A stretch of DNA of 64,000 bases from the NCBI RefSeq assembly GCF_014203155.1, contig NZ_JACHIK010000001.1, positions 248,001-312,000 of the forward strand. Reading direction: 5' to 3'. The stretch is from Shinella fusca (GTDB lineage Bacteria; Pseudomonadota; Alphaproteobacteria; Rhizobiales; Rhizobiaceae). This document shows positions 1 to 64,000 of this stretch, piece by piece. Both the position numbers and the translations under genes were made by a program. Each line of letters opens with the position of its first letter. Position 1 is the stretch's first letter. The notes beneath the pieces were generated by a model that worked only from the letters and a program-made list of their open reading frames with translations, did no database searches and was not told where the DNA came from.

Positions 1-80
1 TTCAAAGCCGAAGGGGCCAGTGCGTACACCAGCCCCTCGATGATCAGGAAGAACGCGATCCCCGTCAGGAAATCGGACAT
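1..80 (-). CDS. DUF2065 family small membrane protein (partial, C-terminus outside window)
   Basis: The complement of the first 80 bases opens with ATG at 80 and reads MSDFLTGIAFFLIIEGLVYA, a hydrophobic helix followed by a short Ala/Pro/Ser segment. This matches the start of the roughly 60-residue DUF2065 (YjeT-like) family. It lies 10 nt after hflC on the same strand, so it is probably the third gene of an hflK-hflC-DUF2065 operon. In rhizobia a DegP-type periplasmic protease commonly follows, but that would be outside the window. Only 26 codons are visible and the function of the family is unknown. Confidence 0.8.
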   Translation of the reverse strand, partial: MSDFLTGIAFFLIIEGLVYALAPSAL

Positions 81-90
81 GGAGGCGTTC

Positions 91-1023
91 TCAGTTCGCG
101 TTCGACGGCGTCGTGGCCGCCGCACCCGAGGCGCCCGGCTTGGCGCCGGCAGCATCCTCGAAGTAGCGGAAGAACTCCGATTCCGGCGAGAGGACCAGCG
201 TCGTGTCCGTCGACGTGGTCATCGACGTACGATAGGCGCTCATCGACCGATAGAAGTCGAAGAAGACCGGGTCCTTCGAGAAGGCCTCGCCGAAGACGCG
301 GTTGCGCTCGCCTTCGCCCTCACCGCGCAGGATTTCCGAATCGCGCTGGGCAGCGGCCACGAGCTCGACGACCTGGCGGTCGGCGATGGCGCGACGGCGC
401 TGGCCTTCCTCGTTACCGCGGGCGCGGATGAGCTCGGCCTCGGCCAGACGCTCGGCCTTCATGCGGTCGTAGGTCTGCTGGGAGACTTCCTGCGTGAGAT
501 CGGTGCGGCGGATGCGCACGTCCTCGATGGTAAGGCCGAGATTCTGGGCATCGCCCGTCAGCTCGCCGCGCACTTCGCGCATCATCGACGCGCGCTCTTC
601 CGAAAGGGCCGCTTCAAAGCCGCGCAGACCGTAGACCCGGCGGAGTGCCGCGTCGAGACGGGTGCGAAGGCGGGATTCGGCCGATTCGCGGTCCCCCGAA
701 ACGACCTGGCGGAAGCGGCGGGCATCCGTGATCTTGTAGACCACGAAGGCGTCGACCTCGTAGAACTTGCCGCCCGAGACCTGGACGCGGATGTCGTCGA
801 GGTCGAAGCGCAGCGCCTGGTCCTGGATATACTGGACGCTGTCGGCGTCCATGAAGCCGAAGGGCAGCTTGAAGTAGAGGCCCGGCTCCGTCTTGACGTC
901 CTTGATCTGGCCGAAGCGCAGGACGATCGCTTGCTGGCGCTCGTTGACGACGAACACCGACGAATAGGCGATGAAGAGAAGAACGCCGATGGCGATCAGG
1001 ATTGCTGGAAAACGGTTGCCCAT
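91..1023 (-). CDS. hflC: HflC, modulator of FtsH protease
   Basis: 310 residues. HflC with HflK forms a membrane complex around the AAA protease FtsH and modulates turnover of membrane proteins; most of it faces the periplasm. One N-terminal membrane anchor (about residues 6-25, AILIAIGVLLFIAYSSVFVV) is followed by the SPFH/band-7 domain (NERQQAIVLRFGQIKDV), then a long Ala/Glu/Arg-rich helix (AERLAEAELIRARGNEEGQR), as usual for HflC. The C-terminus is Ala/Pro-rich and low in complexity. The ATG overlaps the hflK stop codon by one base (TAATG), showing translational coupling. Confidence 0.97.
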   Translation of the reverse strand: MGNRFPAILIAIGVLLFIAYSSVFVVNERQQAIVLRFGQIKDVKTEPGLYFKLPFGFMDADSVQYIQDQALRFDLDDIRVQVSGGKFYEVDAFVVYKITDARRFRQVVSGDRESAESRLRTRLDAALRRVYGLRGFEAALSEERASMMREVRGELTGDAQNLGLTIEDVRIRRTDLTQEVSQQTYDRMKAERLAEAELIRARGNEEGQRRRAIADRQVVELVAAAQRDSEILRGEGEGERNRVFGEAFSKDPVFFDFYRSMSAYRTSMTTSTDTTLVLSPESEFFRYFEDAAGAKPGASGAAATTPSNAN

Positions 1024-2144
1024 TACTGCGTGCCTCCCGCCTGCTGCTGCTGGCCGGTCGCCCGGCCGAGTTCGTTGAGGGGAAGGAAGGGAACCACGCC
1101 CTGCCCGTTCTGCTTGTCGTCTATGATGACCTTCTTGGAGCTTTTCATCACCTCTTCCATGGTTTCGAGGAAGAGACGCTTGCGGGTGACGTCAGGCGCC
1201 GCCTTGTACTGCTCGTAGACGGAGAGGAAGCGAGCCGCCTCGCCTTCCGCCTCCTTGACGACGCGGTCCTTGTAGGCGGCCGCCTCTTCGCGGATCTGCG
1301 CCGACTGGCCGCGGGCAAGGCCGAGCTTCTGGTTGGCGTACTGGTTGGCTTCCTCGACGAAACGGTCCTCGTCCTGCTCGGCGCGCTGCACTTCGTCGAA
1401 GGCGTCGGCCACTTCGCGCGGCGGGGCCGCATCCTCGATGGCGACGGTGTTGATCGAGATGCCGGCACCGTAGGCGTCCATGGTCGACTGGATCGTCGCC
1501 TTCACGCCCTCGGCGATCGCCTGGCGGTTGTCACGGAAGATGTCCTGTGCGGGACGGCGGCCGACCACCTCGCGCATGGCGCTTTCGGAGACCTGCTGCA
1601 GCGTCTCGGCCGGATGTTCGAGGTTGAAGAGATAGGCCTGCGGATCGGTGACCGAATAAAGCACCGAGAACTGCACGTTGACGATGTTCTGGTCGCCCGT
1701 CAGCATCAGGCCGGACTTGTCGGAGCCGGAAGAGGCCGCGCGGCCACCGACATTCTGCTGCTGCTCGGTGATCTTGACGAGTTCGACGGTCTCGAACGGC
1801 CACAAATGGAAATGCAGGCCGGGCATGGAGACTTCCTGTTTCGGCTTGCCGAAGCGCAGCTCGACGCCGCGCTCGTCCGGCTGGACGGTGTAGATGGCGT
1901 TCATCAGCCAGAAGATGCCGAGAAGCAGGAGTGCAATGACGACCACGCCGCCGTTGAAGCCGCCGGGCATGACGTTCTTCAGCCGGTCCTGGCCGCGCCG
2001 GATGATGTCCTCGATATCCGGCGGGCCGCTATTGCCGCCGCCCCCGCCGCGCGGGCGGTTCGGTCCTTGCCCCCAGGGCCCCTGATTGTTTCCGCCGCCG
2101 CCGCCCCAAGGGCCGCCGCCGCCGTTCTGATTGCTCCAGGGCAT
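1023..2144 (-). CDS. hflK: HflK, modulator of FtsH protease
   Basis: 373 residues, partner of HflC in the FtsH-controlling complex. The N-terminus is very rich in Gly and Asn (MPWSNQNGGGGPWGGG), as in other HflK proteins, followed by a single membrane helix at about 65-84 and an SPFH/band-7 domain beginning around YTVQPDERGVELRFGKP. The start at 2144 is preferred because an AAGAGG ribosome site lies just upstream; the open frame extends a further 51 codons with no family resemblance. The C-terminus is Gln-rich (TGQQQQAGGTQ). It is the first gene of hflK-hflC-DUF2065 and sits 216 bp downstream of folA on the same strand. Confidence 0.97.
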   Translation of the reverse strand: MPWSNQNGGGGPWGGGGGNNQGPWGQGPNRPRGGGGGNSGPPDIEDIIRRGQDRLKNVMPGGFNGGVVVIALLLLGIFWLMNAIYTVQPDERGVELRFGKPKQEVSMPGLHFHLWPFETVELVKITEQQQNVGGRAASSGSDKSGLMLTGDQNIVNVQFSVLYSVTDPQAYLFNLEHPAETLQQVSESAMREVVGRRPAQDIFRDNRQAIAEGVKATIQSTMDAYGAGISINTVAIEDAAPPREVADAFDEVQRAEQDEDRFVEEANQYANQKLGLARGQSAQIREEAAAYKDRVVKEAEGEAARFLSVYEQYKAAPDVTRKRLFLETMEEVMKSSKKVIIDDKQNGQGVVPFLPLNELGRATGQQQQAGGTQ

Positions 2145-2360
2145 CAATACCTCTTTCGTTAAATCCCCTTGGCGCCTTCTTGCGCTTCTAAAAAATGCAA
2201 AACGCGCCGGTTCCGTCTGTCGAGCGCTTCGCGGATTGTTTCGCCGCGCAACGCTAGGTGAACCCGTTATAGGTATCCCACGGGCGCCTTTCAACAAATC
2301 CGCTGGCTCTTGGGCGCCCGTGCGGCAAAATAGTTCGTTATCGGTGATTTCCGCGGGGGA

Positions 2361-2882
2361 TCAGGCGGCCTTCCGCCGGCGCCACGTCGCAAAATGCATG
2401 GCGTGGCTGTCCTTCTCGCCCTGCGGGATGGGCTCGTCGGCGACCTTCTCGAAGACGGCCGGATCGATTGCCGGAAAGCGCGTGTCGCCCGCAACATCCG
2501 CCGCCACGCGGGTGACATGCAGGATGTCGGCCCGGTCGAAGACCTGGGCATAGATCTGTCCGCCGCCGATGACGCAGATCTCGTCGACGCCGAGCGCCTC
2601 CGCCTCGCGCTGCGCGACGGCAAGCCCCTCATCGAGCGAGGAGACGACCGTGGCGCCGGGAGCGGCGAAGGAGGCATCGCGCGTGACGACGACGTTCGGC
2701 CGGCCCGGCAGCGGCCTTCCGATCGAATCCCAGGTCTTGCGGCCCATCACCACCGGCTTGCCGAGCGTGAGCTGCTTGAAGCGCTTGAGGTCCGACGGCA
2801 GGCGCCACGGCAGGTCGCCGTCCCGGCCTATGACGCCGTTTTGCGCAACGGCCACGACGAGGACGATCTTGGCTTGGCTCAT
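2361..2882 (-). CDS. folA: Dihydrofolate reductase
   Basis: 173 residues. Reduces dihydrofolate to tetrahydrofolate with NADPH, regenerating the cofactor oxidised by ThyA. Family motifs in order: VAVAQNGVIGRDGDLPWRLP with the catalytic acid at Asp31 (the equivalent of E. coli Asp27), VVMGRKTWDSIGRPLPGRPN for NADPH binding, and VIGGGQIYAQ. It ends in a basic tail (WRRRKAA). Its ATG is 21 nt after the thyA stop, so thyA-folA is an operon coupling dTMP synthesis to folate recycling. Confidence 0.97.
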   Translation of the reverse strand: MSQAKIVLVVAVAQNGVIGRDGDLPWRLPSDLKRFKQLTLGKPVVMGRKTWDSIGRPLPGRPNVVVTRDASFAAPGATVVSSLDEGLAVAQREAEALGVDEICVIGGGQIYAQVFDRADILHVTRVAADVAGDTRFPAIDPAVFEKVADEPIPQGEKDSHAMHFATWRRRKAA

Positions 2883-2903
2883 GCTGGTCGGCTTTCCGGA
2901 AAA

Positions 2904-3698
2904 TCAGACGGCGATCGGCGCCCTGATGTTTGAATCGGCCTCGTAGCCGATCAGGTCGAAGTCCTCGAACTTGAAGGAGAAAAGGTCCTTCACGTCCGGA
3001 TTGATCTTCATGAAGGGCAAGGGCTTCGGCCGGCGCGTCAACTGCGTGCGCACCTGCTCGAAATGGTTGGCATAGATATGCGCGTCGCCGAGCGTATGGA
3101 CGAAATCGCCGGGCCTGAGGCCCGTCACCTGCGCCACCATCATCGTCAGCAGCGCATAGGAGGCTATGTTGAAGGGTACGCCGAGGAAGATGTCGGCGGA
3201 GCGCTGGTAGAGCTGGCAGGAGAGCTTTCCGTCCGCCACGTAGAACTGGAACAGGCAATGGCACGGCGGCAGCGCCATCTCGTCGACGAGCGCCGGGTTC
3301 CAGGCCGAGACGATGTGGCGGCGGGAATTCGGATTGCGCCGGATGCTGTCGACGACGGCGACGATCTGGTCGAGGTGGCGCCCGTCATGGGTCGGCCAGG
3401 AGCGCCACTGGTAGCCGTAGACCGGGCCGAGCTCGCCGTCCGTATCGGCCCACTCGTCCCAGATGGTGACGCCGTTGTCGCGCAGGTACGCGACGTTGGT
3501 GTCGCCCTTCAGGAACCACAGCAGCTCATGGATGATGGAGCGCAGGTGCAGCTTCTTCGTGGTCAGCACCGGAAAGCCTTCGGAAAGGTCGAAGCGCATC
3601 TGGTAGCCGAAGACGCCGCGCGTGCCGGTGCCCGTGCGGTCGCCCCGGTCGGTGCCGTTCTCCATCACATGGGAGAGAAGGTCGAGATATTGCTGCAT
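2904..3698 (-). CDS. thyA: Thymidylate synthase
   Basis: 264 residues from the chosen start, the same length as E. coli ThyA and aligning with it without gaps from MQQYLDLL. Converts dUMP to dTMP using methylene-tetrahydrofolate. Visible motifs are RTGTGT near the N-terminus, [17 protein letters not shown], the active site [12 protein letters not shown] with nucleophile Cys146, and [20 protein letters not shown]. An in-frame ATG at 3725 would add nine residues (MLDNESAAT) that the family lacks. Neither start has a strong ribosome site, so this start rests on homology. Confidence 0.96.
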
Positions 3699-3785
3699 GG
3701 TCGCCGCCGATTCGTTGTCCAGCATTCGATACTAGAGCGATCGCGGCGGCGGCCAAAGGGTGAAATGGGATTTTCCCGGCTTTCC

Positions 3786-4097
3786 TCAGGCGAGCGCGCC
3801 GAGTTTTCCGAGTTCCTTGGCGGTGAGATAGTAGAAGGTGACGCGCGACTTGGTGCGGTCGTCGGACATGGCCTTGCAGACGGCCTCGACGGCCTTGTCG
3901 GCCGCATCCCCGGTGATGCCGAGCTTCTTGCCGCACCACTTTTCCCTGACGCGGGCAAGTTCGTCCGGGTCGGAGCAGGAGACGAGCGAGGAGTCGCGAT
4001 TGCGCAGCGCGATGCCGAGATGGCTCACGATCTTCTTGACGATGGCCTCGTCGGCACCGCTGTCGTACTTGCGGACATCTGCGAGATAGTCGGTCAT
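3786..4097 (-). CDS. DUF2853 family protein
   Basis: 103 residues starting MTDYLADVRKYDSGADEAIV, preceded by a clear GGAGA ribosome site. The open frame extends 27 codons upstream but that part is not family-like. Small and soluble, with no signal peptide or membrane helix and two cysteines (SCSDPDEL and WCGKK). The DUF2853 assignment comes from overall resemblance to small rhizobial proteins of this type. No function is known. It stands alone, 88 nt upstream of thyA in the transcription direction and back to back with the tmRNA gene. Confidence 0.75.
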   Translation of the reverse strand: MTDYLADVRKYDSGADEAIVKKIVSHLGIALRNRDSSLVSCSDPDELARVREKWCGKKLGITGDAADKAVEAVCKAMSDDRTKSRVTFYYLTAKELGKLGALA

Positions 4098-4257
4098 GGT
4101 GTCTCCTTCGCGGGTCACGTTGCTGCCGCCGTCATGGCGCGCTGCCGCGGGCCCATGTTTTTCAAGCAGGATCGGCAAGTCAAGCGTTAATGAACATATC
4201 CGGGTGGATGGCCGAAAATGACCTGCGCGGGGGTCTTTTCTTGGGCGAAGAGAGCGC

Positions 4258-4263
4258 CTATAT
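4258..4263 (+). promoter_or_regulatory. Possible -10 element of ssrA
   Basis: CTATAT lies at the position expected for a -10 box a few bases before the inferred start of the acceptor piece of ssrA. No convincing -35 hexamer lies at the usual spacing: the best TTGGGC, at 4241, is only 11 nt away. Confidence 0.3.
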
Positions 4264-4600
4264 GTGAGGTGCTGCCTCGGCAGCTATGGCAATAAACGGG
4301 CGGTGTAATAAACCCATTGGACCCGGGGGCGGTACCCGGCGCCTCCACCAAAAACCGATCAGCTACCAAGGATCGGCTTTTGATGGGGGCGAAATAGGAT
4401 CGACAAGGGCGTAAAGATCGACTTTTTGCTCGGCATTGTACCACCGTTATCGGGCTAAACTTGTAGTTGCAAACGACAACTATGCGGAAGCTCGTCTCGC
4501 TGCCTAATGGCGGTGTGACACTTCACTCAAAGTCCTGACGGGTCGCACCGGCAGGCGGGGTCCGAAGGCACCTGGCAACAGAAGCCTTCACCTTCTCCAA
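4264..4600 (+). ncRNA. ssrA: tmRNA, circularly permuted two-piece form (ssrA)
   Basis: Rescues stalled ribosomes and tags their products for proteolysis. The gene has the permuted alphaproteobacterial order. First comes the acceptor piece, ending GCCTCCACCA at 4341-4350. A short spacer to 4384 follows, then the coding piece beginning GGGGGCGA at 4385. The acceptor stem can be drawn directly: GGGGGCG (4385-4391) pairs with CGCCTCC (4340-4346), including a G-U at the third pair, the alanine identity element. The T-stem is CCGGG/CCCGG around a seven-base loop GGCGGTA that lacks the usual TTC. Outer ends are approximate: the 5' end is set just after a CTATAT, and the 3' end after the hairpin GAAGGC/GCCTTC (4564-4589). 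Confidence 0.93.
4469..4507 (+). other. Proteolysis tag reading frame inside ssrA
   Basis: Resume codon GCA at 4469, then ANDNYAEARLAA and TAA at 4505-4507. With the alanine carried by the tmRNA itself the appended tag is A-ANDNYAEARLAA, identical to the tag known from rhizobia. The C-terminal LAA is the ClpX-recognition end; the N-terminal AANDNY part is what SspB binds. Confidence 0.95.
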
Positions 4601-4702
4601 TGCCTTGAAATGGTCTATAGCTGTGCCAGATGACTCGTGCCGGGAAGGCACGGGTAGACATGCAATGCCTGAAAACAAAGGCTGGAAGAAAGACAGGAAC
4701 GG

Positions 4703-5224
4703 ATGGCGCAAGACCACATTCGCTACGACATTCTCGCCCAGGACGCGCTACGCAGCGTCATTCGCAAGGTTTTGTCCGAAGTCGCGGTCACGGGGCATCT
4801 TCCCGGCGAGCATCATTTCTTCATCACCTTCCTCACCAATGCCCCGGGCGTGCGCATCTCGCAGCACCTCAAGGCGAAATATGCCGAGCAGATGACCATC
4901 GTCGTCCAGCACCAGTTCTGGGACCTCAAGGTCACCGAGAGCCAGTTCGAGATCGGCCTTTCCTTCTCCGACACGCCTGAAAAACTCGTCATCCCCTTCA
5001 ACGCCATCCGCGGCTTCTACGACCCGTCGGTGAGCTTCGAGCTGGAATTCGACGTGCCGGCGATGGAGGAAGAGGACGAGCATTCGGCCGAGGTCACCGC
5101 CTATCCCGCACCCGCGGAAAAGGCCGAGGAAACCGCCCAGGAATCGACGCCGCCGACCGGCGACGACAACGGCAAGGGCGGCGGCTCGGTCGTCTCGCTC
5201 GATTCCTTCCGCAAGAAGAACTGA
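4703..5224 (+). CDS. sspB: SspB-type ClpXP adaptor protein
   Basis: 173 residues. SspB binds the ssrA tag and delivers tagged proteins to ClpXP. The globular domain (about 1-125) shows the alphaproteobacterial SspB pattern: IRYDILAQDALRSVIRKVL, then FFITFLTNAPGVRISQHLKA and VVQHQFWDLKVTESQFEIGL, ending with LVIPFNAIRGFYDPSV. An acidic, Ala/Glu-rich linker (EEEDEHSAEVTAYPAPAEKA) leads to a conserved-looking C-terminal tail GGSVVSLDSFRKKN, the likely ClpX-docking peptide. It lies about 100 bp after the tmRNA gene that makes its ligand, on the same strand. A ribosome site AGGAACGG precedes the ATG. Confidence 0.93.
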   Translation: MAQDHIRYDILAQDALRSVIRKVLSEVAVTGHLPGEHHFFITFLTNAPGVRISQHLKAKYAEQMTIVVQHQFWDLKVTESQFEIGLSFSDTPEKLVIPFNAIRGFYDPSVSFELEFDVPAMEEEDEHSAEVTAYPAPAEKAEETAQESTPPTGDDNGKGGGSVVSLDSFRKKN

Positions 5225-5234
5225 GTTCCGGCCG

Positions 5235-5432
5235 ATGAGCGGCGACGTCGTCAATCTCCGCCAGGTCCGCAAGCAGAAGGCCCGTTCCGAAAAGGAAAGG
5301 CAGGCCGAGCAGAACCGCGTCGCTTTCGGCCGCACGAAAGCGGAGAAGTCGCTGACCCGCGCCCTCAACGAGAAGGCGAAGAACGCGCACGACCAGGGCC
5401 GCATCGAGCGGCCCGAAAAGACGAAGAGCTGA
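5235..5432 (+). CDS. DUF4169 family small basic protein
   Basis: 65 residues, highly charged (MSGDVVNLRQVRKQKARSEK), predicted largely helical, with no membrane segment. The opening VVNLRQVRKQKAR and the following Lys/Glu-rich stretch match the DUF4169 family of short alphaproteobacterial proteins, whose function is unknown. The ATG is 10 nt after the sspB stop, so the two are cotranscribed. The charge pattern could suit nucleic-acid or protein binding, but that is only a guess. Confidence 0.8.
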   Translation: MSGDVVNLRQVRKQKARSEKERQAEQNRVAFGRTKAEKSLTRALNEKAKNAHDQGRIERPEKTKS

Positions 5433-5502
5433 AATTTCAATCCCTTGGCGGCAACGCCGGATTCGGTTTGCAAGGCATCTGAATCATCGCGTGAGGTCGG
5501 AT

Positions 5503-5727
5503 GTGATCCGGAAATACTCCGCCACCCTGCACGGCCACCGCACGAGTTTCTCCCTCGAACCGGCCTTCCATGACGAATTGAAGGCGATTGCCGCCGAGCG
5601 CGCCATGCCGCTCGCCGCCCTCATCCGCGAGATCGACGATGCGCGCGGCGTCGAGGGCAATCTTTCCTCGGCGCTGCGCCTTCATGTGCTGGAACGGCTG
5701 AAGGTCCGGGGCGGCGGCCTCAGTTGA
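5503..5727 (+). CDS. Ribbon-helix-helix domain protein
   Basis: 74 residues from a GTG start that follows GAGG by six bases; a GTG four codons upstream (5491) has no ribosome site. The sequence IRKYSATLHGHRTSFSLEPA followed by FHDELKAIAAERAMPLAALI is the strand-helix-helix pattern of small RHH (PF13467-like) proteins, which dimerise and bind DNA. It is probably cotranscribed with sspB and the DUF4169 gene. Its stop codon overlaps the convergent AsmA gene by 8 bp. Target genes are unknown. Confidence 0.8.
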   Translation: MIRKYSATLHGHRTSFSLEPAFHDELKAIAAERAMPLAALIREIDDARGVEGNLSSALRLHVLERLKVRGGGLS

Positions 5728-8700
5728 GGCCGGGCAGGCCGTCGAAGTTCAAGGCCCCGCCGCTTCCGCCGACGGGCGGCAGTTCGCCGCCGCGCTCGAC
5801 GCCCTCTTCGGGCGTGACCGGCAGGCGGCGGCGCTTTGCCTCTTCCTCCGCTTTCCGCGCCTCTTCGGCCGCCTTCTGCGCGGCGAGGCGGCGTGCCTCC
5901 TCCTGCGCCTCCGTAAGGCGCCGGGCGTCGTCCGCCTCCTTGCGGCGCAGGCTCTCGGCCTCTTCCGCCGCATGCGCCTCGTCGGAACGCTTGCGGGCTT
6001 CCACGCGCCGGCGCTCCTCTTCCGCCGCCTGCAGGCGCGCCGCCTCGGCGGCGGCCGCACGCGCTTCGGCCCGGGCGCGGTAGAGCGCGGCTTCACGGCG
6101 CAGGCGCTGCTTTTCCAGCACATTGGCCTGCAACGTCTCCACCCGCCGGCGCTCGGTCTCGAAGCGGCGCAGCGAGAGGTAATTGGCGAGCGGCTGCACG
6201 TCGAGCGAGAAGCCCGGGGCATCGACAAGGCCGCGATAGCTGAGCGTCACCTCGGGCTCGGCGCCGGCAAGCGCGTCCTCGCCCGCCTTGTAGGCCACGG
6301 AAAGCCGGGCCGTCATCGATCCGTCGGCAAGCCCGATATCGGCATCGCCCGTCAGCGCCGCCCCGGCATCCTCCGCCGCCACGCTCTGGAAGCGCAGGCT
6401 CCCGCCGGCAAGCGCGAAGGGAATGCGCACCGTGCCCAGCGCCGCTTCGTCCTTGAGGATCGCATCGGCGGCAAAGCCCGCCACCTTCTCCGGCGTGATA
6501 TCGCCCTCGATGCCGTCCGCCGCCGAGAGCAGCGACGGCAGGGCGCCGGTATCGATCCCCTTGACGACGAGGCCGGAGACCTGCGCCTCGCCCGAACCGC
6601 TCGCCCCTTCCGCCATGGCGCGCACGCTCTTGCCGGACGCATCGACCGCCAGCGTCACGTCGGCCCTGCCTGCCGCGACCGCGCCGTCCGGGCCGGACCA
6701 GACGACCTTCGACAGGTCGACGCCCGACAGCGTGGCGCGCGCCTCGAACAGGCCGTTCTCGTCGGCATTGGCGATCTTCAGGCGGCCGGCGAGCTTTCCG
6801 CCCAGCCAGTCGCCCGCCATGTCTGTCAGCGTCAATTCCCCGCCCTTCCAGGCAAGGTCGCCGCGGAAGCCTTCCACCGCGCCGTAGAGCCCCGGCCAGA
6901 AGGTCCCCGCCTCCAGCGCCACGGAGACGTCCGCGGCATCCTGCAACGGCTGCACCAGGGGCGTCCCGTTCAGCGAGCCGTCCGAAACGTCGCTCACCGG
7001 CCCGGCGACGGCCTCGGCCAGATAGGCGAGGTCGACCGTATCGAAGCGCAGCCCGCCGGTGCCCTTGAGGATCGGCGCCGTGCGGTCGAACGTCAGCGCG
7101 CCGGAGAACGCGTTGCGGTCGGCCTTGCCGGCGATGCCGGTGATCGCCACCGCCGCCGCGCTCGTCGCCACATCGGCGTCCAGCGTGAGAGGAAGGCCCG
7201 CGCCGCCTTGCGGCATCGCGATGCCGTTCATCATCAAGTAGGGCTCGATATCGTCGCTCTTCACCGAAAGGGCGAGCGTGCCGGCGAGGAAATCCCCGGC
7301 CGAAAGGTCGGCGGTGCCCTTGGCGGACAGCGCCGTGCTGCCGGCATCGAAGGTCACGGAGACATCCGCCGCCCCCTCCTCCGGCTGCTTCACGGCAAGA
7401 GCGATGCGGCCGTCGGGATCCGCGTCGAAGGGCAGCGGATCGAGCCCCATCTGCCCCGCCAGCACGACCGATTGCGGATTGGAAAGGCTGCCGTCCAGAT
7501 CGAAGCCGCGCGCCTCCAGAAGATCGTCGAGGGAGCCGGCCGAAAGTTTCAGGTCGACCCGCCCGTCGTTGACGGGCCCGGAGAGCGTGACCGTCAGCGG
7601 GCTCTCCGCCTCGTCGGAAAGGACAAGATGGGCGGAAAGGTCGGCATTGTCATAGTAGCCCGCGCCGGCGACGAAGCGCGACAGCAGCGGGTGGGCCGGC
7701 AGGTGGCGGGCGAGAAGGTCCGCCACCGGCTGCATGGCGGCCGCCTTCAGGCGGATGTCGAGGCCGGCGCTCGGCGCAAGGAGCGAGCCGCCGAGCGTGC
7801 CGCTCGCCGAGAGCGAGGCGCCCGCCAGCGCATCGACATCGAGGCGGCTGAGGGTGAGGAGGCCGTCCTTCGCCGTCATCACCGCATCGACGCCGGAGGC
7901 GGTCTCGCCGAAGGCGCGGAACCGATCCGCCTTGATATCGAGCGCGATGGAATGGTCGAGCACGGCGGACAGCGACGCATCGCCCGCCACCAGCCCGACA
8001 AGCGCCTTCAGCGATTCCAGCTCCACCTCGTTGCCGCGCAGCTCGATGGAGAGCGTGGGCGCCGTGCCCGAGCGGGATTCGCGCTCCAGCCGTCCCGTCA
8101 GCGAGGCCGGCCCCACGGCGACCTCCAGGTTCTCGAAGCGCTGCAACTCGTCCGTGAGGTCGACCTTGGCGGAGAAGCCGGCGGTCTTCAGCTTGCGGAT
8201 TTCCGGGTCCACCGAGCCGGCAAGCCATGTCGCAAGGCCGGAGGGCTGGTTGGAGGCCATCAGCAGGTCGCCGACGAAACCGCGGTTCTCGCCGAGCTGC
8301 AGCCGCCCCTTGGCCTCCAGCGCCGTGCGGCCGGGCAGCAGCGCATCGGCCCGCTCGACCTGCCAGCCGTCGCCGTCCGGCTTCACGTCGAGGCGGATTT
8401 CCCGCACGGTCGTATCGCCCACCACGACGGCGGGCAGGAAAAGGCTCGCCCGCCCCGGCACCTGCGGGATCGGGATATCGGCGGCGATGGCAAGCAGCGC
8501 CTGCAGCCGCTGGCGGGCGGAGATTTGCGGGTTGCGCCCCGTCTTGCCGTTCGTCCCGCTGTTGCCGATGCGGTTGACGTCGATCTGCTGGCCGTCTGCG
8601 AGCAGCAGGAATTCCGGCGCGCGGCCGGTATCGAGCGTTGCCTCGCCCGTCACGACGTAGGGATCGTCGCGCGGGCCGGCCTCCAGCCGGTATTCCGGCA

Positions 8701-9511
8701 CGCGGATGCGCTCGTTGGAAAGCTCGAACTTGCCGGCAACGCGGATCGGGTCCTGCGCCCCCTCGCCCTTCGGCCGCGGCTTTTCCGAAAGGGTGAAGCT
8801 CCCCTGGTATTGCGGGCGGAAATCGACGAGCTTGACGGCACCGTCGAGATCGGCGGCAAAGGCCAGGCGGTCCGGCACGATATGCGTGCGCAGCGAAAGC
8901 GCCCCGTTCTCCACCTGGCCGCTCGCAAGCTGGAAGGCGCCGCTCTCGCCATCGAGCGCCGCCCGCCCGTCGATGCGCCACGGGCCGGCAAGCGATTTTG
9001 CCGAGACCTGCGCATCGAGACCCGTGACGTGGCGGGTGCGGCCGGTCTGCTCGTCGACGAACTCGATCTCGCCGCCGGTGATCGCCACGTTCTCCAGGAC
9101 GACCGTGCGGGCCGGGATGGCGGACTGGCGGCCGCGCGCCCAGTCGAGCGTGCCGTCCTCGAAAAGCTTGATGCGGGCCTTCGGCTCCTCGATGCGCATG
9201 TCGAAGATCAGCGCCTCGCCGGAAAGGAAGGGGGCGAGCTCGGCGTCCATCGAGAAGCGCGCCACCTCCACCAGCGGCTTGCCGTCCTCGGGCGAGCCGA
9301 CGCGAACGTCATTGAGCGTCACCGATGGAAAGGGGATGAGGCGGGCATCGACGCTGCCGTGCACGGTGACGGGCCGGCCCATGATGCGGCTCGCCTCGCG
9401 CTCGAAATCCTGCCGGAAGCTCGTCCAGTCGACGAAAAGCGGGGCGAGCAGCGCCGCAAACAGCGCCACCACCACCAGGCCGCCGACGAAAAGCATGATC
9501 CTAGAAAGCAC
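5720..9511 (-). CDS. Giant AsmA-family protein
   Basis: 1263 residues. One N-terminal membrane anchor (about 5-27, IMLFVGGLVVVALFAALLAP) is followed by the AsmA signature FVDWTSFRQDFEREASRIMG then VTVHGSVDARLIPFPSVTLN. A very long, regular beta-rich body (roughly 60-1080) follows. Such proteins form bridge-like structures thought to carry phospholipid between inner and outer membranes or to affect envelope assembly. The last 180 residues differ: an Ala/Arg/Glu coiled coil (EKQRLRREAALYRARAEARA and similar) and a Gly/Pro tail ending LNFDGLPGLN. It sits 51 nt downstream of nothing on its own strand except the FAD oxidase that follows it in reverse order; its substrate is unknown. Confidence 0.88.
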   Translation of the reverse strand: MLSRIMLFVGGLVVVALFAALLAPLFVDWTSFRQDFEREASRIMGRPVTVHGSVDARLIPFPSVTLNDVRVGSPEDGKPLVEVARFSMDAELAPFLSGEALIFDMRIEEPKARIKLFEDGTLDWARGRQSAIPARTVVLENVAITGGEIEFVDEQTGRTRHVTGLDAQVSAKSLAGPWRIDGRAALDGESGAFQLASGQVENGALSLRTHIVPDRLAFAADLDGAVKLVDFRPQYQGSFTLSEKPRPKGEGAQDPIRVAGKFELSNERIRVPEYRLEAGPRDDPYVVTGEATLDTGRAPEFLLLADGQQIDVNRIGNSGTNGKTGRNPQISARQRLQALLAIAADIPIPQVPGRASLFLPAVVVGDTTVREIRLDVKPDGDGWQVERADALLPGRTALEAKGRLQLGENRGFVGDLLMASNQPSGLATWLAGSVDPEIRKLKTAGFSAKVDLTDELQRFENLEVAVGPASLTGRLERESRSGTAPTLSIELRGNEVELESLKALVGLVAGDASLSAVLDHSIALDIKADRFRAFGETASGVDAVMTAKDGLLTLSRLDVDALAGASLSASGTLGGSLLAPSAGLDIRLKAAAMQPVADLLARHLPAHPLLSRFVAGAGYYDNADLSAHLVLSDEAESPLTVTLSGPVNDGRVDLKLSAGSLDDLLEARGFDLDGSLSNPQSVVLAGQMGLDPLPFDADPDGRIALAVKQPEEGAADVSVTFDAGSTALSAKGTADLSAGDFLAGTLALSVKSDDIEPYLMMNGIAMPQGGAGLPLTLDADVATSAAAVAITGIAGKADRNAFSGALTFDRTAPILKGTGGLRFDTVDLAYLAEAVAGPVSDVSDGSLNGTPLVQPLQDAADVSVALEAGTFWPGLYGAVEGFRGDLAWKGGELTLTDMAGDWLGGKLAGRLKIANADENGLFEARATLSGVDLSKVVWSGPDGAVAAGRADVTLAVDASGKSVRAMAEGASGSGEAQVSGLVVKGIDTGALPSLLSAADGIEGDITPEKVAGFAADAILKDEAALGTVRIPFALAGGSLRFQSVAAEDAGAALTGDADIGLADGSMTARLSVAYKAGEDALAGAEPEVTLSYRGLVDAPGFSLDVQPLANYLSLRRFETERRRVETLQANVLEKQRLRREAALYRARAEARAAAAEAARLQAAEEERRRVEARKRSDEAHAAEEAESLRRKEADDARRLTEAQEEARRLAAQKAAEEARKAEEEAKRRRLPVTPEEGVERGGELPPVGGSGGALNFDGLPGLN

Positions 9512-9562
9512 GCCGCATGCCTCGAATTCCCTTCAATCGCCGCACGATAGCGCGAACGCCGG

Positions 9563-10975
9563 CTACGGAGTCGAAAAAATCTTGCCGGGGTTCATAATGT
9601 TGTGCGGATCGAGCGCCTGCTTGATCTGCCGCATCAGGGTCAGCGATCCGCCGAGCTCCTTCGGCAGGAAGGCCTGCTTGCCCTGGCCGATGCCGTGCTC
9701 GCCCGTGCAGGTGCCGTCCATGGCGAGCGCCCGGGCGTTGAGCCGGCCGACGAAGGCCTCGACCTTCGCCACTTCCGCCGGGTCCTTGTCGTCGAAGACG
9801 ACGCAGGTGTGGAAATTGCCGTCGCCGGCATGGCCGACGATGGGCGCGAGAAGACCGTGCTCCTCGATGTCGCGCTCCGTCTCGGCGACGCAATCGGCCA
9901 GCCGCGAGATCGGCACGCAGACATCGGTCGACAGCGCCGCATAGCCCGGCCGAAGCGCCTTGCACGACCAGTAGACATTGTGCCGCGCCTTCCAGAGCTT
10001 GCCCCGCTCCGCCGCGTCGGCGCTCCACACGAAGGCCCCGCCGCCGCATTCGGCGGCGATCGTGCCGAACTCCTCCGATTGCAGGCGCACGCTCTCCTCG
10101 TTGCCGTGGAATTCCACGAAGAGCGTCGGCTGCTCGGGCAGGGTGAGGCCGGAATAGGCGTTGCAGGCCTGGACCTGCAGGGCGTTGAGCAGCTCGATGC
10201 GGGCGACGGGAATGCCGAGCTGGATCGTCATGATCACGGCGTTGCAGGCATCCTTCAGCGTCGGGAAGCCGCAGATGCCGCCGGCGATGACCGCGGGAAT
10301 GCCCTGCAGGCGCAGCGTCACCGAAGTGAGGACGCCGAGCGTTCCTTCCGCCCCGACGAAAAGCCGCGTCAGGTCGTAGCCCGCCGAGGATTTTCGCGCG
10401 CGGTGGGCGGTGCGGATCTCCTCGCCGGTGGCGGTCACGGCCGTCACCGCCAGCACGTTGTCCTTCATCGTGCCGTAGCGCACGGCGTTCGTGCCCGAAG
10501 CGCGCGTGGAGGCCATGCCGCCGATGGAGGCGTTGGCGCCCGGATCGATGGGGAAGAAGAGGCCCGTATCGCGCAGATAGGTGTTCAGCTCCTCGCGCGT
10601 GATGCCGGGCTCGACGGTGCAGTCGAGATCCTCGGCATTCACCTCGAGAACGCGCTTCATGTTGGAGAAATCGATGGAGATGCCGCCGTTCGGGGCATTC
10701 ACCTGCCCTTCCAGCGAAGAGCCCGTGCCGAAGGGAATGACCGGCACGGCATGGTCCGCGCAAAGCGCCACGACCGCCTGCACGTCCTCGGCGCTCCCGA
10801 CGAAGACGACGCCGTCGGGAAGCTGGGCGGGAATGTAGGTGGTGGTGTGCGCGTGCTGGCTGCGGATCGCCTCGCCCGTCTGGAAACGCTCGCCGAAGCG
10901 CGCCGCAAGCAGCGGCAACACCCCGGCAATGCCCTTCTCGTTGCGTACGCCGCTCCTGATATCCGCCAATGCCAT
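9563..10975 (-). CDS. FAD-linked oxidase, D-lactate/glycolate dehydrogenase type
   Basis: 470 residues from the ATG at 10975, which has a good GAGGA site; the frame runs 59 codons further without homology. Fold of the GlcD/Dld family. An N-terminal PCMH FAD-binding domain carries VPVIPFGTGSSLEGQV at about 78-93, and PGITREELNTYLRDTGLFFP then IGGMASTRASGTNAVRYGTM are typical of 2-hydroxy-acid oxidases. The C-terminal cap contains GEHGIGQGK and ends DPHNIMNPGKIF, both diagnostic. It probably oxidises D-lactate or a related D-2-hydroxy acid, passing electrons to cytochrome c or quinone. No GlcE/GlcF partners are adjacent, which favours a single-subunit D-lactate dehydrogenase. The substrate cannot be fixed from sequence. 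Confidence 0.9.
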   Translation of the reverse strand: MALADIRSGVRNEKGIAGVLPLLAARFGERFQTGEAIRSQHAHTTTYIPAQLPDGVVFVGSAEDVQAVVALCADHAVPVIPFGTGSSLEGQVNAPNGGISIDFSNMKRVLEVNAEDLDCTVEPGITREELNTYLRDTGLFFPIDPGANASIGGMASTRASGTNAVRYGTMKDNVLAVTAVTATGEEIRTAHRARKSSAGYDLTRLFVGAEGTLGVLTSVTLRLQGIPAVIAGGICGFPTLKDACNAVIMTIQLGIPVARIELLNALQVQACNAYSGLTLPEQPTLFVEFHGNEESVRLQSEEFGTIAAECGGGAFVWSADAAERGKLWKARHNVYWSCKALRPGYAALSTDVCVPISRLADCVAETERDIEEHGLLAPIVGHAGDGNFHTCVVFDDKDPAEVAKVEAFVGRLNARALAMDGTCTGEHGIGQGKQAFLPKELGGSLTLMRQIKQALDPHNIMNPGKIFSTP

Positions 10976-11057
10976 GGTAAGGTCCTCACTTCTATGAGGT
11001 TTACTCAGCAAATTGGCGCCCGGCTGTCCAGCCGCAATATCGGGTCGGCGCCGCAAA

Positions 11058-14000
11058 TCACTCCGCCGCGAGCGGCAGGTCGCGCGCGCCGCCGCGCGCC
11101 AGCGCCTCGGCATGCTCCAGCTCGGCGGCAAGGCGCTTCTCCTCGTCGGCATGAGGGCTCGTGAAGCGGGCGATCACCAGATAGGCGACGGGCGTGAGGT
11201 AGAGCGTGACGACCGTGGCGAGGCCGAGGCCGCCGACCAGCACCCAGCCGAGCGAGATGCGCGCCTCGGCGCCCGCCCCGCTCGCCAGCACCAGCGGCAC
11301 GGCGCCGACGACGGTGGCGATCATCGTCATCAGCACGGGACGCAGGCGGATGTTGGCGGCATCCTCGATGGCGCTTCGGATATCCTGCCCGCGGTCGCGA
11401 AGCTGGTTGGCGAATTCGACGATGAGGATGCCGTTCTTCGCCATGATGCCGACGAGCAGCACCAGCCCGATCTGGCTGTAGATGTTGAGCGTCGTCCCCG
11501 TCGCCACCATCGCGAAGACGGCGCAGGCAAGGCCGAGCGGCACCGTCACCATGATGATGATCGAGCTGACGAAGCTCTCGAACTGCGCCGAAAGCACGAG
11601 GAAGATGATGACGATGGCAAAGCCGAAGGTGACGGCAAGGCCGCTCGAATTCTCCTGCAGCGTCGCGGCCTCGGCCATCGGCATCAGCCGGGCGCCGTCC
11701 GGCAGGAGCGGCTGCGCCATCTCCTGGACCATCGACAGCGCATCGCCGAGCGCAAGCCCGTCCTTGAGGCCGGCCGAGAGCGAGACGGCGCGAAGCTGCT
11801 GCTCGCGCGAAAGCTGCGGGGCGACGGCCTTCTCTTCCAGCGAGGCGATGGAGGACATGGGCACGATCTTGCCGTCGCCGGTCTTCAGGAAGATGTTCTC
11901 GAGATCCATCGGGTCGTTGATCGGCGTCGTCGTGGAGGAGAGCTTGACCGGATAGGCCTGCCCCTCGACATAGACGTCGACGACGCTGGTGCCCTCCAGC
12001 ATCGCCTGCAGGGCCGCCGAAAGCCCGGTGATATCGATGCCGAGGTCGGCCGCGCGCTCGCGGTCGATCGTCACGGAAAGCTGCGCCTGGTTGGCCTCGT
12101 AGTTGAGGCGCACGTTCTGGAAGCGCCCGCTGTCCTCGATCTTGCGCACGAGCTCGGCCGCCGCATTGCCGAGCTTGGTGTAGTCGTTGCCGACCAGCGC
12201 GACCTGGAGGCCGTTGCCGGCGCCGCGGATGCCGAGGCTGTTCGGCTGCATGACGAAGGTGCGCACGGAGGGAACGGTCGCGACCGCCTTGTTGATGTCC
12301 TGCACGATCTGCTGCTGCGTGCGGGCGCGCTCCTTCCAGGGCGCGAGCGTCAGCACCATGAAGCCGCTGTTGGTCGAGCCGCCCTGCCCGGAGATCGAGA
12401 AGATGTTGACGATCTCGCCGCTGTCGTAGAGCGGGCGCAGCTTGTTCTCGATCAGCTTCATCTGGTCCTGCGCATATTCCAGCGACACGCCCTGCGGCGC
12501 GTTGACCCGCAGCATGACCATCGAGCGGTCCTCGCTCGGCGTCAGCTCCGACTTGATGGTGAAGAACGAGGTCGCGCCCGCCGCCGTGAAGAGCAGCGCC
12601 ACGACGAAGACGATGAGCGGCGCACCAAGGCAGGCCCGGAGCGTGCGCCGGTAGAAGCCGGATGCCGCCGCGCCGATGCGCGCGAGAACACCGGTATGCC
12701 CATGCTTGACGTCCTTCGTCAGCATGCGCGAGGCAAGCATCGGGCAGAGCGTCAGCGCCACGAAGGAGGAGAGCAGCACCGCGAAGGCGAGCACGAAGCC
12801 GAACTCGCGGAAGAGCCGGCCCGCCTGCCCCGGCAGGAAGGAGAGCGGCACGAAGACGGCGGCGAGCGTCGCGGTGGTCGCGACCACCGCGAAGAACACC
12901 TCCAGCGTGCCGAGGATGGCGGCCGCCCGCGGCTTGAGGCCTTCGGCGCGCCGGCGCACGATGTTCTCCAGCACCACGATGGCGTCGTCCACCACGAGGC
13001 CGGTCGCCAATACGATGGCGAGCAGCGTCAGGATGTTGACGGAAAAGCCCGCCATGTAGATGGCCGCGATGGTGCCGACGAGCGCGATCGGCATGCTGAT
13101 CGTCGGGATCAGCGTCGCGCGCCAGTCGAGCAGGAAGAGGTAGATGACGAGCGTGACGATCAGCACCGCGACGACGAGCGCGATCTCCACCTCGTGGATG
13201 GCGCCGTCGATGAAGACGGCATCGTCGCTGGTGATCTTGAGCTGGGTGCCTTCCGGCAAAACGTTGCCGAGCTGGCCGACCATCTGCTTCACGCCGGCGG
13301 AAATGTCGAGCGTGTTGGACTGCGCCTGGCGGATGATGCCGAGGCCGATGCCCTGCCGCCCGTTGGAGCGCAGCGCCGTCGAGCCCTCGTCGGGCCCGAG
13401 CGTCACCATGGCGACGTCGCCGAGGCGCACGCGGTTCTTCAGGATCAGGTTCTCGAAATCGGCGGGTTTGACGAGGTCGGCCGTCGCGCGCACGGTGATG
13501 TCCTGGCTCTGGCTCTTCAGGGAACCTGCCGGAACGTCGAAGGCGGCGGTGGCGAGCGCATTGCGCAGGTCCGCGACCGTGAGGCCCCGTGCGGCGAGCT
13601 TCGACTGGTCGACATCGACGCGGAAGATCTTCTCCTGGTCGCCGTAGACCACAACGTCGGCAACGCCCTCGACGGAGGCGAGCCTGTCGGTGATCTCGTT
13701 TTCGGCGAGCAGCGTGAGGTCTTCCAGCGACTGCGTGTCGGAGGTCAGCGCAAGGCGCATGATCGGCTGGCTGTCCGCATCGGCCTTGACGACGCGCGGG
13801 TCGTCGGCGCCGTCGGGAATCTGGTTCGTCACGCGGCCGAGCGCGTCGCGCACGTCGTTCGCGGCCTGGTTCACGTCCGTCGTGTCGGAGAACTGCAGCG
13901 TGACGCGGCTGCGGCCGAAGGAGGAGACGGAGGAGATGTCCTTGATGCCCTGGACGCGCGAGACCGCGCCCTCGATCACGTCGGTCAGCTCGCGGTCGAC

Positions 14001-14213
14001 CGTTTCCGGCGAGGCGCCGTCGAAATTGGTGGTGACGCTGATGACGGGCTGGTCGACCGAGGGAAGCTCGCGGATCTCGACGCCCTTGAAGGCGGCAAGG
14101 CCCGCGACGACGATCAGCGTATTGAGCACGAGGGCGAAGATCGGCCGGCGGATGAAAAGCGCGGTGAAGCCCGCCTTGCCGGTATCGTTGTGGCCGGTGG
14201 CTTCCCCCGACAT
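11058..14213 (-). CDS. RND efflux pump, inner-membrane permease (HAE1 type)
   Basis: 1051 residues, the usual size for AcrB/MexB relatives. Proton-driven pump subunit forming a trimer with a periplasmic adaptor. After a cytoplasmic start (MSGEATGHNDTGKAGFTALF) the first helix is at IRRPIFALVLNTLIVVAGLA. TM4 carries the paired aspartates of proton relay in ATGLVVDDAIVVLENIVRRR; the matching lysine is in MAKNGILIVEFANQL. The start overlaps the adaptor stop by one base (TGATG). There is no outer-membrane channel gene nearby. Compared with the second pump at 35.8 kb it is clearly a different subfamily. Its substrates are unknown. Confidence 0.95.
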   Translation of the reverse strand: MSGEATGHNDTGKAGFTALFIRRPIFALVLNTLIVVAGLAAFKGVEIRELPSVDQPVISVTTNFDGASPETVDRELTDVIEGAVSRVQGIKDISSVSSFGRSRVTLQFSDTTDVNQAANDVRDALGRVTNQIPDGADDPRVVKADADSQPIMRLALTSDTQSLEDLTLLAENEITDRLASVEGVADVVVYGDQEKIFRVDVDQSKLAARGLTVADLRNALATAAFDVPAGSLKSQSQDITVRATADLVKPADFENLILKNRVRLGDVAMVTLGPDEGSTALRSNGRQGIGLGIIRQAQSNTLDISAGVKQMVGQLGNVLPEGTQLKITSDDAVFIDGAIHEVEIALVVAVLIVTLVIYLFLLDWRATLIPTISMPIALVGTIAAIYMAGFSVNILTLLAIVLATGLVVDDAIVVLENIVRRRAEGLKPRAAAILGTLEVFFAVVATTATLAAVFVPLSFLPGQAGRLFREFGFVLAFAVLLSSFVALTLCPMLASRMLTKDVKHGHTGVLARIGAAASGFYRRTLRACLGAPLIVFVVALLFTAAGATSFFTIKSELTPSEDRSMVMLRVNAPQGVSLEYAQDQMKLIENKLRPLYDSGEIVNIFSISGQGGSTNSGFMVLTLAPWKERARTQQQIVQDINKAVATVPSVRTFVMQPNSLGIRGAGNGLQVALVGNDYTKLGNAAAELVRKIEDSGRFQNVRLNYEANQAQLSVTIDRERAADLGIDITGLSAALQAMLEGTSVVDVYVEGQAYPVKLSSTTTPINDPMDLENIFLKTGDGKIVPMSSIASLEEKAVAPQLSREQQLRAVSLSAGLKDGLALGDALSMVQEMAQPLLPDGARLMPMAEAATLQENSSGLAVTFGFAIVIIFLVLSAQFESFVSSIIIMVTVPLGLACAVFAMVATGTTLNIYSQIGLVLLVGIMAKNGILIVEFANQLRDRGQDIRSAIEDAANIRLRPVLMTMIATVVGAVPLVLASGAGAEARISLGWVLVGGLGLATVVTLYLTPVAYLVIARFTSPHADEEKRLAAELEHAEALARGGARDLPLAAE

Positions 14214-15379
14214 CACGAGCCCTCCGTGGCCGCGGGCGCCTGCTCGCCTTCGGCCACCTTGCGCACGGCCCCGCCGGGCCGCAGGGTCTGCACGCCTTCC
14301 GTGACCACCTGGTCGCCTTCGGCAAGCTCCGCCTTCACCAGCACCATGTCGGGATTGCGCTGGACGATATGGACCGGCACGCGCTCGACCTTGTCGCCCT
14401 TGACGCGCCAGATGTAGGAGCCGTCCGCGCTCCACTGCACGGAGAGCGGATCGACGCTCGGATAGAGGTCGCCGGCAAAGCGCATCGTCACCTGGAAGGA
14501 CATGCCTGCGCGCAGCACATCCTCGGGATTGGCTATCCGGGCGCGCACGCGCAGGGTGCGGCTTTCCTGCTCGATGCGGTTGTCGATGGCCTGCACCGTG
14601 CCGGAGAAAGTCTCGCCCGGCCGCGCCACGGCCGTCGCCGAGACCTCGCCGCCGACGCGCACGGAGGTGGCGAAGCGCTCGGGCACCCAGAAGTCGACGA
14701 GGATTTCCGAACGGTCGTCGATGCGGGCGATCGCCGTCGAGGTCGTGACGTAGTCGCCCGGATTGACCGAGATGATGCCGACCACGCCGCCATAGGGCGC
14801 GGTGATGTCGCGGCGGCTGAGGGCAAGCTCGGCGTTGCGCAGGGCAAGTTCCGACGCCTTCACCGCGGTTTCCGCATCCTGCAGTTCGGCGAGGCTGGTG
14901 GAGGAGCGCAGGTTCTGGACGCGCTTCAGCTTCTGCTCGGCGCTGTCGCGGGCCACGCGCGCCTGGTCGGCGGCGATCTTCTGCTCCTCGCTGTCGAGCC
15001 GGGCGATGACCTGCCCCTGTTCCACGCGCTCGCCCGACTGGACGAGCACGTCCGTGAGGTTGCCGGTCGCATAGGGCGTCACGGTCACGGTGCGGATCGC
15101 CTCGCCGTCGCCGATGGCATTCAGCCGGTCGTTGACGACGGCCATGGCGACGGGCTTGGTGGCCACGAGCGTCGGCCCGTTGCCGAAGCCGCGGCGCCCG
15201 CCCGCCTTCTGGCCGCCGTCCGCCTTGTCTTCACCGGCCGGCGCGATCGCGGCGACGAGTTTGCCGGGAAGGCCGGCAGCCTCCAGCATGTCGTTCGCCC
15301 CGGGCACGAAGCGACCCCAAAGCAGAACCCCGGCCGCGATGACGCCGGTGCCGATGAGGAGCTGTTTCCAAACCCGCAT
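14213..15379 (-). CDS. RND efflux membrane-fusion (adaptor) protein
   Basis: 388 residues. Links the RND permease to an outer-membrane channel. A single N-terminal helix (about 6-24, LLIGTGVIAAGVLLWGRFVP) anchors it; there is no lipobox, unlike the adaptor at 38.9 kb. Next come a barrel-sandwich half (VTPYATGNLTDVLVQSGERV then EQGQVIARLDSEEQ), a coiled-coil hairpin (AADQARVARDSAEQKLKRVQ) and the second half (GGVVGIISVNPGDYV). The start at 15379 has a GGAGAAAG site; upstream frame extension is spurious. It is the first gene of the two-gene pump operon. Paired palindromes at 15480-15526 are the likely control sites. Confidence 0.95.
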   Translation of the reverse strand: MRVWKQLLIGTGVIAAGVLLWGRFVPGANDMLEAAGLPGKLVAAIAPAGEDKADGGQKAGGRRGFGNGPTLVATKPVAMAVVNDRLNAIGDGEAIRTVTVTPYATGNLTDVLVQSGERVEQGQVIARLDSEEQKIAADQARVARDSAEQKLKRVQNLRSSTSLAELQDAETAVKASELALRNAELALSRRDITAPYGGVVGIISVNPGDYVTTSTAIARIDDRSEILVDFWVPERFATSVRVGGEVSATAVARPGETFSGTVQAIDNRIEQESRTLRVRARIANPEDVLRAGMSFQVTMRFAGDLYPSVDPLSVQWSADGSYIWRVKGDKVERVPVHIVQRNPDMVLVKAELAEGDQVVTEGVQTLRPGGAVRKVAEGEQAPAATEGS

Positions 15380-15479
15380 GCAATCTTTCTCCGATGGAAG
15401 CGAACCGTCACGTACTGCACCGCGACATAGACCAACTATCCCGCTTTGAGAATGAACGGACAATGAAAGAATGCGATCA

Positions 15480-15526
15480 TTACGGAATTGTAAGATTGGC
15501 GGCCCCCTGCCTTACCGAACCGTAAG
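15480..15526 (-). promoter_or_regulatory. Two related palindromes, candidate operators of the RND pump operon
   Basis: Two imperfect inverted repeats of the same type lie 100-150 bp upstream of the adaptor start: CTTACAATTCCGTAA (15480-15494, read on the minus strand) and CTTACGGTTCGGTAAG (15511-15526). Their centres are about 32 bp apart, roughly three helical turns. No regulator gene lies beside the pump, so the binding protein would be encoded elsewhere. Confidence 0.45.
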
Positions 15527-15653
15527 AAAAGGCCGCCCTCTTCCGGCAGCCCGCCGTCGCGCCGCCGGCCGCCGTCCCCGTAATCTAGCACCCCGGGAAT
15601 AAAAGCAGAACGGAAAACTGGCCTTTCGGTCCCGAATCACTACATTGAGCCGC

Positions 15654-18131
15654 ATGATCAGCGGTTACGACGACATTCCCTTCTTCGACGAGGACCCGCA
15701 GCTTTCCGCAAAGCCCGCCGGCGGCATCGCCGCGCGCGCCATGGCGGCGCGCGACGCGCACCGGGCGCCGGACTATCTTGCCGGCCTCAATCCCGAGCAG
15801 CGCGAGGCGGTGGAAACGCTCGACGGCCCCGTGCTGGTGCTCGCCGGCGCCGGCACCGGCAAGACGCGCGTGCTGACGACGCGCATCGCCCATATCCTTG
15901 CGACCGGCCGGGCCTTCCCGAGCCAGATCCTCGCCGTGACCTTCACCAACAAGGCCGCCCGCGAGATGAAGGAGCGCATCGGCCTCCTCGTCGGCGGCGC
16001 CGTCGAGGGCATGCCCTGGCTCGGCACGTTCCACTCCATCGGCGTCAAGCTGTTGCGCCGCCATGCCGAGCTCGTCGGCCTCCGCTCGGATTTCTCGATC
16101 CTCGACACTGACGACGTCGTGCGCCTGATCAAGCAGATCCTCCAGGCGGAAGGCATCGACGACAAGCGCTGGCCGGCAAAGCAGTTCGCCGGCATGATCG
16201 ACGGCTGGAAGAACAAGGGCCTCGACCCGGCACAGATTCCCGAGGGCGACGCGCGGGCCTTCGCCAACGGCAAGGGCCGCGAGCTCTACATCGCCTACCA
16301 GAACCGCCTGAAGACGCTGAACGCCTGCGACTTCGGCGACCTCCTGCTGCACCCGATCCGCATGTTCCGCGCCAATCCGGACGTGCTCGCCGAATACCAC
16401 CAGCGCTTCCGCTACATCCTCGTCGACGAGTATCAGGACACCAACACGGCCCAGTATATGTGGCTGCGGCTTCTGGCGCAGCGACCGAAGGGGACGCCGG
16501 AAGCCAGCGCCGACAGGCGCGGTGCGGCCGCGAGCCTCGTCAATCTCTGCTGCGTCGGTGACGACGACCAGTCGATCTACGGCTGGCGCGGGGCGGAGGT
16601 GGACAACATCCTGCGCTTCGAGAAGGATTTTCCCGGCGCCAAGGTCATCAAGCTGGAGCGCAACTACCGCTCCACCGCCCATATCCTCGGCGCGGCCGGT
16701 CACCTGATCGCACACAACGAGGACCGGCTGGGCAAGACGCTCTTCACCGACCGGCGCGACCCGGACGACGACAAGGTCGTCGTCCATGCGGCTTGGGATT
16801 CGGAGGAGGAAGCCCGCGCCATCGGCGAGGAGATCGAGCAACTCCAGCGCAAGGCGCACAAGCTGAACGACATGGCGATCCTCGTGCGCGCCTCCTTCCA
16901 GATGCGCGAATTCGAAGACCGTTTCGTCACGCTCGGCCTCAATTACCGCGTCATCGGCGGCCCGCGCTTCTACGAACGGCTGGAGATCCGCGACGCGCTC
17001 GCCTATTTCCGCCTCGTCAGCCAGCCGGCCGACGACCTCGCCTTCGAGCGCATCGTCAATACGCCGAAGCGCGGCCTCGGCGACACGACGATCCGCAACC
17101 TGCACGACTATGCCCGCGCGCGCGACATCCCCATGCTCGCCGCCGCCGCCGACATCGTCGAGACGGACGAACTGAAGCCGAAGGCGCGCAAGGCGCTCTT
17201 CGACGTCGTCACGGATTTCCGCCGCTGGCAATCGCTGCTGGAGACGATGCCGCATACCGAGCTTGCCGAGCAGATCCTCGACGAGAGCGGCTATACGGCG
17301 ATGTGGCAGGCCGACAAGTCGGCCGAGGCGCCGGGGCGACTGGAAAACCTGAAGGAACTCATCCGCTCCATGGAGGCCTTCGAATCCATGCGCGGCTTCC
17401 TGGAGCACGTCTCGCTGGTCATGGATGCAGAGCAGAACGAGAACCTCGACGCCGTCTCGATCATGACGCTGCACTCGGCCAAGGGCCTCGAATTCGAGAC
17501 CGTCTTCCTGCCCGGCTGGGAGGAAGGCCTTTTCCCGCACCAGCGCTCGCTCGACGAGGGCGGCCGCGCGGGGCTGGAGGAGGAACGGCGCCTCGCCTAT
17601 GTCGGCATCACGCGCGCCAAGCGCCGCTGCCACATCTGGTTCGTCTCCAACCGCCGCATCCACGGCCTCTGGCAGACGACCCTGCCCTCCCGCTTCCTCG
17701 ACGAACTGCCGGAAAGCCATGTGGAAGTGGCCGAGGTGGAGCAGTCCTACGGCGGCTACGGGCGCGGCGGATACGGCCAGTCGCGCTTCGACAAGCAGGA
17801 GCCGTTCCAGAACACCTATTCGACGCCCGGCTGGCGGCGCGCCCAGGCGAACCGCACGGACGCGACGCGCGACAACTGGGGCTCGCGCTCCGGCCACGCC
17901 GTCGAGCGCATCGGCTACGGCGAAAGCGGCCCGCGCGCCCGCACCATCGAAGGGGAGCTGGTGGCCAAGTCGACCGTGACGGAGCCGTCGAAATTCTCCA
18001 TCGGCGACCGGGTCTTCCACATGAAGTTCGGCAACGGCAACATCGCGGCGATCGAGGGCAACAAGCTGACGATCGACTTCGACCGCGCCGGCCAGAAACG
18101 CGTGCTGGACGGGTTCGTCCAGCCGGTGTGA
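15654..18131 (+). CDS. uvrD: UvrD/PcrA-type superfamily 1 DNA helicase
   Basis: 825 residues from the ATG at 15654; a TTG three codons earlier is also open. ATP-dependent 3'-5' helicase for nucleotide excision and mismatch repair. Motifs in order: Q-motif LNPEQREAVET (45-55), Walker A GAGTGKTR (65-72), FTNKAAREMKERI (motif Ia), ILVDEYQDTNTAQY (motif II), VGDDDQSIYGWRGAEVDNIL (motif III), LERNYRST (motif IV), TLHSAKGLEFETVFLPGWEE (motif V) and RLAYVGITRAKRR (motif VI). The C-terminus carries a Gly/Tyr/Arg-rich linker (GYGRGGYGQSRF), then a small beta domain beginning FSIGDRVFHMKFGNGNIAAI, as in PcrA. An extra N-terminal segment of about 40 residues precedes the helicase core. Confidence 0.96.
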   Translation: MISGYDDIPFFDEDPQLSAKPAGGIAARAMAARDAHRAPDYLAGLNPEQREAVETLDGPVLVLAGAGTGKTRVLTTRIAHILATGRAFPSQILAVTFTNKAAREMKERIGLLVGGAVEGMPWLGTFHSIGVKLLRRHAELVGLRSDFSILDTDDVVRLIKQILQAEGIDDKRWPAKQFAGMIDGWKNKGLDPAQIPEGDARAFANGKGRELYIAYQNRLKTLNACDFGDLLLHPIRMFRANPDVLAEYHQRFRYILVDEYQDTNTAQYMWLRLLAQRPKGTPEASADRRGAAASLVNLCCVGDDDQSIYGWRGAEVDNILRFEKDFPGAKVIKLERNYRSTAHILGAAGHLIAHNEDRLGKTLFTDRRDPDDDKVVVHAAWDSEEEARAIGEEIEQLQRKAHKLNDMAILVRASFQMREFEDRFVTLGLNYRVIGGPRFYERLEIRDALAYFRLVSQPADDLAFERIVNTPKRGLGDTTIRNLHDYARARDIPMLAAAADIVETDELKPKARKALFDVVTDFRRWQSLLETMPHTELAEQILDESGYTAMWQADKSAEAPGRLENLKELIRSMEAFESMRGFLEHVSLVMDAEQNENLDAVSIMTLHSAKGLEFETVFLPGWEEGLFPHQRSLDEGGRAGLEEERRLAYVGITRAKRRCHIWFVSNRRIHGLWQTTLPSRFLDELPESHVEVAEVEQSYGGYGRGGYGQSRFDKQEPFQNTYSTPGWRRAQANRTDATRDNWGSRSGHAVERIGYGESGPRARTIEGELVAKSTVTEPSKFSIGDRVFHMKFGNGNIAAIEGNKLTIDFDRAGQKRVLDGFVQPV

Positions 18132-18190
18132 GCAAAGGCCCTCTGCCTGCTAGCCTTGAAATTTTCTCTCTGAGGGTGCCGCAGGGCAAG

Positions 18191-18213
18191 TCCCTCCCCC
18201 TTGCGGGGAGGGA
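18191..18213. repeat. Palindromic intergenic repeat between convergent genes
   Basis: TCCCTCCCC, loop CTTGC, GGGGAGGGA: a perfect nine-pair stem in the 97 bp between the uvrD stop and the stop of the convergent gene, followed by a second AGGGAGGGG. It resembles the (C/T)TCTCCCCGC-type palindromes at 27.6 and 44.4 kb. It may act as a two-way terminator, although T-runs are short. Confidence 0.6.
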
Positions 18214-18228
18214 TTTAGGGAGGGGTCT

Positions 18229-19443
18229 TTACGCGCCCGCCTTCCTGTAGAGCGCGGCGAGCTGCGTGCGGGACGACGGCAGTTCCGGCACGACGACCAG
18301 CATGTTGACATGGCCGCGCTTGAAGGCGTTGAGGAACGGTTCGTAGTTCTGGAAGGCGACGCAGCCGTGCGAGCCCTTCTGGCCGCGCAGGAGGTTGGTG
18401 TGGGTCAGCAGGCCCGTGCGGTTCTTCGGATCGCGGCCGTCGACGGACAGCATGCGGATCGCCTCGACGCCGTGGAAGCGCCGTTCGCGCATGCGCAGGC
18501 GATAGATGCCGGCCGGCGTCGGGCCGGTCATCTTGACGTGCTCGAAGCGCGGGTTGTCGCGCATCTTGCCGATGCCGGAATGGGCGCGCAGCTTCGTGCC
18601 GTCGGGCATGTAGACCGTCGCGTTGGAGACGTCGTAGATCGCCACCTTCGTGCCCTTGCCCACCCAGCCGGTGCTATTGCCGCGGCTCTTGAAGAGATCG
18701 CCGAACAGCGAACGCTCCGGCTTGACGATGGCGACGTCCTTGTCGTCGTCGTCCTCCTTCGCCTGCCGGGTGGCCGTGCGCGTGGCGGGCTTTTCCTCCG
18801 CCGGCTTGCGCTCGATCGTGACGGTCTCGAGCGCCGGGCGGGTTTCCGGCAGCGGGATATCGCTGAGGATATCGTCTTCGCTGTCCTCTTCCTCGGCTTC
18901 GGCCTTCTTCATGACGAGGCCGAAGGGCTGGATGCTCTTGCGGCCGGAAACGTCGTCGGGAAGCATGGCGGTGACGAGCGCGCGTTCGCCGGTGATCGCC
19001 TTTTCCTGCTCCACGGAGCGCTCGGCGCGGGCGACGGCCGTCTCGATCATCAGGGCCTTGGCCTTCTCGCGCTTGACGGCGGAGGCGAGCTCGATGGAAA
19101 TCTTGCGCTGGCGCGAGGCCTGGATCGCCTCGGCGGTCAATTGCTTCTGGCGGATTTCGCTTTCGGAGGGCGGGGAAAGGCGCGAGAACTTGGCGACCTT
19201 CACCAGGCGCTCGGGCTGGGCGTCGCCGATGACGGCCGATGCGACGGAGAGCGATGCGGCGATGGACCTGCGCCCCTCGGCGAGCGAGGAGGCTGCATCC
19301 TGCATGGCGTGAAGCGTGGAGACGACGGCCCAGGCGGAGCCGGCAAGCACGCCGCAGGCAAGCGCGGCGCTGAGAAGGATGCTCCCGGAACGGCCCTGCC
19401 GGGACTTGGACGCGGAGCGCGCGGACTCGTACACAGACGCCAT
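18229..19443 (-). CDS. DUF2778/L,D-transpeptidase-like envelope protein
   Basis: 404 residues. N-terminal basic stretch, one membrane helix (about 28-48, SILLSAALACGVLAGSAWAV), a long charged, probably periplasmic region (about 60-270), then a C-terminal catalytic-type domain. That domain has FHGVEAIRMLSVDGR, a His, and GSHGCVAFQNYEPFLNAF with the Cys of the L,D-transpeptidase/Tlde1 (DUF2778) active site. Such enzymes form 3-3 peptidoglycan cross-links, attach proteins, or trim stem peptides. The start at 19443 is the only ATG near the helix but lacks a ribosome site; a 14-bp tandem duplication occupies that place. The gene is monocistronic. A secreted-toxin role (as for Tlde1) is unlikely because no T6SS or immunity gene is near. 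Confidence 0.8.
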   Translation of the reverse strand: MASVYESARSASKSRQGRSGSILLSAALACGVLAGSAWAVVSTLHAMQDAASSLAEGRRSIAASLSVASAVIGDAQPERLVKVAKFSRLSPPSESEIRQKQLTAEAIQASRQRKISIELASAVKREKAKALMIETAVARAERSVEQEKAITGERALVTAMLPDDVSGRKSIQPFGLVMKKAEAEEEDSEDDILSDIPLPETRPALETVTIERKPAEEKPATRTATRQAKEDDDDKDVAIVKPERSLFGDLFKSRGNSTGWVGKGTKVAIYDVSNATVYMPDGTKLRAHSGIGKMRDNPRFEHVKMTGPTPAGIYRLRMRERRFHGVEAIRMLSVDGRDPKNRTGLLTHTNLLRGQKGSHGCVAFQNYEPFLNAFKRGHVNMLVVVPELPSSRTQLAALYRKAGA

Positions 19444-19471
19444 GATACTCGTTACCCGATACTCGTTACTC
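19444..19471 (-). repeat. 14-bp tandem duplication abutting a start codon
   Basis: GATACTCGTTACCC (19444-19457) is followed directly by GATACTCGTTACTC (19458-19471), one mismatch, ending immediately before the ATG of the DUF2778 gene on the minus strand. It occupies the position of the Shine-Dalgarno sequence, which is absent. Confidence 0.7.
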
Positions 19472-19693
19472 GACGCGGCCGCGGAAATGACGCTCCGAAG
19501 GCCTTTACGCTGGCGGCAGGCGGAACCACGCGTCCCGGAGCCTTGCCGAACGAGCAAAGAATGACGAAATATGGTAAGCAATTCCTAAACGGCGCCTCAT
19601 GTTTTTGAAGGAGTCTGCCGGGCGGTCCTCGACACCCGGCAAGCGTGCCTTTCACGAAAATGCGGCGCTGGCGTGTCCAAAGCCCGGCTATGG

Positions 19694-21112
19694 CTAGATC
19701 TGGGGATGCCGGCCGAGCCAGTCGGTGGCGCGTTCATAGGCCGCCGCCGCCGACAGCACCTGCCGGTCGCCGCGCGGCCGGCCGATGATCTGGATGCCCG
19801 CCGGCAGCCCTTCCGCGCTGAAGCCGGCCGGCATGGCGGCGACGGGAAGCCCGGCGAGCGTCGGGCCGATCACCACCTCCATCCAGCGATGATAAGTGTC
19901 CATTTCCCGGCCGTTCACGGCCTTCGGCCAGTCCAGCTCCGCCGAAAAGGGGAAGACCTGCGCGGAGGGCAGGATGAGGAAATCGTAGGCCGCGAACAGG
20001 TCCAGCATGTAGCGGTACCAGTCACTGCGCCCGAGCGAGGCGGCATGGACCTCCGCTGCCGTCAGCCGCTGGCCGTGCTCGATCTCCCAGAGAAGCTCCG
20101 GCTTCATGCGCGCCCGCCGGGCCGGGTCGCCGTAGTCAGCCGCCTGCCCGCCGGCAATGAGGAAATGGCGCAGCACCCGCCAGGTCTGCCACAATCTGCC
20201 CATGTCGAAACCCGGCGCGACCTCCTCGACATGGCACCCGAGCCTGCGGAAGGCGCCGAGCGCATCGTGACAAAGCTCCAGCACGCCCGGCTCGAAGGGA
20301 AGATAGCCGCCGAAATCGCCGAGCCAGCCGATGCGGGCGCCGGCGATATCCCGGTGAAGGTCGACCGAAAGCTCCTCGTCCGCGAGCGACAGCGGGTCGC
20401 GCGGGTCGTGCCCGGCCTGCGTCGCAAGCAAGGCGGCGACATCGGCGACGCTGCGCCCCATCGGCCCGTTGACGGCAAGCTGGCCGAGGAAGAGCTCGTT
20501 GCCGAGCGAGGGCACGCGGCCGAAGGAAGGCCGGAAGCCGACGACATTGTTGAAGGCGGCGGGATTGCGCAGCGAGCCCATCATGTCGCTGCCGTCGGCG
20601 ACCGGCAGGATGCGCGCGGCAAGCCCGGCCGCCGCCCCGCCGGAGGAACCGCCCGCGCTCTTCGTCACGTCATAGGGATTGCGGGTGACGCCGAAGACCG
20701 GATTGTAGGTATGCGAGCCGAGGCCCATTTCCGGCGCATTGGTCTTGCCGATGACGATGGCGCCGGCCGCGAGGATGCGCTCGACATGGATATCGTCATA
20801 GTCCGGCACGAAATCGGCATAGTTCGCCGAGCCGAAGGAGCAGAGGATGCCCTTCGCCTCGGAAAGGTCCTTCACCGCGAAGGGAATGCCGTGCAGCCAG
20901 CCGCGATGCGTTCCCGCCGCCAGCGCCCGGTCCGCCGCCTCCGCCTCGGCCATCAGCTCGTCCGCCGGCCGCAGGCTGACGATGGCGTTGAGGCGCGGAT
21001 TGATCGCGGCGATGCGCTCGAGATAGGCGGCCATCACGGCGCGGCAGTCGAGCCGGCGTTCGGCGATGGCGGAGGATAGCGCAAGGGCGGAAAGGTCGGT
21101 GATGTCCTGCAA
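19694..21112 (-). CDS. Amidase-signature family hydrolase
   Basis: 472 residues, the usual length. Hydrolyses an amide, substrate unknown. The Ser-cisSer-Lys catalytic triad is visible: Lys81 in GIPFAVKDL, the cis-Ser at 156-157 in KSAGGSSGGAAAGLA, and nucleophile Ser180 in VADGSDMMGSLRNPAA. In the latter MM replaces the more common TG before the GS. An N-terminal helical part (MQDITDLSALALSSAIAERR) starts like GatA and Amd-type enzymes. GatA itself is unlikely because GatB/GatC are not adjacent. A monocistronic gene; the 250-bp gap to the DUF2778 gene contains nothing else recognisable. Confidence 0.93.
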   Translation of the reverse strand: MQDITDLSALALSSAIAERRLDCRAVMAAYLERIAAINPRLNAIVSLRPADELMAEAEAADRALAAGTHRGWLHGIPFAVKDLSEAKGILCSFGSANYADFVPDYDDIHVERILAAGAIVIGKTNAPEMGLGSHTYNPVFGVTRNPYDVTKSAGGSSGGAAAGLAARILPVADGSDMMGSLRNPAAFNNVVGFRPSFGRVPSLGNELFLGQLAVNGPMGRSVADVAALLATQAGHDPRDPLSLADEELSVDLHRDIAGARIGWLGDFGGYLPFEPGVLELCHDALGAFRRLGCHVEEVAPGFDMGRLWQTWRVLRHFLIAGGQAADYGDPARRARMKPELLWEIEHGQRLTAAEVHAASLGRSDWYRYMLDLFAAYDFLILPSAQVFPFSAELDWPKAVNGREMDTYHRWMEVVIGPTLAGLPVAAMPAGFSAEGLPAGIQIIGRPRGDRQVLSAAAAYERATDWLGRHPQI

Positions 21113-21269
21113 GCTCGGCTCCCGCGGTCGTTCGAAGAAGAGCTAGCAGGCGCCGGGACGAAGCGCCAGCCCGCCTGTTCCATGCGGAACAGCGCGCCCC
21201 CCTTCCCTCTGCGAAAGTTGGAGCCAGAGGATGAGCGTTTCATCCTTGAAGGCCAGAGAGGAGAGAGAA

Positions 21270-21497
21270 ATGCGCAAGTTCCTTATGTCCGCCGTCATCG
21301 CGACCGTCGCAGCGGTGTCCTTCGCCGCCCCCTCGCAGGCCGGCGGCTTCTACTTCGGCGTCGGCCGCCACGGCTGGGGCCACCACCACGGCTATTCGCA
21401 CTATCACGGCCATCACCGCCACTGTTTCTGGAAGAAGGTCAAGCGCCACAACAAATGGGGCCACGTCGTCTTCAGGACCGTAAGGGTCTGCCGCTGA
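21270..21497 (+). CDS. Small histidine-rich secreted protein
   Basis: 75 residues. Typical signal peptide (MRKFLMSAVIATVAAVSFAA, cleavage likely after PSQA), then a mature part of about 50 residues packed with His, Gly and Tyr (GWGHHHGYSHYHGHHRH), ending in a basic KRHNKWGHVVFRTVRVCR with two cysteines. A very strong ribosome site (GAGGAGAGAG) precedes ATG 21270; the frame is open 13 codons upstream without reason to use it. The His cluster suggests metal binding in the periplasm, but no characterised relative is recognised. It is followed by its own terminator, so it is expressed alone. Confidence 0.8.
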   Translation: MRKFLMSAVIATVAAVSFAAPSQAGGFYFGVGRHGWGHHHGYSHYHGHHRHCFWKKVKRHNKWGHVVFRTVRVCR

Positions 21498-21541
21498 AGC
21501 GTTTCCGGCATCACGGCATCGCCTGGAGACGAGCGCCCCGC

Positions 21542-21571
21542 AGCCCCGGCCGCCTCCCGGCCGGGGCTTTT
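21542..21571 (+). terminator. Rho-independent terminator after the His-rich gene
   Basis: AGCCCCGGCCG, loop CCTCC, CGGCCGGGGCT followed by TTTC: an 11-pair GC stem with a short T-run, 45 nt after the stop codon at 21497. Confidence 0.9.
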
Positions 21572-21632
21572 CACATCCGCAAAAACCACCGGCTTCGCAA
21601 CCTATTCCTTTTGAACGGGAATTATGCTTATA

Positions 21633-21648
21633 TTGAATGAACGTTCAG
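21633..21648. promoter_or_regulatory. BetI-like operator 1 (upstream of Rieske gene)
   Basis: TTGAATGAACGTTCAG, a 16-bp imperfect palindrome with the perfect core TGAACGTTCA, centred 26 bp before the Rieske start. A TATATT (21629-21634) overlapping its left edge may be the -10 box. Same pattern as the sites at 24551 and 30458. Confidence 0.75.
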
Positions 21649-21666
21649 CAAGATATGGGGAGCGAC

Positions 21667-22863
21667 ATGAACGAGATGATCCGCGATATCAGCGTTCCGA
21701 ACGACTGGGACCGCAGCGGGCTTCCGGGCTGGTGTTACCATAGCCCCGCCCTCCTGGAGCTGGAAAAGCAGCATGTCTTCCGCGAGCACTGGCAGATCGC
21801 CTGCCATGTCTCCGACATTCCCGAGCCCGGTAACTACCTCGCCATGGACGTCGTCGGCGAGCGCGCGCTCATCCTGCGCGGGCAGGACGGCGCGGTGCGC
21901 GCCTTTCACAACATCTGCCGCCATCGCGGCTCGCGCCTCGTCGCCGACGAGAAGGGCGCCTGCCGCAACGCCCTCGTCTGTCCCTTCCACGGCTGGGTCT
22001 ACAATCTCGACGGCACGCTGCGCGGCGCCGCGCGCCCGAAGAGCTTTCCCCCGCTCGACAAGGACGAATTCGCCCTGAAGCCGCTGGAATGCGAGGTCTG
22101 GCAGGGTTTCGTCTTCATCCGCTTCGCCCCCGGGCCGCAACCTTCCGTCGCCGAGTTGATGAAGCCCTTCGAGGCGGAGCTGTCGCATTACCGCTCGGAG
22201 GAGATGGTGCCGGCCGGCGATATCTGGACGCAGGAAAGCCCGGTCAACTGGAAATCGGTGCGCGATGTCGACAACGAAGGCTACCACGTCGCCATGGCCC
22301 ATCCGGCCCTGCAGGACCTCTACGGCTCCACCTATTACGACGAGCCCTTCGTCGACGGCCTCTGCCGCTCCTTCGCCACCTACAATCCCCATGCCGGCCG
22401 GCGCTGGAGCGTGCGCAACTACGTCAGGATATCGCCGGAGAACGCGCGCCTGCCGGAGCACCTGCGCAAGGCGTGGATCTATTTCGGCCTCTTCCCCAAT
22501 TGCGTGATCGCCGTGACGCCCGAGACGGTGCAGTTCTACCAGGAGTTCCCGGTCTCCACCGGCAAGACGCTTCTGCGGGGCGGCATCTACCGCTACCGCG
22601 AGGAAGACCGCGCGCACCGCCTCGCCCGCTACCTCGCCTACCGCATCGACCGCGACACGCAGGCCGAGGACGTCCAGCTCACCGTCTGGTCCAACGAGGC
22701 GATGACCTCCAACGCCTTCGCCGGATTCTACCTCTCCGACCTCGAATACGGCGTGCGCACCCACCACGACCACCTGCGCCGCGTGCTGCCGGTGATGACG
22801 CTGAAGGAAGCGCCGGAGGAAAAGGAGATGGCGGGCGTCAATGCCGGGCTGCGGCAGGGCTAG
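21667..22863 (+). CDS. Rieske non-heme iron oxygenase, alpha-subunit type
   Basis: 398 residues. Rieske domain: CRH at Cys84/His86 and CPFHGW at Cys105/His108 bind the 2Fe-2S cluster. Catalytic domain: NWKSVRDVDNEGYHVAMAHP with the mononuclear iron histidines His206 and His211. This is the architecture of aromatic-ring oxygenases and of the N-demethylating enzymes for glycine betaine, stachydrine and carnitine; with a BetI-like operator and amine genes around it, the latter is more likely. No reductase gene is adjacent. The start at 21667 follows GGGGAG; an ATG at 21637 lies inside the operator and is rejected. First and only gene of its unit. Confidence 0.9.
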   Translation: MNEMIRDISVPNDWDRSGLPGWCYHSPALLELEKQHVFREHWQIACHVSDIPEPGNYLAMDVVGERALILRGQDGAVRAFHNICRHRGSRLVADEKGACRNALVCPFHGWVYNLDGTLRGAARPKSFPPLDKDEFALKPLECEVWQGFVFIRFAPGPQPSVAELMKPFEAELSHYRSEEMVPAGDIWTQESPVNWKSVRDVDNEGYHVAMAHPALQDLYGSTYYDEPFVDGLCRSFATYNPHAGRRWSVRNYVRISPENARLPEHLRKAWIYFGLFPNCVIAVTPETVQFYQEFPVSTGKTLLRGGIYRYREEDRAHRLARYLAYRIDRDTQAEDVQLTVWSNEAMTSNAFAGFYLSDLEYGVRTHHDHLRRVLPVMTLKEAPEEKEMAGVNAGLRQG

Positions 22864-22890
22864 GCATCTCCGCCAGGCCGCGGGTGCCGC

Positions 22891-23031
22891 ATGGCTCCTC
22901 GGGTCGAGCCTGAGGATGACGCAGGAAGAAAAGCACGGTGGGCAAAAGCAACATGGCCATATGCCGTACCGCTTGACGGGTGGGAGACTCCTCCTCCCCG
23001 CCGTCATCCTCGGGCTTGACCCGAGGATCCA
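22891..23031. repeat. Inverted pair of 30-bp rhizobial palindromic repeats
   Basis: Two related palindromes face each other in the 198 bp between convergent genes: CCTCGGGTCGAGCCTGAGG within 22891-22922, and CCTCGGG-CTTGA-CCCGAGG at 23008-23026 flanked by CGTCAT and ATCCA. The first reads as the reverse complement of the second, GATGACG against CGTCATC. The same paired arrangement occurs at 59.8 kb. No gene is seen here. Confidence 0.75.
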
Positions 23032-23061
23032 CATCACACGGCAGGCCGGAAACGAAAGGCC

Positions 23062-24477
23062 TCAGCCCTTCCACAGCCCTTCCCGCGTCAGGTCGTCCAT
23101 CGTCAGCTCGATGCCGCGGCGCAGGATCGAGACCATGTCGTCGATCTGCTCCAGCGAGATGGTCAGCGGCGGCGACATCACGCACATGTGGATGAGCGGG
23201 CGCACGAGCAGGCCGAGCTCCTGGCAATGCCGGTCGATGCGCTTGCCCACTTCCAGATCGAGCGTGAGCGGGTTCTTCGAGGCGCGGTCGGCGACGCATT
23301 CGACGCAGGCCATCAGCCCGAGGCCGCGCACCTCGCCGACCAGCGGCAACTCCTCCAGCGCCTTGAGGCTTTGCTGGAAATGATCCGACACGGCGCGCGC
23401 ATGGGCAAGCAGCCCGCCTTCGAGGATGTCGAGGTTCTTCAGCGCCACCGCACAGCCCACCGGATGGCTGGAATAGGTGAGGCCGTGCGCGAACATCGCC
23501 TCGGAGTGGTTCGAGCGGCGCAGCTCCTCGAAGAGCCGGCCGGCGATCATCACCCCGCCGAGCGGGAAATAGCCGGATGTGACCCCCTTGGCGAAGGTGA
23601 TCATGTCCGGCTCGATGCCGAAGACCTCCTTCGAGGCGAAGACATGGCCGAGCCGGCCGAAGGCCGTCACCACCTCGTCGGCGATGAAGAGGATATCGTT
23701 TCGCCGGCAGAGGTCCTGCATGCGCCTGAGGTAGCCGGGCGGCGGCACGATGACGCCGCCGGAGGCCATGACGGGCTCGGCGATGAAGGCGCCGATGCGA
23801 TCGGCCCCTTTCTCCTCGATGACCTGGCGGAACTCCTCCACGAGGAAGTCGCAGAAGGCCTCGACGCTCATGCCGTCCGGCCGGCGGAACGGATCCGGGC
23901 AGGAGAGCTTGACGACGAGATCGGACGCGCTGTCCATCCAGTCGTGGTCGCGCGGCCGGCCGTTGAGCGAGGCCGAAAGATAGGTCGAGCCGTGATAACC
24001 GCCCTGCCGCGAGACGATCAGCTTCTTTTCCGGCCGCCCCTTCACATTGTTGGCGAACTGCATGAAGCGCAACGCCGTCTCGACGGCCGAGGAGCCGCCC
24101 GTCGTGTAGAAGACATGGTCGACACCGTCCGGCGCATGCTCGGCGAGCCGTGCCGAGAGGATCACCGAGGGCGCGTTCGTCGTGTACCAGGGCGAATTGT
24201 AGGAAAGCTCCATGGCCTGCGAGGCCATGACCTCGGCCAACTCCCGGTTGCGGTGGCCGGCATTGACGCACCACATGCCGGCAGGCCCGTCGATCAGCCG
24301 GCGGCCGCTCGCATCCGTCACGTAGATGCCTTCGCCGGCATCGAGCCGGCCGCGCGCCTCCGCGCCGATGGAGCCGGAAACCGGCCAGGGCTGCACCAGA
24401 TGGCGCTCGGCAAGCAGGGTCAGGTCGTCGGCCGCCTCGTCGGCGGGCCCGTTTGCCGTCTTCGGAATTGCCGCCAT
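23062..24477 (-). CDS. Class III PLP-dependent aminotransferase
   Basis: 471 residues. Omega-transaminase fold: PLP Lys297 in [16 protein letters not shown], the aspartate in [15 protein letters not shown], the phosphate loop [14 protein letters not shown], and [18 protein letters not shown]. Members move amino groups from diamines, beta-amino acids or similar omega-amines to pyruvate or oxoglutarate. Start at 24477 because ATGGAGGGAAGC places GGAGG six bases before it; the ATG at 24489 supplies that ribosome site. It lies divergent from the ABC importer genes, with BetI-like site 2 74 bp upstream. Within the cluster it probably handles the amine product after demethylation (inference). Confidence 0.92.
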
Positions 24478-24550
24478 GCTTCCCTCCATCGAATTTCACG
24501 AGAAATATTCTCGACCAACAGCATGAAAGATTTCACTTTTCCAATTCATA

Positions 24551-24566
24551 CTGAATGTTCGTTCAA
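24551..24566. promoter_or_regulatory. BetI-like operator 2 (aminotransferase / ABC importer)
   Basis: CTGAATGTTCGTTCAA, 16 bp; its reverse complement TTGAACGAACATTCAG resembles site 1 closely. Situated in the 209-bp divergent region, 74 bp from the aminotransferase start and 121 bp from the permease start, so it could serve both directions. Confidence 0.72.
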
Positions 24567-24686
24567 TCAATATCGCAGAATCGGGGCTTGATTTCAACGG
24601 GCATTTGAGCGCATGTTGGCGTCGGGAACACTTGAAGCCGAAAAGGCGCGCCGCATGGAAATGGGACATCTCACGCTCTATGAAAG

Positions 24687-25628
24687 TTGTCGCGGCCGGA
24701 GACCCGTCCGTTGACGGCGGCAGCGCTCGGCGCGGCGGCCGACACGCCCCCACCGGCGCGGCAAGGCCGGTGGGTCCGCAGCGAAGAGGCCCGCGGCCTC
24801 GCCATGATCTCGCCGACCTTCCTCTACGCGCTTGCGCTGCTCCTCCTCCCGGTCCTCACCGTCCTCGCCTACAGCTTCTGGACCCAGGACTATCTCGACA
24901 TCGACCGCACCTTCACGCTGGAAAACTACCGGCAGGCCCTCACCGAGCCGATCTACCGCGACCTCTTCGTCCGCTCGCTCTGGATTTCGCTCGTCGTCAG
25001 CGTCGCCACCGTCGTCTTCTCCTATCCCATCGCCTGGTTCATCTCGTTCCACGGGGGCGTGCACCGCAACCTCTGGCTCTTCCTCGTCACCGTGCCCTGC
25101 TGGACGAGCTACCTGCTCCGCGTCATGTCGTGGAAGGTCATCCTCGGCTATGGCGGCGTGCTGAACACCGGCCTCATCTCGCTCGGCCTCATCGACGAGC
25201 CGGTGACCTCGCTCCTCTACAATTCCAACGCCGTCGTCATCACGCTGGTGCATAGCTGGGCGGCCTTCGCCATCCTGCCGATCTACGTCTCGCTGCAGAA
25301 GATCGACCGCACGCTGATCGAGGCGGCGCGCGACCTCGGCGACAGCCGCATGCGCGCCTTCTTCCGCGTCACGCTGCCGCTCTCCCTGCCCGGCGTCGTC
25401 TCGGCCTTCCTCATCGTGATGATCCCGACGGTCGGCGACTACGTCACGCCCCGCCTCGTCGGCGGCAAGGACGGCGTGATGATCGCAACCGCCATCCAGA
25501 CGCAGTTCGGCAAGGGCGCCAACTGGCCGCTGGGCGCGGCCCTTTCCGTCACGACCATGGTGCTCGTCTCGCTGGCCGCCGCCGTCGTCGTCTTCGCCCT
25601 CAAGTTCGCCGTGCGGAGGATCAGATGA
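24687..25628 (+). CDS. ABC transporter permease, PotB-like (spermidine/putrescine type)
   Basis: 313 residues if begun at the TTG at 24687. An in-frame stop at 24681 excludes any earlier start, and no good ribosome site is seen; the next ATG, 24804, starts right at the first helix (MISPTFLYALALLLLPVLTV). Six membrane helices are expected, and the cytoplasmic EAA loop is IEAARDLGDSRMRAFFRVTL, which docks on the ATPase. This is one of two permeases of a polyamine/quaternary-amine type (PAAT/Pot) importer. It overlaps the next permease by 4 nt (ATGA). Confidence 0.88.
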   Translation: MSRPETRPLTAAALGAAADTPPPARQGRWVRSEEARGLAMISPTFLYALALLLLPVLTVLAYSFWTQDYLDIDRTFTLENYRQALTEPIYRDLFVRSLWISLVVSVATVVFSYPIAWFISFHGGVHRNLWLFLVTVPCWTSYLLRVMSWKVILGYGGVLNTGLISLGLIDEPVTSLLYNSNAVVITLVHSWAAFAILPIYVSLQKIDRTLIEAARDLGDSRMRAFFRVTLPLSLPGVVSAFLIVMIPTVGDYVTPRLVGGKDGVMIATAIQTQFGKGANWPLGAALSVTTMVLVSLAAAVVVFALKFAVRRIR

Positions 25629-26449
25629 ACGCCCTCACGCAGCGCCTGCGCCTCATCCCGCTCCTGCCGGCCTATGTCGCGGTCTATTTCCTCTTCCTCT
25701 ACCTGCCGATCCTGCTGCTGCCGGTCTTCTCCTTCAACAACGCGGCGACGACCACCTTCCCGCTCGCCGGCTTCACGACGAAGTGGTACGCCTCGCTCGT
25801 CGGCAACACCGTCATGCTGGAGGCCGCGCGCAACAGCCTCGTCGTCGGCGTCACGGTATCGCTGCTCTCCACGCTCCTCGGCATCTGCGCGGCACGCGCC
25901 ATCACGCGCTACCGCTTCCGCGGCCAGAAGGCGGCCGCCGGCCTCATCATGGCCCCGCTCTTCCTGCCGGAGATCATCGTCGCCGTCTCGCTCCTGATGA
26001 TCGTGCTGGCGATGGGCCTCGAACTCTCGCTTCTCACCGTCATCCTCGGGCAGACGGTGTTCTGCGTGCCCTATGCCATGTCGGTGCTGGTTTCCGGCTT
26101 CGAGGGCTTCGACCGGAGCCTGGAGGAAGCCTCCTACGACCTCGGCGAGACCGCCTTGGGCACCTTCCGGCGCGTGACGCTGCCGGTCGTCGCCCCGGCC
26201 ATCGTCTCCAGCCTCCTCGTCTCCTTCACCATCTCGCTCGACGAGTTCATCCTCGCCTTCTTCCTCTCCGGCACAGAGCCGACGCTGCCGGTCTATATCT
26301 GGGGGCAGTTGCGCTTTGCCGCCAAGCTGCCGGGCGTGCTGGCGCTCGGCACCATCATGCTCGCCGCCTCCATCCTCATGCTCACCTTCGCCGAAATCCT
26401 GCGCCGCCGGGCCGAACGCCGCACGCAGATGGCGCTCATGCTGCCCTAG
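25625..26449 (+). CDS. ABC transporter permease, PotC-like
   Basis: 274 residues with about six hydrophobic helices, the first at LLPAYVAVYFLFLYLPILLL. The EAA motif is LEEASYDLGETALGTFRRVT. The phrase SFTISLDEFILAFFLSG followed by TLPVYIWGQLRF is characteristic of PotC proteins. It pairs with the upstream PotB-like protein to form the membrane channel of the importer. Starts in a 4-nt overlap with the upstream gene, and ends eight bases before the ATPase gene. Confidence 0.93.
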   Translation: MNALTQRLRLIPLLPAYVAVYFLFLYLPILLLPVFSFNNAATTTFPLAGFTTKWYASLVGNTVMLEAARNSLVVGVTVSLLSTLLGICAARAITRYRFRGQKAAAGLIMAPLFLPEIIVAVSLLMIVLAMGLELSLLTVILGQTVFCVPYAMSVLVSGFEGFDRSLEEASYDLGETALGTFRRVTLPVVAPAIVSSLLVSFTISLDEFILAFFLSGTEPTLPVYIWGQLRFAAKLPGVLALGTIMLAASILMLTFAEILRRRAERRTQMALMLP

Positions 26450-26457
26450 GAGCCGAC

Positions 26458-27567
26458 ATGCCCGAACGCCCGATGATCGAGATTGAGAACGTGTCTAAGT
26501 TCTACGGCATCTACAAGGCGCTGGACGACGTGTCGCTCTCCATCGCCGAGGGCGAGTTCTTCTCGCTGCTCGGCCCCTCGGGCTGCGGCAAGACCACGCT
26601 TTTGCGCTCCATCGCCGGCTTCGAGACGCCGACGCATGGCGAGATCTACATCGACGGCGCGCCCTCCCTCGCCCTGCCGCCGAACCGGCGGCCGACCAAC
26701 ATGGTCTTCCAGAGCTATGCCATCTTCCCGCATCTCGACGTGGCGGAAAACGTCGCCTACGGCCTCAAGCGCCTGAAGCTGACGCCGCAGGAAGAAAAGA
26801 AGCGCGTCGGCGACGCGCTCGACCAGGTGCGCCTTTCCGGCCTCGGCCAGCGCAAGGCGCACGAGCTCTCCGGCGGCCAGCGCCAGCGCGTGGCGCTCGC
26901 CCGCGCCCTCGTCATGCGTCCCAAGGTGCTGCTGCTCGACGAACCGCTCTCCGCCCTCGACAAGAAGCTGCGCGAGGAGATGCAGGTGGAGCTGCGCACG
27001 CTGCAGAAGGCCGTCGGCATCACCTTCATCCTCGTCACGCACGACCAGTACGAGGCGCTGGCGCTCTCCGACCGCATCGCGGTGATGTTCGGCGGGCGCA
27101 TCGCGCAGGTCGCCACCCCGAAGGAAATCTACCAGCACCCGCGCACCCGCAAGGTCGCCGACTTCCTCGGCGGCATGAACTTCCTCAAGGCCCGCGTGCT
27201 CGGCGAACAGGCCGGCGCCGTCTCGGTCGACGCGGCCCGCTTCGGCGCGGTGAGCCTTGCCAAGCCGCACGGCTTTTCCGCCAGCGACGGCCACGTCACG
27301 GTCGGCATCCGCCCGGAGCGGCTGCGGCTCCTGTGGGACGACGACCGCGCCCCGCACGAGCTTGCCGGCCGCATCGAGAACCGCGCTTACTTCGGCGAGG
27401 TCACGCATCTTACGGTCGGCATCGACGGGCTGGAAGAACCGCTCTCCATGGTCGAGACGAACAACTACGGCGCCGACGACCTGCCGATCGGCGCGGAGAT
27501 CCGGCTGGCATTCGACCCGGATGCCTTCGTGCTGCTGGCGGAGGATCCGCCGGTGTCGCGGGTGTAG
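26458..27567 (+). CDS. ABC transporter ATPase, PotA-like
   Basis: 369 residues. Nucleotide-binding subunit energising the PotBC-like channel. Walker A GPSGCGKTT at 39-47, Q-loop VFQSYAIFPHLDVAENVAYG, signature LSGGQRQRVALARAL, Walker B LLLDEPLSALDKK and the switch His in ILVTHDQYEALAL. The C-terminal TOBE/regulatory domain starts around IYQHPRTRKVADFLGGMNFL. The ATG at 26458 has an AGGAG site; a much longer in-frame extension is an artefact. Last gene of the permease-permease-ATPase unit; the matching binding protein is encoded across the repeat at 27.6 kb on the other strand. Confidence 0.94.
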   Translation: MPERPMIEIENVSKFYGIYKALDDVSLSIAEGEFFSLLGPSGCGKTTLLRSIAGFETPTHGEIYIDGAPSLALPPNRRPTNMVFQSYAIFPHLDVAENVAYGLKRLKLTPQEEKKRVGDALDQVRLSGLGQRKAHELSGGQRQRVALARALVMRPKVLLLDEPLSALDKKLREEMQVELRTLQKAVGITFILVTHDQYEALALSDRIAVMFGGRIAQVATPKEIYQHPRTRKVADFLGGMNFLKARVLGEQAGAVSVDAARFGAVSLAKPHGFSASDGHVTVGIRPERLRLLWDDDRAPHELAGRIENRAYFGEVTHLTVGIDGLEEPLSMVETNNYGADDLPIGAEIRLAFDPDAFVLLAEDPPVSRV

Positions 27568-27573
27568 AGGCAG

Positions 27574-27721
27574 CCCCTCATCCGGCCTGCCGGCCACCTT
27601 CTCCCCGCAAGCGGGGCGAAGGGACATTGCCGCACCGTTTTCCTCAACAATCTGGCAAGGCATCGCCACCGGCTCCTTCTCCCCGCTTGCGGGGAGAAGG
27701 TCGCGGCAGCGGGATGAGGGG
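27574..27721. repeat. 148-bp inverted-repeat element (RIME-like)
   Basis: The outer arms are complementary over about 35 bases: CCCCTCATCCGGCCTGCCG at 27574 matches, inverted, the run CGGCAGCGGGATGAGGGG ending at 27721. Each arm also contains its own hairpin, CCTTCTCCCCGC-AAG-CGGGGCGAAGG and CTTCTCCCCGCTTGCGGGGAGAAGG-like. It fills the whole gap between the convergent ATPase and binding-protein genes. Matches the general design of rhizobial intergenic mosaic elements; the family name is an inference. Confidence 0.8.
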
Positions 27722-27733
27722 CTTTCGCCCCCC

Positions 27734-28816
27734 TCAATACCCCGACTTGATCTTCTCGAACTCGGCGATCATCTTCTGCCGGAGCTCCGTCGGCATGGGC
27801 GACTGGAAGAGCGTGTTGGCGACGAAGGCGTCGACGTCGGCATAACCCTTGTCCTTGAGGATCTTCGGGTCGACGGCCGCCATGCCCTTGGCGTTGGAAT
27901 GGCCGTAGCCCCAGTTCTCGACCATGTAGGCGGCGACCGCGGGATCGGTGACGGCGTTGAGGTAGTCATAGGCAAGGCCCTCGCTGCCCTCCCCGCCCTT
28001 CAGCCGCACATAGCCGCAGACCCAGGTGGAAAGCCCCTCCTTGGTATCCTTCTTGATGGCGACCGGCTGGCCTTCTGCCTGAAGGGTCGTCGCCGTCTCG
28101 TTCCAGGCCCAGGCGAGGTCCACCTCGCCGCTCGCCATCGCCTGGCTGAGGTCGGTGTTGTCGGTCCAGTAGAGCCGCACGTTCTTGTGCACCTGGCGCA
28201 GGAAATCGGAGGCCTCCTTGAACTGCGCGTCCGTCAGCGTCGTCCAGTCCTTGACGCCGATGGCAAGGCTCGCCAGCGCATAGGCGTCGTCGACATTGTC
28301 GCCGATCGACACGCGGTCCTTGAACTTCGGATCGGCGAAGGCCTTCAGCGAGGCGATCTCCTCGGGCTTGACCGTGTCCGTGCGGTAGGTCAGCACCGTG
28401 TTGCCCCACTCGAAGGGAATGAACCAGGCGGTGCCGTCCGCCGAGGTCATCAGGTTCTTCATCTCCTTGAAGTTCGGCAAGACGTCGTTCCAGTTGGCGA
28501 GCTTGGCCGTGTCGAGCGGCTCCAGAAGACCCGCCTCGCGCCACTTCACGACACTCTGCGAACAGGGATGGGCGACGTCCGCCTTGAAGCCGGAGCGCAG
28601 CTTCTGGAAGGCCTCCTCCTCGTCGCCGAAGAAGGAGAAGTCCGGCGAGCCGCCGTGCTTTTCCGTATAGGCGGGGTGGAAGGCGGGGTCCTCGTAGCCG
28701 GACCAGTCGAACACCGTCAGCGTATCGGCGGCGAAGGCGGGAAGCGCGGTTCCGAGGGCAAGGGCGGCGGCGAAAACCGCCGTGATGGTATGTCTGGCCG
28801 TGTCTGCGTTCTTCAT
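27734..28816 (-). CDS. Periplasmic solute-binding protein, PotD-like
   Basis: 360 residues. Signal peptide MKNADTARHTITAVFAAALA with cleavage near ALPAFA-ADTL. The mature start TLTVFDWSGYEDPAFHPAYT is the usual beginning of polyamine/opine-type binding proteins. Trp/Tyr/Asp residues typical of binding cationic amines occur (VFDWSGYED, LRLYWTDNTD-like, DLAWAWNETAT). Start at 28816 is supported by GGAGA six bases upstream; the frame is open 28 codons earlier. It supplies the substrate to the importer encoded at 24.7-27.6 kb, but belongs to the methyltransferase-regulator unit, 28 nt after the regulator gene. Confidence 0.92.
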   Translation of the reverse strand: MKNADTARHTITAVFAAALALGTALPAFAADTLTVFDWSGYEDPAFHPAYTEKHGGSPDFSFFGDEEEAFQKLRSGFKADVAHPCSQSVVKWREAGLLEPLDTAKLANWNDVLPNFKEMKNLMTSADGTAWFIPFEWGNTVLTYRTDTVKPEEIASLKAFADPKFKDRVSIGDNVDDAYALASLAIGVKDWTTLTDAQFKEASDFLRQVHKNVRLYWTDNTDLSQAMASGEVDLAWAWNETATTLQAEGQPVAIKKDTKEGLSTWVCGYVRLKGGEGSEGLAYDYLNAVTDPAVAAYMVENWGYGHSNAKGMAAVDPKILKDKGYADVDAFVANTLFQSPMPTELRQKMIAEFEKIKSGY

Positions 28817-28844
28817 GCCATTCTCCTTCCCCGTTTCGGGTTCC

Positions 28845-29555
28845 CTATTGTGATCGTGGTCCCTGCAATGTGAGATGCTTCGGGAAGACCGTGGCGACAT
28901 GGGCGATCGCCGCCTCCAGCGCCTTCTCGCGCGTCGTGCCGTCGCCCATCATCAGGCGCAGCCACAGGCCTTCCAGCATGGCGCAGAGCGAAAGCGCCGT
29001 CGGCTCCGGCTCGAAGGCATAGCCGCCCTCCGCCTTGAGCGCCGCACAGAGCGAGATCACGGTCTCCTGGTACTTCACGTCCCGCGCGCCGCAGAGCGCC
29101 TGGTAGGTCGGCCGCGACTTCGCCTCGCCCCAGAAGGCGCACCAGGCGGCAAGCTTGCGCTTGGTGCAGATCTTGCGGTCAAAATCGGCATGGACGAGCG
29201 CCCACAGGCGGCCTGCCGCCTCCGGCCCCGCCTTCTCCAGCGCCGCGTTCCAGTGGTCCGCATATTCCTCGGCCATGAACTGCAGCGTGGCGATGAGCAG
29301 GTTTTCCTTGCTCTCGAAATGGAAGTTGACGATGCCGCGGGAGAGCCCGGCCCCGTCCGCGACATCGGCGAGGGTGGTGTCGGAATAGCCGCGCTTGGCG
29401 AGGGAATCGATGGTCGCCTCGATGAGCTGCTGCCGCCGCGTTTCCTTGGAGGCCTTGCGTCCCCGCTTCTCGCCGTCGCCCGAGCCCTGTTCAGCCGTGC
29501 CTGCCCGCATCTTCACCGTCACCTTGCCCTTGGGGTTCTTCAAAAGCACGGTCAT
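28845..29555 (-). CDS. TetR-family transcriptional regulator, BetI-like
   Basis: 236 residues. After a basic, variable N-terminus (about 1-35) comes a TetR DNA-binding domain: [20 protein letters not shown] then [20 protein letters not shown] and [19 protein letters not shown]. The string RRQQLIEAT and the pattern of the recognition helix recall BetI, the choline/betaine regulator. The C-terminal part ([20 protein letters not shown]) is also BetI-like. It is the natural candidate for binding the three palindromes of this cluster. Its ATG overlaps the methyltransferase stop by 4 nt, so it is cotranscribed with that gene from operator 3 and presumably autoregulated. Confidence 0.9.
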
Positions 29556-30370
29556 GGGCGCATTCCCTCAGCCGGCTTGCTGGCGCGCAGATGAGCCGGA
29601 CAATGCTCTCCGCTGTCAAGGACCTTCTGCATGGCGGTCCAGGTGCGGATGTTCTTCTCGACATAGGCCGCGCCGACGGCCGCCACGGCCTCGGCCCGAA
29701 GCGGCCCCTCGAGGCGCTCCAGCTCGCCCCGCGCCACATCGCGGTACCAGGCGTTGCGGCTTTCCACGCGCCCGCCGGCAAAGCCCGCCGCGGCCATGGC
29801 CGCAAGATAGCGGGCGGGCGAGGCCATGCCGAAGCTGAGGCCCTCGGCGGCGACATAGTCCTTCATGTCCGCGCTCGGCTCGCCGTCATGGCCGATCAGC
29901 CAGTCGGAGGCGGCAAGGACGCCGCCCGGCTTCAGCACGCGGTAGAACTCGGCGAAAAGCGCCTCCTTGTCCGGCACATGGATCATCGCATCCTTGGAGA
30001 AGATAACGTCGAACTCGCCGTCGTCGAACGGCAGGCGCCCCGGCGGGCTCGAAACGAAGCGGGCGACGGAGGAAAGCCCCGCGGCCGCGGCGGCCGCCCT
30101 CGCCCTGTCGATCACCGGCTGCTCCACGTCATAGCCGACGATCTCGGCCGGCCCATGGGCGCGGGCGATATGCAGCGTGATGCCGCCGGCCCCGCAGCCG
30201 AAATCGAGAACGTGCCGGCCGGCGAGATCGACGCCGGAAAGCACCCGGTCGACCTCCTGCGGCCCGCCCGGCGAAAGATAGCCCTCGCCCCAGAGCACAC
30301 CGAGGAAGCGGATCGCCGCCTCGTCGTATTCCGGCTCCGCCGCCGCCCTGTCCCCGCTCGATGCCGCCAT
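29552..30370 (-). CDS. SAM-dependent methyltransferase, PMT-like
   Basis: 272 residues, class I fold. SAM motif [21 protein letters not shown], motif [17 protein letters not shown], and [15 protein letters not shown] then [19 protein letters not shown], which is typical of the phosphoethanolamine (PMT), sarcosine and tocopherol methyltransferase group. The early [19 protein letters not shown] resembles the FGEGFVSTGG segment of PMT. It therefore probably methylates a small amine, which is unexpected in a cluster whose other genes look catabolic. First gene of methyltransferase-regulator-binding protein, 88 bp from operator 3. No ribosome site is obvious. Confidence 0.8.
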
Positions 30371-30457
30371 GGCCTTCCCGCGTTCACGACGCGCCCGGCC
30401 GGCGCGTTTTCATCGGCCGAAATTCTAGCGCATAATCAGGCGATTGCAAGATACTTG

Positions 30458-30473
30458 CTGAATGATCATTCAG
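30458..30473. promoter_or_regulatory. BetI-like operator 3 (perfect palindrome)
   Basis: CTGAATGATCATTCAG is a perfect 16-bp palindrome in the 161-bp divergent region between the methyltransferase and the first flavoprotein. On the plus strand it sits between TTGCTG (30455) and an AT-rich AATATAT, where binding would block RNA polymerase. Confidence 0.8.
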
Positions 30474-30531
30474 AATATATGGACAACATTTTGCTTTTGA
30501 TGCAGCTTTTAGAAACAAGGGAGACATCAAA

Positions 30532-32151
30532 ATGCAGAAGTACGATGCCCTGATCGTCGGCGGCGGCCATAACGGGCTGGTCACGGCCTGCTATCTCCAG
30601 CGCGCCGGCCTCAACGTCCTCGTCGTGGAAAAGAACGGCTGGGTCGGCGGCGCGGCGACCAGCCGCGAGCTGACGCCCGGCTTCCTCTATTCCAACTGCT
30701 CCTATGTCTGCTCCCTCTTCCGCCCGGAGATCATGCGCGATCTCGAACTGCCAAGGCACGGCCTCCAGGTCATCTCCTACGAGGGCGGCGCGGTGTTCAC
30801 CCGCGACGGCGACTATCTCGCCTCCTACCGCGACCATGACAGCCATCGCCGCGAATTCGCCCGCTATTCGAAGCGCGACGCCGAGGCCTACGAGCGCTAT
30901 GCCCGCGACGTGACGCGCCAGTGCCGCTTCATCCAGCCGCTCCTGATGCGAACCGCGCCGGACCCGTTCGGCTTCCGCCCGCGCGACATTTCCGAACTCC
31001 TGTACCTCGCAAAGAAATTCGGCGAATTCAGCCCGCACGAGATGGCCGAGACGCTGCGCTTCTGGACCATGTCGATTTCCGATTTCCTCGACGAATATTT
31101 CGAGACGGACGTCATCAAGGCCTATCTGGCGCTCTCGGGCATCATCGGCACCGCGCTCGGTCCCATGTCGCCCGGCACGGCCTATGTCCTCCTCCACCAT
31201 TATATGGGCGAGGTGGACGGCTCGGTCGGCGCCTGGGGCTATGCGCGCGGCGGCATGGGCGCGGTGACGCAAGCCCTCTCCCGCTCGTTCCTTGCCTCCG
31301 GCGGCACGATCCGCACCGATGCTGAAGTCGCGAAGGTCCTGACGCGCGGCGGGCGCGCCACCGGCGTCGTGCTGGCGAACGGCGACGAGCTGCGCGCCGG
31401 CCTCGTCGTCTCCAATGCCGACGTCAAGCGCACCTTCCTCAAGCTCGTCGACGAGGAGGCGCTTCCCGGCGACTTCGTCCATCGCGTGAAGCATTTCAAG
31501 ACGCGCGGCTCCTCCGGCAAGGTGAACATCGCGCTCGACAGCCTGCCGGAATTCCCGGCCCTCGGCGAAAACTCCACCTGCATGCGCGGCGACATGCATT
31601 TCACCGACAGCGTCGAGCGCATGGAGCGCGCCTATGACGACTGGAAGGCCGGGCGCTGGTCGGCCGACCCGTTCCTCGACATGATGATCCCGACCCTGCT
31701 CGACCCGACCATGACCTCGCCGGGCAAGCATTTCATGAGCTGCTTCGTGCAATATTGCCCGCCGAAGGTAGAGGGCCGCGACTGGACGGATGCCGACCGC
31801 GACGCCTTCGCCGAGACCGTCATCGGCCAGATATCCGATTATTCCCCCGGCTTCCGCGACCGTATCGTGCATATGGAGGTGCGAACGCCGCGCGAGATCG
31901 AGGCGGAGGTGGGCCTGACGGAAGGCAACATCTTCCAGGGCGAGCTCACCTTCGACCAGCTTCTCTTCAACCGGCCGGTGCCGGGCTATGCGCAATACCG
32001 CAGCCCCATCCACGGGCTCTACATGTGCGGCTCCTCCACCCATCCCGGCGGCGGGGTGATGGGCGCACCGGGCCGCAACGCCGCCGCCGAGATCCTGCGC
32101 GACCTCAAGCGTTCCTCCGGAGAGATGAGCAAGGCCCATGACGTCGTTTGA
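30532..32151 (+). CDS. FAD-dependent oxidoreductase, PYROXD2/phytoene-desaturase-like (1)
   Basis: 539 residues. N-terminal FAD Rossmann motif YDALIVGGGHNGLVTACYLQ, then VVEKNGWVGGAATSRELTPG, the usual continuation in the CrtI/amine-oxidase group. The C-terminus carries PIHGLYMCGSSTHPGGGVMG and APGRNAAAEIL, the FAD-closing motif of PYROXD2-like proteins. No signal peptide. It probably oxidises an amine C-N or C-C bond. A strong leader (GGGAGAC) precedes the ATG. Its end overlaps the next gene, a paralogue, by 14 nt, so they are translated together and may form a two-subunit enzyme (inference). Confidence 0.9.
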   Translation: MQKYDALIVGGGHNGLVTACYLQRAGLNVLVVEKNGWVGGAATSRELTPGFLYSNCSYVCSLFRPEIMRDLELPRHGLQVISYEGGAVFTRDGDYLASYRDHDSHRREFARYSKRDAEAYERYARDVTRQCRFIQPLLMRTAPDPFGFRPRDISELLYLAKKFGEFSPHEMAETLRFWTMSISDFLDEYFETDVIKAYLALSGIIGTALGPMSPGTAYVLLHHYMGEVDGSVGAWGYARGGMGAVTQALSRSFLASGGTIRTDAEVAKVLTRGGRATGVVLANGDELRAGLVVSNADVKRTFLKLVDEEALPGDFVHRVKHFKTRGSSGKVNIALDSLPEFPALGENSTCMRGDMHFTDSVERMERAYDDWKAGRWSADPFLDMMIPTLLDPTMTSPGKHFMSCFVQYCPPKVEGRDWTDADRDAFAETVIGQISDYSPGFRDRIVHMEVRTPREIEAEVGLTEGNIFQGELTFDQLLFNRPVPGYAQYRSPIHGLYMCGSSTHPGGGVMGAPGRNAAAEILRDLKRSSGEMSKAHDVV

Positions 32152-33685
32152 TGCCATCGTGATCGGCGCCGGCCATAACGGCCTTGCCGCCGCAACCCGC
32201 CTTGCCAAGGGCGGCCGCAAGGTGCTGGTGCTGGAAGCCGCGAACGCGCCGGGCGGGGCGACGCGCGGCCGGGAGTTTGCCCCCGGCTTCCGCTCGGCCG
32301 GCCTTGCCCACCTCGTCAACCGGCTGGATGCCGACGTCGCCCGCGACATCGGCCTCGACCTTGCCGGCGGAGCGCTGCTGCCGACGACGGTGCTCGACGG
32401 CTCCGGCAAGGCCGTGACGCTCCACGGCGCCTATGGCGAAAGCATCGACGGCGTCTCCGCCGACGAGGCCGCCGCCTTCGCAGCGCTGCGCAAGAAGCTC
32501 GTCTTCCAGGCCGGCATCCTGAAACGCTTCCTGCGCCGCCCGCCGCCGCAGATCGGCGCCATCTCGCTCGGCGACCTCTCCACCCTCGCCGGCGCCGGGC
32601 TCGGGCTCCTTCGCAAGGGCCGCGGCGAGGGCCGCGATTTCCTGCGCATGCTGCTGATGAACGTCGCCGACGTCGCCGACGAATATCTGGCGGACGACCG
32701 CCTCAAGGGGCTGCTTGCCTTCGACGCCACGCTCGGCATCCATCTCGGTCCCCGCTCGCCGACCTCGCTGCTCGGCCTCTACTACCGCCTCACCGGCGAG
32801 GCGGCAGGCAAGACGGGCGGACAGGTCGTGCCGGCCGGCGGCATGGCGTCCATCGCCCCGGCCTTCGTGCGCGCGGCGGAGAAGGCCGGCGTCACCATCC
32901 GCTGCAGCGCGCCCGTCGGCCGCATCCTCGCCGACCGCGGCAGGGCGAGCGGCGTCGTCATGCGCGACGGTACCGAGATTACGGCACCCGTCGTCGTCTC
33001 GGCCATCCATCCGCAGACGACCTTCCTCCACCTCGTCGATCCGGCCGAAAGCGGCACCGGCTTCGTGCGCTCGGTGAAGAACGTGCGCAGCCACGGCAAT
33101 GTCGCCAAGCTCGACCTCGCGCTGGACCGCGTTCCCGATTTCGCAGGCCCGGAAGCGCGGAACGGCCGCATCGTGCTGGTGTGCTCGATGGAGCAGGTGG
33201 AGACGGCCTTCAACCCGGCGAAATACGGCGAATTCTCCCCCGACCCGGTGATGGAGATCACCCTGCCGAGCCTTGCCGACCCGTCGCTCGCCCCATCCGG
33301 CGGCTGCACGCTCTCGGCCCTCGTGCAATATGCGCCCTATCGCCTCAAGGCAGGCTGGGAGGCGGGCAAGCCCGCCTTCCTGAAGATCGTGCTGGACACT
33401 CTGGAGCGCCATGCGCCCGGCATAAGCCGGTCCATCGTCGCGGCCGACCTGATGACGCCGGTGGACATCGAGGCGGAATACAACCTGCCCGGCGGCCATT
33501 GGCATCACGGCGAATTGCAGGCGGACCAGTTGCTCGTCAACCGGCCGACGGGCGCCGCCTCCGGCTATGCGACGCCCATCGAGGGGCTCTACCTCGCCAG
33601 CGCCGGGGCGCATCCGGGCGGCGGCATTTCCGGCCTGCCGGGCTGGAACGCCGCCCGCCACATCCTTTCGGGAGGCAAGCCATGA
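32138..33685 (+). CDS. FAD-dependent oxidoreductase, PYROXD2/phytoene-desaturase-like (2)
   Basis: 515 residues, paralogous to the preceding protein. FAD site FDAIVIGAGHNGLAAATRLA and VLEAANAPGGATRGREFAPG; C-terminal motif PIEGLYLASAGAHPGGGISG then LPGWNAARHIL. Its central part differs from its neighbour and has long Ala/Leu-rich helices (SLGDLSTLAGAGLGLLRKGR). It overlaps the first paralogue by 14 nt and the GcvT-like gene by 4 nt (ATGA), which points to tight stoichiometry. Substrate unknown. Confidence 0.9.
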   Translation: MTSFDAIVIGAGHNGLAAATRLAKGGRKVLVLEAANAPGGATRGREFAPGFRSAGLAHLVNRLDADVARDIGLDLAGGALLPTTVLDGSGKAVTLHGAYGESIDGVSADEAAAFAALRKKLVFQAGILKRFLRRPPPQIGAISLGDLSTLAGAGLGLLRKGRGEGRDFLRMLLMNVADVADEYLADDRLKGLLAFDATLGIHLGPRSPTSLLGLYYRLTGEAAGKTGGQVVPAGGMASIAPAFVRAAEKAGVTIRCSAPVGRILADRGRASGVVMRDGTEITAPVVVSAIHPQTTFLHLVDPAESGTGFVRSVKNVRSHGNVAKLDLALDRVPDFAGPEARNGRIVLVCSMEQVETAFNPAKYGEFSPDPVMEITLPSLADPSLAPSGGCTLSALVQYAPYRLKAGWEAGKPAFLKIVLDTLERHAPGISRSIVAADLMTPVDIEAEYNLPGGHWHHGELQADQLLVNRPTGAASGYATPIEGLYLASAGAHPGGGISGLPGWNAARHILSGGKP

Positions 33686-34914
33686 ACGCCCTGACGACAT
33701 CCGCCGCGGGCCTTCGCCGCGCCGCCCGCAACCATATCCGCACCCCGCGCCTCGAAACGCCGTTCCACGAGCGCCTCGCGGCCCTCAGCGAGGTCAACGA
33801 CTGGTATAGCTGGGCCGGCTACAAGGCGCCGCATTCGCTCTTCGACGGCGAGCTCGAATATTTCGCCATCCGCTCCACCGCCGCCCTCTTCGATATTTCG
33901 CCCATGGTGAAATACCGCATCACCGGCCCGGATGCGGAACGCTACCTCAACCGCCTGACGCTGCGCGACGTGCGCAAGCTCGCCGTCGGCCGCGTGCAGT
34001 ACACAGCCTGGTGCGACGACCACGGCCATGTGCTCGACGACGGCACGCTGTTCCGCCTCGGCGAAGCGGATTTCCGCCTCTGCTGCCAGGAGCGGCACCT
34101 GCCCTGGCTCCTCGACAGCGCTTTCGGCTTCTCCGTCGATATCCGCGAGGAGACGGAAGAAATCGCCGGCCTCGCTTTGCAGGGCCCGACGAGCTACGCG
34201 GTGCTGCGCGACGCCGGCTTTGCCGGCGTGGAAGCGCTGAAACCCTTCGCCGTCGTCAGCTTCCAGCACGAGGGTGGAGAGGTCACCATCTCGCGCACCG
34301 GCTTTACCGGCGACCTCGGCTACGAGCTCTTCGTGCCGCGCGCCAAGGCCCTGTCGCTGTGGGATCGCCTGTGGAGCGCGGGCGAACTGCATGCCATCCG
34401 CGCCATCGGCTACGGCGCGCTGAACCAGGCGCGCATCGAGGCGGGCTTCATCGTCGCCAACACGGATTTCGTCACCGCCGAGGGAGCGCTGCGCGCCGAC
34501 CGGGAGCGCATGCCGGACGAGATCGGCCTCGACTGGCTGGTCGATCCGGACAAGCCCAATTTCAACGGCCGCAAGGCCATCCTCGACGCGCGGCGGAATC
34601 AGACTCTCAAGTACATCCTCGTCGGCCTTGAAATCGAAGGGAATATTCCCGCCGAGCACGCCATCGTCTATCATCGTAAGAAGCACGAGGCAGGCATCGT
34701 CACCGCCGGCATCTGGTCGCCAACGACCAAGCGCAACATCGCCATCGCCAGCCTCGAACGGCCCTACGGGTCGAAGTTCACCGAGGACCTGTGGGTGGAG
34801 ATCTACGCCATGCGGGAATTGCAGTACCAGAAGCTGATGAAGCGCGCGAAGATCGTGCCGCGCCCCTTCGTCAAGCTCGCCCGCCGCACGGCAACGCCGC
34901 CGGGCCTGAAATAG
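33682..34914 (+). CDS. GcvT-like folate-dependent aminomethyl/methyl transferase
   Basis: 410 residues from the ATG at 33682 (GGAGG site, 4-nt overlap with the upstream stop); a 577-codon open frame extends upstream spuriously. GcvT fold: FHERLAALSEVNDWYSWAGY, RSTAALFDISPMVKYRITGP, GLALQGPTSYAVLR and ISRTGFTGDLGYELFVP, the folate-site segment. Relatives transfer one-carbon units from amines (glycine cleavage T, dimethylglycine or DMSP demethylases) to tetrahydrofolate. No GcvH/GcvP is nearby, so glycine cleavage is unlikely. Here it would conserve a methyl group released by the flavoproteins. Confidence 0.9.
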   Translation: MNALTTSAAGLRRAARNHIRTPRLETPFHERLAALSEVNDWYSWAGYKAPHSLFDGELEYFAIRSTAALFDISPMVKYRITGPDAERYLNRLTLRDVRKLAVGRVQYTAWCDDHGHVLDDGTLFRLGEADFRLCCQERHLPWLLDSAFGFSVDIREETEEIAGLALQGPTSYAVLRDAGFAGVEALKPFAVVSFQHEGGEVTISRTGFTGDLGYELFVPRAKALSLWDRLWSAGELHAIRAIGYGALNQARIEAGFIVANTDFVTAEGALRADRERMPDEIGLDWLVDPDKPNFNGRKAILDARRNQTLKYILVGLEIEGNIPAEHAIVYHRKKHEAGIVTAGIWSPTTKRNIAIASLERPYGSKFTEDLWVEIYAMRELQYQKLMKRAKIVPRPFVKLARRTATPPGLK

Positions 34915-34916
34915 AA

Positions 34917-35159
34917 ATGGACGAGGAGACCCGCCGCAACTGGCAGATCGTCACGATGCCGCCCGGCGCCGAGTGGTCCGGGCGCGCGCGCTATGCGGCG
35001 GCCATGTATTTCTGCCAGCGCGGCGAGATGTCGCCGGAGGTGCTGGAGATCTACCGCATCTGTTCGCGGCTCGATGCGGAAGACCCCGTCTCGGTGCTCC
35101 GGCGCTGGAAGCTCGGCGCGGACTGGATAGAGAAGCTCGAAACGTGGCGTTCAGGCTGA
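34917..35159 (+). CDS. Uncharacterised 80-residue protein, last gene of the amine cluster
   Basis: 80 residues beginning MDEETRRNWQIVTMPPGAEW, two bases after the GcvT-like stop, so clearly in the same unit. It is soluble, with one Cys pair region (MYFCQRGEMSPEVLEIYRIC) and a helical C-terminus (SVLRRWKLGADWIEKLETWR). I recognise no family. Its 3' end overlaps the convergent TetR gene by 9 bp. It may be an accessory or small subunit of the flavoprotein pair. Confidence that it is real comes from spacing and codon use like its neighbours. Confidence 0.7.
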   Translation: MDEETRRNWQIVTMPPGAEWSGRARYAAAMYFCQRGEMSPEVLEIYRICSRLDAEDPVSVLRRWKLGADWIEKLETWRSG

Positions 35160-35774
35160 GGGCTGGCGCGGCGCGTAGCTGCCGAAGAGCCGGCTGAGCG
35201 CTTCCTTGCCCTCCCCGGCGATGTCGAACCGCCGGCCGAACAGCAGCCATTCCGAGCAAAGCCCCTTGATGACCCAGCGCAATTGCGCCGCTGCCGCGCG
35301 CGGCGTCCAAGAGGCGCAGAGCTTGCCCTGCCGCTGGGCCTTGGCGAAGGCCGCCTCCAGCGCCTGCATGTGCTCGTCGTCGATGTCGTTCTGCCGCTCG
35401 GAGATGGCGGCGAACTCGCCGCCGGCATCGCAGCGCAGGAGGATCGAGAGGATGCGCTGGCGGTGCTCGTCGGCGGCCAGCACGTCGAGCCATTCGCGGC
35501 CCACCCGCTCCAGCACGCCGAGCACGTCGGCATTGTCCGCCTCCAGCTCGCGGGCGATCAGCTCTTCCTGCGGCAGCGGCAGGGAACTGTAGAGTTCCAG
35601 CACGAGGTCCGCCCGGTTGGCGAAGTGCCAGTAGATGGCGCCGCGGGTGACCCCCGCGGCGCGCGCCACATCCTCCATGGAGGCATGGGCGACACCCTTT
35701 TCATAGAAGACCCGCTCGGCCGCCAGCAGGATCTGCTGGCGGGTTTCCTTGGCCGCGGCCTTGGTCCGGCGCAT
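35151..35774 (-). CDS. TetR/AcrR-family repressor of the adjacent efflux pump
   Basis: 207 residues. DNA-binding domain ETRQQILLAAERVFYEKGVA then SMEDVARAAGVTRGAIYWHF and ANRADLVLELYSSL. These are the AcrR/TtgR type; the C-terminal domain ending RWVIKGLCSEWLLFGRRF is the TtgR/AcrR ligand-binding kind. Transcribed as the third gene of adaptor-permease-repressor, starting 6 nt after the permease stop, which allows autoregulated feedback. The inverted repeat at 40265-40288 upstream of the adaptor is the likely operator. Confidence 0.92.
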   Translation of the reverse strand: MRRTKAAAKETRQQILLAAERVFYEKGVAHASMEDVARAAGVTRGAIYWHFANRADLVLELYSSLPLPQEELIARELEADNADVLGVLERVGREWLDVLAADEHRQRILSILLRCDAGGEFAAISERQNDIDDEHMQALEAAFAKAQRQGKLCASWTPRAAAAQLRWVIKGLCSEWLLFGRRFDIAGEGKEALSRLFGSYAPRQPSA

Positions 35775-35780
35775 GGCGGC

Positions 35781-38700
35781 CTACTCCGCGGGACCTGCCG
35801 CCGGAGCCGGCTCCTCCTTCTTTTTGCCGTAGCCGAACAGCTTCATCACGAAGACGAAGAAGACCGGCACGAAGAAGATGGCGAGCACCGTCGCGGTGAT
35901 CATGCCGCCCATGACGCCGGTGCCGATGGCGCGCTGGCTGCCCGAGCTTGCGCCCGTGGCGATGGCGAGCGGCAGAACGCCGAGCGTGAAGGCGAGCGAG
36001 GTCATCAGGATCGGGCGGAAGCGCAGGTGGCAGGCCTCGATGGTCGCCTCGACCAGCGAGCGCCCATCCGCCATCAGCTCCTTGGCGAACTCGATGATCA
36101 GGATCGCGTTCTTCGCCGAAAGGCCGATGATCGCGATGAGGCCCACCTTGAAGTAGACGTCGTTCGACATGTCGCGCAGCGTGACGGCGATGACCGCGCC
36201 GATGACGCCGAGCGGCACGACGAGGATGACCGCGAGCGGGATCGACCAGCTCTCGTAGAGCGCCGCAAGGCAGAGGAACACCAGGAGGCACGAGAGGCCG
36301 ATGAGGATCGGCGCCTGCGAGCCCGACTGGATCTCCTGCAGCGACTGGCCCGTCCACTCATAGCCGAAGCCCGGCGGAAGCTGGCCGGCAAGCCGCTCCA
36401 TTTCCGCGATCGCATCGCCCGAGGAGAAGCCCGGCTTGGTGTCGCCGCTGATGCGGATCGACGGATAGCCGTTGTAGCCCACGGTCTGCGTCGGCGCCTT
36501 CACCCATTCCGCCGTCGCGAAGGAGGAGATCGGCACCATGCCGCCCTTGGAATTGCGGACGTTGAGGTTGAGGAGGTCGGCGACCTGCATGCGCTCGTTC
36601 TGGTCCGCCTGCACCGTCACGCGCTGCATGCGCCCGGCATTCGGGAAGTCGTTGACGTAGGTCGAGCCGAGATTGGTCGAGATCGTCGTGTTGATGTCCG
36701 CGAAGGTCACGCCGAAGGTGTTGGCCTTCTCGCGGTCGATGACGATGTTGACCTGGGCCGCATCCGGCATGCCGTCGAAGCGCACGCCCTGAACGACGTT
36801 GCTCTGGGCGGCAAGGCCGAGAAGCTGGTCGCGCGCGGCGGCAAGCGCCTCGGCGCCGAGGCCGGCGCGGTCCTGCAGGCGGAAGGAGAAGCCCCCCGTC
36901 GTGCCGAGGCCCTGGATCGGCGGCGGCGACAGTGCGAAGCTGATCGCGTCCTTGATCTGGCTCATCGCCATGGTCGCGCGGCCGGCGATCGACTGGGCCG
37001 AATTGTCCGGCCCGCGCTCGGACCAGTCCTTCAGCGTCACGAAGGCAAGGCCGGCATTCTGGCCCGCGCCGAAGAACGAGAAGCCGTTGATGCCGACGAT
37101 GGTGTCGACCGCGGGTTCCTGGCCGAAGATCTTCTCGGTCTTGGCCAGCACGTCGTCCGTGCGGTGGCCGGTCGCTTCCGAGGGAAGCTGCATCATGACG
37201 ATGACGAAGCCCTGGTCCTCGTCCGGCAGGAACGAGGACGGCAGCTTCACGAACATGTAGCCGAGGCCCGCCAGGATCGCGAGATAGATGACCATGAAGC
37301 GGCCGGTGCGGCGCACGAGCCACCCGATGCCGCCGCTATAGCTCTTCGAGGTCCGGGCAAAGCCGCGGTTGAACCAGCCGAAGAAGCCGCGCTTCTCGTG
37401 ATGGTGCCCCTTGGGAACCTGCTTGAGGAAGCTGCCGGCGAGCGCCGGGGTCAGCGACAGGGCGAGGAAGGCCGAGAAGAGGATCGAGACCACCATGGTC
37501 AGCGAGAACTGCTGGTAGATGACGCCGACCGCGCCCGGGAAGAAGCCCATCGGGATGAACACCGAGGCGAGCACCAGCGTGATGCCGATGACGGCGCCGG
37601 TGATCTGCTTCATCGCCTTGCGGGTCGCCTCCTTCGGCGGCAGGCCCTCTTCCGACATGATGCGCTCGACGTTCTCCACGACGATGATCGCATCGTCGAC
37701 GAGGATGCCGATGGCGAGCACCATGGCGAACATGGTGAGCACGTTGATCGAGAAGCCCATGGCGAGCATGACGGCGCAGGTGCCGAGCAGCGCGACGGGA
37801 ACGACGAGCGTCGGGATGATCGTGTAGCGGATGTTCTGCAGGAACAGGAACATCACGAGGAACACGAGGCCGACGGCTTCGAGCAGCGTGTGCACGACCT
37901 TCTCGATCGACACCTTCACGAACGGCGAGGTGTCGTAGGGGATCGAGTATTCGAGGCCCGGCGGGAAGAACTGCGCCAGTTCGTCCATGCGCGCCTTGAT
38001 CGCCGCGGAGGTCTCCATGGCGTTGCCGGTCGGCGAGAGCTGCACGCCGATGGCGGCGGAGGGCTGGCCGTTGAGGCGCGTGGAGAACGAATAGTTCTCG
38101 CCGCCCACCTCGACGCGCGCGACGTCGCGCAGGCGCACGGCAGAGCCGTCCGCATTGGCGCGCAGCACGATGGCGCCGAACTCCTCCGGCGTCGTGAGCT
38201 GGCCCTTGATGTTGACGGGCGCGGCGATCTGCTGGGTGATCGGGTTCGGCTGGGCGCCGATGGAGCCGGCGGCGATCTGCGCGTTCTGCGCCTGCACGGC
38301 GGCGGTGACGTCCGCGGCGGTGAGGTTCAGGCCGAGCATCTTGGCCGGATCGAGCCAGATGCGCATGGAGCGCTGCGTGGCGAAGAGCTGCGCGCGGCCG
38401 ACGCCGGGCACGCGCTGGATTTCCGACAGAACGTTGCGGTTCAGGTAGTCGCCGAGGCTGATGGCGTCCATCGAGCCGTCGGTGGAGGTGAGCGCGACGA
38501 TCAGAAGGAAGCCGGAGCCGGCCTCCTCGACCTGCACGCCCTGGCGGCGCACGGAATCGGGCAGGCGCGGCTCGACGCGGCTGACGCGGTTCTGCACGTC
38601 GACGGAAGCCTGCGACGGGTCGGTGCCCGGCGCGAAGGTGATGTTGATCTCGGCGGAGCCGGCGGCGCTCGAGGAGGACTCGAAATAGAGCAGGCCCTCG

Positions 38701-38915
38701 ACGCCGTTCAGCTCATCCTCGATGAGCTTGGTGACGCTCTGGTAGGTGTCCTGCGAGGAGGCGCCGGAATAGGTCGTGCGCACCGAAATCTGCGGCGGGG
38801 CGACGTCCGGATACTGCGCGACCGGCAGGAGCGGGATGGCGATGGCGCCGGCGATCATGATGAAGATCGCGACGACCCAGGCGAAGATCGGCCTGTCGAT
38901 GAAGAAACTGGGCAT
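35781..38915 (-). CDS. RND efflux pump permease, AcrB type
   Basis: 1044 residues, close to AcrB (1049). Start MPSFFIDRPIFAWVVAIFIM at 38915, as in the AcrB/MexB group. Proton-relay aspartates in LAIGILVDDAIIVVENVERI, the matching lysine in GLSAKNAILIIEFAKELM. Periplasmic porter motifs include GVQVEEAGSGFLLIVALTST. C-terminus ends KKKEEPAPAAGPAE. Transcribed with its adaptor (10 nt apart) and with the TetR repressor. Typical substrates of this subfamily are hydrophobic drugs, dyes and plant phenolics. No outer-membrane channel gene is present. Confidence 0.96.
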   Translation of the reverse strand: MPSFFIDRPIFAWVVAIFIMIAGAIAIPLLPVAQYPDVAPPQISVRTTYSGASSQDTYQSVTKLIEDELNGVEGLLYFESSSSAAGSAEINITFAPGTDPSQASVDVQNRVSRVEPRLPDSVRRQGVQVEEAGSGFLLIVALTSTDGSMDAISLGDYLNRNVLSEIQRVPGVGRAQLFATQRSMRIWLDPAKMLGLNLTAADVTAAVQAQNAQIAAGSIGAQPNPITQQIAAPVNIKGQLTTPEEFGAIVLRANADGSAVRLRDVARVEVGGENYSFSTRLNGQPSAAIGVQLSPTGNAMETSAAIKARMDELAQFFPPGLEYSIPYDTSPFVKVSIEKVVHTLLEAVGLVFLVMFLFLQNIRYTIIPTLVVPVALLGTCAVMLAMGFSINVLTMFAMVLAIGILVDDAIIVVENVERIMSEEGLPPKEATRKAMKQITGAVIGITLVLASVFIPMGFFPGAVGVIYQQFSLTMVVSILFSAFLALSLTPALAGSFLKQVPKGHHHEKRGFFGWFNRGFARTSKSYSGGIGWLVRRTGRFMVIYLAILAGLGYMFVKLPSSFLPDEDQGFVIVMMQLPSEATGHRTDDVLAKTEKIFGQEPAVDTIVGINGFSFFGAGQNAGLAFVTLKDWSERGPDNSAQSIAGRATMAMSQIKDAISFALSPPPIQGLGTTGGFSFRLQDRAGLGAEALAAARDQLLGLAAQSNVVQGVRFDGMPDAAQVNIVIDREKANTFGVTFADINTTISTNLGSTYVNDFPNAGRMQRVTVQADQNERMQVADLLNLNVRNSKGGMVPISSFATAEWVKAPTQTVGYNGYPSIRISGDTKPGFSSGDAIAEMERLAGQLPPGFGYEWTGQSLQEIQSGSQAPILIGLSCLLVFLCLAALYESWSIPLAVILVVPLGVIGAVIAVTLRDMSNDVYFKVGLIAIIGLSAKNAILIIEFAKELMADGRSLVEATIEACHLRFRPILMTSLAFTLGVLPLAIATGASSGSQRAIGTGVMGGMITATVLAIFFVPVFFVFVMKLFGYGKKKEEPAPAAGPAE

Positions 38916-38925
38916 CGTCGGATCC

Positions 38926-40179
38926 TTACTTGGCCTGCTCGGTCTTGGCGGCATCGCCGCCTTCGGCCTTGCCGGCTTCGCCAGCCTTCGCATCGTCAGC
39001 CTTCGCGCCCTCGGCCTGCGCCTTCTGGGCCTCCGCCGCCGCGTTGGGGTCCCATTCGGACGGAACGACTTCCGCGCCCGGCTGCACCTTCTGGAAGCCT
39101 TCGACGATGATCTTCTCGCCGCCCTTCAGGCCGTCCGTGATGACCCAGCGCGTGCCGGAGGCACGGCCGACGCGCACGTTGCGGATGCCGGCCTTGTTGT
39201 CGGCGGAAACGACGTAGACGAGCGCGCCGCCCGAGGAGTCGCGCTGCACGGCCTGCTGCGGCACGAGCACGGCGCCCTTCTCGATGCCCTGCTCGATCAG
39301 CACGCGCACATACATGCCCGGCAAGAGGTCGCCGTCCGGGTTCGGGAATTCGCCGCGCAGCGTCACCTGGCCGGTCGTCTCGTCGACGGCGGCTTCGGAG
39401 AACAGGAGCTTGCCCGGATGCGGATATTCCGTGCCGTCGTCGAGCATCAGCTTGACGTCGGCGGAATTGTTGTCGGCCATCAGCGCGCCGTCCTGCAGGG
39501 CCTTGCGCAGGCGGATGAGGTCCGTCGCCGACTGGGTGAAGTCGGCATAGACCGGATCGAGCTGCTGGATCGTGGCGAGGTTTTCCGTGCCGCCCGCCGA
39601 GACCAGCGCGCCTTCCGTGATGAGCGCGCGGCCGATGCGGCCGCTGATCGGCGCCTTCACGTCGGCATACTGGAGATTGAGCCTGGCCGTTTCGAGGCCG
39701 GCCTGGGCGATGGCAACGTCGGCATCGGCCTGGGCGAGCTTGGCGATGGCGTCGTCATAGGCCTGGGCCGAGGCGACGTTCGACTTCTTGAGCTGCTCCT
39801 GGCGTTCGGAATCCACCCGCGCCTGCGTCTGCACGGCCTTGGCCCGGCGCAGCGTCGCCTCGGCGCTGTCGACCTGCACCTGGAACGGTGCGGGATCGAT
39901 GCGGTAGAGCACGTCGCCTTCCTTGACCTGCGAGCCCTGCTCGAAGACGCGCTCGACGACGATGCCGGAAACGCGCGGGCGCACTTCCGCAACGCGCGTG
40001 GCGGCGATGCGGCCCGGCAGGTCGTTGGTGATCGGCACGTCCTCGGCCTTCACGGTGATGACGGCCACCTGCGGCGGCGGAAAGGCAAAGCCGCCGCCCT
40101 GCTGCTGCTCGTCGTTGCAGCCGGCAAGAATGAGCAGGGCGCCAAGGGTCGCAATCGAAATCGGTCTCGTGAAACGCAT
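38926..40179 (-). CDS. RND efflux adaptor lipoprotein, AcrA type
   Basis: 417 residues. Lipoprotein signal: MRFTRPISIATLGALLILAG then Cys at the lipobox (LLILAGC). Barrel-sandwich parts RVSGIVVERVFEQGSQVKEG and SGRIGRALITEGALVSAGGT flank a coiled-coil hairpin (QVDSAEATLRRAKAVQTQAR). C-terminal tail is rich in Ala, Glu and Lys. Start 40179 is supported by GGAA(G) before it and by the immediate lipobox; a start at 40191 would add MEDP. First gene of the adaptor-permease-repressor operon. Confidence 0.95.
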   Translation of the reverse strand: MRFTRPISIATLGALLILAGCNDEQQQGGGFAFPPPQVAVITVKAEDVPITNDLPGRIAATRVAEVRPRVSGIVVERVFEQGSQVKEGDVLYRIDPAPFQVQVDSAEATLRRAKAVQTQARVDSERQEQLKKSNVASAQAYDDAIAKLAQADADVAIAQAGLETARLNLQYADVKAPISGRIGRALITEGALVSAGGTENLATIQQLDPVYADFTQSATDLIRLRKALQDGALMADNNSADVKLMLDDGTEYPHPGKLLFSEAAVDETTGQVTLRGEFPNPDGDLLPGMYVRVLIEQGIEKGAVLVPQQAVQRDSSGGALVYVVSADNKAGIRNVRVGRASGTRWVITDGLKGGEKIIVEGFQKVQPGAEVVPSEWDPNAAAEAQKAQAEGAKADDAKAGEAGKAEGGDAAKTEQAK

Positions 40180-40233
40180 GGGATCTTCCATAGGCGATGC
40201 CGGCCAAGCACCGGCTGGGTGCTGAAAACGAGT

Positions 40234-40263
40234 CGATGCGGTGACCGGAAGATCACCGCATCG
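40234..40263 (-). other. Long hairpin in the efflux operon leader
   Basis: CGATGCGGTGA, 8-base loop, TCACCGCATCG: a perfect 11-pair stem located between the candidate operator and the adaptor start codon, thus inside the 5' leader if transcription starts near the operator. It is followed (minus strand) by ACTCGTTTTC, a weak T-rich stretch, so a role as attenuator is possible. Confidence 0.6.
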
Positions 40264-40264
40264 C

Positions 40265-40288
40265 AACATACCGACAAGGCTGTATGTT
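40265..40288. promoter_or_regulatory. Candidate AcrR/TtgR-type operator
   Basis: Inverted repeat AACATAC - 10 bp - GTATGTT, 24 bp in all, 86 bp upstream of the adaptor start. The half-sites resemble the TACATAC/GTATGTA halves of the E. coli AcrR operator. The TetR gene at the operon end would bind here. Confidence 0.7.
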
Positions 40289-40367
40289 AAAGTTTGCCAT
40301 TTGACAATCGCCGATTACGGCCGGCACGCCGCAATCCGCCCCGATCACGAAATTGTGATGAGGGTCC

Positions 40368-41369
<1,002 letters not shown>

Positions 41370-41379
41370 CGATATCCCC

Positions 41380-42432
41380 TTAGAGCTTGACCGGCTGGCC
41401 GGTTCTGACACTTTCGTCGGCCGCCAGGCAGATCCTCAGCGACTGCACCGCGTCGTCCATGTGGCGCGAGAGATCGACATCCTCGCGGATCGCCTTCAGC
41501 ACGAAGGCCTGCTCGCGGTCGCACAGTTCCTGGTGGCCGGGTTCGCCCGCCATCCTCAGATCCTCGTCCGGCGACAGGAATTTCCCGTCCGGTCCGGTCG
41601 CCGCATTGTGCAGGCGGATCACCGCCGTCTTGGTGTGGGTGTCGATGTCGTCCGACTTGGCGTTCGGGTCCATGACGATGGAGACCGAACCGTTCGGCGA
41701 CATGACGTCCTTCACGAAGAAGGCCGTTTCCGAGATCATCGGCCCCCAGGCCGCCTCGTACCAGCCGAGCGAGCCGTCGTCGAAGAGGACCTGGAGATGG
41801 CCGTAGTTGTACATGTCCGGCCGGATCTCGTCGGAGAGGCGAAGGCCCATGCCGCGCACCTCGACGGGCTTCGCATCGGTGATCTGGCACATCACGTCGA
41901 CATAGTGCACGCCGCAGTCGACGATGGGAGGCGTCGTCTGGAGCAACGCCTTGTGCGTCGCCCATGTAGCCCCGCTCGACTGCTGGTTCAGGTTCATGCG
42001 GAAGACGTAGGGACCGCCGAGCTTGCGGGCCTCCGCGATGAGCCGCATCCAGGAAGGATGGTGGCGCAGGATATAGCCGACGATCAGCTTGCGGCCGTTG
42101 GCCCGCGCACAGGCGACGACGCGCTCGGCATCGGCCACCGTGGTGGCCAGCGGCTTTTCCACGAAGACATGGGCGCCCGCCTCCATCGCCGCGATGGCAT
42201 ATTCGGCATGGCTGTCCGAATAGGTGTTGATCGAGCAGAGCTCCGGCTTCAGTTCCGCAAGAGCCTCGTGGAAGGACGGCAGGATCTCGTAGCCTTCGAG
42301 CCCTTCCGGCACCGGAACCTTCGAGCGGTTGACGAGACCGATAATCTCGAAGCCCGGGTTTTCGTGATAGGCGAGCGCGTGGCTCCTGCCCATGTTGCCG
42401 AGACCGGCCGAAAGAACGCGAATGGGGGTCAT
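41380..42432 (-). CDS. Gfo/Idh/MocA-family oxidoreductase
   Basis: 350 residues. N-terminal NAD(P) Rossmann fold with GLGNMG at 10-15 (VLSAGLGNMGRSHALAYHEN) and the family motif HVFVEKPLATTVADAERVVA containing EKP. The C-terminal sheet domain is typical, with DCGVHYVDVMCQI giving the catalytic-region DxGxH. Such enzymes oxidise or epimerise sugars and their phosphates. In this operon it could act on an imported amino sugar or sugar acid. It lies between the second permease and the ATPase with 8- and 10-nt gaps. The exact substrate cannot be derived. Confidence 0.9.
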   Translation of the reverse strand: MTPIRVLSAGLGNMGRSHALAYHENPGFEIIGLVNRSKVPVPEGLEGYEILPSFHEALAELKPELCSINTYSDSHAEYAIAAMEAGAHVFVEKPLATTVADAERVVACARANGRKLIVGYILRHHPSWMRLIAEARKLGGPYVFRMNLNQQSSGATWATHKALLQTTPPIVDCGVHYVDVMCQITDAKPVEVRGMGLRLSDEIRPDMYNYGHLQVLFDDGSLGWYEAAWGPMISETAFFVKDVMSPNGSVSIVMDPNAKSDDIDTHTKTAVIRLHNAATGPDGKFLSPDEDLRMAGEPGHQELCDREQAFVLKAIREDVDLSRHMDDAVQSLRICLAADESVRTGQPVKL

Positions 42433-42440
42433 GGCAGAAC

Positions 42441-43280
42441 TCACTTTACAGCTCCCGAGGTGATGCCGCGGATCAGTTGCCGCGAGAAGACGAGGTAGAG
42501 GACGAGGACCGGGAAGATCGCCAGCGACAGCGCCGCGAGCACCGCGTTCCAGTTGGTGACGAACTGGCCGATGAAGATCTGCGAGCCCAGCGTCACCGTC
42601 TTGGTCGCCTCGCTCGGGGCGAGGATCAGCGGGAACCACAGGTCGTTCCAGATCGGGATCATCGTGAAGACCGCCACCGTCGCCATGGCAGGCCTGACGA
42701 GCGGCAGCACGAGGCGGAAGAAGATCGAATATTCCGAAAGCCCGTCGATGCGCCCGGCATTCTTGAGGTCGTCGGAGACGGTCCGCATGAATTCCGAGAG
42801 GATGAAGACGGCGAGCGGAATGCCCTGCGCGGTATAGACGAGGATCAGCGCCGTCAGCGTGTTGACGAGCCCCGTCGCCACCATGCCCTGGAGGATCGCG
42901 ACGGTGCCGAGGCGGATCGGGATCATGATGCCGATGGCAAGATAGAGGCCCATCAGCGTGTTGCCGCGGAAGCGGTATTCGGAGAGCGCGAAGGCGGCCA
43001 TGGCGCCGAAGAGCAGCACGAGCGCGATGGAGACCACCGTGACGATAAAGCTGTTCTGGAAGTAGTTGACGAAATCCCCCTGCCCCAGAACCGTGGTGTA
43101 GCCGACGAGGTCGAAGGTCTCGGGCGTCGGAAGCTGCATCGGGTTGCGGAAGATCGCGTTGCGCGCCTTCATCGAGTTGATGATCGTCAGGAACACCGGG
43201 AAGACCGAGATGATCGCATAGCCGATCAGTGCGAGGTGGACGAGCGACGTGCGGGTGAGCGAATTGCGTGCCTTGGACAT
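42441..43280 (-). CDS. Sugar ABC transporter permease, MalG/UgpE type
   Basis: 279 residues with about six helices; the first is HLALIGYAIISVFPVFLTII. The cytoplasmic EAA loop reads DGLSEYSIFFRLVLPLVRPA with the Gly spaced as in MalG. C-terminus ends SRQLIRGITSGAVK, the usual binding-protein-dependent permease end. Fifteen bases separate it from the upstream permease, eight from the dehydrogenase downstream. Inner membrane; forms the channel with the MalF-like protein. Confidence 0.94.
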   Translation of the reverse strand: MSKARNSLTRTSLVHLALIGYAIISVFPVFLTIINSMKARNAIFRNPMQLPTPETFDLVGYTTVLGQGDFVNYFQNSFIVTVVSIALVLLFGAMAAFALSEYRFRGNTLMGLYLAIGIMIPIRLGTVAILQGMVATGLVNTLTALILVYTAQGIPLAVFILSEFMRTVSDDLKNAGRIDGLSEYSIFFRLVLPLVRPAMATVAVFTMIPIWNDLWFPLILAPSEATKTVTLGSQIFIGQFVTNWNAVLAALSLAIFPVLVLYLVFSRQLIRGITSGAVK

Positions 43281-43295
43281 GTCAGCCCCTCCCGG

Positions 43296-44246
43296 TCAGA
43301 ACTGGTAGCGACGCATGCGCCGCTGGATGACGAAGAGATAGAGCGAGACGCCGGCGAGGATGATGAGGAACATGACCGTCGCGATCGTCGCGCCCATCGA
43401 GCGGTCGCCGAGCTGGAGCTGGAAACCGAAGAAGGTGCGATAGAGCAGCGTGCCGAGGATGTCCGTCGAGCCGTCCGGCCCGGCAAGCGCGCCCTGCACG
43501 GTGTAGATGAGGTCGAAGGCGTTGAAGTTGCCGACGAAGGTGAGGATCGAGATGATGCCGATGGCGGGCAGGATCAGCGGCAGCTTGATCTTGAAGAACT
43601 GGCTCCAGCCGGTCACGCCGTCGCATTCGGCCGCCTCGATCACCTCGTCCGGGATGTTGAGGAGCGCGGCATAGATCAGCATCATCGGGATGCCGACATA
43701 TTGCCAGACCGAAATGAGCGAGACGGCGATGAGCGCCGAATTCGGCTTGCCGAGCCAGGGCGAGAACAGCGACTTCAGGCCGACGACATCCAGCAGGAAG
43801 GGCGAGACGCCCCAGATCGGCGAGAGGATCAGCTTCCAGATGAAGCCGACGATGACGAAGGAGAGCAGCGTCGGCAGGAAGATCGCCGTGCGGTAGAAGG
43901 CGGCAAAGCGCAGCTTCGGCAGCGACAGCATAGCCGCGAGCGCCACGCCGATCGGGTTCTGCACGAGCATGTGGATCGTGAAGAAGACGAAGTTGTTCTT
44001 CAGCGCGTTCCAGAAGTCGTGCGCCCAGCGCTCGTCGCCGAACAGCACCTTGAAGTTGCCGAGGCCCACGAAGGTCGACTGGCCGTCCACCGTGTTGAAC
44101 AGCGAAAGGCGCAGCGTCTCGATGAGCGGCAGGATCATGACCGCCGTGTAGACGATGAGGGCCGGCAGCAGGAAGACGCCGACATGCCAGCGCACCGGCC
44201 GTCTGATCGGCTGCATTTCATCATGGGTAGAAGGTATGTCGCTCAT
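43296..44246 (-). CDS. Sugar ABC transporter permease, MalF/UgpA type
   Basis: 316 residues from ATG 44246 (a longer upstream frame has no homology). N-terminal cytoplasmic part, then helices beginning VGVFLLPALIVYTAVMILPL. The EAA loop is IEAAECDGVTGWSQFFKIKL followed by PLILPAIGIIS. A possible ribosome site GGAGG is 14 bases upstream, rather far; GGCTGGG is nearer. It is separated from the binding-protein gene by 284 bp carrying palindromic repeats, an unusual gap inside an operon. It may have weaker expression than the binding protein. Confidence 0.93.
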   Translation of the reverse strand: MSDIPSTHDEMQPIRRPVRWHVGVFLLPALIVYTAVMILPLIETLRLSLFNTVDGQSTFVGLGNFKVLFGDERWAHDFWNALKNNFVFFTIHMLVQNPIGVALAAMLSLPKLRFAAFYRTAIFLPTLLSFVIVGFIWKLILSPIWGVSPFLLDVVGLKSLFSPWLGKPNSALIAVSLISVWQYVGIPMMLIYAALLNIPDEVIEAAECDGVTGWSQFFKIKLPLILPAIGIISILTFVGNFNAFDLIYTVQGALAGPDGSTDILGTLLYRTFFGFQLQLGDRSMGATIATVMFLIILAGVSLYLFVIQRRMRRYQF

Positions 44247-44448
44247 GGCCCAGCCTGCCCCTCCGGTTGTTGTTCCAGGAAATCCGCATGCGCGGATGCC
44301 GTGCGCGGCAGGCCTGCCGCACATGACGATTTCAGCATACACATTAGTAGCGGGGCCGCGCCCCGAATTTGCCTTTCGGCATCCTCTGTCCACCGGGACG
44401 GAGGAAACGGCCTGGCGCCCGTCGTTTCGAGCCGCGCCGCCGGAAGTC

Positions 44449-44499
44449 CCTCTCCCCGGATTGGCGGGGAGAGGACCGGGACAGGCAAGCGCCTGTCCC
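44449..44499. repeat. Two adjacent palindromes within the ABC operon
   Basis: Hairpin A: CCTCTCCCCG - GATTGG - CGGGGAGAGG (44449-44474). Hairpin B: GGGACAGGC - AAGC - GCCTGTCCC (44478-44499). Both stems are perfect. They lie in the 284 bp between the sugar-binding protein stop and the first permease; the remainder of that gap shows nothing else. They could stabilise the upstream binding-protein message (as REP elements do) or reduce read-through to the permeases. Confidence 0.7.
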
Positions 44500-44530
44500 T
44501 CAAGCAGAGTTCAGCAGCCGAACGGAAGGC

Positions 44531-45790
44531 TTACTTGGCCGGCTTGTACCAGCTGTCGAGGCCCTTCTGGAGCTTTTCGGCGGCCTGTTCCGGCGTGTCG
44601 GTGCCGTTGATGACGTTGGCCGATTCCGTCCAGGTCTCGTTTTCGAGGTTCGGCGTGCCGCGCGACAGGATCTGGTAGGTCGAGCGGATCGTCGGCTTGC
44701 ACTTCTCACGCCAGGAAACGAATTCCTGCGCCAGCGGGTCGTTCATCTTCACGGCCGTCGAGTTCAGGCTGAAGAAGCCCGGCAGCGAGTTGGCGTAGAT
44801 GTCGGCGAATTCCGGCGAGGCGACGAAGCTCAGGAACTTCTTGGCGGCGTCCGCATTGGCGCTCTTGGCGTTGAGGCCGATGCCGATGTCGTTGTGGTCC
44901 GAGATGTAGCAGGTGTCGCCGGCATTCTTCACCGGCGGCGGGAAGGCGCCCATCTTGAACTGGGCCTGCGTGTTGAACAGGCCGATTTCCCACGAGCCGG
45001 CCGGGTAGATGGCCGCGCGGCCAAGCGTGAAGAGGTTCTGGCTGTCCGGATAGGTCTGCGCCTCGAAGCCGTCGCCGAGGTAGTCCTTCCACTTGGCCAG
45101 AACGCGGAACGGCTCGACCCAGCCCTCGTCGGTCAGCTTCTGCTCGCCCTTGATGAGCGCCTTGCGGCCTTCCTCGCCCTTCCAGTAGGTCGGGCCGATA
45201 TTCTGGTAGCCCATGGTGGCGGCTTCCCAGAGGTCCTTGGTGCCCATCGCCATCGGGATGTAGCTGCCTTCGGCCTTGATCTTCTCGAGGACGTCGAAGA
45301 ATTCGGCTTCCGTCGCCGGAACCTTCAGGCCGAGCTGGTCGAAGGCGTCCTTGTTGTAGATGAAGCCGTGGATGACCGAGGCCATCGGCACGCAGAAGGT
45401 CGTCGCACCGTCGTCCGTCGTCCATGCGGACTTGGCGACGTCGGAGAAGTTCTCCATGCCCGGCAGGTCGTTGAGGCCGGCAAGGTGACCCTTGTTGAAG
45501 AGCTCGAGCGAGGCGTCGAACGGACGGCAGGTGATGAGGTCGCCGGCCGAGCCCGCGTCGAGCTTGGCGTTGAGGGCGGCGTTGTACTCGGTCGGCGCGG
45601 TCGGCGCGAAGACGACCTTGATGCCCGGGTTCTTGGCTTCGAAGGCCGGGATGATCTTTTCCTGCCAGATCGACAGGTCGTCGTTACGCCAGCTTTCGAC
45701 GGTCAGCGTGGTGTCCGCCGCCTGGGCGATCCCGGCCGTGCCGAGGATGCTCGTGGCAAGGAGCAGACCCTTGATTGCGTTGCGTGTCAT
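44531..45790 (-). CDS. Extracellular sugar-binding protein of the ABC importer
   Basis: 419 residues. Signal peptide MTRNAIKGLLLATSILGTAG, cleavage near IAQA-ADTT. Mature start TLTVESWRNDDLSIWQEKII then FEAKNPGIKVVFAP is typical of family 1 sugar-binding proteins, and LDAGSAGDLITCRPFDASLE is the usual binding-lobe segment. Periplasmic receptor for the importer encoded just downstream. The context (murQ in front, nag genes divergent) suggests an amino-sugar ligand, such as GlcNAc, a MurNAc derivative or a disaccharide, but the specificity is inferred. Confidence 0.93.
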   Translation of the reverse strand: MTRNAIKGLLLATSILGTAGIAQAADTTLTVESWRNDDLSIWQEKIIPAFEAKNPGIKVVFAPTAPTEYNAALNAKLDAGSAGDLITCRPFDASLELFNKGHLAGLNDLPGMENFSDVAKSAWTTDDGATTFCVPMASVIHGFIYNKDAFDQLGLKVPATEAEFFDVLEKIKAEGSYIPMAMGTKDLWEAATMGYQNIGPTYWKGEEGRKALIKGEQKLTDEGWVEPFRVLAKWKDYLGDGFEAQTYPDSQNLFTLGRAAIYPAGSWEIGLFNTQAQFKMGAFPPPVKNAGDTCYISDHNDIGIGLNAKSANADAAKKFLSFVASPEFADIYANSLPGFFSLNSTAVKMNDPLAQEFVSWREKCKPTIRSTYQILSRGTPNLENETWTESANVINGTDTPEQAAEKLQKGLDSWYKPAK

Positions 45791-45835
45791 TGCATTCTCC
45801 CCTTTTATGCGCCGCAGCGCGTTTTGAGATCTTGG

Positions 45836-46729
45836 TTATCCGAGAGCCTTGAGGGCGCGCCGGAGGCTTTGCCCCGACCGGTCCAGCACCGCCTGCGCGG
45901 CACCGGCATCCTTCGCCCCCGCGGCCAGCAGCACGGCCGCCTTGACCGAGCCTTCGGAGCGCGTGAGAAGGCGTTCGGCCTCGTCGAGCCCGACACCGGA
46001 GATGTCGGAGACGATACGGCAGGCCCGCCCCTTCAGTTTGATGTTGTCGGCCTTGAGATTGACCATGTGGCCGTCGTGGACGTGGCCGAGATGGATGCCG
46101 ACGAGCGTGGAAAACAGGTTGAAGGCGATCTTCTGCGCCGTGCCCGCACCCATGCGCGTGGAGCCGGAAATCACCTCCGACGGCGTCTGCAACAGGATCG
46201 AGACGTCCGCGCCGGCAAAGAGCGCCGCGCCGGGATTGTTCGCCATCGCAACGAGGCGGGCGCCCTCCCCCTTCGCGTATGCCGCGATTTCCAGCACATA
46301 GGGTGTGCTGCCGCTGGCCGAAACCGCGATGACGCAGTCGCCGGGACCGATATCGGTTGCCGCGGCATCCGTCAGGGCGAGGGCGCGGTCGTCCTCGTAG
46401 CCGCCCGCGAGGTCTTCGAGGCTCGCGGCGCCGCCGGCAAGCAGGATGACGATGCGGTCGCGGGAAATGCCGTAGGTGCCGGGAAGCTCGAGCGCGTCGG
46501 CCATGGCCATCAGGCCGGAGCTGCCGGCGCCGGCGTAAACAAGGCGGCCACCCGAGGAAAGCGCGTCAGCGGCAAGGCGGGACGCGGCGGCGATATCGCC
46601 GAGCGCGGCGTCCACTACGGCGGCGGCGGCCTTCTGGCCATCCGCGAGCACTTTCAACGCATCCACGGGCCGACGTTCGTCCAGCCCGGTCGCGTGATCA
46701 TGCCTGCCTTCGGTCCTGCCTGCGGCCAT
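45836..46729 (-). CDS. murQ: N-acetylmuramic acid 6-phosphate etherase
   Basis: 297 residues. Cleaves the lactyl ether of MurNAc-6-phosphate, giving GlcNAc-6-phosphate, a step of peptidoglycan recycling. SIS fold: GRLVYAGAGSSGLMAMADAL, VIAVSASGSTPYVLEIAAYA and the family-specific SEVISGSTRMGAGTAQKIAF with the catalytic Glu, followed by GHMVNLKADNIKLKGRACRI. Start 46729 has a strong GAGGAGA site; the open frame extends 17 codons upstream into the control region. Head of the minus-strand unit, divergent from the kinase gene. Its product feeds NagA, encoded at 49.6 kb. Confidence 0.93.
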   Translation of the reverse strand: MAAGRTEGRHDHATGLDERRPVDALKVLADGQKAAAAVVDAALGDIAAASRLAADALSSGGRLVYAGAGSSGLMAMADALELPGTYGISRDRIVILLAGGAASLEDLAGGYEDDRALALTDAAATDIGPGDCVIAVSASGSTPYVLEIAAYAKGEGARLVAMANNPGAALFAGADVSILLQTPSEVISGSTRMGAGTAQKIAFNLFSTLVGIHLGHVHDGHMVNLKADNIKLKGRACRIVSDISGVGLDEAERLLTRSEGSVKAAVLLAAGAKDAGAAQAVLDRSGQSLRRALKALG

Positions 46730-46754
46730 TTCGTTTCTCCTCTGGCCGAAATTA

Positions 46755-46905
46755 ATGCCAAAAAAATACCAATTGTCCATAGGAAATTAATTTTTGAGAC
46801 CACTTTTTTGTCTCAGAATATTTTATTCCATTAAAATCAATGCTCTATGCCAAAGCACCTTTTCGATACCACCATACCCCTTGGTTATTGGTATTTTTTT
46901 GGTAT
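46755..46905. promoter_or_regulatory. Divergent control region with inverted GGTAT boxes
   Basis: An 18-mer TTGGTATTTTTTTGGTAT lies at 46888-46905 in front of the kinase gene. The same 18-mer, with one change (TTGGTATTTTTTTGGCAT), lies inverted at 46755-46772 in front of murQ. More GGTAT half-sites (GATACCACCATACC at 46865) sit beside the first. Between them is TGAGAC - 9 - GTCTCA (46795-46815). GntR/NagR-type regulators bind TGGTAT-like half-sites, so the GntR gene at 47.8 kb is the likely reader. Confidence 0.65.
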
Positions 46906-46925
46906 CGTTGTTCATGGAGGTGCCC

Positions 46926-47813
46926 ATGACTGACCATATTCTCGGTATCGACGGTGGGGGAACGAGCTGCCGCGCGGCGGTCGCGCGCCCGGACGGCATC
47001 ATTCTCGGGCGCGGCAAGAGCGGCGCGGCCAATATCCTGACCGACCCGAACAACGCCATCATCTCCATCACGGAGGCGGCGAAGGCCGCCTTCCGCGACG
47101 CGGGCCTCGACGAGGCCGGCGTCGGCGGCGCCTCCGCCTTCCTCGGCCTTGCCGGCACCAATGTCGGCGACCTGACCCGCTACGTGCGCGACCGCCTGCC
47201 CTTCCGCCATACCGACATCGATTCCGACGGCCTGATCGCCCTCCAGGGCGCGATCGGCGACGGCGAAGGGGCCGTGGCGATCCTCGGCACCGGCGCCATC
47301 TACATGGCGCGCAAGGCCGGTGCCATCCGCTATATCGGCGGCTGGGGCTTCACGGTCAGCGACCTCGGCGGCGGCGCCCGCCTCGGCCACGCCCTCCTCC
47401 AGGAAGCGCTGCTCGCCCATGACGGCGTGCATCCGCGCTCCGGCGTGACCGACGCCGTGCTGGAGGAATTCAAGGGCGACCCGCGCGGCATCGTCGAATT
47501 CGCCCGCCTCTCCAAGCCCGGCGATTTCGGCCGCTTCGCGCCCCTCCTCTTCGACCATGCCGGCCGCGGCGATCCGCAGGCCGTCGCCCTCGTCAGGGCG
47601 GGCGCAACGGCAGTGAACGAATCTCTCGACGCCATCATGGCTTTCGCGGGCGCACCGCGCCTGTGCCTGCTCGGCGGCCTTGCGGCGATCTATCCGCCCT
47701 GGCTTTCCGAGCAGCACCGCGCGAACCTGGTGGAAGCGGAGGCCGACGCGCTGACCGGCGCCGTGGCGCTCGCCGCCAAGGGCCATGCCGAACGCCGGGG
47801 AGCCGCCGCATGA
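46926..47813 (+). CDS. N-acetylglucosamine kinase-like protein (BadF/BadG/BcrA/BcrD ATPase family)
   Basis: 295 residues. Phosphate-1 motif ILGIDGGGTSCRAAVARPDG at the N-terminus, AILGTGAIYMARKAGAIRYI with the GTGS-like turn, and GGWGFTVSDLGGGARLGHAL, the pattern of the eukaryotic-type GlcNAc kinases. The next GAPRLCLLGGLAAIYPPWLS is the second adenosine motif. It would phosphorylate imported GlcNAc (or MurNAc) at C6. Start 46926 has GGAGG before it; the frame is open 44 codons upstream, through the operator. First gene of the plus-strand unit, overlapping the GntR gene by 4 nt. Confidence 0.85.
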   Translation: MTDHILGIDGGGTSCRAAVARPDGIILGRGKSGAANILTDPNNAIISITEAAKAAFRDAGLDEAGVGGASAFLGLAGTNVGDLTRYVRDRLPFRHTDIDSDGLIALQGAIGDGEGAVAILGTGAIYMARKAGAIRYIGGWGFTVSDLGGGARLGHALLQEALLAHDGVHPRSGVTDAVLEEFKGDPRGIVEFARLSKPGDFGRFAPLLFDHAGRGDPQAVALVRAGATAVNESLDAIMAFAGAPRLCLLGGLAAIYPPWLSEQHRANLVEAEADALTGAVALAAKGHAERRGAAA

Positions 47814-48574
47814 CGACGCCCCTTTCCGCCATCCTGCCGCCGGAAAGCCTGCAATCGGGCGTACCCGGCCCGCTCTACGTCAAGCTGCGCCAGACGCTGG
47901 AGGATGCCATCACCTCCGGCAAGCTGAACTACGGCGATGCGCTGCCGGCCGAGCGCGACCTTGCCGACCACGCCAATGTCAGCCGCGTGACCGTGCGCAA
48001 GGCCGTCGACGACCTCGTCAAGGACGGCCTTCTGGTGCGCCGCCACGGCTCCGGCACCTTCGTCGCCAAGCCCGTTTCAAAGGTGCAGCAGTCGCTCTCC
48101 CGCCTCACCTCGTTTACCGAGGACATGGCGCGCCGCGGCCTCACGACGCGCGCCGAATGGCTCGACCGCGGCCTCTTCCACCCCTCGCCGGACGAGATGA
48201 TGATGCTCGGCCTGCCGGCCGATGCGCTGGTGGCGCGGCTCGGGCGCCTGCGCATCGCCGACAGCATGCCGCTCGCCATTGAGCGCGCCTGCATCTCCGC
48301 CGAGTTCCTGCCCGATCCGCTGCAGGTCGGCGATTCGCTCTATTCCGCGCTGGAAAAGCGCGGCTGCCGGCCGGTGCGCGCCGTCCAGCGCATCTCCGCC
48401 TACAACATGAAGGACCCCGACGCCTCGATCCTCGGCGTGCCGCCCGGCTCGGCGGGGCTGTCCATCGAGCGGGTCTCCTATCTTCGCAGCGGCCGGGTGG
48501 TCGAGTTCACCCGCTCCATCTACCGGGGCGACGCCTACGACTTCGTCGCCGAACTCACGCTCTCCGAGACGTGA
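47810..48574 (+). CDS. GntR/HutC-family regulator, NagR/DasR-like
   Basis: 254 residues. Winged-helix domain: PLYVKLRQTLEDAITSGKLN, ALPAERDLADHANVSRVTVR and LVKDGLLVRRHGSGTFVAKP. The C-terminal UTRA ligand-binding domain starts about residue 95 and includes LGLPADALVARLGRLRIADS and VEFTRSIYRGDAYDFVAEL, both typical of HutC-type regulators that sense sugar phosphates. Inside the nag operon it should respond to GlcNAc-6-P or GlcN-6-P and bind the GGTAT boxes. Overlaps the kinase gene by ATGA. Confidence 0.93.
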   Translation: MTTPLSAILPPESLQSGVPGPLYVKLRQTLEDAITSGKLNYGDALPAERDLADHANVSRVTVRKAVDDLVKDGLLVRRHGSGTFVAKPVSKVQQSLSRLTSFTEDMARRGLTTRAEWLDRGLFHPSPDEMMMLGLPADALVARLGRLRIADSMPLAIERACISAEFLPDPLQVGDSLYSALEKRGCRPVRAVQRISAYNMKDPDASILGVPPGSAGLSIERVSYLRSGRVVEFTRSIYRGDAYDFVAELTLSET

Positions 48575-48594
48575 CCAATCGCAAAGGGACTTCC

Positions 48595-49617
48595 ATGCAG
48601 ACCAACATGCTGAAAGAGATCAACGAAATCCCCGAAGCGGCGGCACGCCTCCTGGCAAATTCGGCAAGCGCCATCGCCGCCGCCGGCAAGGCGCTGCGCG
48701 AGCGCGACCCGCAGTTCTTCGTGACGGTCGCCCGCGGCTCTTCCGACCATGCCGCCCTCTTCCTGAAATACGCCATCGAGCTGACGGCCGGCCGGCCGGT
48801 CGCCTCCCTCGGCCCCTCGCTCGCCTCGATCTACGGCGCGAAGCTGAAGCTCGGCGGGGCCGCCGCCATCGCCATCTCGCAGTCCGGCAAGAGCCCGGAC
48901 ATCGTCGCCATGGCCGAGGGCGCGACGAAGGGCGGCGCGGTCTCCATCGCGCTCACCAACACGCTGCCCTCACCGCTCGCCGAGGCCTGCGCCCATTCGC
49001 TCGACCTTTGCGCAGGGCCGGAGCTTTCCGTCGCGGCGACGAAATCCTACGTCAACTCCATCGTCGCCGGCCTTGCCGTGCTCGCCGAATGGACCGGCGA
49101 CGCCGCGCTCGACCGCGCCGTGAAGGACCTTCCCGAGCAGTTCGCCAAGGCGGTGGCGCTCGACTGGTCCGAGCTTGCCGGCGACCTGCGCGACGCCCAG
49201 TCGCTCTACGTGCTCGGCCGCGGCCCCGGCCTTGCGATTGCCAGCGAGGCGGCGCTGAAGTTCAAGGAGACCTCAGGCATGCATGCGGAGGCCTATTCCT
49301 CGGCCGAGGTGCTGCACGGCCCGGTCGCCCTCGTCGGCCCCGCCTTTCCGGTCATCGCACTTGCCGCGCGGGATGCGGCGGAAGCCTCCGTCACCGGCAT
49401 GGCCGACAGCCTTGCCGAGCGCGGTGCCTATGTCGGCATCACCGCCGCCGGCGCCAAAAGCGCGCGAAAACTGCCCTTCGTCGCCACCGGCCACCCGATC
49501 ACCGACGCGCTCGCGCTCATCGTGCCCTTCTACGGCTTCGTGGAAGCCTGGTCGCGCGGGCGCGGCCTCGATCCGGACAAGCCGGTCAACCTCAAGAAAG
49601 TGACGGAAACCCGATGA
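48595..49617 (+). CDS. SIS-domain glucosamine-6-phosphate deaminase type (NagB-II/GlmS-like)
   Basis: 340 residues. Two SIS domains: FFVTVARGSSDHAALFLKYA, AAIAISQSGKSPDIVAMAEG and AGPELSVAATKSYVNSI in the first; LYVLGRGPGLAIASEAALKF and KETSGMHAEAYSSAEVLHGP in the second; the C-terminus LDPDKPVNLKKVTET is that of GlmS isomerase domains. It lacks the GlmS glutaminase half, so it is the deaminase type, converting GlcN-6-P to fructose-6-P and ammonia. Start 48595 is preferred (AAAGGGA site); a GTG at 48571 overlapping the GntR stop is the alternative. Confidence 0.88.
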   Translation: MQTNMLKEINEIPEAAARLLANSASAIAAAGKALRERDPQFFVTVARGSSDHAALFLKYAIELTAGRPVASLGPSLASIYGAKLKLGGAAAIAISQSGKSPDIVAMAEGATKGGAVSIALTNTLPSPLAEACAHSLDLCAGPELSVAATKSYVNSIVAGLAVLAEWTGDAALDRAVKDLPEQFAKAVALDWSELAGDLRDAQSLYVLGRGPGLAIASEAALKFKETSGMHAEAYSSAEVLHGPVALVGPAFPVIALAARDAAEASVTGMADSLAERGAYVGITAAGAKSARKLPFVATGHPITDALALIVPFYGFVEAWSRGRGLDPDKPVNLKKVTETR

Positions 49618-50774
49618 CAGCGCTCACCGCAATTACCGGCGCCCGCATTTTCGACGGGGACCTCTGGCACGAGCATCATGCGCTCGTCATCGAGGACGGC
49701 AAGGTCGCCGCCATCGCGCTGCTGCGCGACGTGCCGGCCGAGGCCCATATCGTGCCGATGGACGGCCTCTCGCTGGTTCCCGGCTTCGTCGATCTCCAGG
49801 TCAACGGCGGCGGCGGCGTGCTGCTCAACGAACAGCGCGACGTCGAGGGCATCCGCAGCATCTGCGCGGCCCATGCCCGCTTCGGCACGACCGCCCTCCT
49901 GCCGACCCTCATCACCGACACGCCCGAAGTGACGGAAGAGGCCATCGCCGCCGGCCTTGCCGCGCGCGCGGCGGCCGTGCCCGGCTTCCTCGGCCTGCAT
50001 CTGGAAGGTCCGCACCTTTCCATCGCCCGCAAGGGCGCGCATGATCCGGCCCTCATCCGCCCGATGGAGGAAGCGGACCTCGAACGCACCGTGACTGCGC
50101 GCAAGGGCCTCGAAGCGCTGCTGACGACGCTCGCCCCGGAAAACGCCAGCAACGAGCAGATCGCAAGGCTCGCATCGGCGGGCGTCACCGTCAGCCTCGG
50201 CCATTCCGACAGCGGCTATGCGACCGCGACCGCCGCCGTCGAGGCGGGCGCCCAAGTGGTGACCCACCTCTTCAACGCCATGAGCCAGCTCGGCAACCGC
50301 GAGCCCGGCATGGTCGGCGCCACGCTCGACCTCGGCCATGTCAGCGCCGGGCTCATCGCCGACGGCTTCCATGTCCACCCCGCCGCCATCCGCACGGCGC
50401 TGCGGGCCAAGCGCGGCCCCGGCCGTATCTTCCTCGTCACCGACGCCATGTCGCCGATGGGAACGGACATGACGAGCTTCTTCCTCAACGGCCGCGAGAT
50501 CTTTCGCGAGGGCGGCCGCCTGACGCTCGCCGACGGCACGCTGGCCGGCGCCGACATCGATATGGCCTCCTGCGTGCGCTACATGCGCGACACGGTCGGC
50601 ATCGAGCTGGAGGAAGCGCTGCGCATGGCCTCGCTCTATCCCGCCGAGGCGATCGGCATGACCGGCCGCAAGGGCCGCCTGACCCATGGCCACGACGCGG
50701 ACTTCGCCGTCATCGACGGCAATGTCGCGGTCGTCTCCACCTGGATCGCCGGCACGCCGGTCTTCGCCGCCTGA
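49614..50774 (+). CDS. nagA: N-acetylglucosamine-6-phosphate deacetylase
   Basis: 386 residues. Amidohydrolase fold, removing the acetyl group from GlcNAc-6-P. LVPGFVDLQVNGGGGVLLNE is the N-terminal strand motif. HLEGPHLSIARKGAHDPAL carries the Glu metal ligand; VSLGHSDSG and VTHLFNAMSQLGNREPGMVG carry His ligands; LVTDAMSPMGT carries the catalytic Asp. Start overlaps the upstream deaminase stop by ATGA. Its substrate comes from the kinase (46.9 kb) or from MurQ (46.7 kb), so it joins both branches of the island. Confidence 0.95.
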   Translation: MTALTAITGARIFDGDLWHEHHALVIEDGKVAAIALLRDVPAEAHIVPMDGLSLVPGFVDLQVNGGGGVLLNEQRDVEGIRSICAAHARFGTTALLPTLITDTPEVTEEAIAAGLAARAAAVPGFLGLHLEGPHLSIARKGAHDPALIRPMEEADLERTVTARKGLEALLTTLAPENASNEQIARLASAGVTVSLGHSDSGYATATAAVEAGAQVVTHLFNAMSQLGNREPGMVGATLDLGHVSAGLIADGFHVHPAAIRTALRAKRGPGRIFLVTDAMSPMGTDMTSFFLNGREIFREGGRLTLADGTLAGADIDMASCVRYMRDTVGIELEEALRMASLYPAEAIGMTGRKGRLTHGHDADFAVIDGNVAVVSTWIAGTPVFAA

Positions 50775-50846
50775 GACATCGCCGCCGTCCTTGCGGATGG
50801 CGGCGGAATCGGCTCTACCGGGCCGGACAAGGATAGGAGCGGCACC

Positions 50847-51902
50847 ATGCAACTGATCTTCGACGGCCACAACGACGTTCTCCTGCGCCTTTGGGAGCAC
50901 GCCAAACTCGGGGCCGATCCGGTCGCCGAGTTCGTCGACGGCACGAACGAGGGCCATATCGACGCGCCGCGCGCGAAGAAGGGCGGGCTTGCCGGCGGCT
51001 TCTGCGCCATGTTCATCCCGCCGAACGGCGACTATCCCGCGCGCGAGCTCGACGCAAACGGCCACTACAACATCCCGATGGTCGGCCCGCTGGAGCAGCC
51101 CGCAGCCCTCAACACCGCCCTGGAGATGGCCGCCATCGCCTTCCGGCTGGAGCGCGCGGACGCGCTCGCCATCTGCCGCTCCACCGCCGATATCCGCGCC
51201 GCGATGGACAAGGGCCGCTTCGCCGCCGTCCTCCATATCGAAGGCTGCGAGCCCATCGCCGGCGACCTTGCGACGCTCGAAACGCTCTATGCCGCGGGCC
51301 TACGCTCACTCGGCCCCGTCTGGAGCCGGCACAACCGCTTCGGCCATGGCGTGCCCTTCGCCTTCCCCTCCTCGCCCGATACCGGCCCCGGCCTCACCGC
51401 CGCGGGCGTCGCGCTGGTGAAGGAATGCGACCGGCTCGGCATCATGATCGACCTTGCCCACATCACCGAGCAGGGCTTCTGGGACGTGGCGCGCGAAAGC
51501 ACGCAGCCGCTCGTCGCCACCCATTCCAACGCCCATGCCCTGACGCCGATCTCGCGCAACCTCACCGACCGCCAGCTCGACGCCATCCGCGAACGCAAGG
51601 GCATTGCCGGCCTCAACTACGCCACCACCATGCTGCGCGCCGATGGCCTCGAAAACACCGACACGCCGCTTTCCGACATGGTGCGCCACATCGACCACAT
51701 GGTCGAGCGCATGGGCATCGACTGCGTGGCACTCGGCTCGGATTTCGACGGCGCGACGATCCCCGCCGCCGTCGGCGATGCGGCCGGCAGCCAGGCGCTG
51801 GTCGAGGCGCTGCGCGCGGCAGGCTACGGCGAGGACGACCTTGCAAAACTCTGCCGCGAGAACTGGCTGCGGCTCCTGAAAACCGTCTGGCGCGAAGCCT
51901 GA
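50847..51902 (+). CDS. Membrane dipeptidase-family peptidase (M19)
   Basis: 351 residues. Zinc dipeptidase of the renal-dipeptidase family: DGHNDVLLRLWE gives the first His/Asp pair, AAVLHIEGCEPIAGDLATLE the bridging Glu, LVATHSNAHAL and IDCVALGSDFDG the remaining ligands. Members hydrolyse dipeptides, including D-amino-acid dipeptides. The position after nagA, in a unit opposite murQ, suggests cleavage of dipeptides from peptidoglycan stem peptides (inference). Starts 72 nt after nagA behind a GGAG site. No signal peptide, so it is cytoplasmic. Confidence 0.92.
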   Translation: MQLIFDGHNDVLLRLWEHAKLGADPVAEFVDGTNEGHIDAPRAKKGGLAGGFCAMFIPPNGDYPARELDANGHYNIPMVGPLEQPAALNTALEMAAIAFRLERADALAICRSTADIRAAMDKGRFAAVLHIEGCEPIAGDLATLETLYAAGLRSLGPVWSRHNRFGHGVPFAFPSSPDTGPGLTAAGVALVKECDRLGIMIDLAHITEQGFWDVARESTQPLVATHSNAHALTPISRNLTDRQLDAIRERKGIAGLNYATTMLRADGLENTDTPLSDMVRHIDHMVERMGIDCVALGSDFDGATIPAAVGDAAGSQALVEALRAAGYGEDDLAKLCRENWLRLLKTVWREA

Positions 51903-51921
51903 CCAACCGGCGGAGGCCATC

Positions 51922-52668
51922 ATGGCAAAGCCCCTCATCGAACTGTGCGTGGAAGGCATCGACGGCTTCCTCGCCGCGCAGGAAGCCGGCGCCGACCGGG
52001 TGGAGCTGTGCGCCAGCCTGATGGAAGGCGGCCTGACGCCGAGCCTTGCCACCATCCGCGCCGCGGTAAAGGCGGCGAAAATCCCCGTCCACGTCATCAT
52101 CCGCCCGCGCGGTGGCGATTTCCTTTATTCCGATGCCGAGTTCGCCAGCATGGTCGAGGACGTCAAGGCGCTGCGCGAGGAGGGTGTTGCGGGCGTCGTC
52201 ATCGGCTGCCTGACGCCGGACGGGAAGATCGACGAGGCCCGCACGAAGGCGCTGGTCGAGGCGGCGCGGCCCATGTCCGTCACCTGCCACCGCGCCTTCG
52301 ATATGACCGCCGACGCCCATGAAGCACTGGAAGCGCTGGTCCGCTGCGGCGTCGACCGCGTGCTGACCTCCGGCCAGCGCGACACGGCCGTGGAAGGCAT
52401 CGCGATCCTGAAAAGCGCCGTCGAGCAGGCGGCCGGCCGCATCGTCGTCATGGGCTGCGGCGCGCTCGACGCCGGAAACATCCGCACGGTGCGCGACGGG
52501 GCGGGCCTTACGGAAATGCATTTCGCGGCGCTGAAAACCGTGCCGAGCGGCATGGCCTTCCGCAATCCGCATGTCGGCATGGGCGGCACGGAGAAGGACC
52601 GCGAATACGAGCTGACCCTGACGGACAGGGACGCCGTGCGCGCGACCATCGCCGCCGCAAAATCCTGA
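51922..52668 (+). CDS. cutC: CutC family protein
   Basis: 248 residues. TIM-barrel family. LIELCVEGIDGFLAAQEAGA, DRVELCASLMEGGLTPSLAT, VHVIIRPRGGDFLYSDAEF and SVTCHRAFDMTADAHEALEA match CutC closely, and GVDRVLTSGQRDTAVEGIAI continues it. Named for copper tolerance in E. coli, although the copper role has been questioned; the biochemical activity is uncertain. It lies 19 nt after the dipeptidase in the nag unit, as cutC genes often do beside nagA or sugar genes. This position argues for a role in amino-sugar or cell-wall metabolism rather than copper. Confidence 0.93.
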   Translation: MAKPLIELCVEGIDGFLAAQEAGADRVELCASLMEGGLTPSLATIRAAVKAAKIPVHVIIRPRGGDFLYSDAEFASMVEDVKALREEGVAGVVIGCLTPDGKIDEARTKALVEAARPMSVTCHRAFDMTADAHEALEALVRCGVDRVLTSGQRDTAVEGIAILKSAVEQAAGRIVVMGCGALDAGNIRTVRDGAGLTEMHFAALKTVPSGMAFRNPHVGMGGTEKDREYELTLTDRDAVRATIAAAKS

Positions 52669-52730
52669 CGTAGCACCTTGCAGACGGCGGGCCGTCATCC
52701 TTACGTGTTAGCCGAACAAGGAGACCCGCC

Positions 52731-53225
52731 ATGCCGACCATGCCTCGCCTCAGCACCGCCATCGCCGCCGGCTTCCTGGCGCTCGCCGCCCTGCCAGCCG
52801 CGGCGGAGACCGTCGGCAAGGTCGGCGTCGACTGGATCGGCAACGACATCTATATCGACGCGGTGAGCGACCCGAAGATTTCCGGCATCACCTGCCACGT
52901 CACCTATTTCGACCGCAGCGTCATCGACCGGCTGAAGAACGGCAACTGGTTCGAGGATCCCTCGAACAACGCCATCGCCTGCCGCCAGACCGGGCCGATC
53001 GCCATCGGCGACATCGACCTTTCGCGCGGCGGCGAGGAGGTCTTCAAGTCCGGGCTTTCGCTGATCTGGAAATCGCTGGTCGTCACGCGCGTCTACGACA
53101 AGGCGAACGACACGCTGATCTATCTCGCCCATTCGCGCGAGGTGACGGACGGCTCCGCCAAGATGTCGATCTCCACCGTGCCGCTCTATGGCGAGAACGT
53201 CACCTGGACGAAGGGCAAGCCGTAA
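52731..53225 (+). CDS. creA: CreA family periplasmic protein
   Basis: 164 residues. Signal peptide MPTMPRLSTAIAAGFLALAA, cleavage near PAAA-ETVG. The mature part EVGKVGVDWIGNDIYIDAVS-like opening, ITCHVTYFDRSVIDRLKNGN, and WFEDPSNNAIACRQTGPI are the CreA pattern with its conserved Cys pair. Function unknown; it is not a transcription regulator despite the name. A small separate gene, 62 bp after cutC, ending in a two-way terminator. Confidence 0.93.
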   Translation: MPTMPRLSTAIAAGFLALAALPAAAETVGKVGVDWIGNDIYIDAVSDPKISGITCHVTYFDRSVIDRLKNGNWFEDPSNNAIACRQTGPIAIGDIDLSRGGEEVFKSGLSLIWKSLVVTRVYDKANDTLIYLAHSREVTDGSAKMSISTVPLYGENVTWTKGKP

Positions 53226-53227
53226 AA

Positions 53228-53255
53228 AACGCCCCGGCATGGCCGGGGCGCTTTT
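53228..53255. terminator. Bidirectional terminator between creA and the convergent gene
   Basis: CGCCCCGGC - ATG - GCCGGGGCG (53230-53250), with AAAAAA directly before and CTTTTC directly after. The T-runs on both strands allow termination of creA and of the minus-strand gene ending at 53271. Confidence 0.9.
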
Positions 53256-53270
53256 CGGGAAATGTCCCGC

Positions 53271-53624
53271 TTACTTGACGTAGACGATCTTGCCGCCATC
53301 GGCCGCCGTCTTCACTTCCACGACGTTCTGAAGCTGGACGTTCTTGGAAGCGAGAACCTGTGCCAGCGTCGGGTCGGACTGGAGTTCGCTCTGTGCCTTC
53401 TCCATGGCTGCCGGGTCGTTCGCCATGCTGGACAGGCGGTCGAATTCCTGACGCTGCGACTGGTCGCTTTCGAGCGAGGAGATCACGACGACATTCACAT
53501 TGTCAGCGCTGATCGCGCCGGTCGACATGGTATCGGCTCCCATGGTTTCCTGGGCATAAGCCGCACCTGCTACCGGAGACACGGCCAGAAGCGACGCGAG
53601 GGCGATGGTAACTGTCTTGTTCAT
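53271..53624 (-). CDS. Small secreted protein of unknown function
   Basis: 117 residues. Signal peptide MNKTVTIALASLLAVSPVAG, cleavage near YAQE. The mature part is acidic and polar with no cysteine: NVNVVVISSLESDQSQRQEF, then DPTLAQVLASKNVQLQNVVE, ending in a short beta-like KTAADGGKIVYVK. Two ATGs are close; the one at 53624 has GGAGA six bases before it, while the one at 53630 has it too close. Not assigned to a family. Shares the two-way terminator with creA. Confidence 0.75.
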   Translation of the reverse strand: MNKTVTIALASLLAVSPVAGAAYAQETMGADTMSTGAISADNVNVVVISSLESDQSQRQEFDRLSSMANDPAAMEKAQSELQSDPTLAQVLASKNVQLQNVVEVKTAADGGKIVYVK

Positions 53625-53798
53625 TGTCATTCTCCACTGATTCGTTCGTTGCGAATGCAGAGAGAAAACGGGTCGCCCCTCGTAAGGTTCCTGGCGAATT
53701 TTCACGAAACGGTGCGCACGGCCCCGTTGGCCGCCAAACGGCCGAAAGCGCCCGGCCGGATTGCCGGCGGGCGCAAGGGGTGAAATTCTCCGGCGGCC

Positions 53799-54263
53799 TC
53801 AGGCGGCCTGGGCCAGTTCGTCGGCGATGACGGTGTCGAGGTTGAGGAAGCAGACCATCGACTTTTCCAGCGCCACGATACCGCGGCAGAAGGCGCGCTG
53901 GGCTTCCGGGATGATCTCCGGCGCCGGCTGGAGCGCCTCGCTCTTGATGGTCATCATGTCGGAGACCTGCTCGACAAGGAGGCCGACCAGCTTGCCGGCA
54001 ATGTCCGTGACGATGATCGCCGAGCGCTCGGAAGGCTCCGTCATCTTCATGCCGAGCCGGCAGGCCATGTCGATGACCGGGATCACCGCGCCGCGCAGGT
54101 TGATGAGGCCGAGCACGTAGGGCGGCGTATGGGGCATCGGCGTCACGGGCGCCCAGCCGCGGATTTCGCGGATGGCCATGATATCGATGCAGAATTCCTG
54201 CTCTCCCAGATGGAAGGAGACGATTTCGAGATACGCGCCGGACTGCTTGATGGCGTTGGACAT
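53799..54263 (-). CDS. cheW: CheW-like chemotaxis coupling protein
   Basis: 154 residues. Couples chemoreceptors to the CheA kinase. The CheW fold is recognisable: VSFHLGEQEFCIDIMAIREI, then GLINLRGAVIPVIDMACRLG (the most diagnostic segment), IIVTDIAGKLVGLLVEQVSD and MVCFLNLDTVI. Start MSNAIKQSGAYLE at 54263. It stands alone, with no cheA, mcp or cheB gene within the window, so it is either a second CheW or the main copy outside the che cluster. The 234-bp upstream gap shows no clear motif. Confidence 0.93.
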   Translation of the reverse strand: MSNAIKQSGAYLEIVSFHLGEQEFCIDIMAIREIRGWAPVTPMPHTPPYVLGLINLRGAVIPVIDMACRLGMKMTEPSERSAIIVTDIAGKLVGLLVEQVSDMMTIKSEALQPAPEIIPEAQRAFCRGIVALEKSMVCFLNLDTVIADELAQAA

Positions 54264-54497
54264 GGGGAAAACCTCTTCCCGATCGACGACGGAACGGATT
54301 GGAATGCGCTGCCCGCCGTTTCCGGCCTGCGGCGGACGTCATGTCCAGCGGGCCGACCGGCCCTTGGCGCGTAGCCCAAGATGGCAAGGAACCCTTAAAC
54401 AATAGCTAAGGAAAAGCTGCGGAAAACGGTATTTTAGGAAAATCTGACGAATTCCGCCGCGGTTCACAGGCTCGGCGTTTCCCGCTATACTGCCGCC

Positions 54498-54656
54498 ATG
54501 GACAAGACCGCCCGCCGCTACACCCTCCTGCCGGCCGCGCTGATCGCGGTAGGGCTCGGCGTCATGGCCGCGACCGCCGCCTTTGCCGGCTGGCTGGAGC
54601 ACGGCAGCGCGATCTTCCTCGCCATGGCCGAATCCGGCCTGTCCTGGTGCTTCTGA
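54498..54656 (+). CDS. Small hypothetical membrane protein (52 residues)
   Basis: 52 residues from ATG 54498 to TGA 54654-54656. A basic start (MDKTARRYTLLPAALIAVGL) is followed by one or two hydrophobic stretches and ends AMAESGLSWCF. It is the only reading frame in this stretch that fits the strand and codon use of the next gene. It sits 108 bp upstream of the SCO gene. Not recognised as a named family; the small size means it may be a chance frame. Confidence 0.5.
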   Translation: MDKTARRYTLLPAALIAVGLGVMAATAAFAGWLEHGSAIFLAMAESGLSWCF

Positions 54657-54764
54657 TCACGATTGCGCGAGCCTTCCCGTTGCGGCAATTGGCCCGTTTG
54701 CGCGCCCTCCCGTGAGGGACTATGAAGCCGGTCAACGCTGATCGTCAGCTTCCGAAGGACCGCC

Positions 54765-55364
54765 ATGAAGACCCTGCGCATCGTATTGTGGATTGCCGTC
54801 GCCGTCGTCGCCGCCCTGCTCGGCTGGCTGACGCTGGAAATGACCCGGACCAAGGACGAGGTCGCGGGCGGGCCCTTCGGCGTTCCCTTCGAGCTCGTCG
54901 CGCAGGACGGCAAGCCGATCACCGAGAAGGCCTTCACCGGCAAGCCGACCGCCCTCTTCTTCGGCTTCACCCATTGCCCGGAAGTCTGCCCGACGACGCT
55001 GTTCGAGCTCGACGGCTGGCTGAACAAGGTCGACCCCGACGGCTCGAAGCTGCAGGCTTATTTCGTGACCGTCGATCCCGAGCGCGACACGCCGGAGATC
55101 ATCGGCCAGTATGTCGGCAATGTCTCCAAGCGCATCACCGGCATTTCCGGCCCGGTGGACAAGGTGCTGGAGATGGTCAAGGGCTTCCGCGTCTACTACC
55201 GCAAGGTGCCGCTCGACGAGGCCAAGCCCGACGGCGACTATACGATGGACCACACGGCCTCCGTCTTCCTGCTGGATGGAACGGGCCGCTTCGTCGGCAC
55301 CATCGCCTACGGCGAGAACCCGGACACCGCGGAACAGAAGCTCGCCAACCTGATCAAGCGATGA
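54765..55364 (+). CDS. SCO1/SenC family protein
   Basis: 199 residues. Thioredoxin-like protein of cytochrome oxidase Cu-A assembly. One N-terminal helix (about 5-24) anchors it to the periplasmic face. The copper-binding motif is Cys71-x3-Cys75 (FGFTHCPEVCPTT) with the third ligand His163 (YTMDHTASVFLLDGTGRF). VTVDPERDTPEIIGQYVGN is the usual second signature. A good GGACCGCC-type leader precedes ATG 54765. It is followed by prmA 73 nt later on the same strand. Confidence 0.93.
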   Translation: MKTLRIVLWIAVAVVAALLGWLTLEMTRTKDEVAGGPFGVPFELVAQDGKPITEKAFTGKPTALFFGFTHCPEVCPTTLFELDGWLNKVDPDGSKLQAYFVTVDPERDTPEIIGQYVGNVSKRITGISGPVDKVLEMVKGFRVYYRKVPLDEAKPDGDYTMDHTASVFLLDGTGRFVGTIAYGENPDTAEQKLANLIKR

Positions 55365-55437
55365 CGCGACGGCTATCGGCCTTTGCCCTTGGCCGGCGGA
55401 CATGCTAGGCGGTCCCGAAACAACAGGGACCCGAGCC

Positions 55438-56319
55438 GTGAGCGAAATCCGCCTCTACATCACCACGACCGAGAAGCGCGCCGAAACCGCGCTCTCGCTG
55501 ATGACCGACGCCTTCGAGGAAGACGGCTACGCCATCGCGACGATGGAGATCGACGAGAAGAAGGATATCTGGGAAGCCTCCGTCTACATGTTCCGCGTGG
55601 ACGAAGAGGAGGTCCACGGCCGCTTCGCCGCCCTGCTCGCAGATGAATTTCCCGATGCAGAAATCCAGCGTGAGGAACTGCCGGACATCGACTGGATCGC
55701 CAAGTCGCTGGAAGGGCTGAAGCCGGTGCGCGCCGGCCGCTTCGTCGTGCACGGCTCGCACGACCGCGGCACCGAGCGGGCCGGCGAGATCGCCATCGAG
55801 ATCGACGCCGGCCAGGCCTTCGGCACCGGCCATCACGGCACGACGGCCGGCTGCCTCGAAACGATCTTCTCCGTCATGCGCGCGCGCACCGTCAGGCGCG
55901 TGCTCGACCTCGGCACCGGCAGCGGCGTGCTTGCCATCGCCGCCCGCAAGCTCGCCCCGGTCAGGGTGCTGGCGACGGATATCGACCCGATCGCCACGCG
56001 CGTCGCGCGCGAGAACGTGCGCCTCAACGGCATTGCCGAGGGCATCGCGCTGGAAACGGCGCCGGGCTTCCACTCCACCGCCTTCCGCCGGCACGGCCCC
56101 TTCGACCTCATCATCGCCAATATCCTCGCCCGTCCGCTGATGCGCATGGCCCCGCAGCTTGCCGCGCAGCTTGCGCCGGGCGGCGACGTCATCCTGTCGG
56201 GCATCCTCGCCTCGCAGCGCTGGAAGGTGCTGGCCGCCTATAACGGCGCGGGCCTTCGCCATGTGCACACCATCTGGCGCGAGGGCTGGGTGACGATCCA
56301 CCTCGACAACCGGCGCTGA
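55438..56319 (+). CDS. prmA: Ribosomal protein L11 methyltransferase
   Basis: 293 residues from GTG 55438, the length of E. coli PrmA. Trimethylates L11 with SAM. N-terminal substrate domain VSEIRLYITTTEKRAETALS, then the linker and the class I domain: IDAGQAFGTGHHGTTAGCLE is the PrmA-specific loop, DLGTGSGVLAIAARKLA motif I, and IIANILARPLMRMAPQLAAQ the NILA motif. GGGACCC lies upstream of the GTG; an ATG at 55402 would add 12 poorly conserved residues. Independent of the RNA gene that follows on the other strand. Confidence 0.94.
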   Translation: MSEIRLYITTTEKRAETALSLMTDAFEEDGYAIATMEIDEKKDIWEASVYMFRVDEEEVHGRFAALLADEFPDAEIQREELPDIDWIAKSLEGLKPVRAGRFVVHGSHDRGTERAGEIAIEIDAGQAFGTGHHGTTAGCLETIFSVMRARTVRRVLDLGTGSGVLAIAARKLAPVRVLATDIDPIATRVARENVRLNGIAEGIALETAPGFHSTAFRRHGPFDLIIANILARPLMRMAPQLAAQLAPGGDVILSGILASQRWKVLAAYNGAGLRHVHTIWREGWVTIHLDNRR

Positions 56320-56332
56320 GAGGGAAGCGGGC

Positions 56333-56495
56333 AAAGAAAAAGGCGGTGCCAGAGGCACCGCCTATGGACCGGCAAGCCGGCCATGCCCGCGAGCTTGAGG
56401 AGGAGGAGCGCTCAAGCGGGCCTATGTGTTCCGAGCGCCTTCCCGGAGGAGGGAGGAGGAGTGACCGGCAAGACGCCTGATCGGAACACCTAGCT
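56333..56495 (-). ncRNA. Candidate alpha-r14/NfeR1-like small RNA
   Basis: A minus-strand element of about 160 nt with three stacked hairpins. Its order from the 5' end is: GTGTTCCGA/TCGGAACAC (56489-56426, loop contains CCTCCTCCC), GCCCGCTTGAG/CTCAAGCGGGC (56421-56385, with a bulge; loop CTCCTCCTCC), a small CCGG/CCGG hairpin, then the terminator AGGCGGTGCC-TCT-GGCACCGCCT with T5 (56363-56337). Repeated anti-Shine-Dalgarno CCUCCUCCC loops and three hairpins are the stated hallmark of the alpha-r14 family. No protein frame is plausible on this strand. The promoter is not identified. Confidence 0.75.
56337..56363 (-). terminator. Rho-independent terminator of the small RNA
   Basis: AGGCGGTGCC, loop TCT, GGCACCGCCT, then TTTTTCTTT (minus strand). 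On the plus strand no T-run follows, so it serves the minus-strand transcript rather than prmA. Confidence 0.85.
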
Positions 56496-56769
56496 TTTCG
56501 CCTTTCGGCGATCATTCCCGAGACGAAGGACTGGAGGAACTTTCACTTCGTTTCGTTTGAAGCGCGTTTCAAGTTCGCTTCGTTGGCGCCGCTTATAATC
56601 GATTCCGAAAATCGGGACAGGCCCTTTGCGACATGGGTGCCATGCGTGAGACGCATAAGTCCAATCCAAGACCACTTCGGGGTGCCGCGCGCCGCTTTCC
56701 CACCTTTGACGCGAGGGACCGATGGGCTAGATTGCCCCCACGATTCATCGCCTTAGCGGAAGCCTCCCC

Positions 56770-58605
56770 ATGTTCCAGAGTTTCGACGTCACCTCCACGC
56801 CGCAATACGGCCGCGAACGGACGGAGGCCCTGCGCGCCACCTTCGACGCGCTCGGCATCGACGGATTCCTCGTGCCGCGCGCCGACGAGTTCCAGGGCGA
56901 ATACGTGCCGGCCTCGGCCGAGCGCCTGTCCTGGCTGACGGGCTTCACCGGCTCGGCCGGCGTCGCGCTCGTCATGCGGGGGCAGGCGGTCGTCTTCGTC
57001 GACGGCCGCTATGTCACGCAGCTTGCCGAGCAGGTCGACCCGGAGGTCTTCACCGGCGGCGACCTCGTCGGCGAGCCGCCGCATCTGTGGCTGCAGAACC
57101 ATGGCCCCAAGGGCTTTCGCCTCGGCATCGACCCGTGGCTGCACACGGGCGCGGAAGTGCGCCGGCTGGAAAAGGCGCTCGCCGGCCTCGGCGGTTCGCT
57201 CGTCTTCCTGCCGCACAACCCGCTCGACAAGGCATGGACGGACCGCCCCGCCGAACCGCTCGGCCGCGTGACGATCCAGACCGTCGACAATGCCGGGGAA
57301 CTGGCGAAGGACAAGCTTGCACGGATGGCGGAAGCGACGCGGAAGGCCGGCGCGGACGTGCTCGCCGTCACCGATCCCTCGTCCATCGCCTGGATCTTCA
57401 ACATCCGCGGCAGCGACGTGCCGCACACGCCCCATCCGCTTGCCCGCGCCATCGTCCCGGCGAGCGGCCGCCCGCTCCTCTTCCTCGACAAGCGCAAGAC
57501 CGGCATCGAGCAGGAAGCCTATCTCACCCAGCTCGCCGACCTCCTGCCGCCCGCGACCTTCGACGAACAGCTCGCCGCGCTCGCGGCCGAGGGCAAGCGC
57601 ATCCTCATCGACCCCGACCAGGCGGCCTTTGCCATCGCGGAGATCGTGCGCACGAAAGGCGGCACGCTGGTCGAGGCCGCCGATCCCGCCCGCCTGCCCC
57701 GCGCCGTGAAGAACGCCGTCGAACTCCAGGGCTCGGCGAACGCCCATCTCCAGGACGGGGCGGCCATGGTGGAATTCCTCGCCTGGCTCGACGGCACGGA
57801 GCCGGGCACGCAGACCGAGATCGCCGTCACGACCAAACTGGAAGCGGTGCGCCGCAGCGTCGGCGAACGCCAGCAGAACCCGCTGAAGGACGTCTCCTTC
57901 GACACCATCGCCGGCGCGGGCGCCCATGCGGCCATCATGCATTACCGCGTGACGACCGACACCGATGCGCGGATCGAGCCCGGCACGATGTTCCTCGTCG
58001 ATTCCGGCGCGCAATATGTCAACGGCACGACGGACATCACCCGCACGGTCGCCATCGGCGCGGTGCCGGAGGAGCAGAAGCGCTTCTTCACGCTGGTGCT
58101 GAAGGGCATGATCGCCATCAGCACGGCGCGTTTCCCCAAGGGCACGCGCGGCTGCGACCTCGATCCCCTCGCCCGCATCGCGCTCTGGAAGGCCGGGGCG
58201 GACTTCGCCCACGGCACGGGCCACGGCGTCGGCTCCTATCTTTCGGTGCATGAGGGGCCGCAGCGCATCTCGCGGCTCTCCACGCAGGAGCTGCTGCCCG
58301 GCATGATCCTCTCGAACGAGCCCGGCTACTACCGCCCCGGCAGCTTCGGCATCCGCATCGAGAATCTCGTCCACGTCCTGCCGGCAGGGGCCATCGAGGG
58401 CGGCGACATGGACATGCTCGGCTTTGCGACGCTGACCTTCTGCCCGATCGACCGCCGCCTCGTCGTGCCCGCGCTGCTGACGGACGAGGAGCTTGCCTGG
58501 CTCAACGCCTATCATGCCGAAACGCGCGAGAAGATCGCGCCGCTCCTTTCGGACGACGCGGCCAAGGCGTGGCTCGATAAGGCGACGGCCCCGATCAGCC
58601 GGTGA
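56770..58605 (+). CDS. pepP: Xaa-Pro aminopeptidase (M24B, three-domain type)
   Basis: 611 residues. Removes an N-terminal residue preceding proline. The long form has two N-terminal creatinase-like domains (WLTGFTGSAGVALVMRGQAV then FVDGRYVTQLAEQV, and WIFNIRGSDVPHTPHPLARA) and a C-terminal pita-bread domain. Metal ligands are in FLVDSGAQYVNGTTDITRTV (Asp pair), HGTGHGVGSYLSVHEGP (His, Glu region) and LSNEPGYYRPGSFGIRIEN (Glu). The stop overlaps the convergent azlD by 11 nt. Probably alone in its unit. Confidence 0.95.
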   Translation: MFQSFDVTSTPQYGRERTEALRATFDALGIDGFLVPRADEFQGEYVPASAERLSWLTGFTGSAGVALVMRGQAVVFVDGRYVTQLAEQVDPEVFTGGDLVGEPPHLWLQNHGPKGFRLGIDPWLHTGAEVRRLEKALAGLGGSLVFLPHNPLDKAWTDRPAEPLGRVTIQTVDNAGELAKDKLARMAEATRKAGADVLAVTDPSSIAWIFNIRGSDVPHTPHPLARAIVPASGRPLLFLDKRKTGIEQEAYLTQLADLLPPATFDEQLAALAAEGKRILIDPDQAAFAIAEIVRTKGGTLVEAADPARLPRAVKNAVELQGSANAHLQDGAAMVEFLAWLDGTEPGTQTEIAVTTKLEAVRRSVGERQQNPLKDVSFDTIAGAGAHAAIMHYRVTTDTDARIEPGTMFLVDSGAQYVNGTTDITRTVAIGAVPEEQKRFFTLVLKGMIAISTARFPKGTRGCDLDPLARIALWKAGADFAHGTGHGVGSYLSVHEGPQRISRLSTQELLPGMILSNEPGYYRPGSFGIRIENLVHVLPAGAIEGGDMDMLGFATLTFCPIDRRLVVPALLTDEELAWLNAYHAETREKIAPLLSDDAAKAWLDKATAPISR

Positions 58606-58906
58606 AGTGACGCAGGATCATCACGAAGACCCAGCTCGCGCCCAGCATCGGCAGCAAGGAGATGCGCAGGCCGAGGAGGAAGGCGACCGCGAGGGTGAGG
58701 CTGACGTCGAGCCCGCCGGTAACGGCGGCGGGCGCGACCAGCGTGGTCAGCACGGCCGCGGGCACCGCGTTCAGCGCCGCCTCGGCGCGGGGCGGAATGG
58801 ACTTCATGCGCATGATGAAGAGATAGCCGCCGATGCGCGTGAGATAGGTGGCGATGGCGCCGGCCGCGATGATCAGCAGCGTCTGCGTGTGGAACCAGTT
58901 TTCCAT
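58595..58906 (-). CDS. azlD: AzlD-type branched-chain amino acid export subunit
   Basis: 103 residues with three to four hydrophobic helices (TLLIIAAGAIATYLTRIGGY, AAVLTTLVAPAAVTGGLDVS, LTLAVAFLLGLRI). Small partner of AzlC, exporting branched-chain amino acids. Start ATG 58906 has AGAGGGG eight bases before it; a GTG at 58912 overlapping the azlC stop (GTGA) would add two residues. Second gene of azlC-azlD, and convergent with pepP. Confidence 0.9.
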   Translation of the reverse strand: MENWFHTQTLLIIAAGAIATYLTRIGGYLFIMRMKSIPPRAEAALNAVPAAVLTTLVAPAAVTGGLDVSLTLAVAFLLGLRISLLPMLGASWVFVMILRHFTG

Positions 58907-58908
58907 GC

Positions 58909-59643
58909 TCACGTCCCCTCTTCCACGGGCTCGCCGGCCGGCTCTTCGGCCGCCTTGCTCTCCAGCGGCAGGACGGCGGCGATCGCGATGCCGGCGAGCG
59001 CCCCGAGGCTGACATGCCAGGGCGAGCCGACGAAATGCAGCGCGAGGATCGAGCCCGCCGCCGAGGCGATGACGACCGGCAGCCAGTTCGCCCGGCTGCG
59101 GAAGCCGAGCACGAGGCCCATGAAATAGATCGGCAGCAGCACGTCGATGCCGATGGCCCGCGGATCGCCGATCAGGTTGCCGAGAAAGCCGCCGACGATG
59201 GTAAGCGCGAGCCAGGGGAAATAGACGCTGGCGCCGAGCACCATCAGCCAGAGATAGGTGACCTTGCGGCCGGCATCGGCCCGCCGCTCCGCCTCGGCGA
59301 ACTGCGGGTCGATGAGCAGGAAGAACGAGGTCGCCTTCTGCCAGAAGGTGAGATGGCGGACATGCGGCGCCATGGCCGCCGAATAGAGCACATGGCGGAA
59401 ATTGACGGCGAAGATCGACAGCACCACCAGCCACGGCGCGACATGGTGGTTGAACAGCTCGACGCCGACGAGCTGGCTGGCGCCGGCATAGAGCGTGGCG
59501 CTCATCAGCGCGGCCTCGGCGATCGTCAGGCCGTTGTCGACGGCAATGGCGCCGAAGAGGACGCCGAACGGCGCGGCGGCGATCGCGATGGCGAGCCCAC
59601 GCTGGACGGCGTCGCGGATTTCATCTTTTCTGTCGGGGGTCAT
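58909..59643 (-). CDS. azlC: AzlC-type branched-chain amino acid export permease
   Basis: 244 residues. Conserved AzlC signature: AAAPFGVLFGAIAVDNGLTI, AEAALMSATLYAGASQLVGV and LSIFAVNFRHVLYSAAMAPH. Five or more helices follow, ending in a hydrophilic Glu-rich tail (EEPAGEPVEEGT). Start 59643 is chosen as the family start (MTPDRKDEIRDAVQRG); a longer upstream frame is unlikely. It pairs with AzlD directly downstream, and no regulator is adjacent. Confidence 0.93.
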   Translation of the reverse strand: MTPDRKDEIRDAVQRGLAIAIAAAPFGVLFGAIAVDNGLTIAEAALMSATLYAGASQLVGVELFNHHVAPWLVVLSIFAVNFRHVLYSAAMAPHVRHLTFWQKATSFFLLIDPQFAEAERRADAGRKVTYLWLMVLGASVYFPWLALTIVGGFLGNLIGDPRAIGIDVLLPIYFMGLVLGFRSRANWLPVVIASAAGSILALHFVGSPWHVSLGALAGIAIAAVLPLESKAAEEPAGEPVEEGT

Positions 59644-59770
59644 GGCTCGGCTCTGCTTGCGACCGGGCAGCCATAAAGCAGGCGCGCGCCACCGGCAAAC
59701 CAATATGGCTGATGGACCGTTCAGCGGCGTTGATCATTCCGCGTGGGTGCCGGGTAGCGTCCCACCTGCG

Positions 59771-59870
59771 GCATGGATGCTCGGGTCAAGCCCGAGCATG
59801 ACGGAGGAGAGGTTTTGGAGTGTCTTACACACCCACAGCCGTCATCCTCGGGCTTGACCTGAGGATCGAC
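59771..59870. repeat. Second inverted pair of 30-bp rhizobial palindromic repeats
   Basis: GCTCGGG-TCAAG-CCCGAGC (59779-59797, followed by ATGACGG) and CCTCGGG-CTTGA-CCTGAGG (59846-59864, preceded by GTCAT). They are in opposite orientation, 48 bp apart, like the pair at 22.9-23.0 kb. They occupy much of the 256 bp between panB and azlC. Nothing else is seen there. Confidence 0.75.
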
Positions 59871-59899
59871 CCCCACCCGCTTCAATGCGCGGAGCCGCA

Positions 59900-60724
59900 T
59901 CAAACCTTCTTGAGATGGAACGTGTGCTCCGGCCCCGGGAAGCTGCGTGCCTTCACCTCTTCGGCGTAGGTGGCGAAGGCTTCGCTCATCACCGGCGCGA
60001 GGTTGGCGAAATGCTTGACGAAGCGCGGCTTGAAATCCGTGAAGATGCCGAGCACGTCGTCCACCACCAGCACCTGCCCGTCGCAGGCGGGCGATGCGCC
60101 GATGCCGATGGTCGGCGCCTTGACCTCGCCGGTCAGCTCGCGCGCCACCGGCTCGACCGTGCCCTCCACGACGATGGCGAAGGCGCCGGCATCGTCGATG
60201 GCCGCGGCGTCCTTGCGGATCTTGTCGACTTCCTTGTCGTTGCGGCCGAGCGTGCGATAGCCGCCCGTCGTGTTGATGAGCTGCGGCATCAGGCCGACAT
60301 GGCCGAGCACGGGAATGCCGCGCTGCGTGAGGAAATGCACCGTCTCGGCCATTTCCGCCCCGCCCTCCAGCTTGATCGCCGAACAGCCGGTCTCCTTCAG
60401 CACCCGTGCGGCCGTGGCGAAGGCCTGCTCCTTCGACTGCTGGTATGAGCCGAACGGCAGGTCGACGACGACGCAGGCATTCGACGAGCCGCGCATGACG
60501 GCCTGGCCGTGGGCGATCATCATCTCGACCGTCACGCCGACCGTCGAATCGAGGCCGTAGAGCACCATGCCGAGACTGTCGCCGACCAGCATGAAATCGA
60601 CATGCGGGTCCATGAGCTTGGCCACGGGCGTCGTATAGGCGGTGAGGCTGACGATGGGGCGCTGGCCCTTGAGGGCCTTGATGTCGGCAGGGGCCAGACG
60701 GCGTTTGGCGGTGTGTACGCTCAT
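59900..60724 (-). CDS. panB: Ketopantoate hydroxymethyltransferase
   Basis: 274 residues. Adds a hydroxymethyl group from methylene-tetrahydrofolate to ketoisovalerate, the first step of pantothenate synthesis. Motifs: [39 protein letters not shown] with the metal Asp, [27 protein letters not shown] and [13 protein letters not shown]. The gene begins 6 nt after panC (AAGGTAG site), so the order is panC-panB, opposite to the more common panB-panC. Confidence 0.96.
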
Positions 60725-60730
60725 GTCGCG

Positions 60731-61594
60731 CTACCTTTTCATGTTTTTCGGGCCGATGACCCGGTTGTCGAGGAGTTTCGTGCCCCCAAAGCGCACGAAT
60801 AGCAACAAAAGAACCGGCTTTTCGCCGATGCCGGCGATTTCCGCCAGCGTTTGCGGATCGCGCACGGCGACCACCTCGGGATGGGCGAGCGGCTCTGAGC
60901 GGAGGAAGGCAACGATCTTCTCCTCCAGCCGCCGGGCATCCGTTTCGCCCGCCGCGACCAGCCGCTCGGCCTCCTCCAGCGCGCGCGGCACGACGGCTGC
61001 GGCGGCGCGCTCCTCGGCAGAGAGGTAGACGTTGCGCGAGGAACAGGCGAGGCCGTCCACCTCGCGCACCGTCGCAACGCCGATCACCTCGACGGGCTGG
61101 GCAAGGTCTTCCGCCATGCGGCGGATGATGGCGAGCTGCTGGAAATCCTTCTCGCCGAAATAGGCCCGGTCGGGGCCTGCAATATTGAAGAGCTTCGTGA
61201 CGACCGTGGCGACGCCGGCGAAATGGCCGGGCCGCACGGCGCCTTCCAGCTCCGCGCCGAGCGTCGGCACGTCGACGACGGTTTCCATCGGCCGCGGATA
61301 CATGTCCGCAACGCCGGGGGCGAAGAGATAGTGCACGCCCTCGGCCTCAAGCATCGCCTGGTCGCGGGCAAGGTCGCGCGGATAGCGCGCGAGGTCCTCG
61401 TTCGCGCCGAACTGGAGGGGGTTGACGAAGATGGTGGCGACGACGATGTCGTTTTCGGCGAGCGCCCGGCGGGCGAGCGCCATATGGCCGACATGGAGAT
61501 AGCCCATCGTGGGAACGAGGCCGATGGTGCGGCCATCGAGCCGGTGCGGCGCAAGGGCCGCGCGCAAATCCGCGATGGTCGTGAAGGTCTGCAT
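60731..61594 (-). CDS. panC: Pantothenate synthetase
   Basis: 287 residues. ATP-dependent ligation of pantoate and beta-alanine. [20 protein letters not shown] contains the HxGH motif (HVGH), [20 protein letters not shown] and [19 protein letters not shown] (the KD pair) follow, and [12 protein letters not shown] closes it. Start 61594 has AAGGAGG eight bases upstream; 45 upstream codons are not homologous. First gene of panC-panB. Confidence 0.96.
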
Positions 61595-61873
61595 CGCCGG
61601 TTCCTCCTTGCCTTCGCCCTCTTTCGCGGGCGATGCCGCCCGTGTGGCCTCCGCGGGCTGCTTCAGGGGGCGCCGTTTTCTATCTTGTGCAGCGCAAAAA
61701 GACAATCGGGAAAGACTTTTGCCCTCCATCGCTCACGCCGCCGGGCAGCTTTGCGTTTTGCGCACTGTACATTTCGCTCTGCGCCCAGTAGAGAGCGCGC
61801 CAGCACGCCCGACATTATCGGGCACGAGTGCGGCGCAAGATCGCCGCGGAACCCGAATTCCGAAAGACCCTAC
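61595..61873. other. 279-bp divergent region between panC and the RNA helicase
   Basis: No gene is seen here. The helicase side likely contains a long 5' leader, as is usual for cold-inducible DEAD-box genes, with CATTATCGGGCACGAG near 61813. I found no riboswitch-like structure or clear -35/-10 pair. Confidence 0.4.
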
Positions 61874-63844
61874 ATGACGAGTTTTGATGGCCTCGCTCCG
61901 GCGATGGCAAAGGCGTTGGAAAAACGCGGCTATACCACCTTGACGCCGGTTCAGGTCGCCGTCTCCGATCCGGCGATCGGCGAGGCCGACGCGCTGGTGT
62001 CCGCGCAGACCGGCTCCGGCAAGACCGTCGCCTTCGGCCTCGCGCTCGCCTCGACGCTGCTCGGCAGCGAGGAGCGCTTCGGGCGCGCGGCAGGCCCGCT
62101 CGCCCTCGTCATCGCCCCGACGCGCGAACTGGCCATGCAGGTCAAGCGCGAGCTGGAATGGCTCTACGAGATGACCGGCGCCGTCATGGCCTCCTGCGTC
62201 GGCGGCATGGACATGCGCACCGAGCGGCGCGGCCTCGAACGCGGCGCGCATATCGTCGTCGGCACGCCCGGCCGCCTGCGCGACCACATCACCCGCGGCA
62301 ACCTCGACCTGTCCGACATCCGCGCCGTGGTGCTCGACGAGGCCGACGAGATGCTCGACCTCGGCTTCCGCGAAGACCTCGAATTCATCCTCGAATCGGC
62401 GCCGGAAGACCGCCGCACGCTGATGTTCTCGGCGACCGTGCCGAAGGAGATCGCCGCGCTTGCCAAGAACTACCAGCGGGACGCCCTGCGCATCTCGACC
62501 GCCTCGGAGAAGGAGCAGCACGTCGATATCGACTACCGCGCCCTCCTCGTCGTGCCGGCCGACCGCGAGAACGCCATCATCAACGTGCTGCGCTACTACG
62601 ATGCGCAGAACGCCATCGTCTTCTGTTCGACGCGCGCGGCGGTCAACCACCTGACGGCCCGCTTCAACAATCGCGGCTTCTCGGTCGTGGCGCTCTCCGG
62701 CGAACTCAGCCAGAACGAGCGCACCCATGCGCTGCAGGCCATGCGCGACGGGCGCGCGCGCGTGTGCATCGCCACCGACGTCGCCGCCCGCGGCATCGAC
62801 CTGCCGAACCTCGAACTGGTCGTCCATGCGGACCTGCCGACCAATCCGGAAACGCTGCTGCACCGTTCGGGCCGCACCGGCCGCGCCGGCCGCAAGGGCG
62901 TCAGCGCCCTCATCGTGCCGGTGAGCGCCCGCCGCAAGGCCGAGCGCCTGCTGCAGGCCGCCAACCTCAAGGCGAACTGGGCAACGCCCCCCTCGGCCGA
63001 AGAAATCCTGCGCCGCGACGACGAGCGCCTGCTCGCCGATCCGCTCCTGACCGACGCGGTGACGGAAGACGAGGCAGCGACGGTCGATGCCCTCGTCGCC
63101 AAGTTCGATGCCCGCCAGCTTGCCGCCGCCGTCACCCGCTTCTTCACGGCCGGCCGTTCGGCCCCGGAAGACCTGATCGAGGTCTCGCTGGAACAGCGCA
63201 AGCCGCGCGAGCGCACCGAAGGCCCCTTCCCGACCGAGCCGAAGCGCCCGCGCGAAGGTTTCGGGGCGAGCCTGTGGATCTCCGTCTCCGTCGGCCGCAA
63301 GCAGCGCGCCGAGCCGCGCTGGCTGATCCCGATGCTCTGCCGCAACGGCAACATCACCAAGAACGAGATCGGCGCGATCAAGATGCAGCCGGAGGAGACC
63401 TATATCGAGCTTGCCGCCGATGCCGCCAGCGGCTTCCTCGACAGGCTCGGCCCCGGCAACATGCTGGAGCGCGGCATCCGCGTGACGGTGCTCGAGGGCC
63501 AGCCGGACCTGACGCCGCAGCCCTACACCCGCGCGCCCGGCGAAAAGACCCAGCGCTACGACAAGCCCGTGCGCAACGAGGAACGCCGCGCCGACTGGAA
63601 GCCGCGCGGCGAATTCGAGAAGAAGGGCGGCTACGACAAGAAGGCCCGTTTCGAGAAGAAGCGCGATTTCGACAAGCCGGAAGGCGCGGCCAAGCCGCAC
63701 TGGAAGGACCGCGAGGACGGCGGCAAGAAGCCGGCCAAGCCCTTTGCCGGCGCAAAGCCCTTCAAGGGCAAGCGCGACGACAAGGCGGCAAAGCCCGAGG
63801 GCGGCCCGCGCAAGCCGAAAACCAGGAAGCCTGATCGCTTCTAA
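61874..63844 (+). CDS. DEAD-box ATP-dependent RNA helicase, DeaD/CsdA type
   Basis: 656 residues. Unwinds RNA in ribosome assembly and at low temperature. Q-motif TPVQ (24-27), Walker A AQTGSGKT (44-51), PTRELAMQV, GTPGRLRDHI, DEAD at 155-158, SAT in LMFSATVPKEIAALAKN, then the second lobe RVCIATDVAARGIDLPNLEL and HRSGRTGRAGRKG. Residues about 470-545 form a DbpA-type RNA-binding domain (WISVSVGRKQRAEPRWLIPM). The tail is basic and repetitive (FEKKGGYDKKARFEKKRDFD). ATG 61874 is chosen by homology; an open frame extends 217 codons upstream across the panC region. Confidence 0.94.
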   Translation: MTSFDGLAPAMAKALEKRGYTTLTPVQVAVSDPAIGEADALVSAQTGSGKTVAFGLALASTLLGSEERFGRAAGPLALVIAPTRELAMQVKRELEWLYEMTGAVMASCVGGMDMRTERRGLERGAHIVVGTPGRLRDHITRGNLDLSDIRAVVLDEADEMLDLGFREDLEFILESAPEDRRTLMFSATVPKEIAALAKNYQRDALRISTASEKEQHVDIDYRALLVVPADRENAIINVLRYYDAQNAIVFCSTRAAVNHLTARFNNRGFSVVALSGELSQNERTHALQAMRDGRARVCIATDVAARGIDLPNLELVVHADLPTNPETLLHRSGRTGRAGRKGVSALIVPVSARRKAERLLQAANLKANWATPPSAEEILRRDDERLLADPLLTDAVTEDEAATVDALVAKFDARQLAAAVTRFFTAGRSAPEDLIEVSLEQRKPRERTEGPFPTEPKRPREGFGASLWISVSVGRKQRAEPRWLIPMLCRNGNITKNEIGAIKMQPEETYIELAADAASGFLDRLGPGNMLERGIRVTVLEGQPDLTPQPYTRAPGEKTQRYDKPVRNEERRADWKPRGEFEKKGGYDKKARFEKKRDFDKPEGAAKPHWKDREDGGKKPAKPFAGAKPFKGKRDDKAAKPEGGPRKPKTRKPDRF

Positions 63845-63849
63845 CCTGC

Positions 63850-63880
63850 TGGCGGCGCGGAACTTTTTCCGCCGCGCCGC
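63850..63880 (+). terminator. GC hairpin after the RNA helicase gene
   Basis: GCGGCGCGG (63852-63860), 11-base loop containing CTTTTT, CCGCGCCGC (63872-63880), starting 8 nt after the stop. No T-run follows, so termination, if any, is not classical. Confidence 0.4.
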
Positions 63881-63887
63881 ATTACAT

Positions 63888-63905
63888 CCCTCGCTTTTAC
63901 GAGGG
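63888..63905 (+). other. Small hairpin covering the ribosome site of the last gene
   Basis: CCCTCG - CTTTTA - CGAGGG (63888-63905), immediately followed by GGTGATCCG and the ATG at 63914. The GAGGGG Shine-Dalgarno sequence is one arm of the stem, so it may limit translation initiation. Confidence 0.5.
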
Positions 63906-63913
63906 GTGATCCG

Positions 63914-64000
63914 ATGACGGACAGGGCGGCAGACGCGGAGAACCATGTCGGCCGCTTCCTGACGGGGCTCGGCCGCGGCGTCGCCAGCGCGCTCTTCCTG
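63914..64000 (+). CDS. Unknown protein, N-terminal fragment (runs off the window)
   Basis: 29 codons are visible: MTDRAADAENHVGRFLTGLG then RGVASALFL. A hydrophilic start is followed by what looks like the beginning of a hydrophobic segment, so it is possibly a membrane protein. Preceded by GAGGGG. A family cannot be assigned. Confidence 0.55.
   Translation, partial: MTDRAADAENHVGRFLTGLGRGVASALFL

Follow-up and report, generated by a model that had tools for sequence, protein, structure and literature searches.

A conserved, apparently co-regulated twelve-gene cluster in Shinella fusca, possibly for the catabolism of an N-methylated amine

In the window, the 64,000-nucleotide stretch of Shinella fusca DNA analyzed here, twelve genes between positions 21637 and 35159 form a co-inherited unit, a reading supported by conserved gene order, co-occurrence and operators. 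The cluster is apparently co-regulated as one unit under a shared operator-like site, and we rate it an uncharacterized, widespread catabolic regulon. With moderate confidence, we propose that this regulon is substrate-induced and serves the catabolism of an N-methylated, probably quaternary, amine. Computation established which genes make up the set, their order, their co-occurrence and the shared site; all of the biochemistry, the repressor–operator pairing and the substrate class are what we infer. Open reading frames and family searches bore out the preliminary description of twelve contiguous genes in five probable transcription units, with every reading frame present and the families as claimed; the units were assigned from strand and spacing.

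21637-22863, + strand, unit 1: alpha subunit of a Rieske oxygenase (start probably at 21667)
23062-24489, - strand, unit 2: class III aminotransferase (AT; NCBIfam NF005447/PRK07036)
24687-25628, + strand, unit 3: PotB-like ABC permease (permB), by family match
25625-26449, + strand, unit 3: PotC-like ABC permease (permC), by family match
26458-27567, + strand, unit 3: PotA-like ABC ATPase, by family match (start codon ATG at 26458, correcting an earlier reading)
27734-28816, - strand, unit 4: PotD-like periplasmic binding protein (SBP), polyamine acids replaced, aromatic site retained
28845-29555, - strand, unit 4: TetR regulator with BetI-type C-terminal domain, by domain matches
29552-30370, - strand, unit 4: phosphoethanolamine-N-methyltransferase-like SAM methyltransferase (MT), by sequence matches
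30532-32151, + strand, unit 5: FAD1, CrtI/CrtO-superfamily flavoprotein, by family match
32138-33685, + strand, unit 5: FAD2, paralogue of FAD1, by family match
33682-34914, + strand, unit 5: GcvT-like folate-domain protein, by domain match and solved relatives
34917-35159, + strand, unit 5: ORF80, small protein, all-helical in its predicted model

Gene order was compared across 80 loci from other genomes, drawn from a one-genome-per-species collection. The order FAD1-FAD2-GcvT is kept in 78 of them, and contig ends cut the remaining two. FAD1 has the highest median identity among the cluster proteins (84.3%, 82 loci); its paralogue FAD2 evolves faster (median 60.0%, 82 loci). Every one of 38 cluster genomes, a subset of the 80 that we chose, encodes a close Rieske orthologue (56-92% identical). 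Among relatives, such an orthologue occurs in 19 of 22 genomes with a close FAD1 and in 0 of 19 without one (Fisher p 8e-9, uncorrected for relatedness); in three order-level relatives (G028, G033 and G037) FAD1-FAD2-GcvT is present and no close Rieske gene was found. At the threshold used, the aminotransferase falls below detection in six of the 38 genomes, four of which carry a HemL-like one in the locus, and the MT is missing from 11. Order and co-occurrence are thus conserved, and the genes are not scattered among unrelated pathways. The set had been described as matching no characterized pathway, and the literature gave no description of such a gene set or pathway, although most subscription journals lay beyond our coverage and absence is unproved. 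No shared gene set was apparent for the homarine, TRIS, nicotine, glycine betaine or TMA pathways, which were therefore set aside as candidates.

The second line of evidence is the palindrome TGAAYGNNCRTTCA, whose three reported copies upstream of the units were recovered as exact matches placed ahead of all five.

21634-21647, palindrome 1: TGAATGAACGTTCA, overlapping the listed Rieske start and upstream of the probable one
24552-24565, palindrome 2: TGAATGTTCGTTCA, between the AT and permB genes, which diverge
30459-30472, palindrome 3: TGAATGATCATTCA, between the divergent MT and FAD1

Across the 4.85-Mb genome, TGAATGNNCNTTCA and TGAAYGNNCRTTCA each match exactly at those three sites only, and the reversed control patterns match 0 times and once, respectively. 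Allowing two mismatches gave five matches in the window against a shuffle mean of 5.26, which is chance level, so only exact or near-exact matches are meaningful. At one mismatch or fewer, 87 loci (1.74 Mb) hold 121 matches, 116 of them in windows upstream of cluster genes, versus one match for the reversed control in the same loci; these counts exclude the duplicate loci L105 (the same as L075) and L106 (the same as L043). The site precedes FAD1 in 74/82 cases, AT in 28/28, permB in 26/27, MT in 59/61, Rieske in 9/11 and TetR in 13/79; at the same stringency none was found upstream of SBP (0/72), ATPase (0/61) or ORF80 (0/77). Since conserved copies of the palindrome recur at corresponding promoters across loci, we read the cluster as a regulon.

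The site also stands ahead of two genes lying away from the cluster, the AT of L125 and the Rieske gene of L127. A wider claim, that relocated cluster genes retain the operator in five genomes, was dropped, and only these two stand. L124 duplicates the L075 locus; the G016 Rieske contig stops 56 bases past the gene and the L128 MT sits near a contig start, so that either may truly adjoin a cluster. The clusters of L088, L090, L092/L130, L132 and L133 yielded no operator, and none was detected ahead of the Rieske gene of L129 or of the AT of L126, which lies apart. G021, G030 and G035 have one to three exact matches despite having no cluster, and G033 has three, none of them on the contig that carries its FAD1.

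We take the palindrome to resemble BetI sites, and we infer its pairing with the cluster's TetR repressor. The regulator had been called BetI-like, which stands as a resemblance of domain and family: PF13977 (TetR_C_6, BetI-type) and TetR_N, the domains of BetI itself, score 62.1 and 47.1 bits, both above their gathering scores. It misses both BetI cut-offs, however, with 116.5 versus 201.3 bits for TIGR03384 and 110.6 versus 118 bits for NF001978, and its putative regulon differs from betIBA.

The Rieske protein offers the first indication of a substrate class. Its probable start is 21667, because palindrome 1 overlaps the ATG at 21637 and shorter orthologues exist; those of L036 and L076 are open from residue 11 only, and others are annotated with 397 aa. 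The 2Fe-2S ligand motif is present, and we take His217, His222 and Asp378 to be the iron ligands, from alignment and recall. The best solved matches are CntA (122.6 bits) and 3vca/4qup, presumably Stc2. Like the group V enzymes CntA, GbcA/BmoA and Stc2, the protein has the Rieske ligands, a bridging Glu and a His-His-Asp site, but it aligns with them by sequence over the N-terminal half and the start of the active site only. Glu214, two residues ahead of the iron-site Tyr-His and kept in a ten-row alignment, aligns with the Glu of CntA and 3vca; one study describes the bridging role of this residue for CntA (PMC7948474). That study also gives position 203 of CntA as Tyr/Phe in group Va and Asn in group Vb (PMC7948474), whereas the cluster protein has Asp212 there, invariant in the ten rows. 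A Cys-X-X-Cys by the iron site, a feature of some group V enzymes only (PMC10952381), is not present; Gly215 and Val218 occupy those positions. The GbcA model (NF058607) gives 141.4 bits against a cut-off of 670, and a structure model from ten sequences reached pLDDT 42. The likeness to carnitine monooxygenase suggests an N-methylated, probably quaternary, amine.

The GcvT-like protein points the same way. It carries a PF01571 GCV_T domain (194.4 bits), and its closest solved relative, ranked first at 181 bits, is the C-terminal part of TMAO demethylase. Its DDG motif aligns with Tdm, and the DD with GcvT; D119 and D120 are conserved in 98% or more of 87 rows, and the aspartate of this acidic motif is presumably the functional residue of the folate site. 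As a whole the protein stays below the cut-offs of the glycine cleavage T model TIGR00528 (173.2 vs 235.85 bits) and of TMAO demethylase NF053776 (256.2 vs 1100 bits, the match being confined to the C-terminal part). Its closeness to TMAO demethylase suggests an N-methylated amine substrate. Tdm, sarcosine oxidase and DMGO all match it, and the cluster shares with these systems a C1-transfer domain and proposed amine-oxidizing partners. Compared with the folate-coupled amine demethylases (TMAO demethylase, dimethylglycine oxidase/dehydrogenase, sarcosine oxidase), however, the folate protein is stand-alone, and the flavoproteins form a tandem pair that best fits CrtI/CrtO models, not the DAO type as a whole; against the CrtO carotenoid ketolase model NF045689, FAD1 scores 310.6 and FAD2 195.2 bits (cut-off 1000).

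Taken together, a model for the regulon can be drawn. The PotD-like protein and the ABC transporter would bring the compound in, and the BetI-like TetR would occupy the three palindromes until binding of substrate or product frees them. Oxidative removal of the first N-methyl group would fall to the Rieske oxygenase, drawing on an NADH reductase whose gene lies elsewhere; FAD1, partnered by FAD2, would oxidize the remaining N-methyl groups to the iminium, whose carbon the GcvT-like protein would pass to tetrahydrofolate; and the class III aminotransferase would convert the freed primary amine to an aldehyde or oxo-acid. The MT and ORF80 would be accessory, the MT perhaps re-methylating partly demethylated analogues. 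Metabolism of an N-methylated amine, as proposed in the preliminary description, is thus favored as a class by several sequence signs, while its biochemical steps stay conjectural. More tentatively, FAD1, FAD2 and the stand-alone GcvT-like protein may make up a new folate-coupled oxidative N-demethylase behind a new Asp-using Rieske clade, opening an unrecognized methylated-amine pathway in Rhizobiales and Rhodobacterales. Such a complex would possibly rest on phytoene-desaturase-type flavoproteins, where sarcosine oxidase and dimethylglycine oxidase use a DAO-type flavin domain, and the Rieske clade would possibly read the substrate ammonium via an aspartate, not the tyrosine or asparagine of known quaternary-amine oxygenases.

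A narrower version of this model names a carnitine-family betaine (gamma-butyrobetaine, delta-valerobetaine, beta-alanine betaine or trimethyllysine), fully demethylated to an omega-amino acid that the aminotransferase then transaminates; we hold it doubtful, at roughly one chance in three. Class III aminotransferases commonly use omega-amino acids, and the cluster's enzyme scores 695.9 bits (cut-off 618) against NF005447/PRK07036, a family described merely as 'aminotransferase'; 4-methylaminobutyrate oxidase, with FAD and folate domains and GABA as product, is a precedent. The L102/L120 stretch carries a carnitine 3-dehydrogenase gene (697 bits, cut-off 592) together with crotonobetainyl-CoA-hydratase-like, acyl-CoA dehydrogenase and BKACE genes, and the rhizobial loci L031 and L038 have a carnitine-dehydrogenase-like gene, 48% identical to that of L102/L120, and a CoA-ligase-like gene. 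Acyl-CoA dehydrogenase and CoA ligase genes lie in L089, L091, L102 and L103, and PuuC/BADH-like aldehyde dehydrogenase genes in L089, L091 and L102. Carnitine genes beside three clusters suggest an N-methylated, probably quaternary, amine. The link to carnitine genes is not general, however, because among the 80 loci, over the stretch covered for each, the dehydrogenase matches only in L031 and L038 and the CoA ligase only in L031, L038, L089 and L091; the genome to which the window belongs has its carnitine genes 120 kb away, with no exact operator. Rhizobiales glycine betaine and carnitine catabolism presumably shares with the cluster a Rieske demethylase, a BetI-type regulator and the substrate class, and a carnitine locus is present in the Shinella fusca genome. 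Since this genome has genes outside the cluster for carnitine 3-dehydrogenase, two SoxA and further FAD/folate-domain proteins, the cluster would be an additional route.

The importer bears on ordinary polyamine catabolism, in which a Pot importer, an FAD polyamine oxidase and a putrescine-type aminotransferase would act together. The transporter and aminotransferase have polyamine proteins among their relatives, and the distant locus L085 has an agmatinase and a gamma-glutamylputrescine-synthetase-like gene nearby. The cluster shares the four-part architecture of PotABCD and its best family matches, yet its proteins fall below all Pot model cut-offs. No polyamine route known to us uses a Rieske or a GcvT-like protein. 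One study has PotD binding the spermidine amines through Glu36, Glu171 and Asp257 (PMC4096761); in all 74 SBP rows (two from duplicate loci) Gly replaces Glu36, Cys replaces Asp257 and Asp stands for Glu171, so that the PotD contact set is not reproduced, while the aromatic W34, Y37, W229, W255 and Y293 are retained. With these acids lost, the Pot-type importer, earlier credited with bringing in cations, does not imply a polyamine, and we judge this reading improbable. Loss of the acids with the aromatics kept suggests an N-methylated, probably quaternary, amine.

Equally improbable in our view is a biosynthetic cluster, in which an imported precursor would be methylated by the PMT-like MT and the flavoproteins would act as desaturases or ketolases. 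The MT does resemble phosphoethanolamine N-methyltransferases: Tyr15, Asp127 and His131 (SxDxIxHI region), which we take to be catalytic, align with plant PMTs and are conserved in at least 98% of 60 rows, as expected of the PMT type, and the MT shares the operator region in 59 of 61 loci. Against this stand its absence from 11 of the 38 genomes at the threshold used, a folate-domain enzyme, binding-protein importer and repressor that suit catabolism, and the lack among the twelve genes of any that builds a scaffold or exports. A methyltransferase within a demethylation regulon also counts against our preferred mechanism; the earlier demethylation scheme gave it no role, and we treat it as optional.

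ORF80 matched no Pfam family, and its predicted structure (pLDDT 96) matched no PDB fold at E 0.001. A search of 385 genomes from 277 genera of the class returned the window's own copy only, which says little about absence across the family. A GcvT-ORF80 fusion in L037 and L039, where long reading frames span both, was dropped because the frames from coordinates differ. In Shinella zoogloeoides an extra NADH:flavin oxidoreductase adjoins ORF80; this is not general, occurring in four loci, two of them the same plasmid. Least probable is that the substrate is a sulfonium or another methylated onium, with the GcvT-like protein acting like DmdA and an ORF80-fused cupin like DMSP lyase. In its favor, the ORF80 domain is joined to a PF16867 DMSP_lyase cupin in L090, L130 and L132, and the DmdA model matches the GcvT-like protein; but that match reaches 114 bits against a cut-off of 410, the cupin occurs in those three loci only, and the aminotransferase and Rieske N-demethylase relatives suit nitrogen better.

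A large share of the organic nitrogen in soils and the sea consists of methylated amines, and the best-known routes for their use end, to our knowledge, at choline, glycine betaine, carnitine and trimethylamine. Because the set recurs in 80 loci and comes with both an importer and a dedicated operator-like site, its substrate can be sought directly by growth tests and ligand screening. Should FAD1, FAD2 and the GcvT-like protein indeed act as a folate-coupled demethylase, they would give this central one-carbon reaction a second type of flavin architecture.

The twelve open reading frames at 21637-35159 set out in the preliminary description are real and belong to the families it named; they fall into five probable transcription units, and the 80-residue protein, ORF80, has no Pfam family.

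Layout of the cluster, left to right
Rieske oxygenase alpha subunit: leftmost of the twelve genes
Class III aminotransferase: next after the Rieske gene, opposite strand
Two Pot-type permeases (the PotB-like one termed permB) and the ATPase: right of the aminotransferase
PMT-like methyltransferase (MT), TetR regulator and PotD-like binding protein (SBP): minus strand, a single run
Paralogous flavoproteins FAD1 and FAD2, GcvT-like protein and ORF80: right end, gene ends overlapping or abutting

Right of ORF80 (35151-38993) are a further TetR gene, matched in 14 loci, and an RND-type efflux gene recognised by eye; no operator copy lies in this region. Elsewhere, ARAGORN predicts a tmRNA gene at 4256-4598 (flagged tmRNA*; tag ANDNYAEARLAA).

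We consider the cluster to be, on balance, a repressor-controlled regulon through which an N-methylated, probably quaternary, amine is taken up and oxidatively degraded; the order of the pathway steps is offered as a proposal. The three palindromes previously described upstream of the units were borne out as exact copies of the 14-nt operator-like sequence TGAAYGNNCRTTCA (21634-21647, 24552-24565 and 30459-30472), with no further exact match in the 4.85-Mb genome. Three sites could suffice for the five units, since the second and the third each lie between a divergent pair. The first overlaps the listed Rieske ATG; a start at 21667 appears likelier, since several orthologues start later.

Allowing at most one mismatch, we counted 121 palindrome matches in 87 loci (89 minus two repeats; 1.74 Mb), 116 of them between -250 and +30 of cluster genes, against a single match for a reversed control pattern in the same loci. 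At this threshold, the operator preceded FAD1 (74/82), the aminotransferase (28/28), permB (26/27), MT (59/61), the Rieske gene (9/11) and TetR (13/79), and was absent upstream of the internal genes for SBP (0/72), ATPase (0/61) and ORF80 (0/77). The MT and FAD1 counts are not independent, nor are those of the aminotransferase and permB, as each pair shares one divergent region in most loci. Within the genus, two or more exact sites lie at the cluster in every one of the 17 genomes that bear it, our own included, and the four genomes lacking the cluster have none genome-wide. The site also precedes two genes located away from the cluster, the aminotransferase gene of locus L125 and the Rieske gene of L127. 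The rule is not perfect, with one to three exact matches in each of three genomes without the cluster (G021, G030, G035). In G033, three exact matches lie on contigs other than that of its FAD1, and five genus genomes (G002, G005, G006, G010, G012) have additional sites elsewhere. No operator was found in clusters L088, L090, L092/L130, L132 and L133, or before the genes that stand apart in L126 and L129. We infer that the cluster's TetR gene encodes the protein binding the palindrome.

Gene order held up on comparison among relatives. Scanning the GcvT-like protein against one-genome-per-species contigs returned 93 relatives; among the best 80 loci, mostly from Shinella, Rhizobium, Pararhizobium and Mesorhizobium with some Rhodobacteraceae and Kiloniella, the FAD1-FAD2-GcvT order is kept in 78, the other two being cut by contig ends, and ORF80 directly follows in 73. 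Across 41 genomes, our own included, FAD1 was called close from 71% identity upwards and the Rieske orthologue from 72%; 22 carry a close FAD1, and 19 of these also have a close Rieske orthologue, versus 0 of the other 19 (p 8e-9, uncorrected for relatedness). At the thresholds used, 38 genomes selected from the 80 to span the range possess the Rieske orthologue (38/38), the aminotransferase (32/38) and MT (27/38). In four of the six lacking the aminotransferase, the locus encodes a class III enzyme of HemL/GntE type, which suggests that amine-aldehyde transamination is needed and its enzyme exchangeable. The HemL/GntE-like enzyme stands beside FAD1 in the place of the PRK07036 aminotransferase in L089, L090, L091, L092, L102 and L103, an apparent non-orthologous replacement. 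FAD2 is in two pieces with an apparent frame change in one Shinella genome (L010, G001:C2:1860701-1862243), and stops interrupt the matched stretch of some Rieske copies (G010, G434, G439, G457).

All five aromatic residues that we take to line the PotD site are kept in 74/74 SBP rows. PMC4096761 identifies three acids contacting the spermidine amines in PotD; of these, Glu36 and Asp257 are lost in SBP and Glu171 is replaced by Asp. With the aromatics kept, these changes are easier to reconcile with a single bulky cation than with a polyamine.

The nearest solved structure to the Rieske protein is carnitine monooxygenase (122.6 bits), and the bridging glutamate (Glu214) and iron-site histidines are kept. 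PMC7948474 sorts quaternary-amine oxygenases into subgroups on whether CntA position 203 holds Tyr/Phe or Asn, whereas the cluster's protein has Asp212, and it lacks the Cys-X-X-Cys that PMC10952381 places in some of these enzymes; it thus falls outside the published subgroups. For the GcvT-like protein the best match is TMAO demethylase, in its folate domain (181 bits), and the scores stay below the cut-offs of the glycine cleavage T protein, TMAO demethylase and DMSP demethylase models; FAD1 and FAD2, labelled PYROXD2-like in the preliminary description, likewise match CrtI/CrtO models below cut-off. Of the whole set, FAD1 is the best conserved, with a median identity of 84.3% over 82 loci (FAD2, 60.0%), as expected if it carries the conserved active site. 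MT is closest to plant phosphoethanolamine N-methyltransferases, with the Tyr and Asp/His positions kept, and is the least explained part: it shares the common operator region, yet is missing from 11/38 genomes.

Among narrower proposals for the substrate, betaines of the carnitine family come first, tentatively. The distant G037 cluster (L102/L120) adjoins a carnitine 3-dehydrogenase that scores 697 bits against a cut-off of 592; also beside it are a crotonobetainyl-CoA-hydratase-like gene, an acyl-CoA dehydrogenase and a BKACE. Acyl-CoA dehydrogenase and CoA ligase accompany the cluster in L089, L091, L102 and L103, and a PuuC/BADH-like aldehyde dehydrogenase in L089, L091 and L102. In rhizobial L031 and L038 (Peteryoungia aggregata, Hoeflea marina), the cluster's 21-kb stretch holds carnitine-dehydrogenase-like (48%) and CoA-ligase-like (27-30%) genes; no carnitine-dehydrogenase match was found in the compared stretches of the remaining loci. 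The genes beside the clusters of G037, L089, L091, L103, L031 and L038 resemble gamma-butyrobetaine/carnitine functions.

A fusion of the ORF80 domain with a DMSP_lyase-type cupin (PF16867; 62.5-77.7 bits, cut-off 27) occurs in three clusters, which come from two Paracoccaceae and one unclassified Pseudomonadota MAG and each carry two Rieske genes; this fusion is the only hint to ORF80's association.

ORF80-PF16867 fusions
L090:17634-18584
L130:6176-7060
L132:24647-25498

In a Shinella zoogloeoides plasmid copy, a 678-aa OYE-type NADH:flavin oxidoreductase (L135:16639-18675) separates ORF80 from the next TetR gene; it has no match in the window. Four Rieske genes surround FAD1-FAD2-GcvT in another plasmid copy, L133 (Parasedimentitalea marina pW43C), together with a BKACE-type gene, a GNAT protein and a 679-aa flavin oxidoreductase. 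L098 (G016:C3:94000-112000) is a paralogous module with a PotABCD-like importer, PuuC-like aldehyde dehydrogenase, FAD1-like (40%) and GcvT-like (31%) proteins, and no Rieske gene or operator; it may perform the same chemistry on another amine.

Searches of open-access literature yielded no published description of such a gene set. The organism's own genome encodes, 120 kb from the cluster, a carnitine/gamma-butyrobetaine-type locus (G000:C1 ~400700-407700, L149; 416000-428000, L150) comprising, by eye, BKACE, carnitine 3-dehydrogenase, acyl-CoA dehydrogenase, CoA ligase and enoyl-CoA hydratase, then transporters, an aldehyde dehydrogenase and two FAD/folate-domain proteins. Genes for two sarcosine oxidase alpha subunits are found at other places in the genome. 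Because these functions are encoded elsewhere, the cluster is an extra route and not the standard betaine route.
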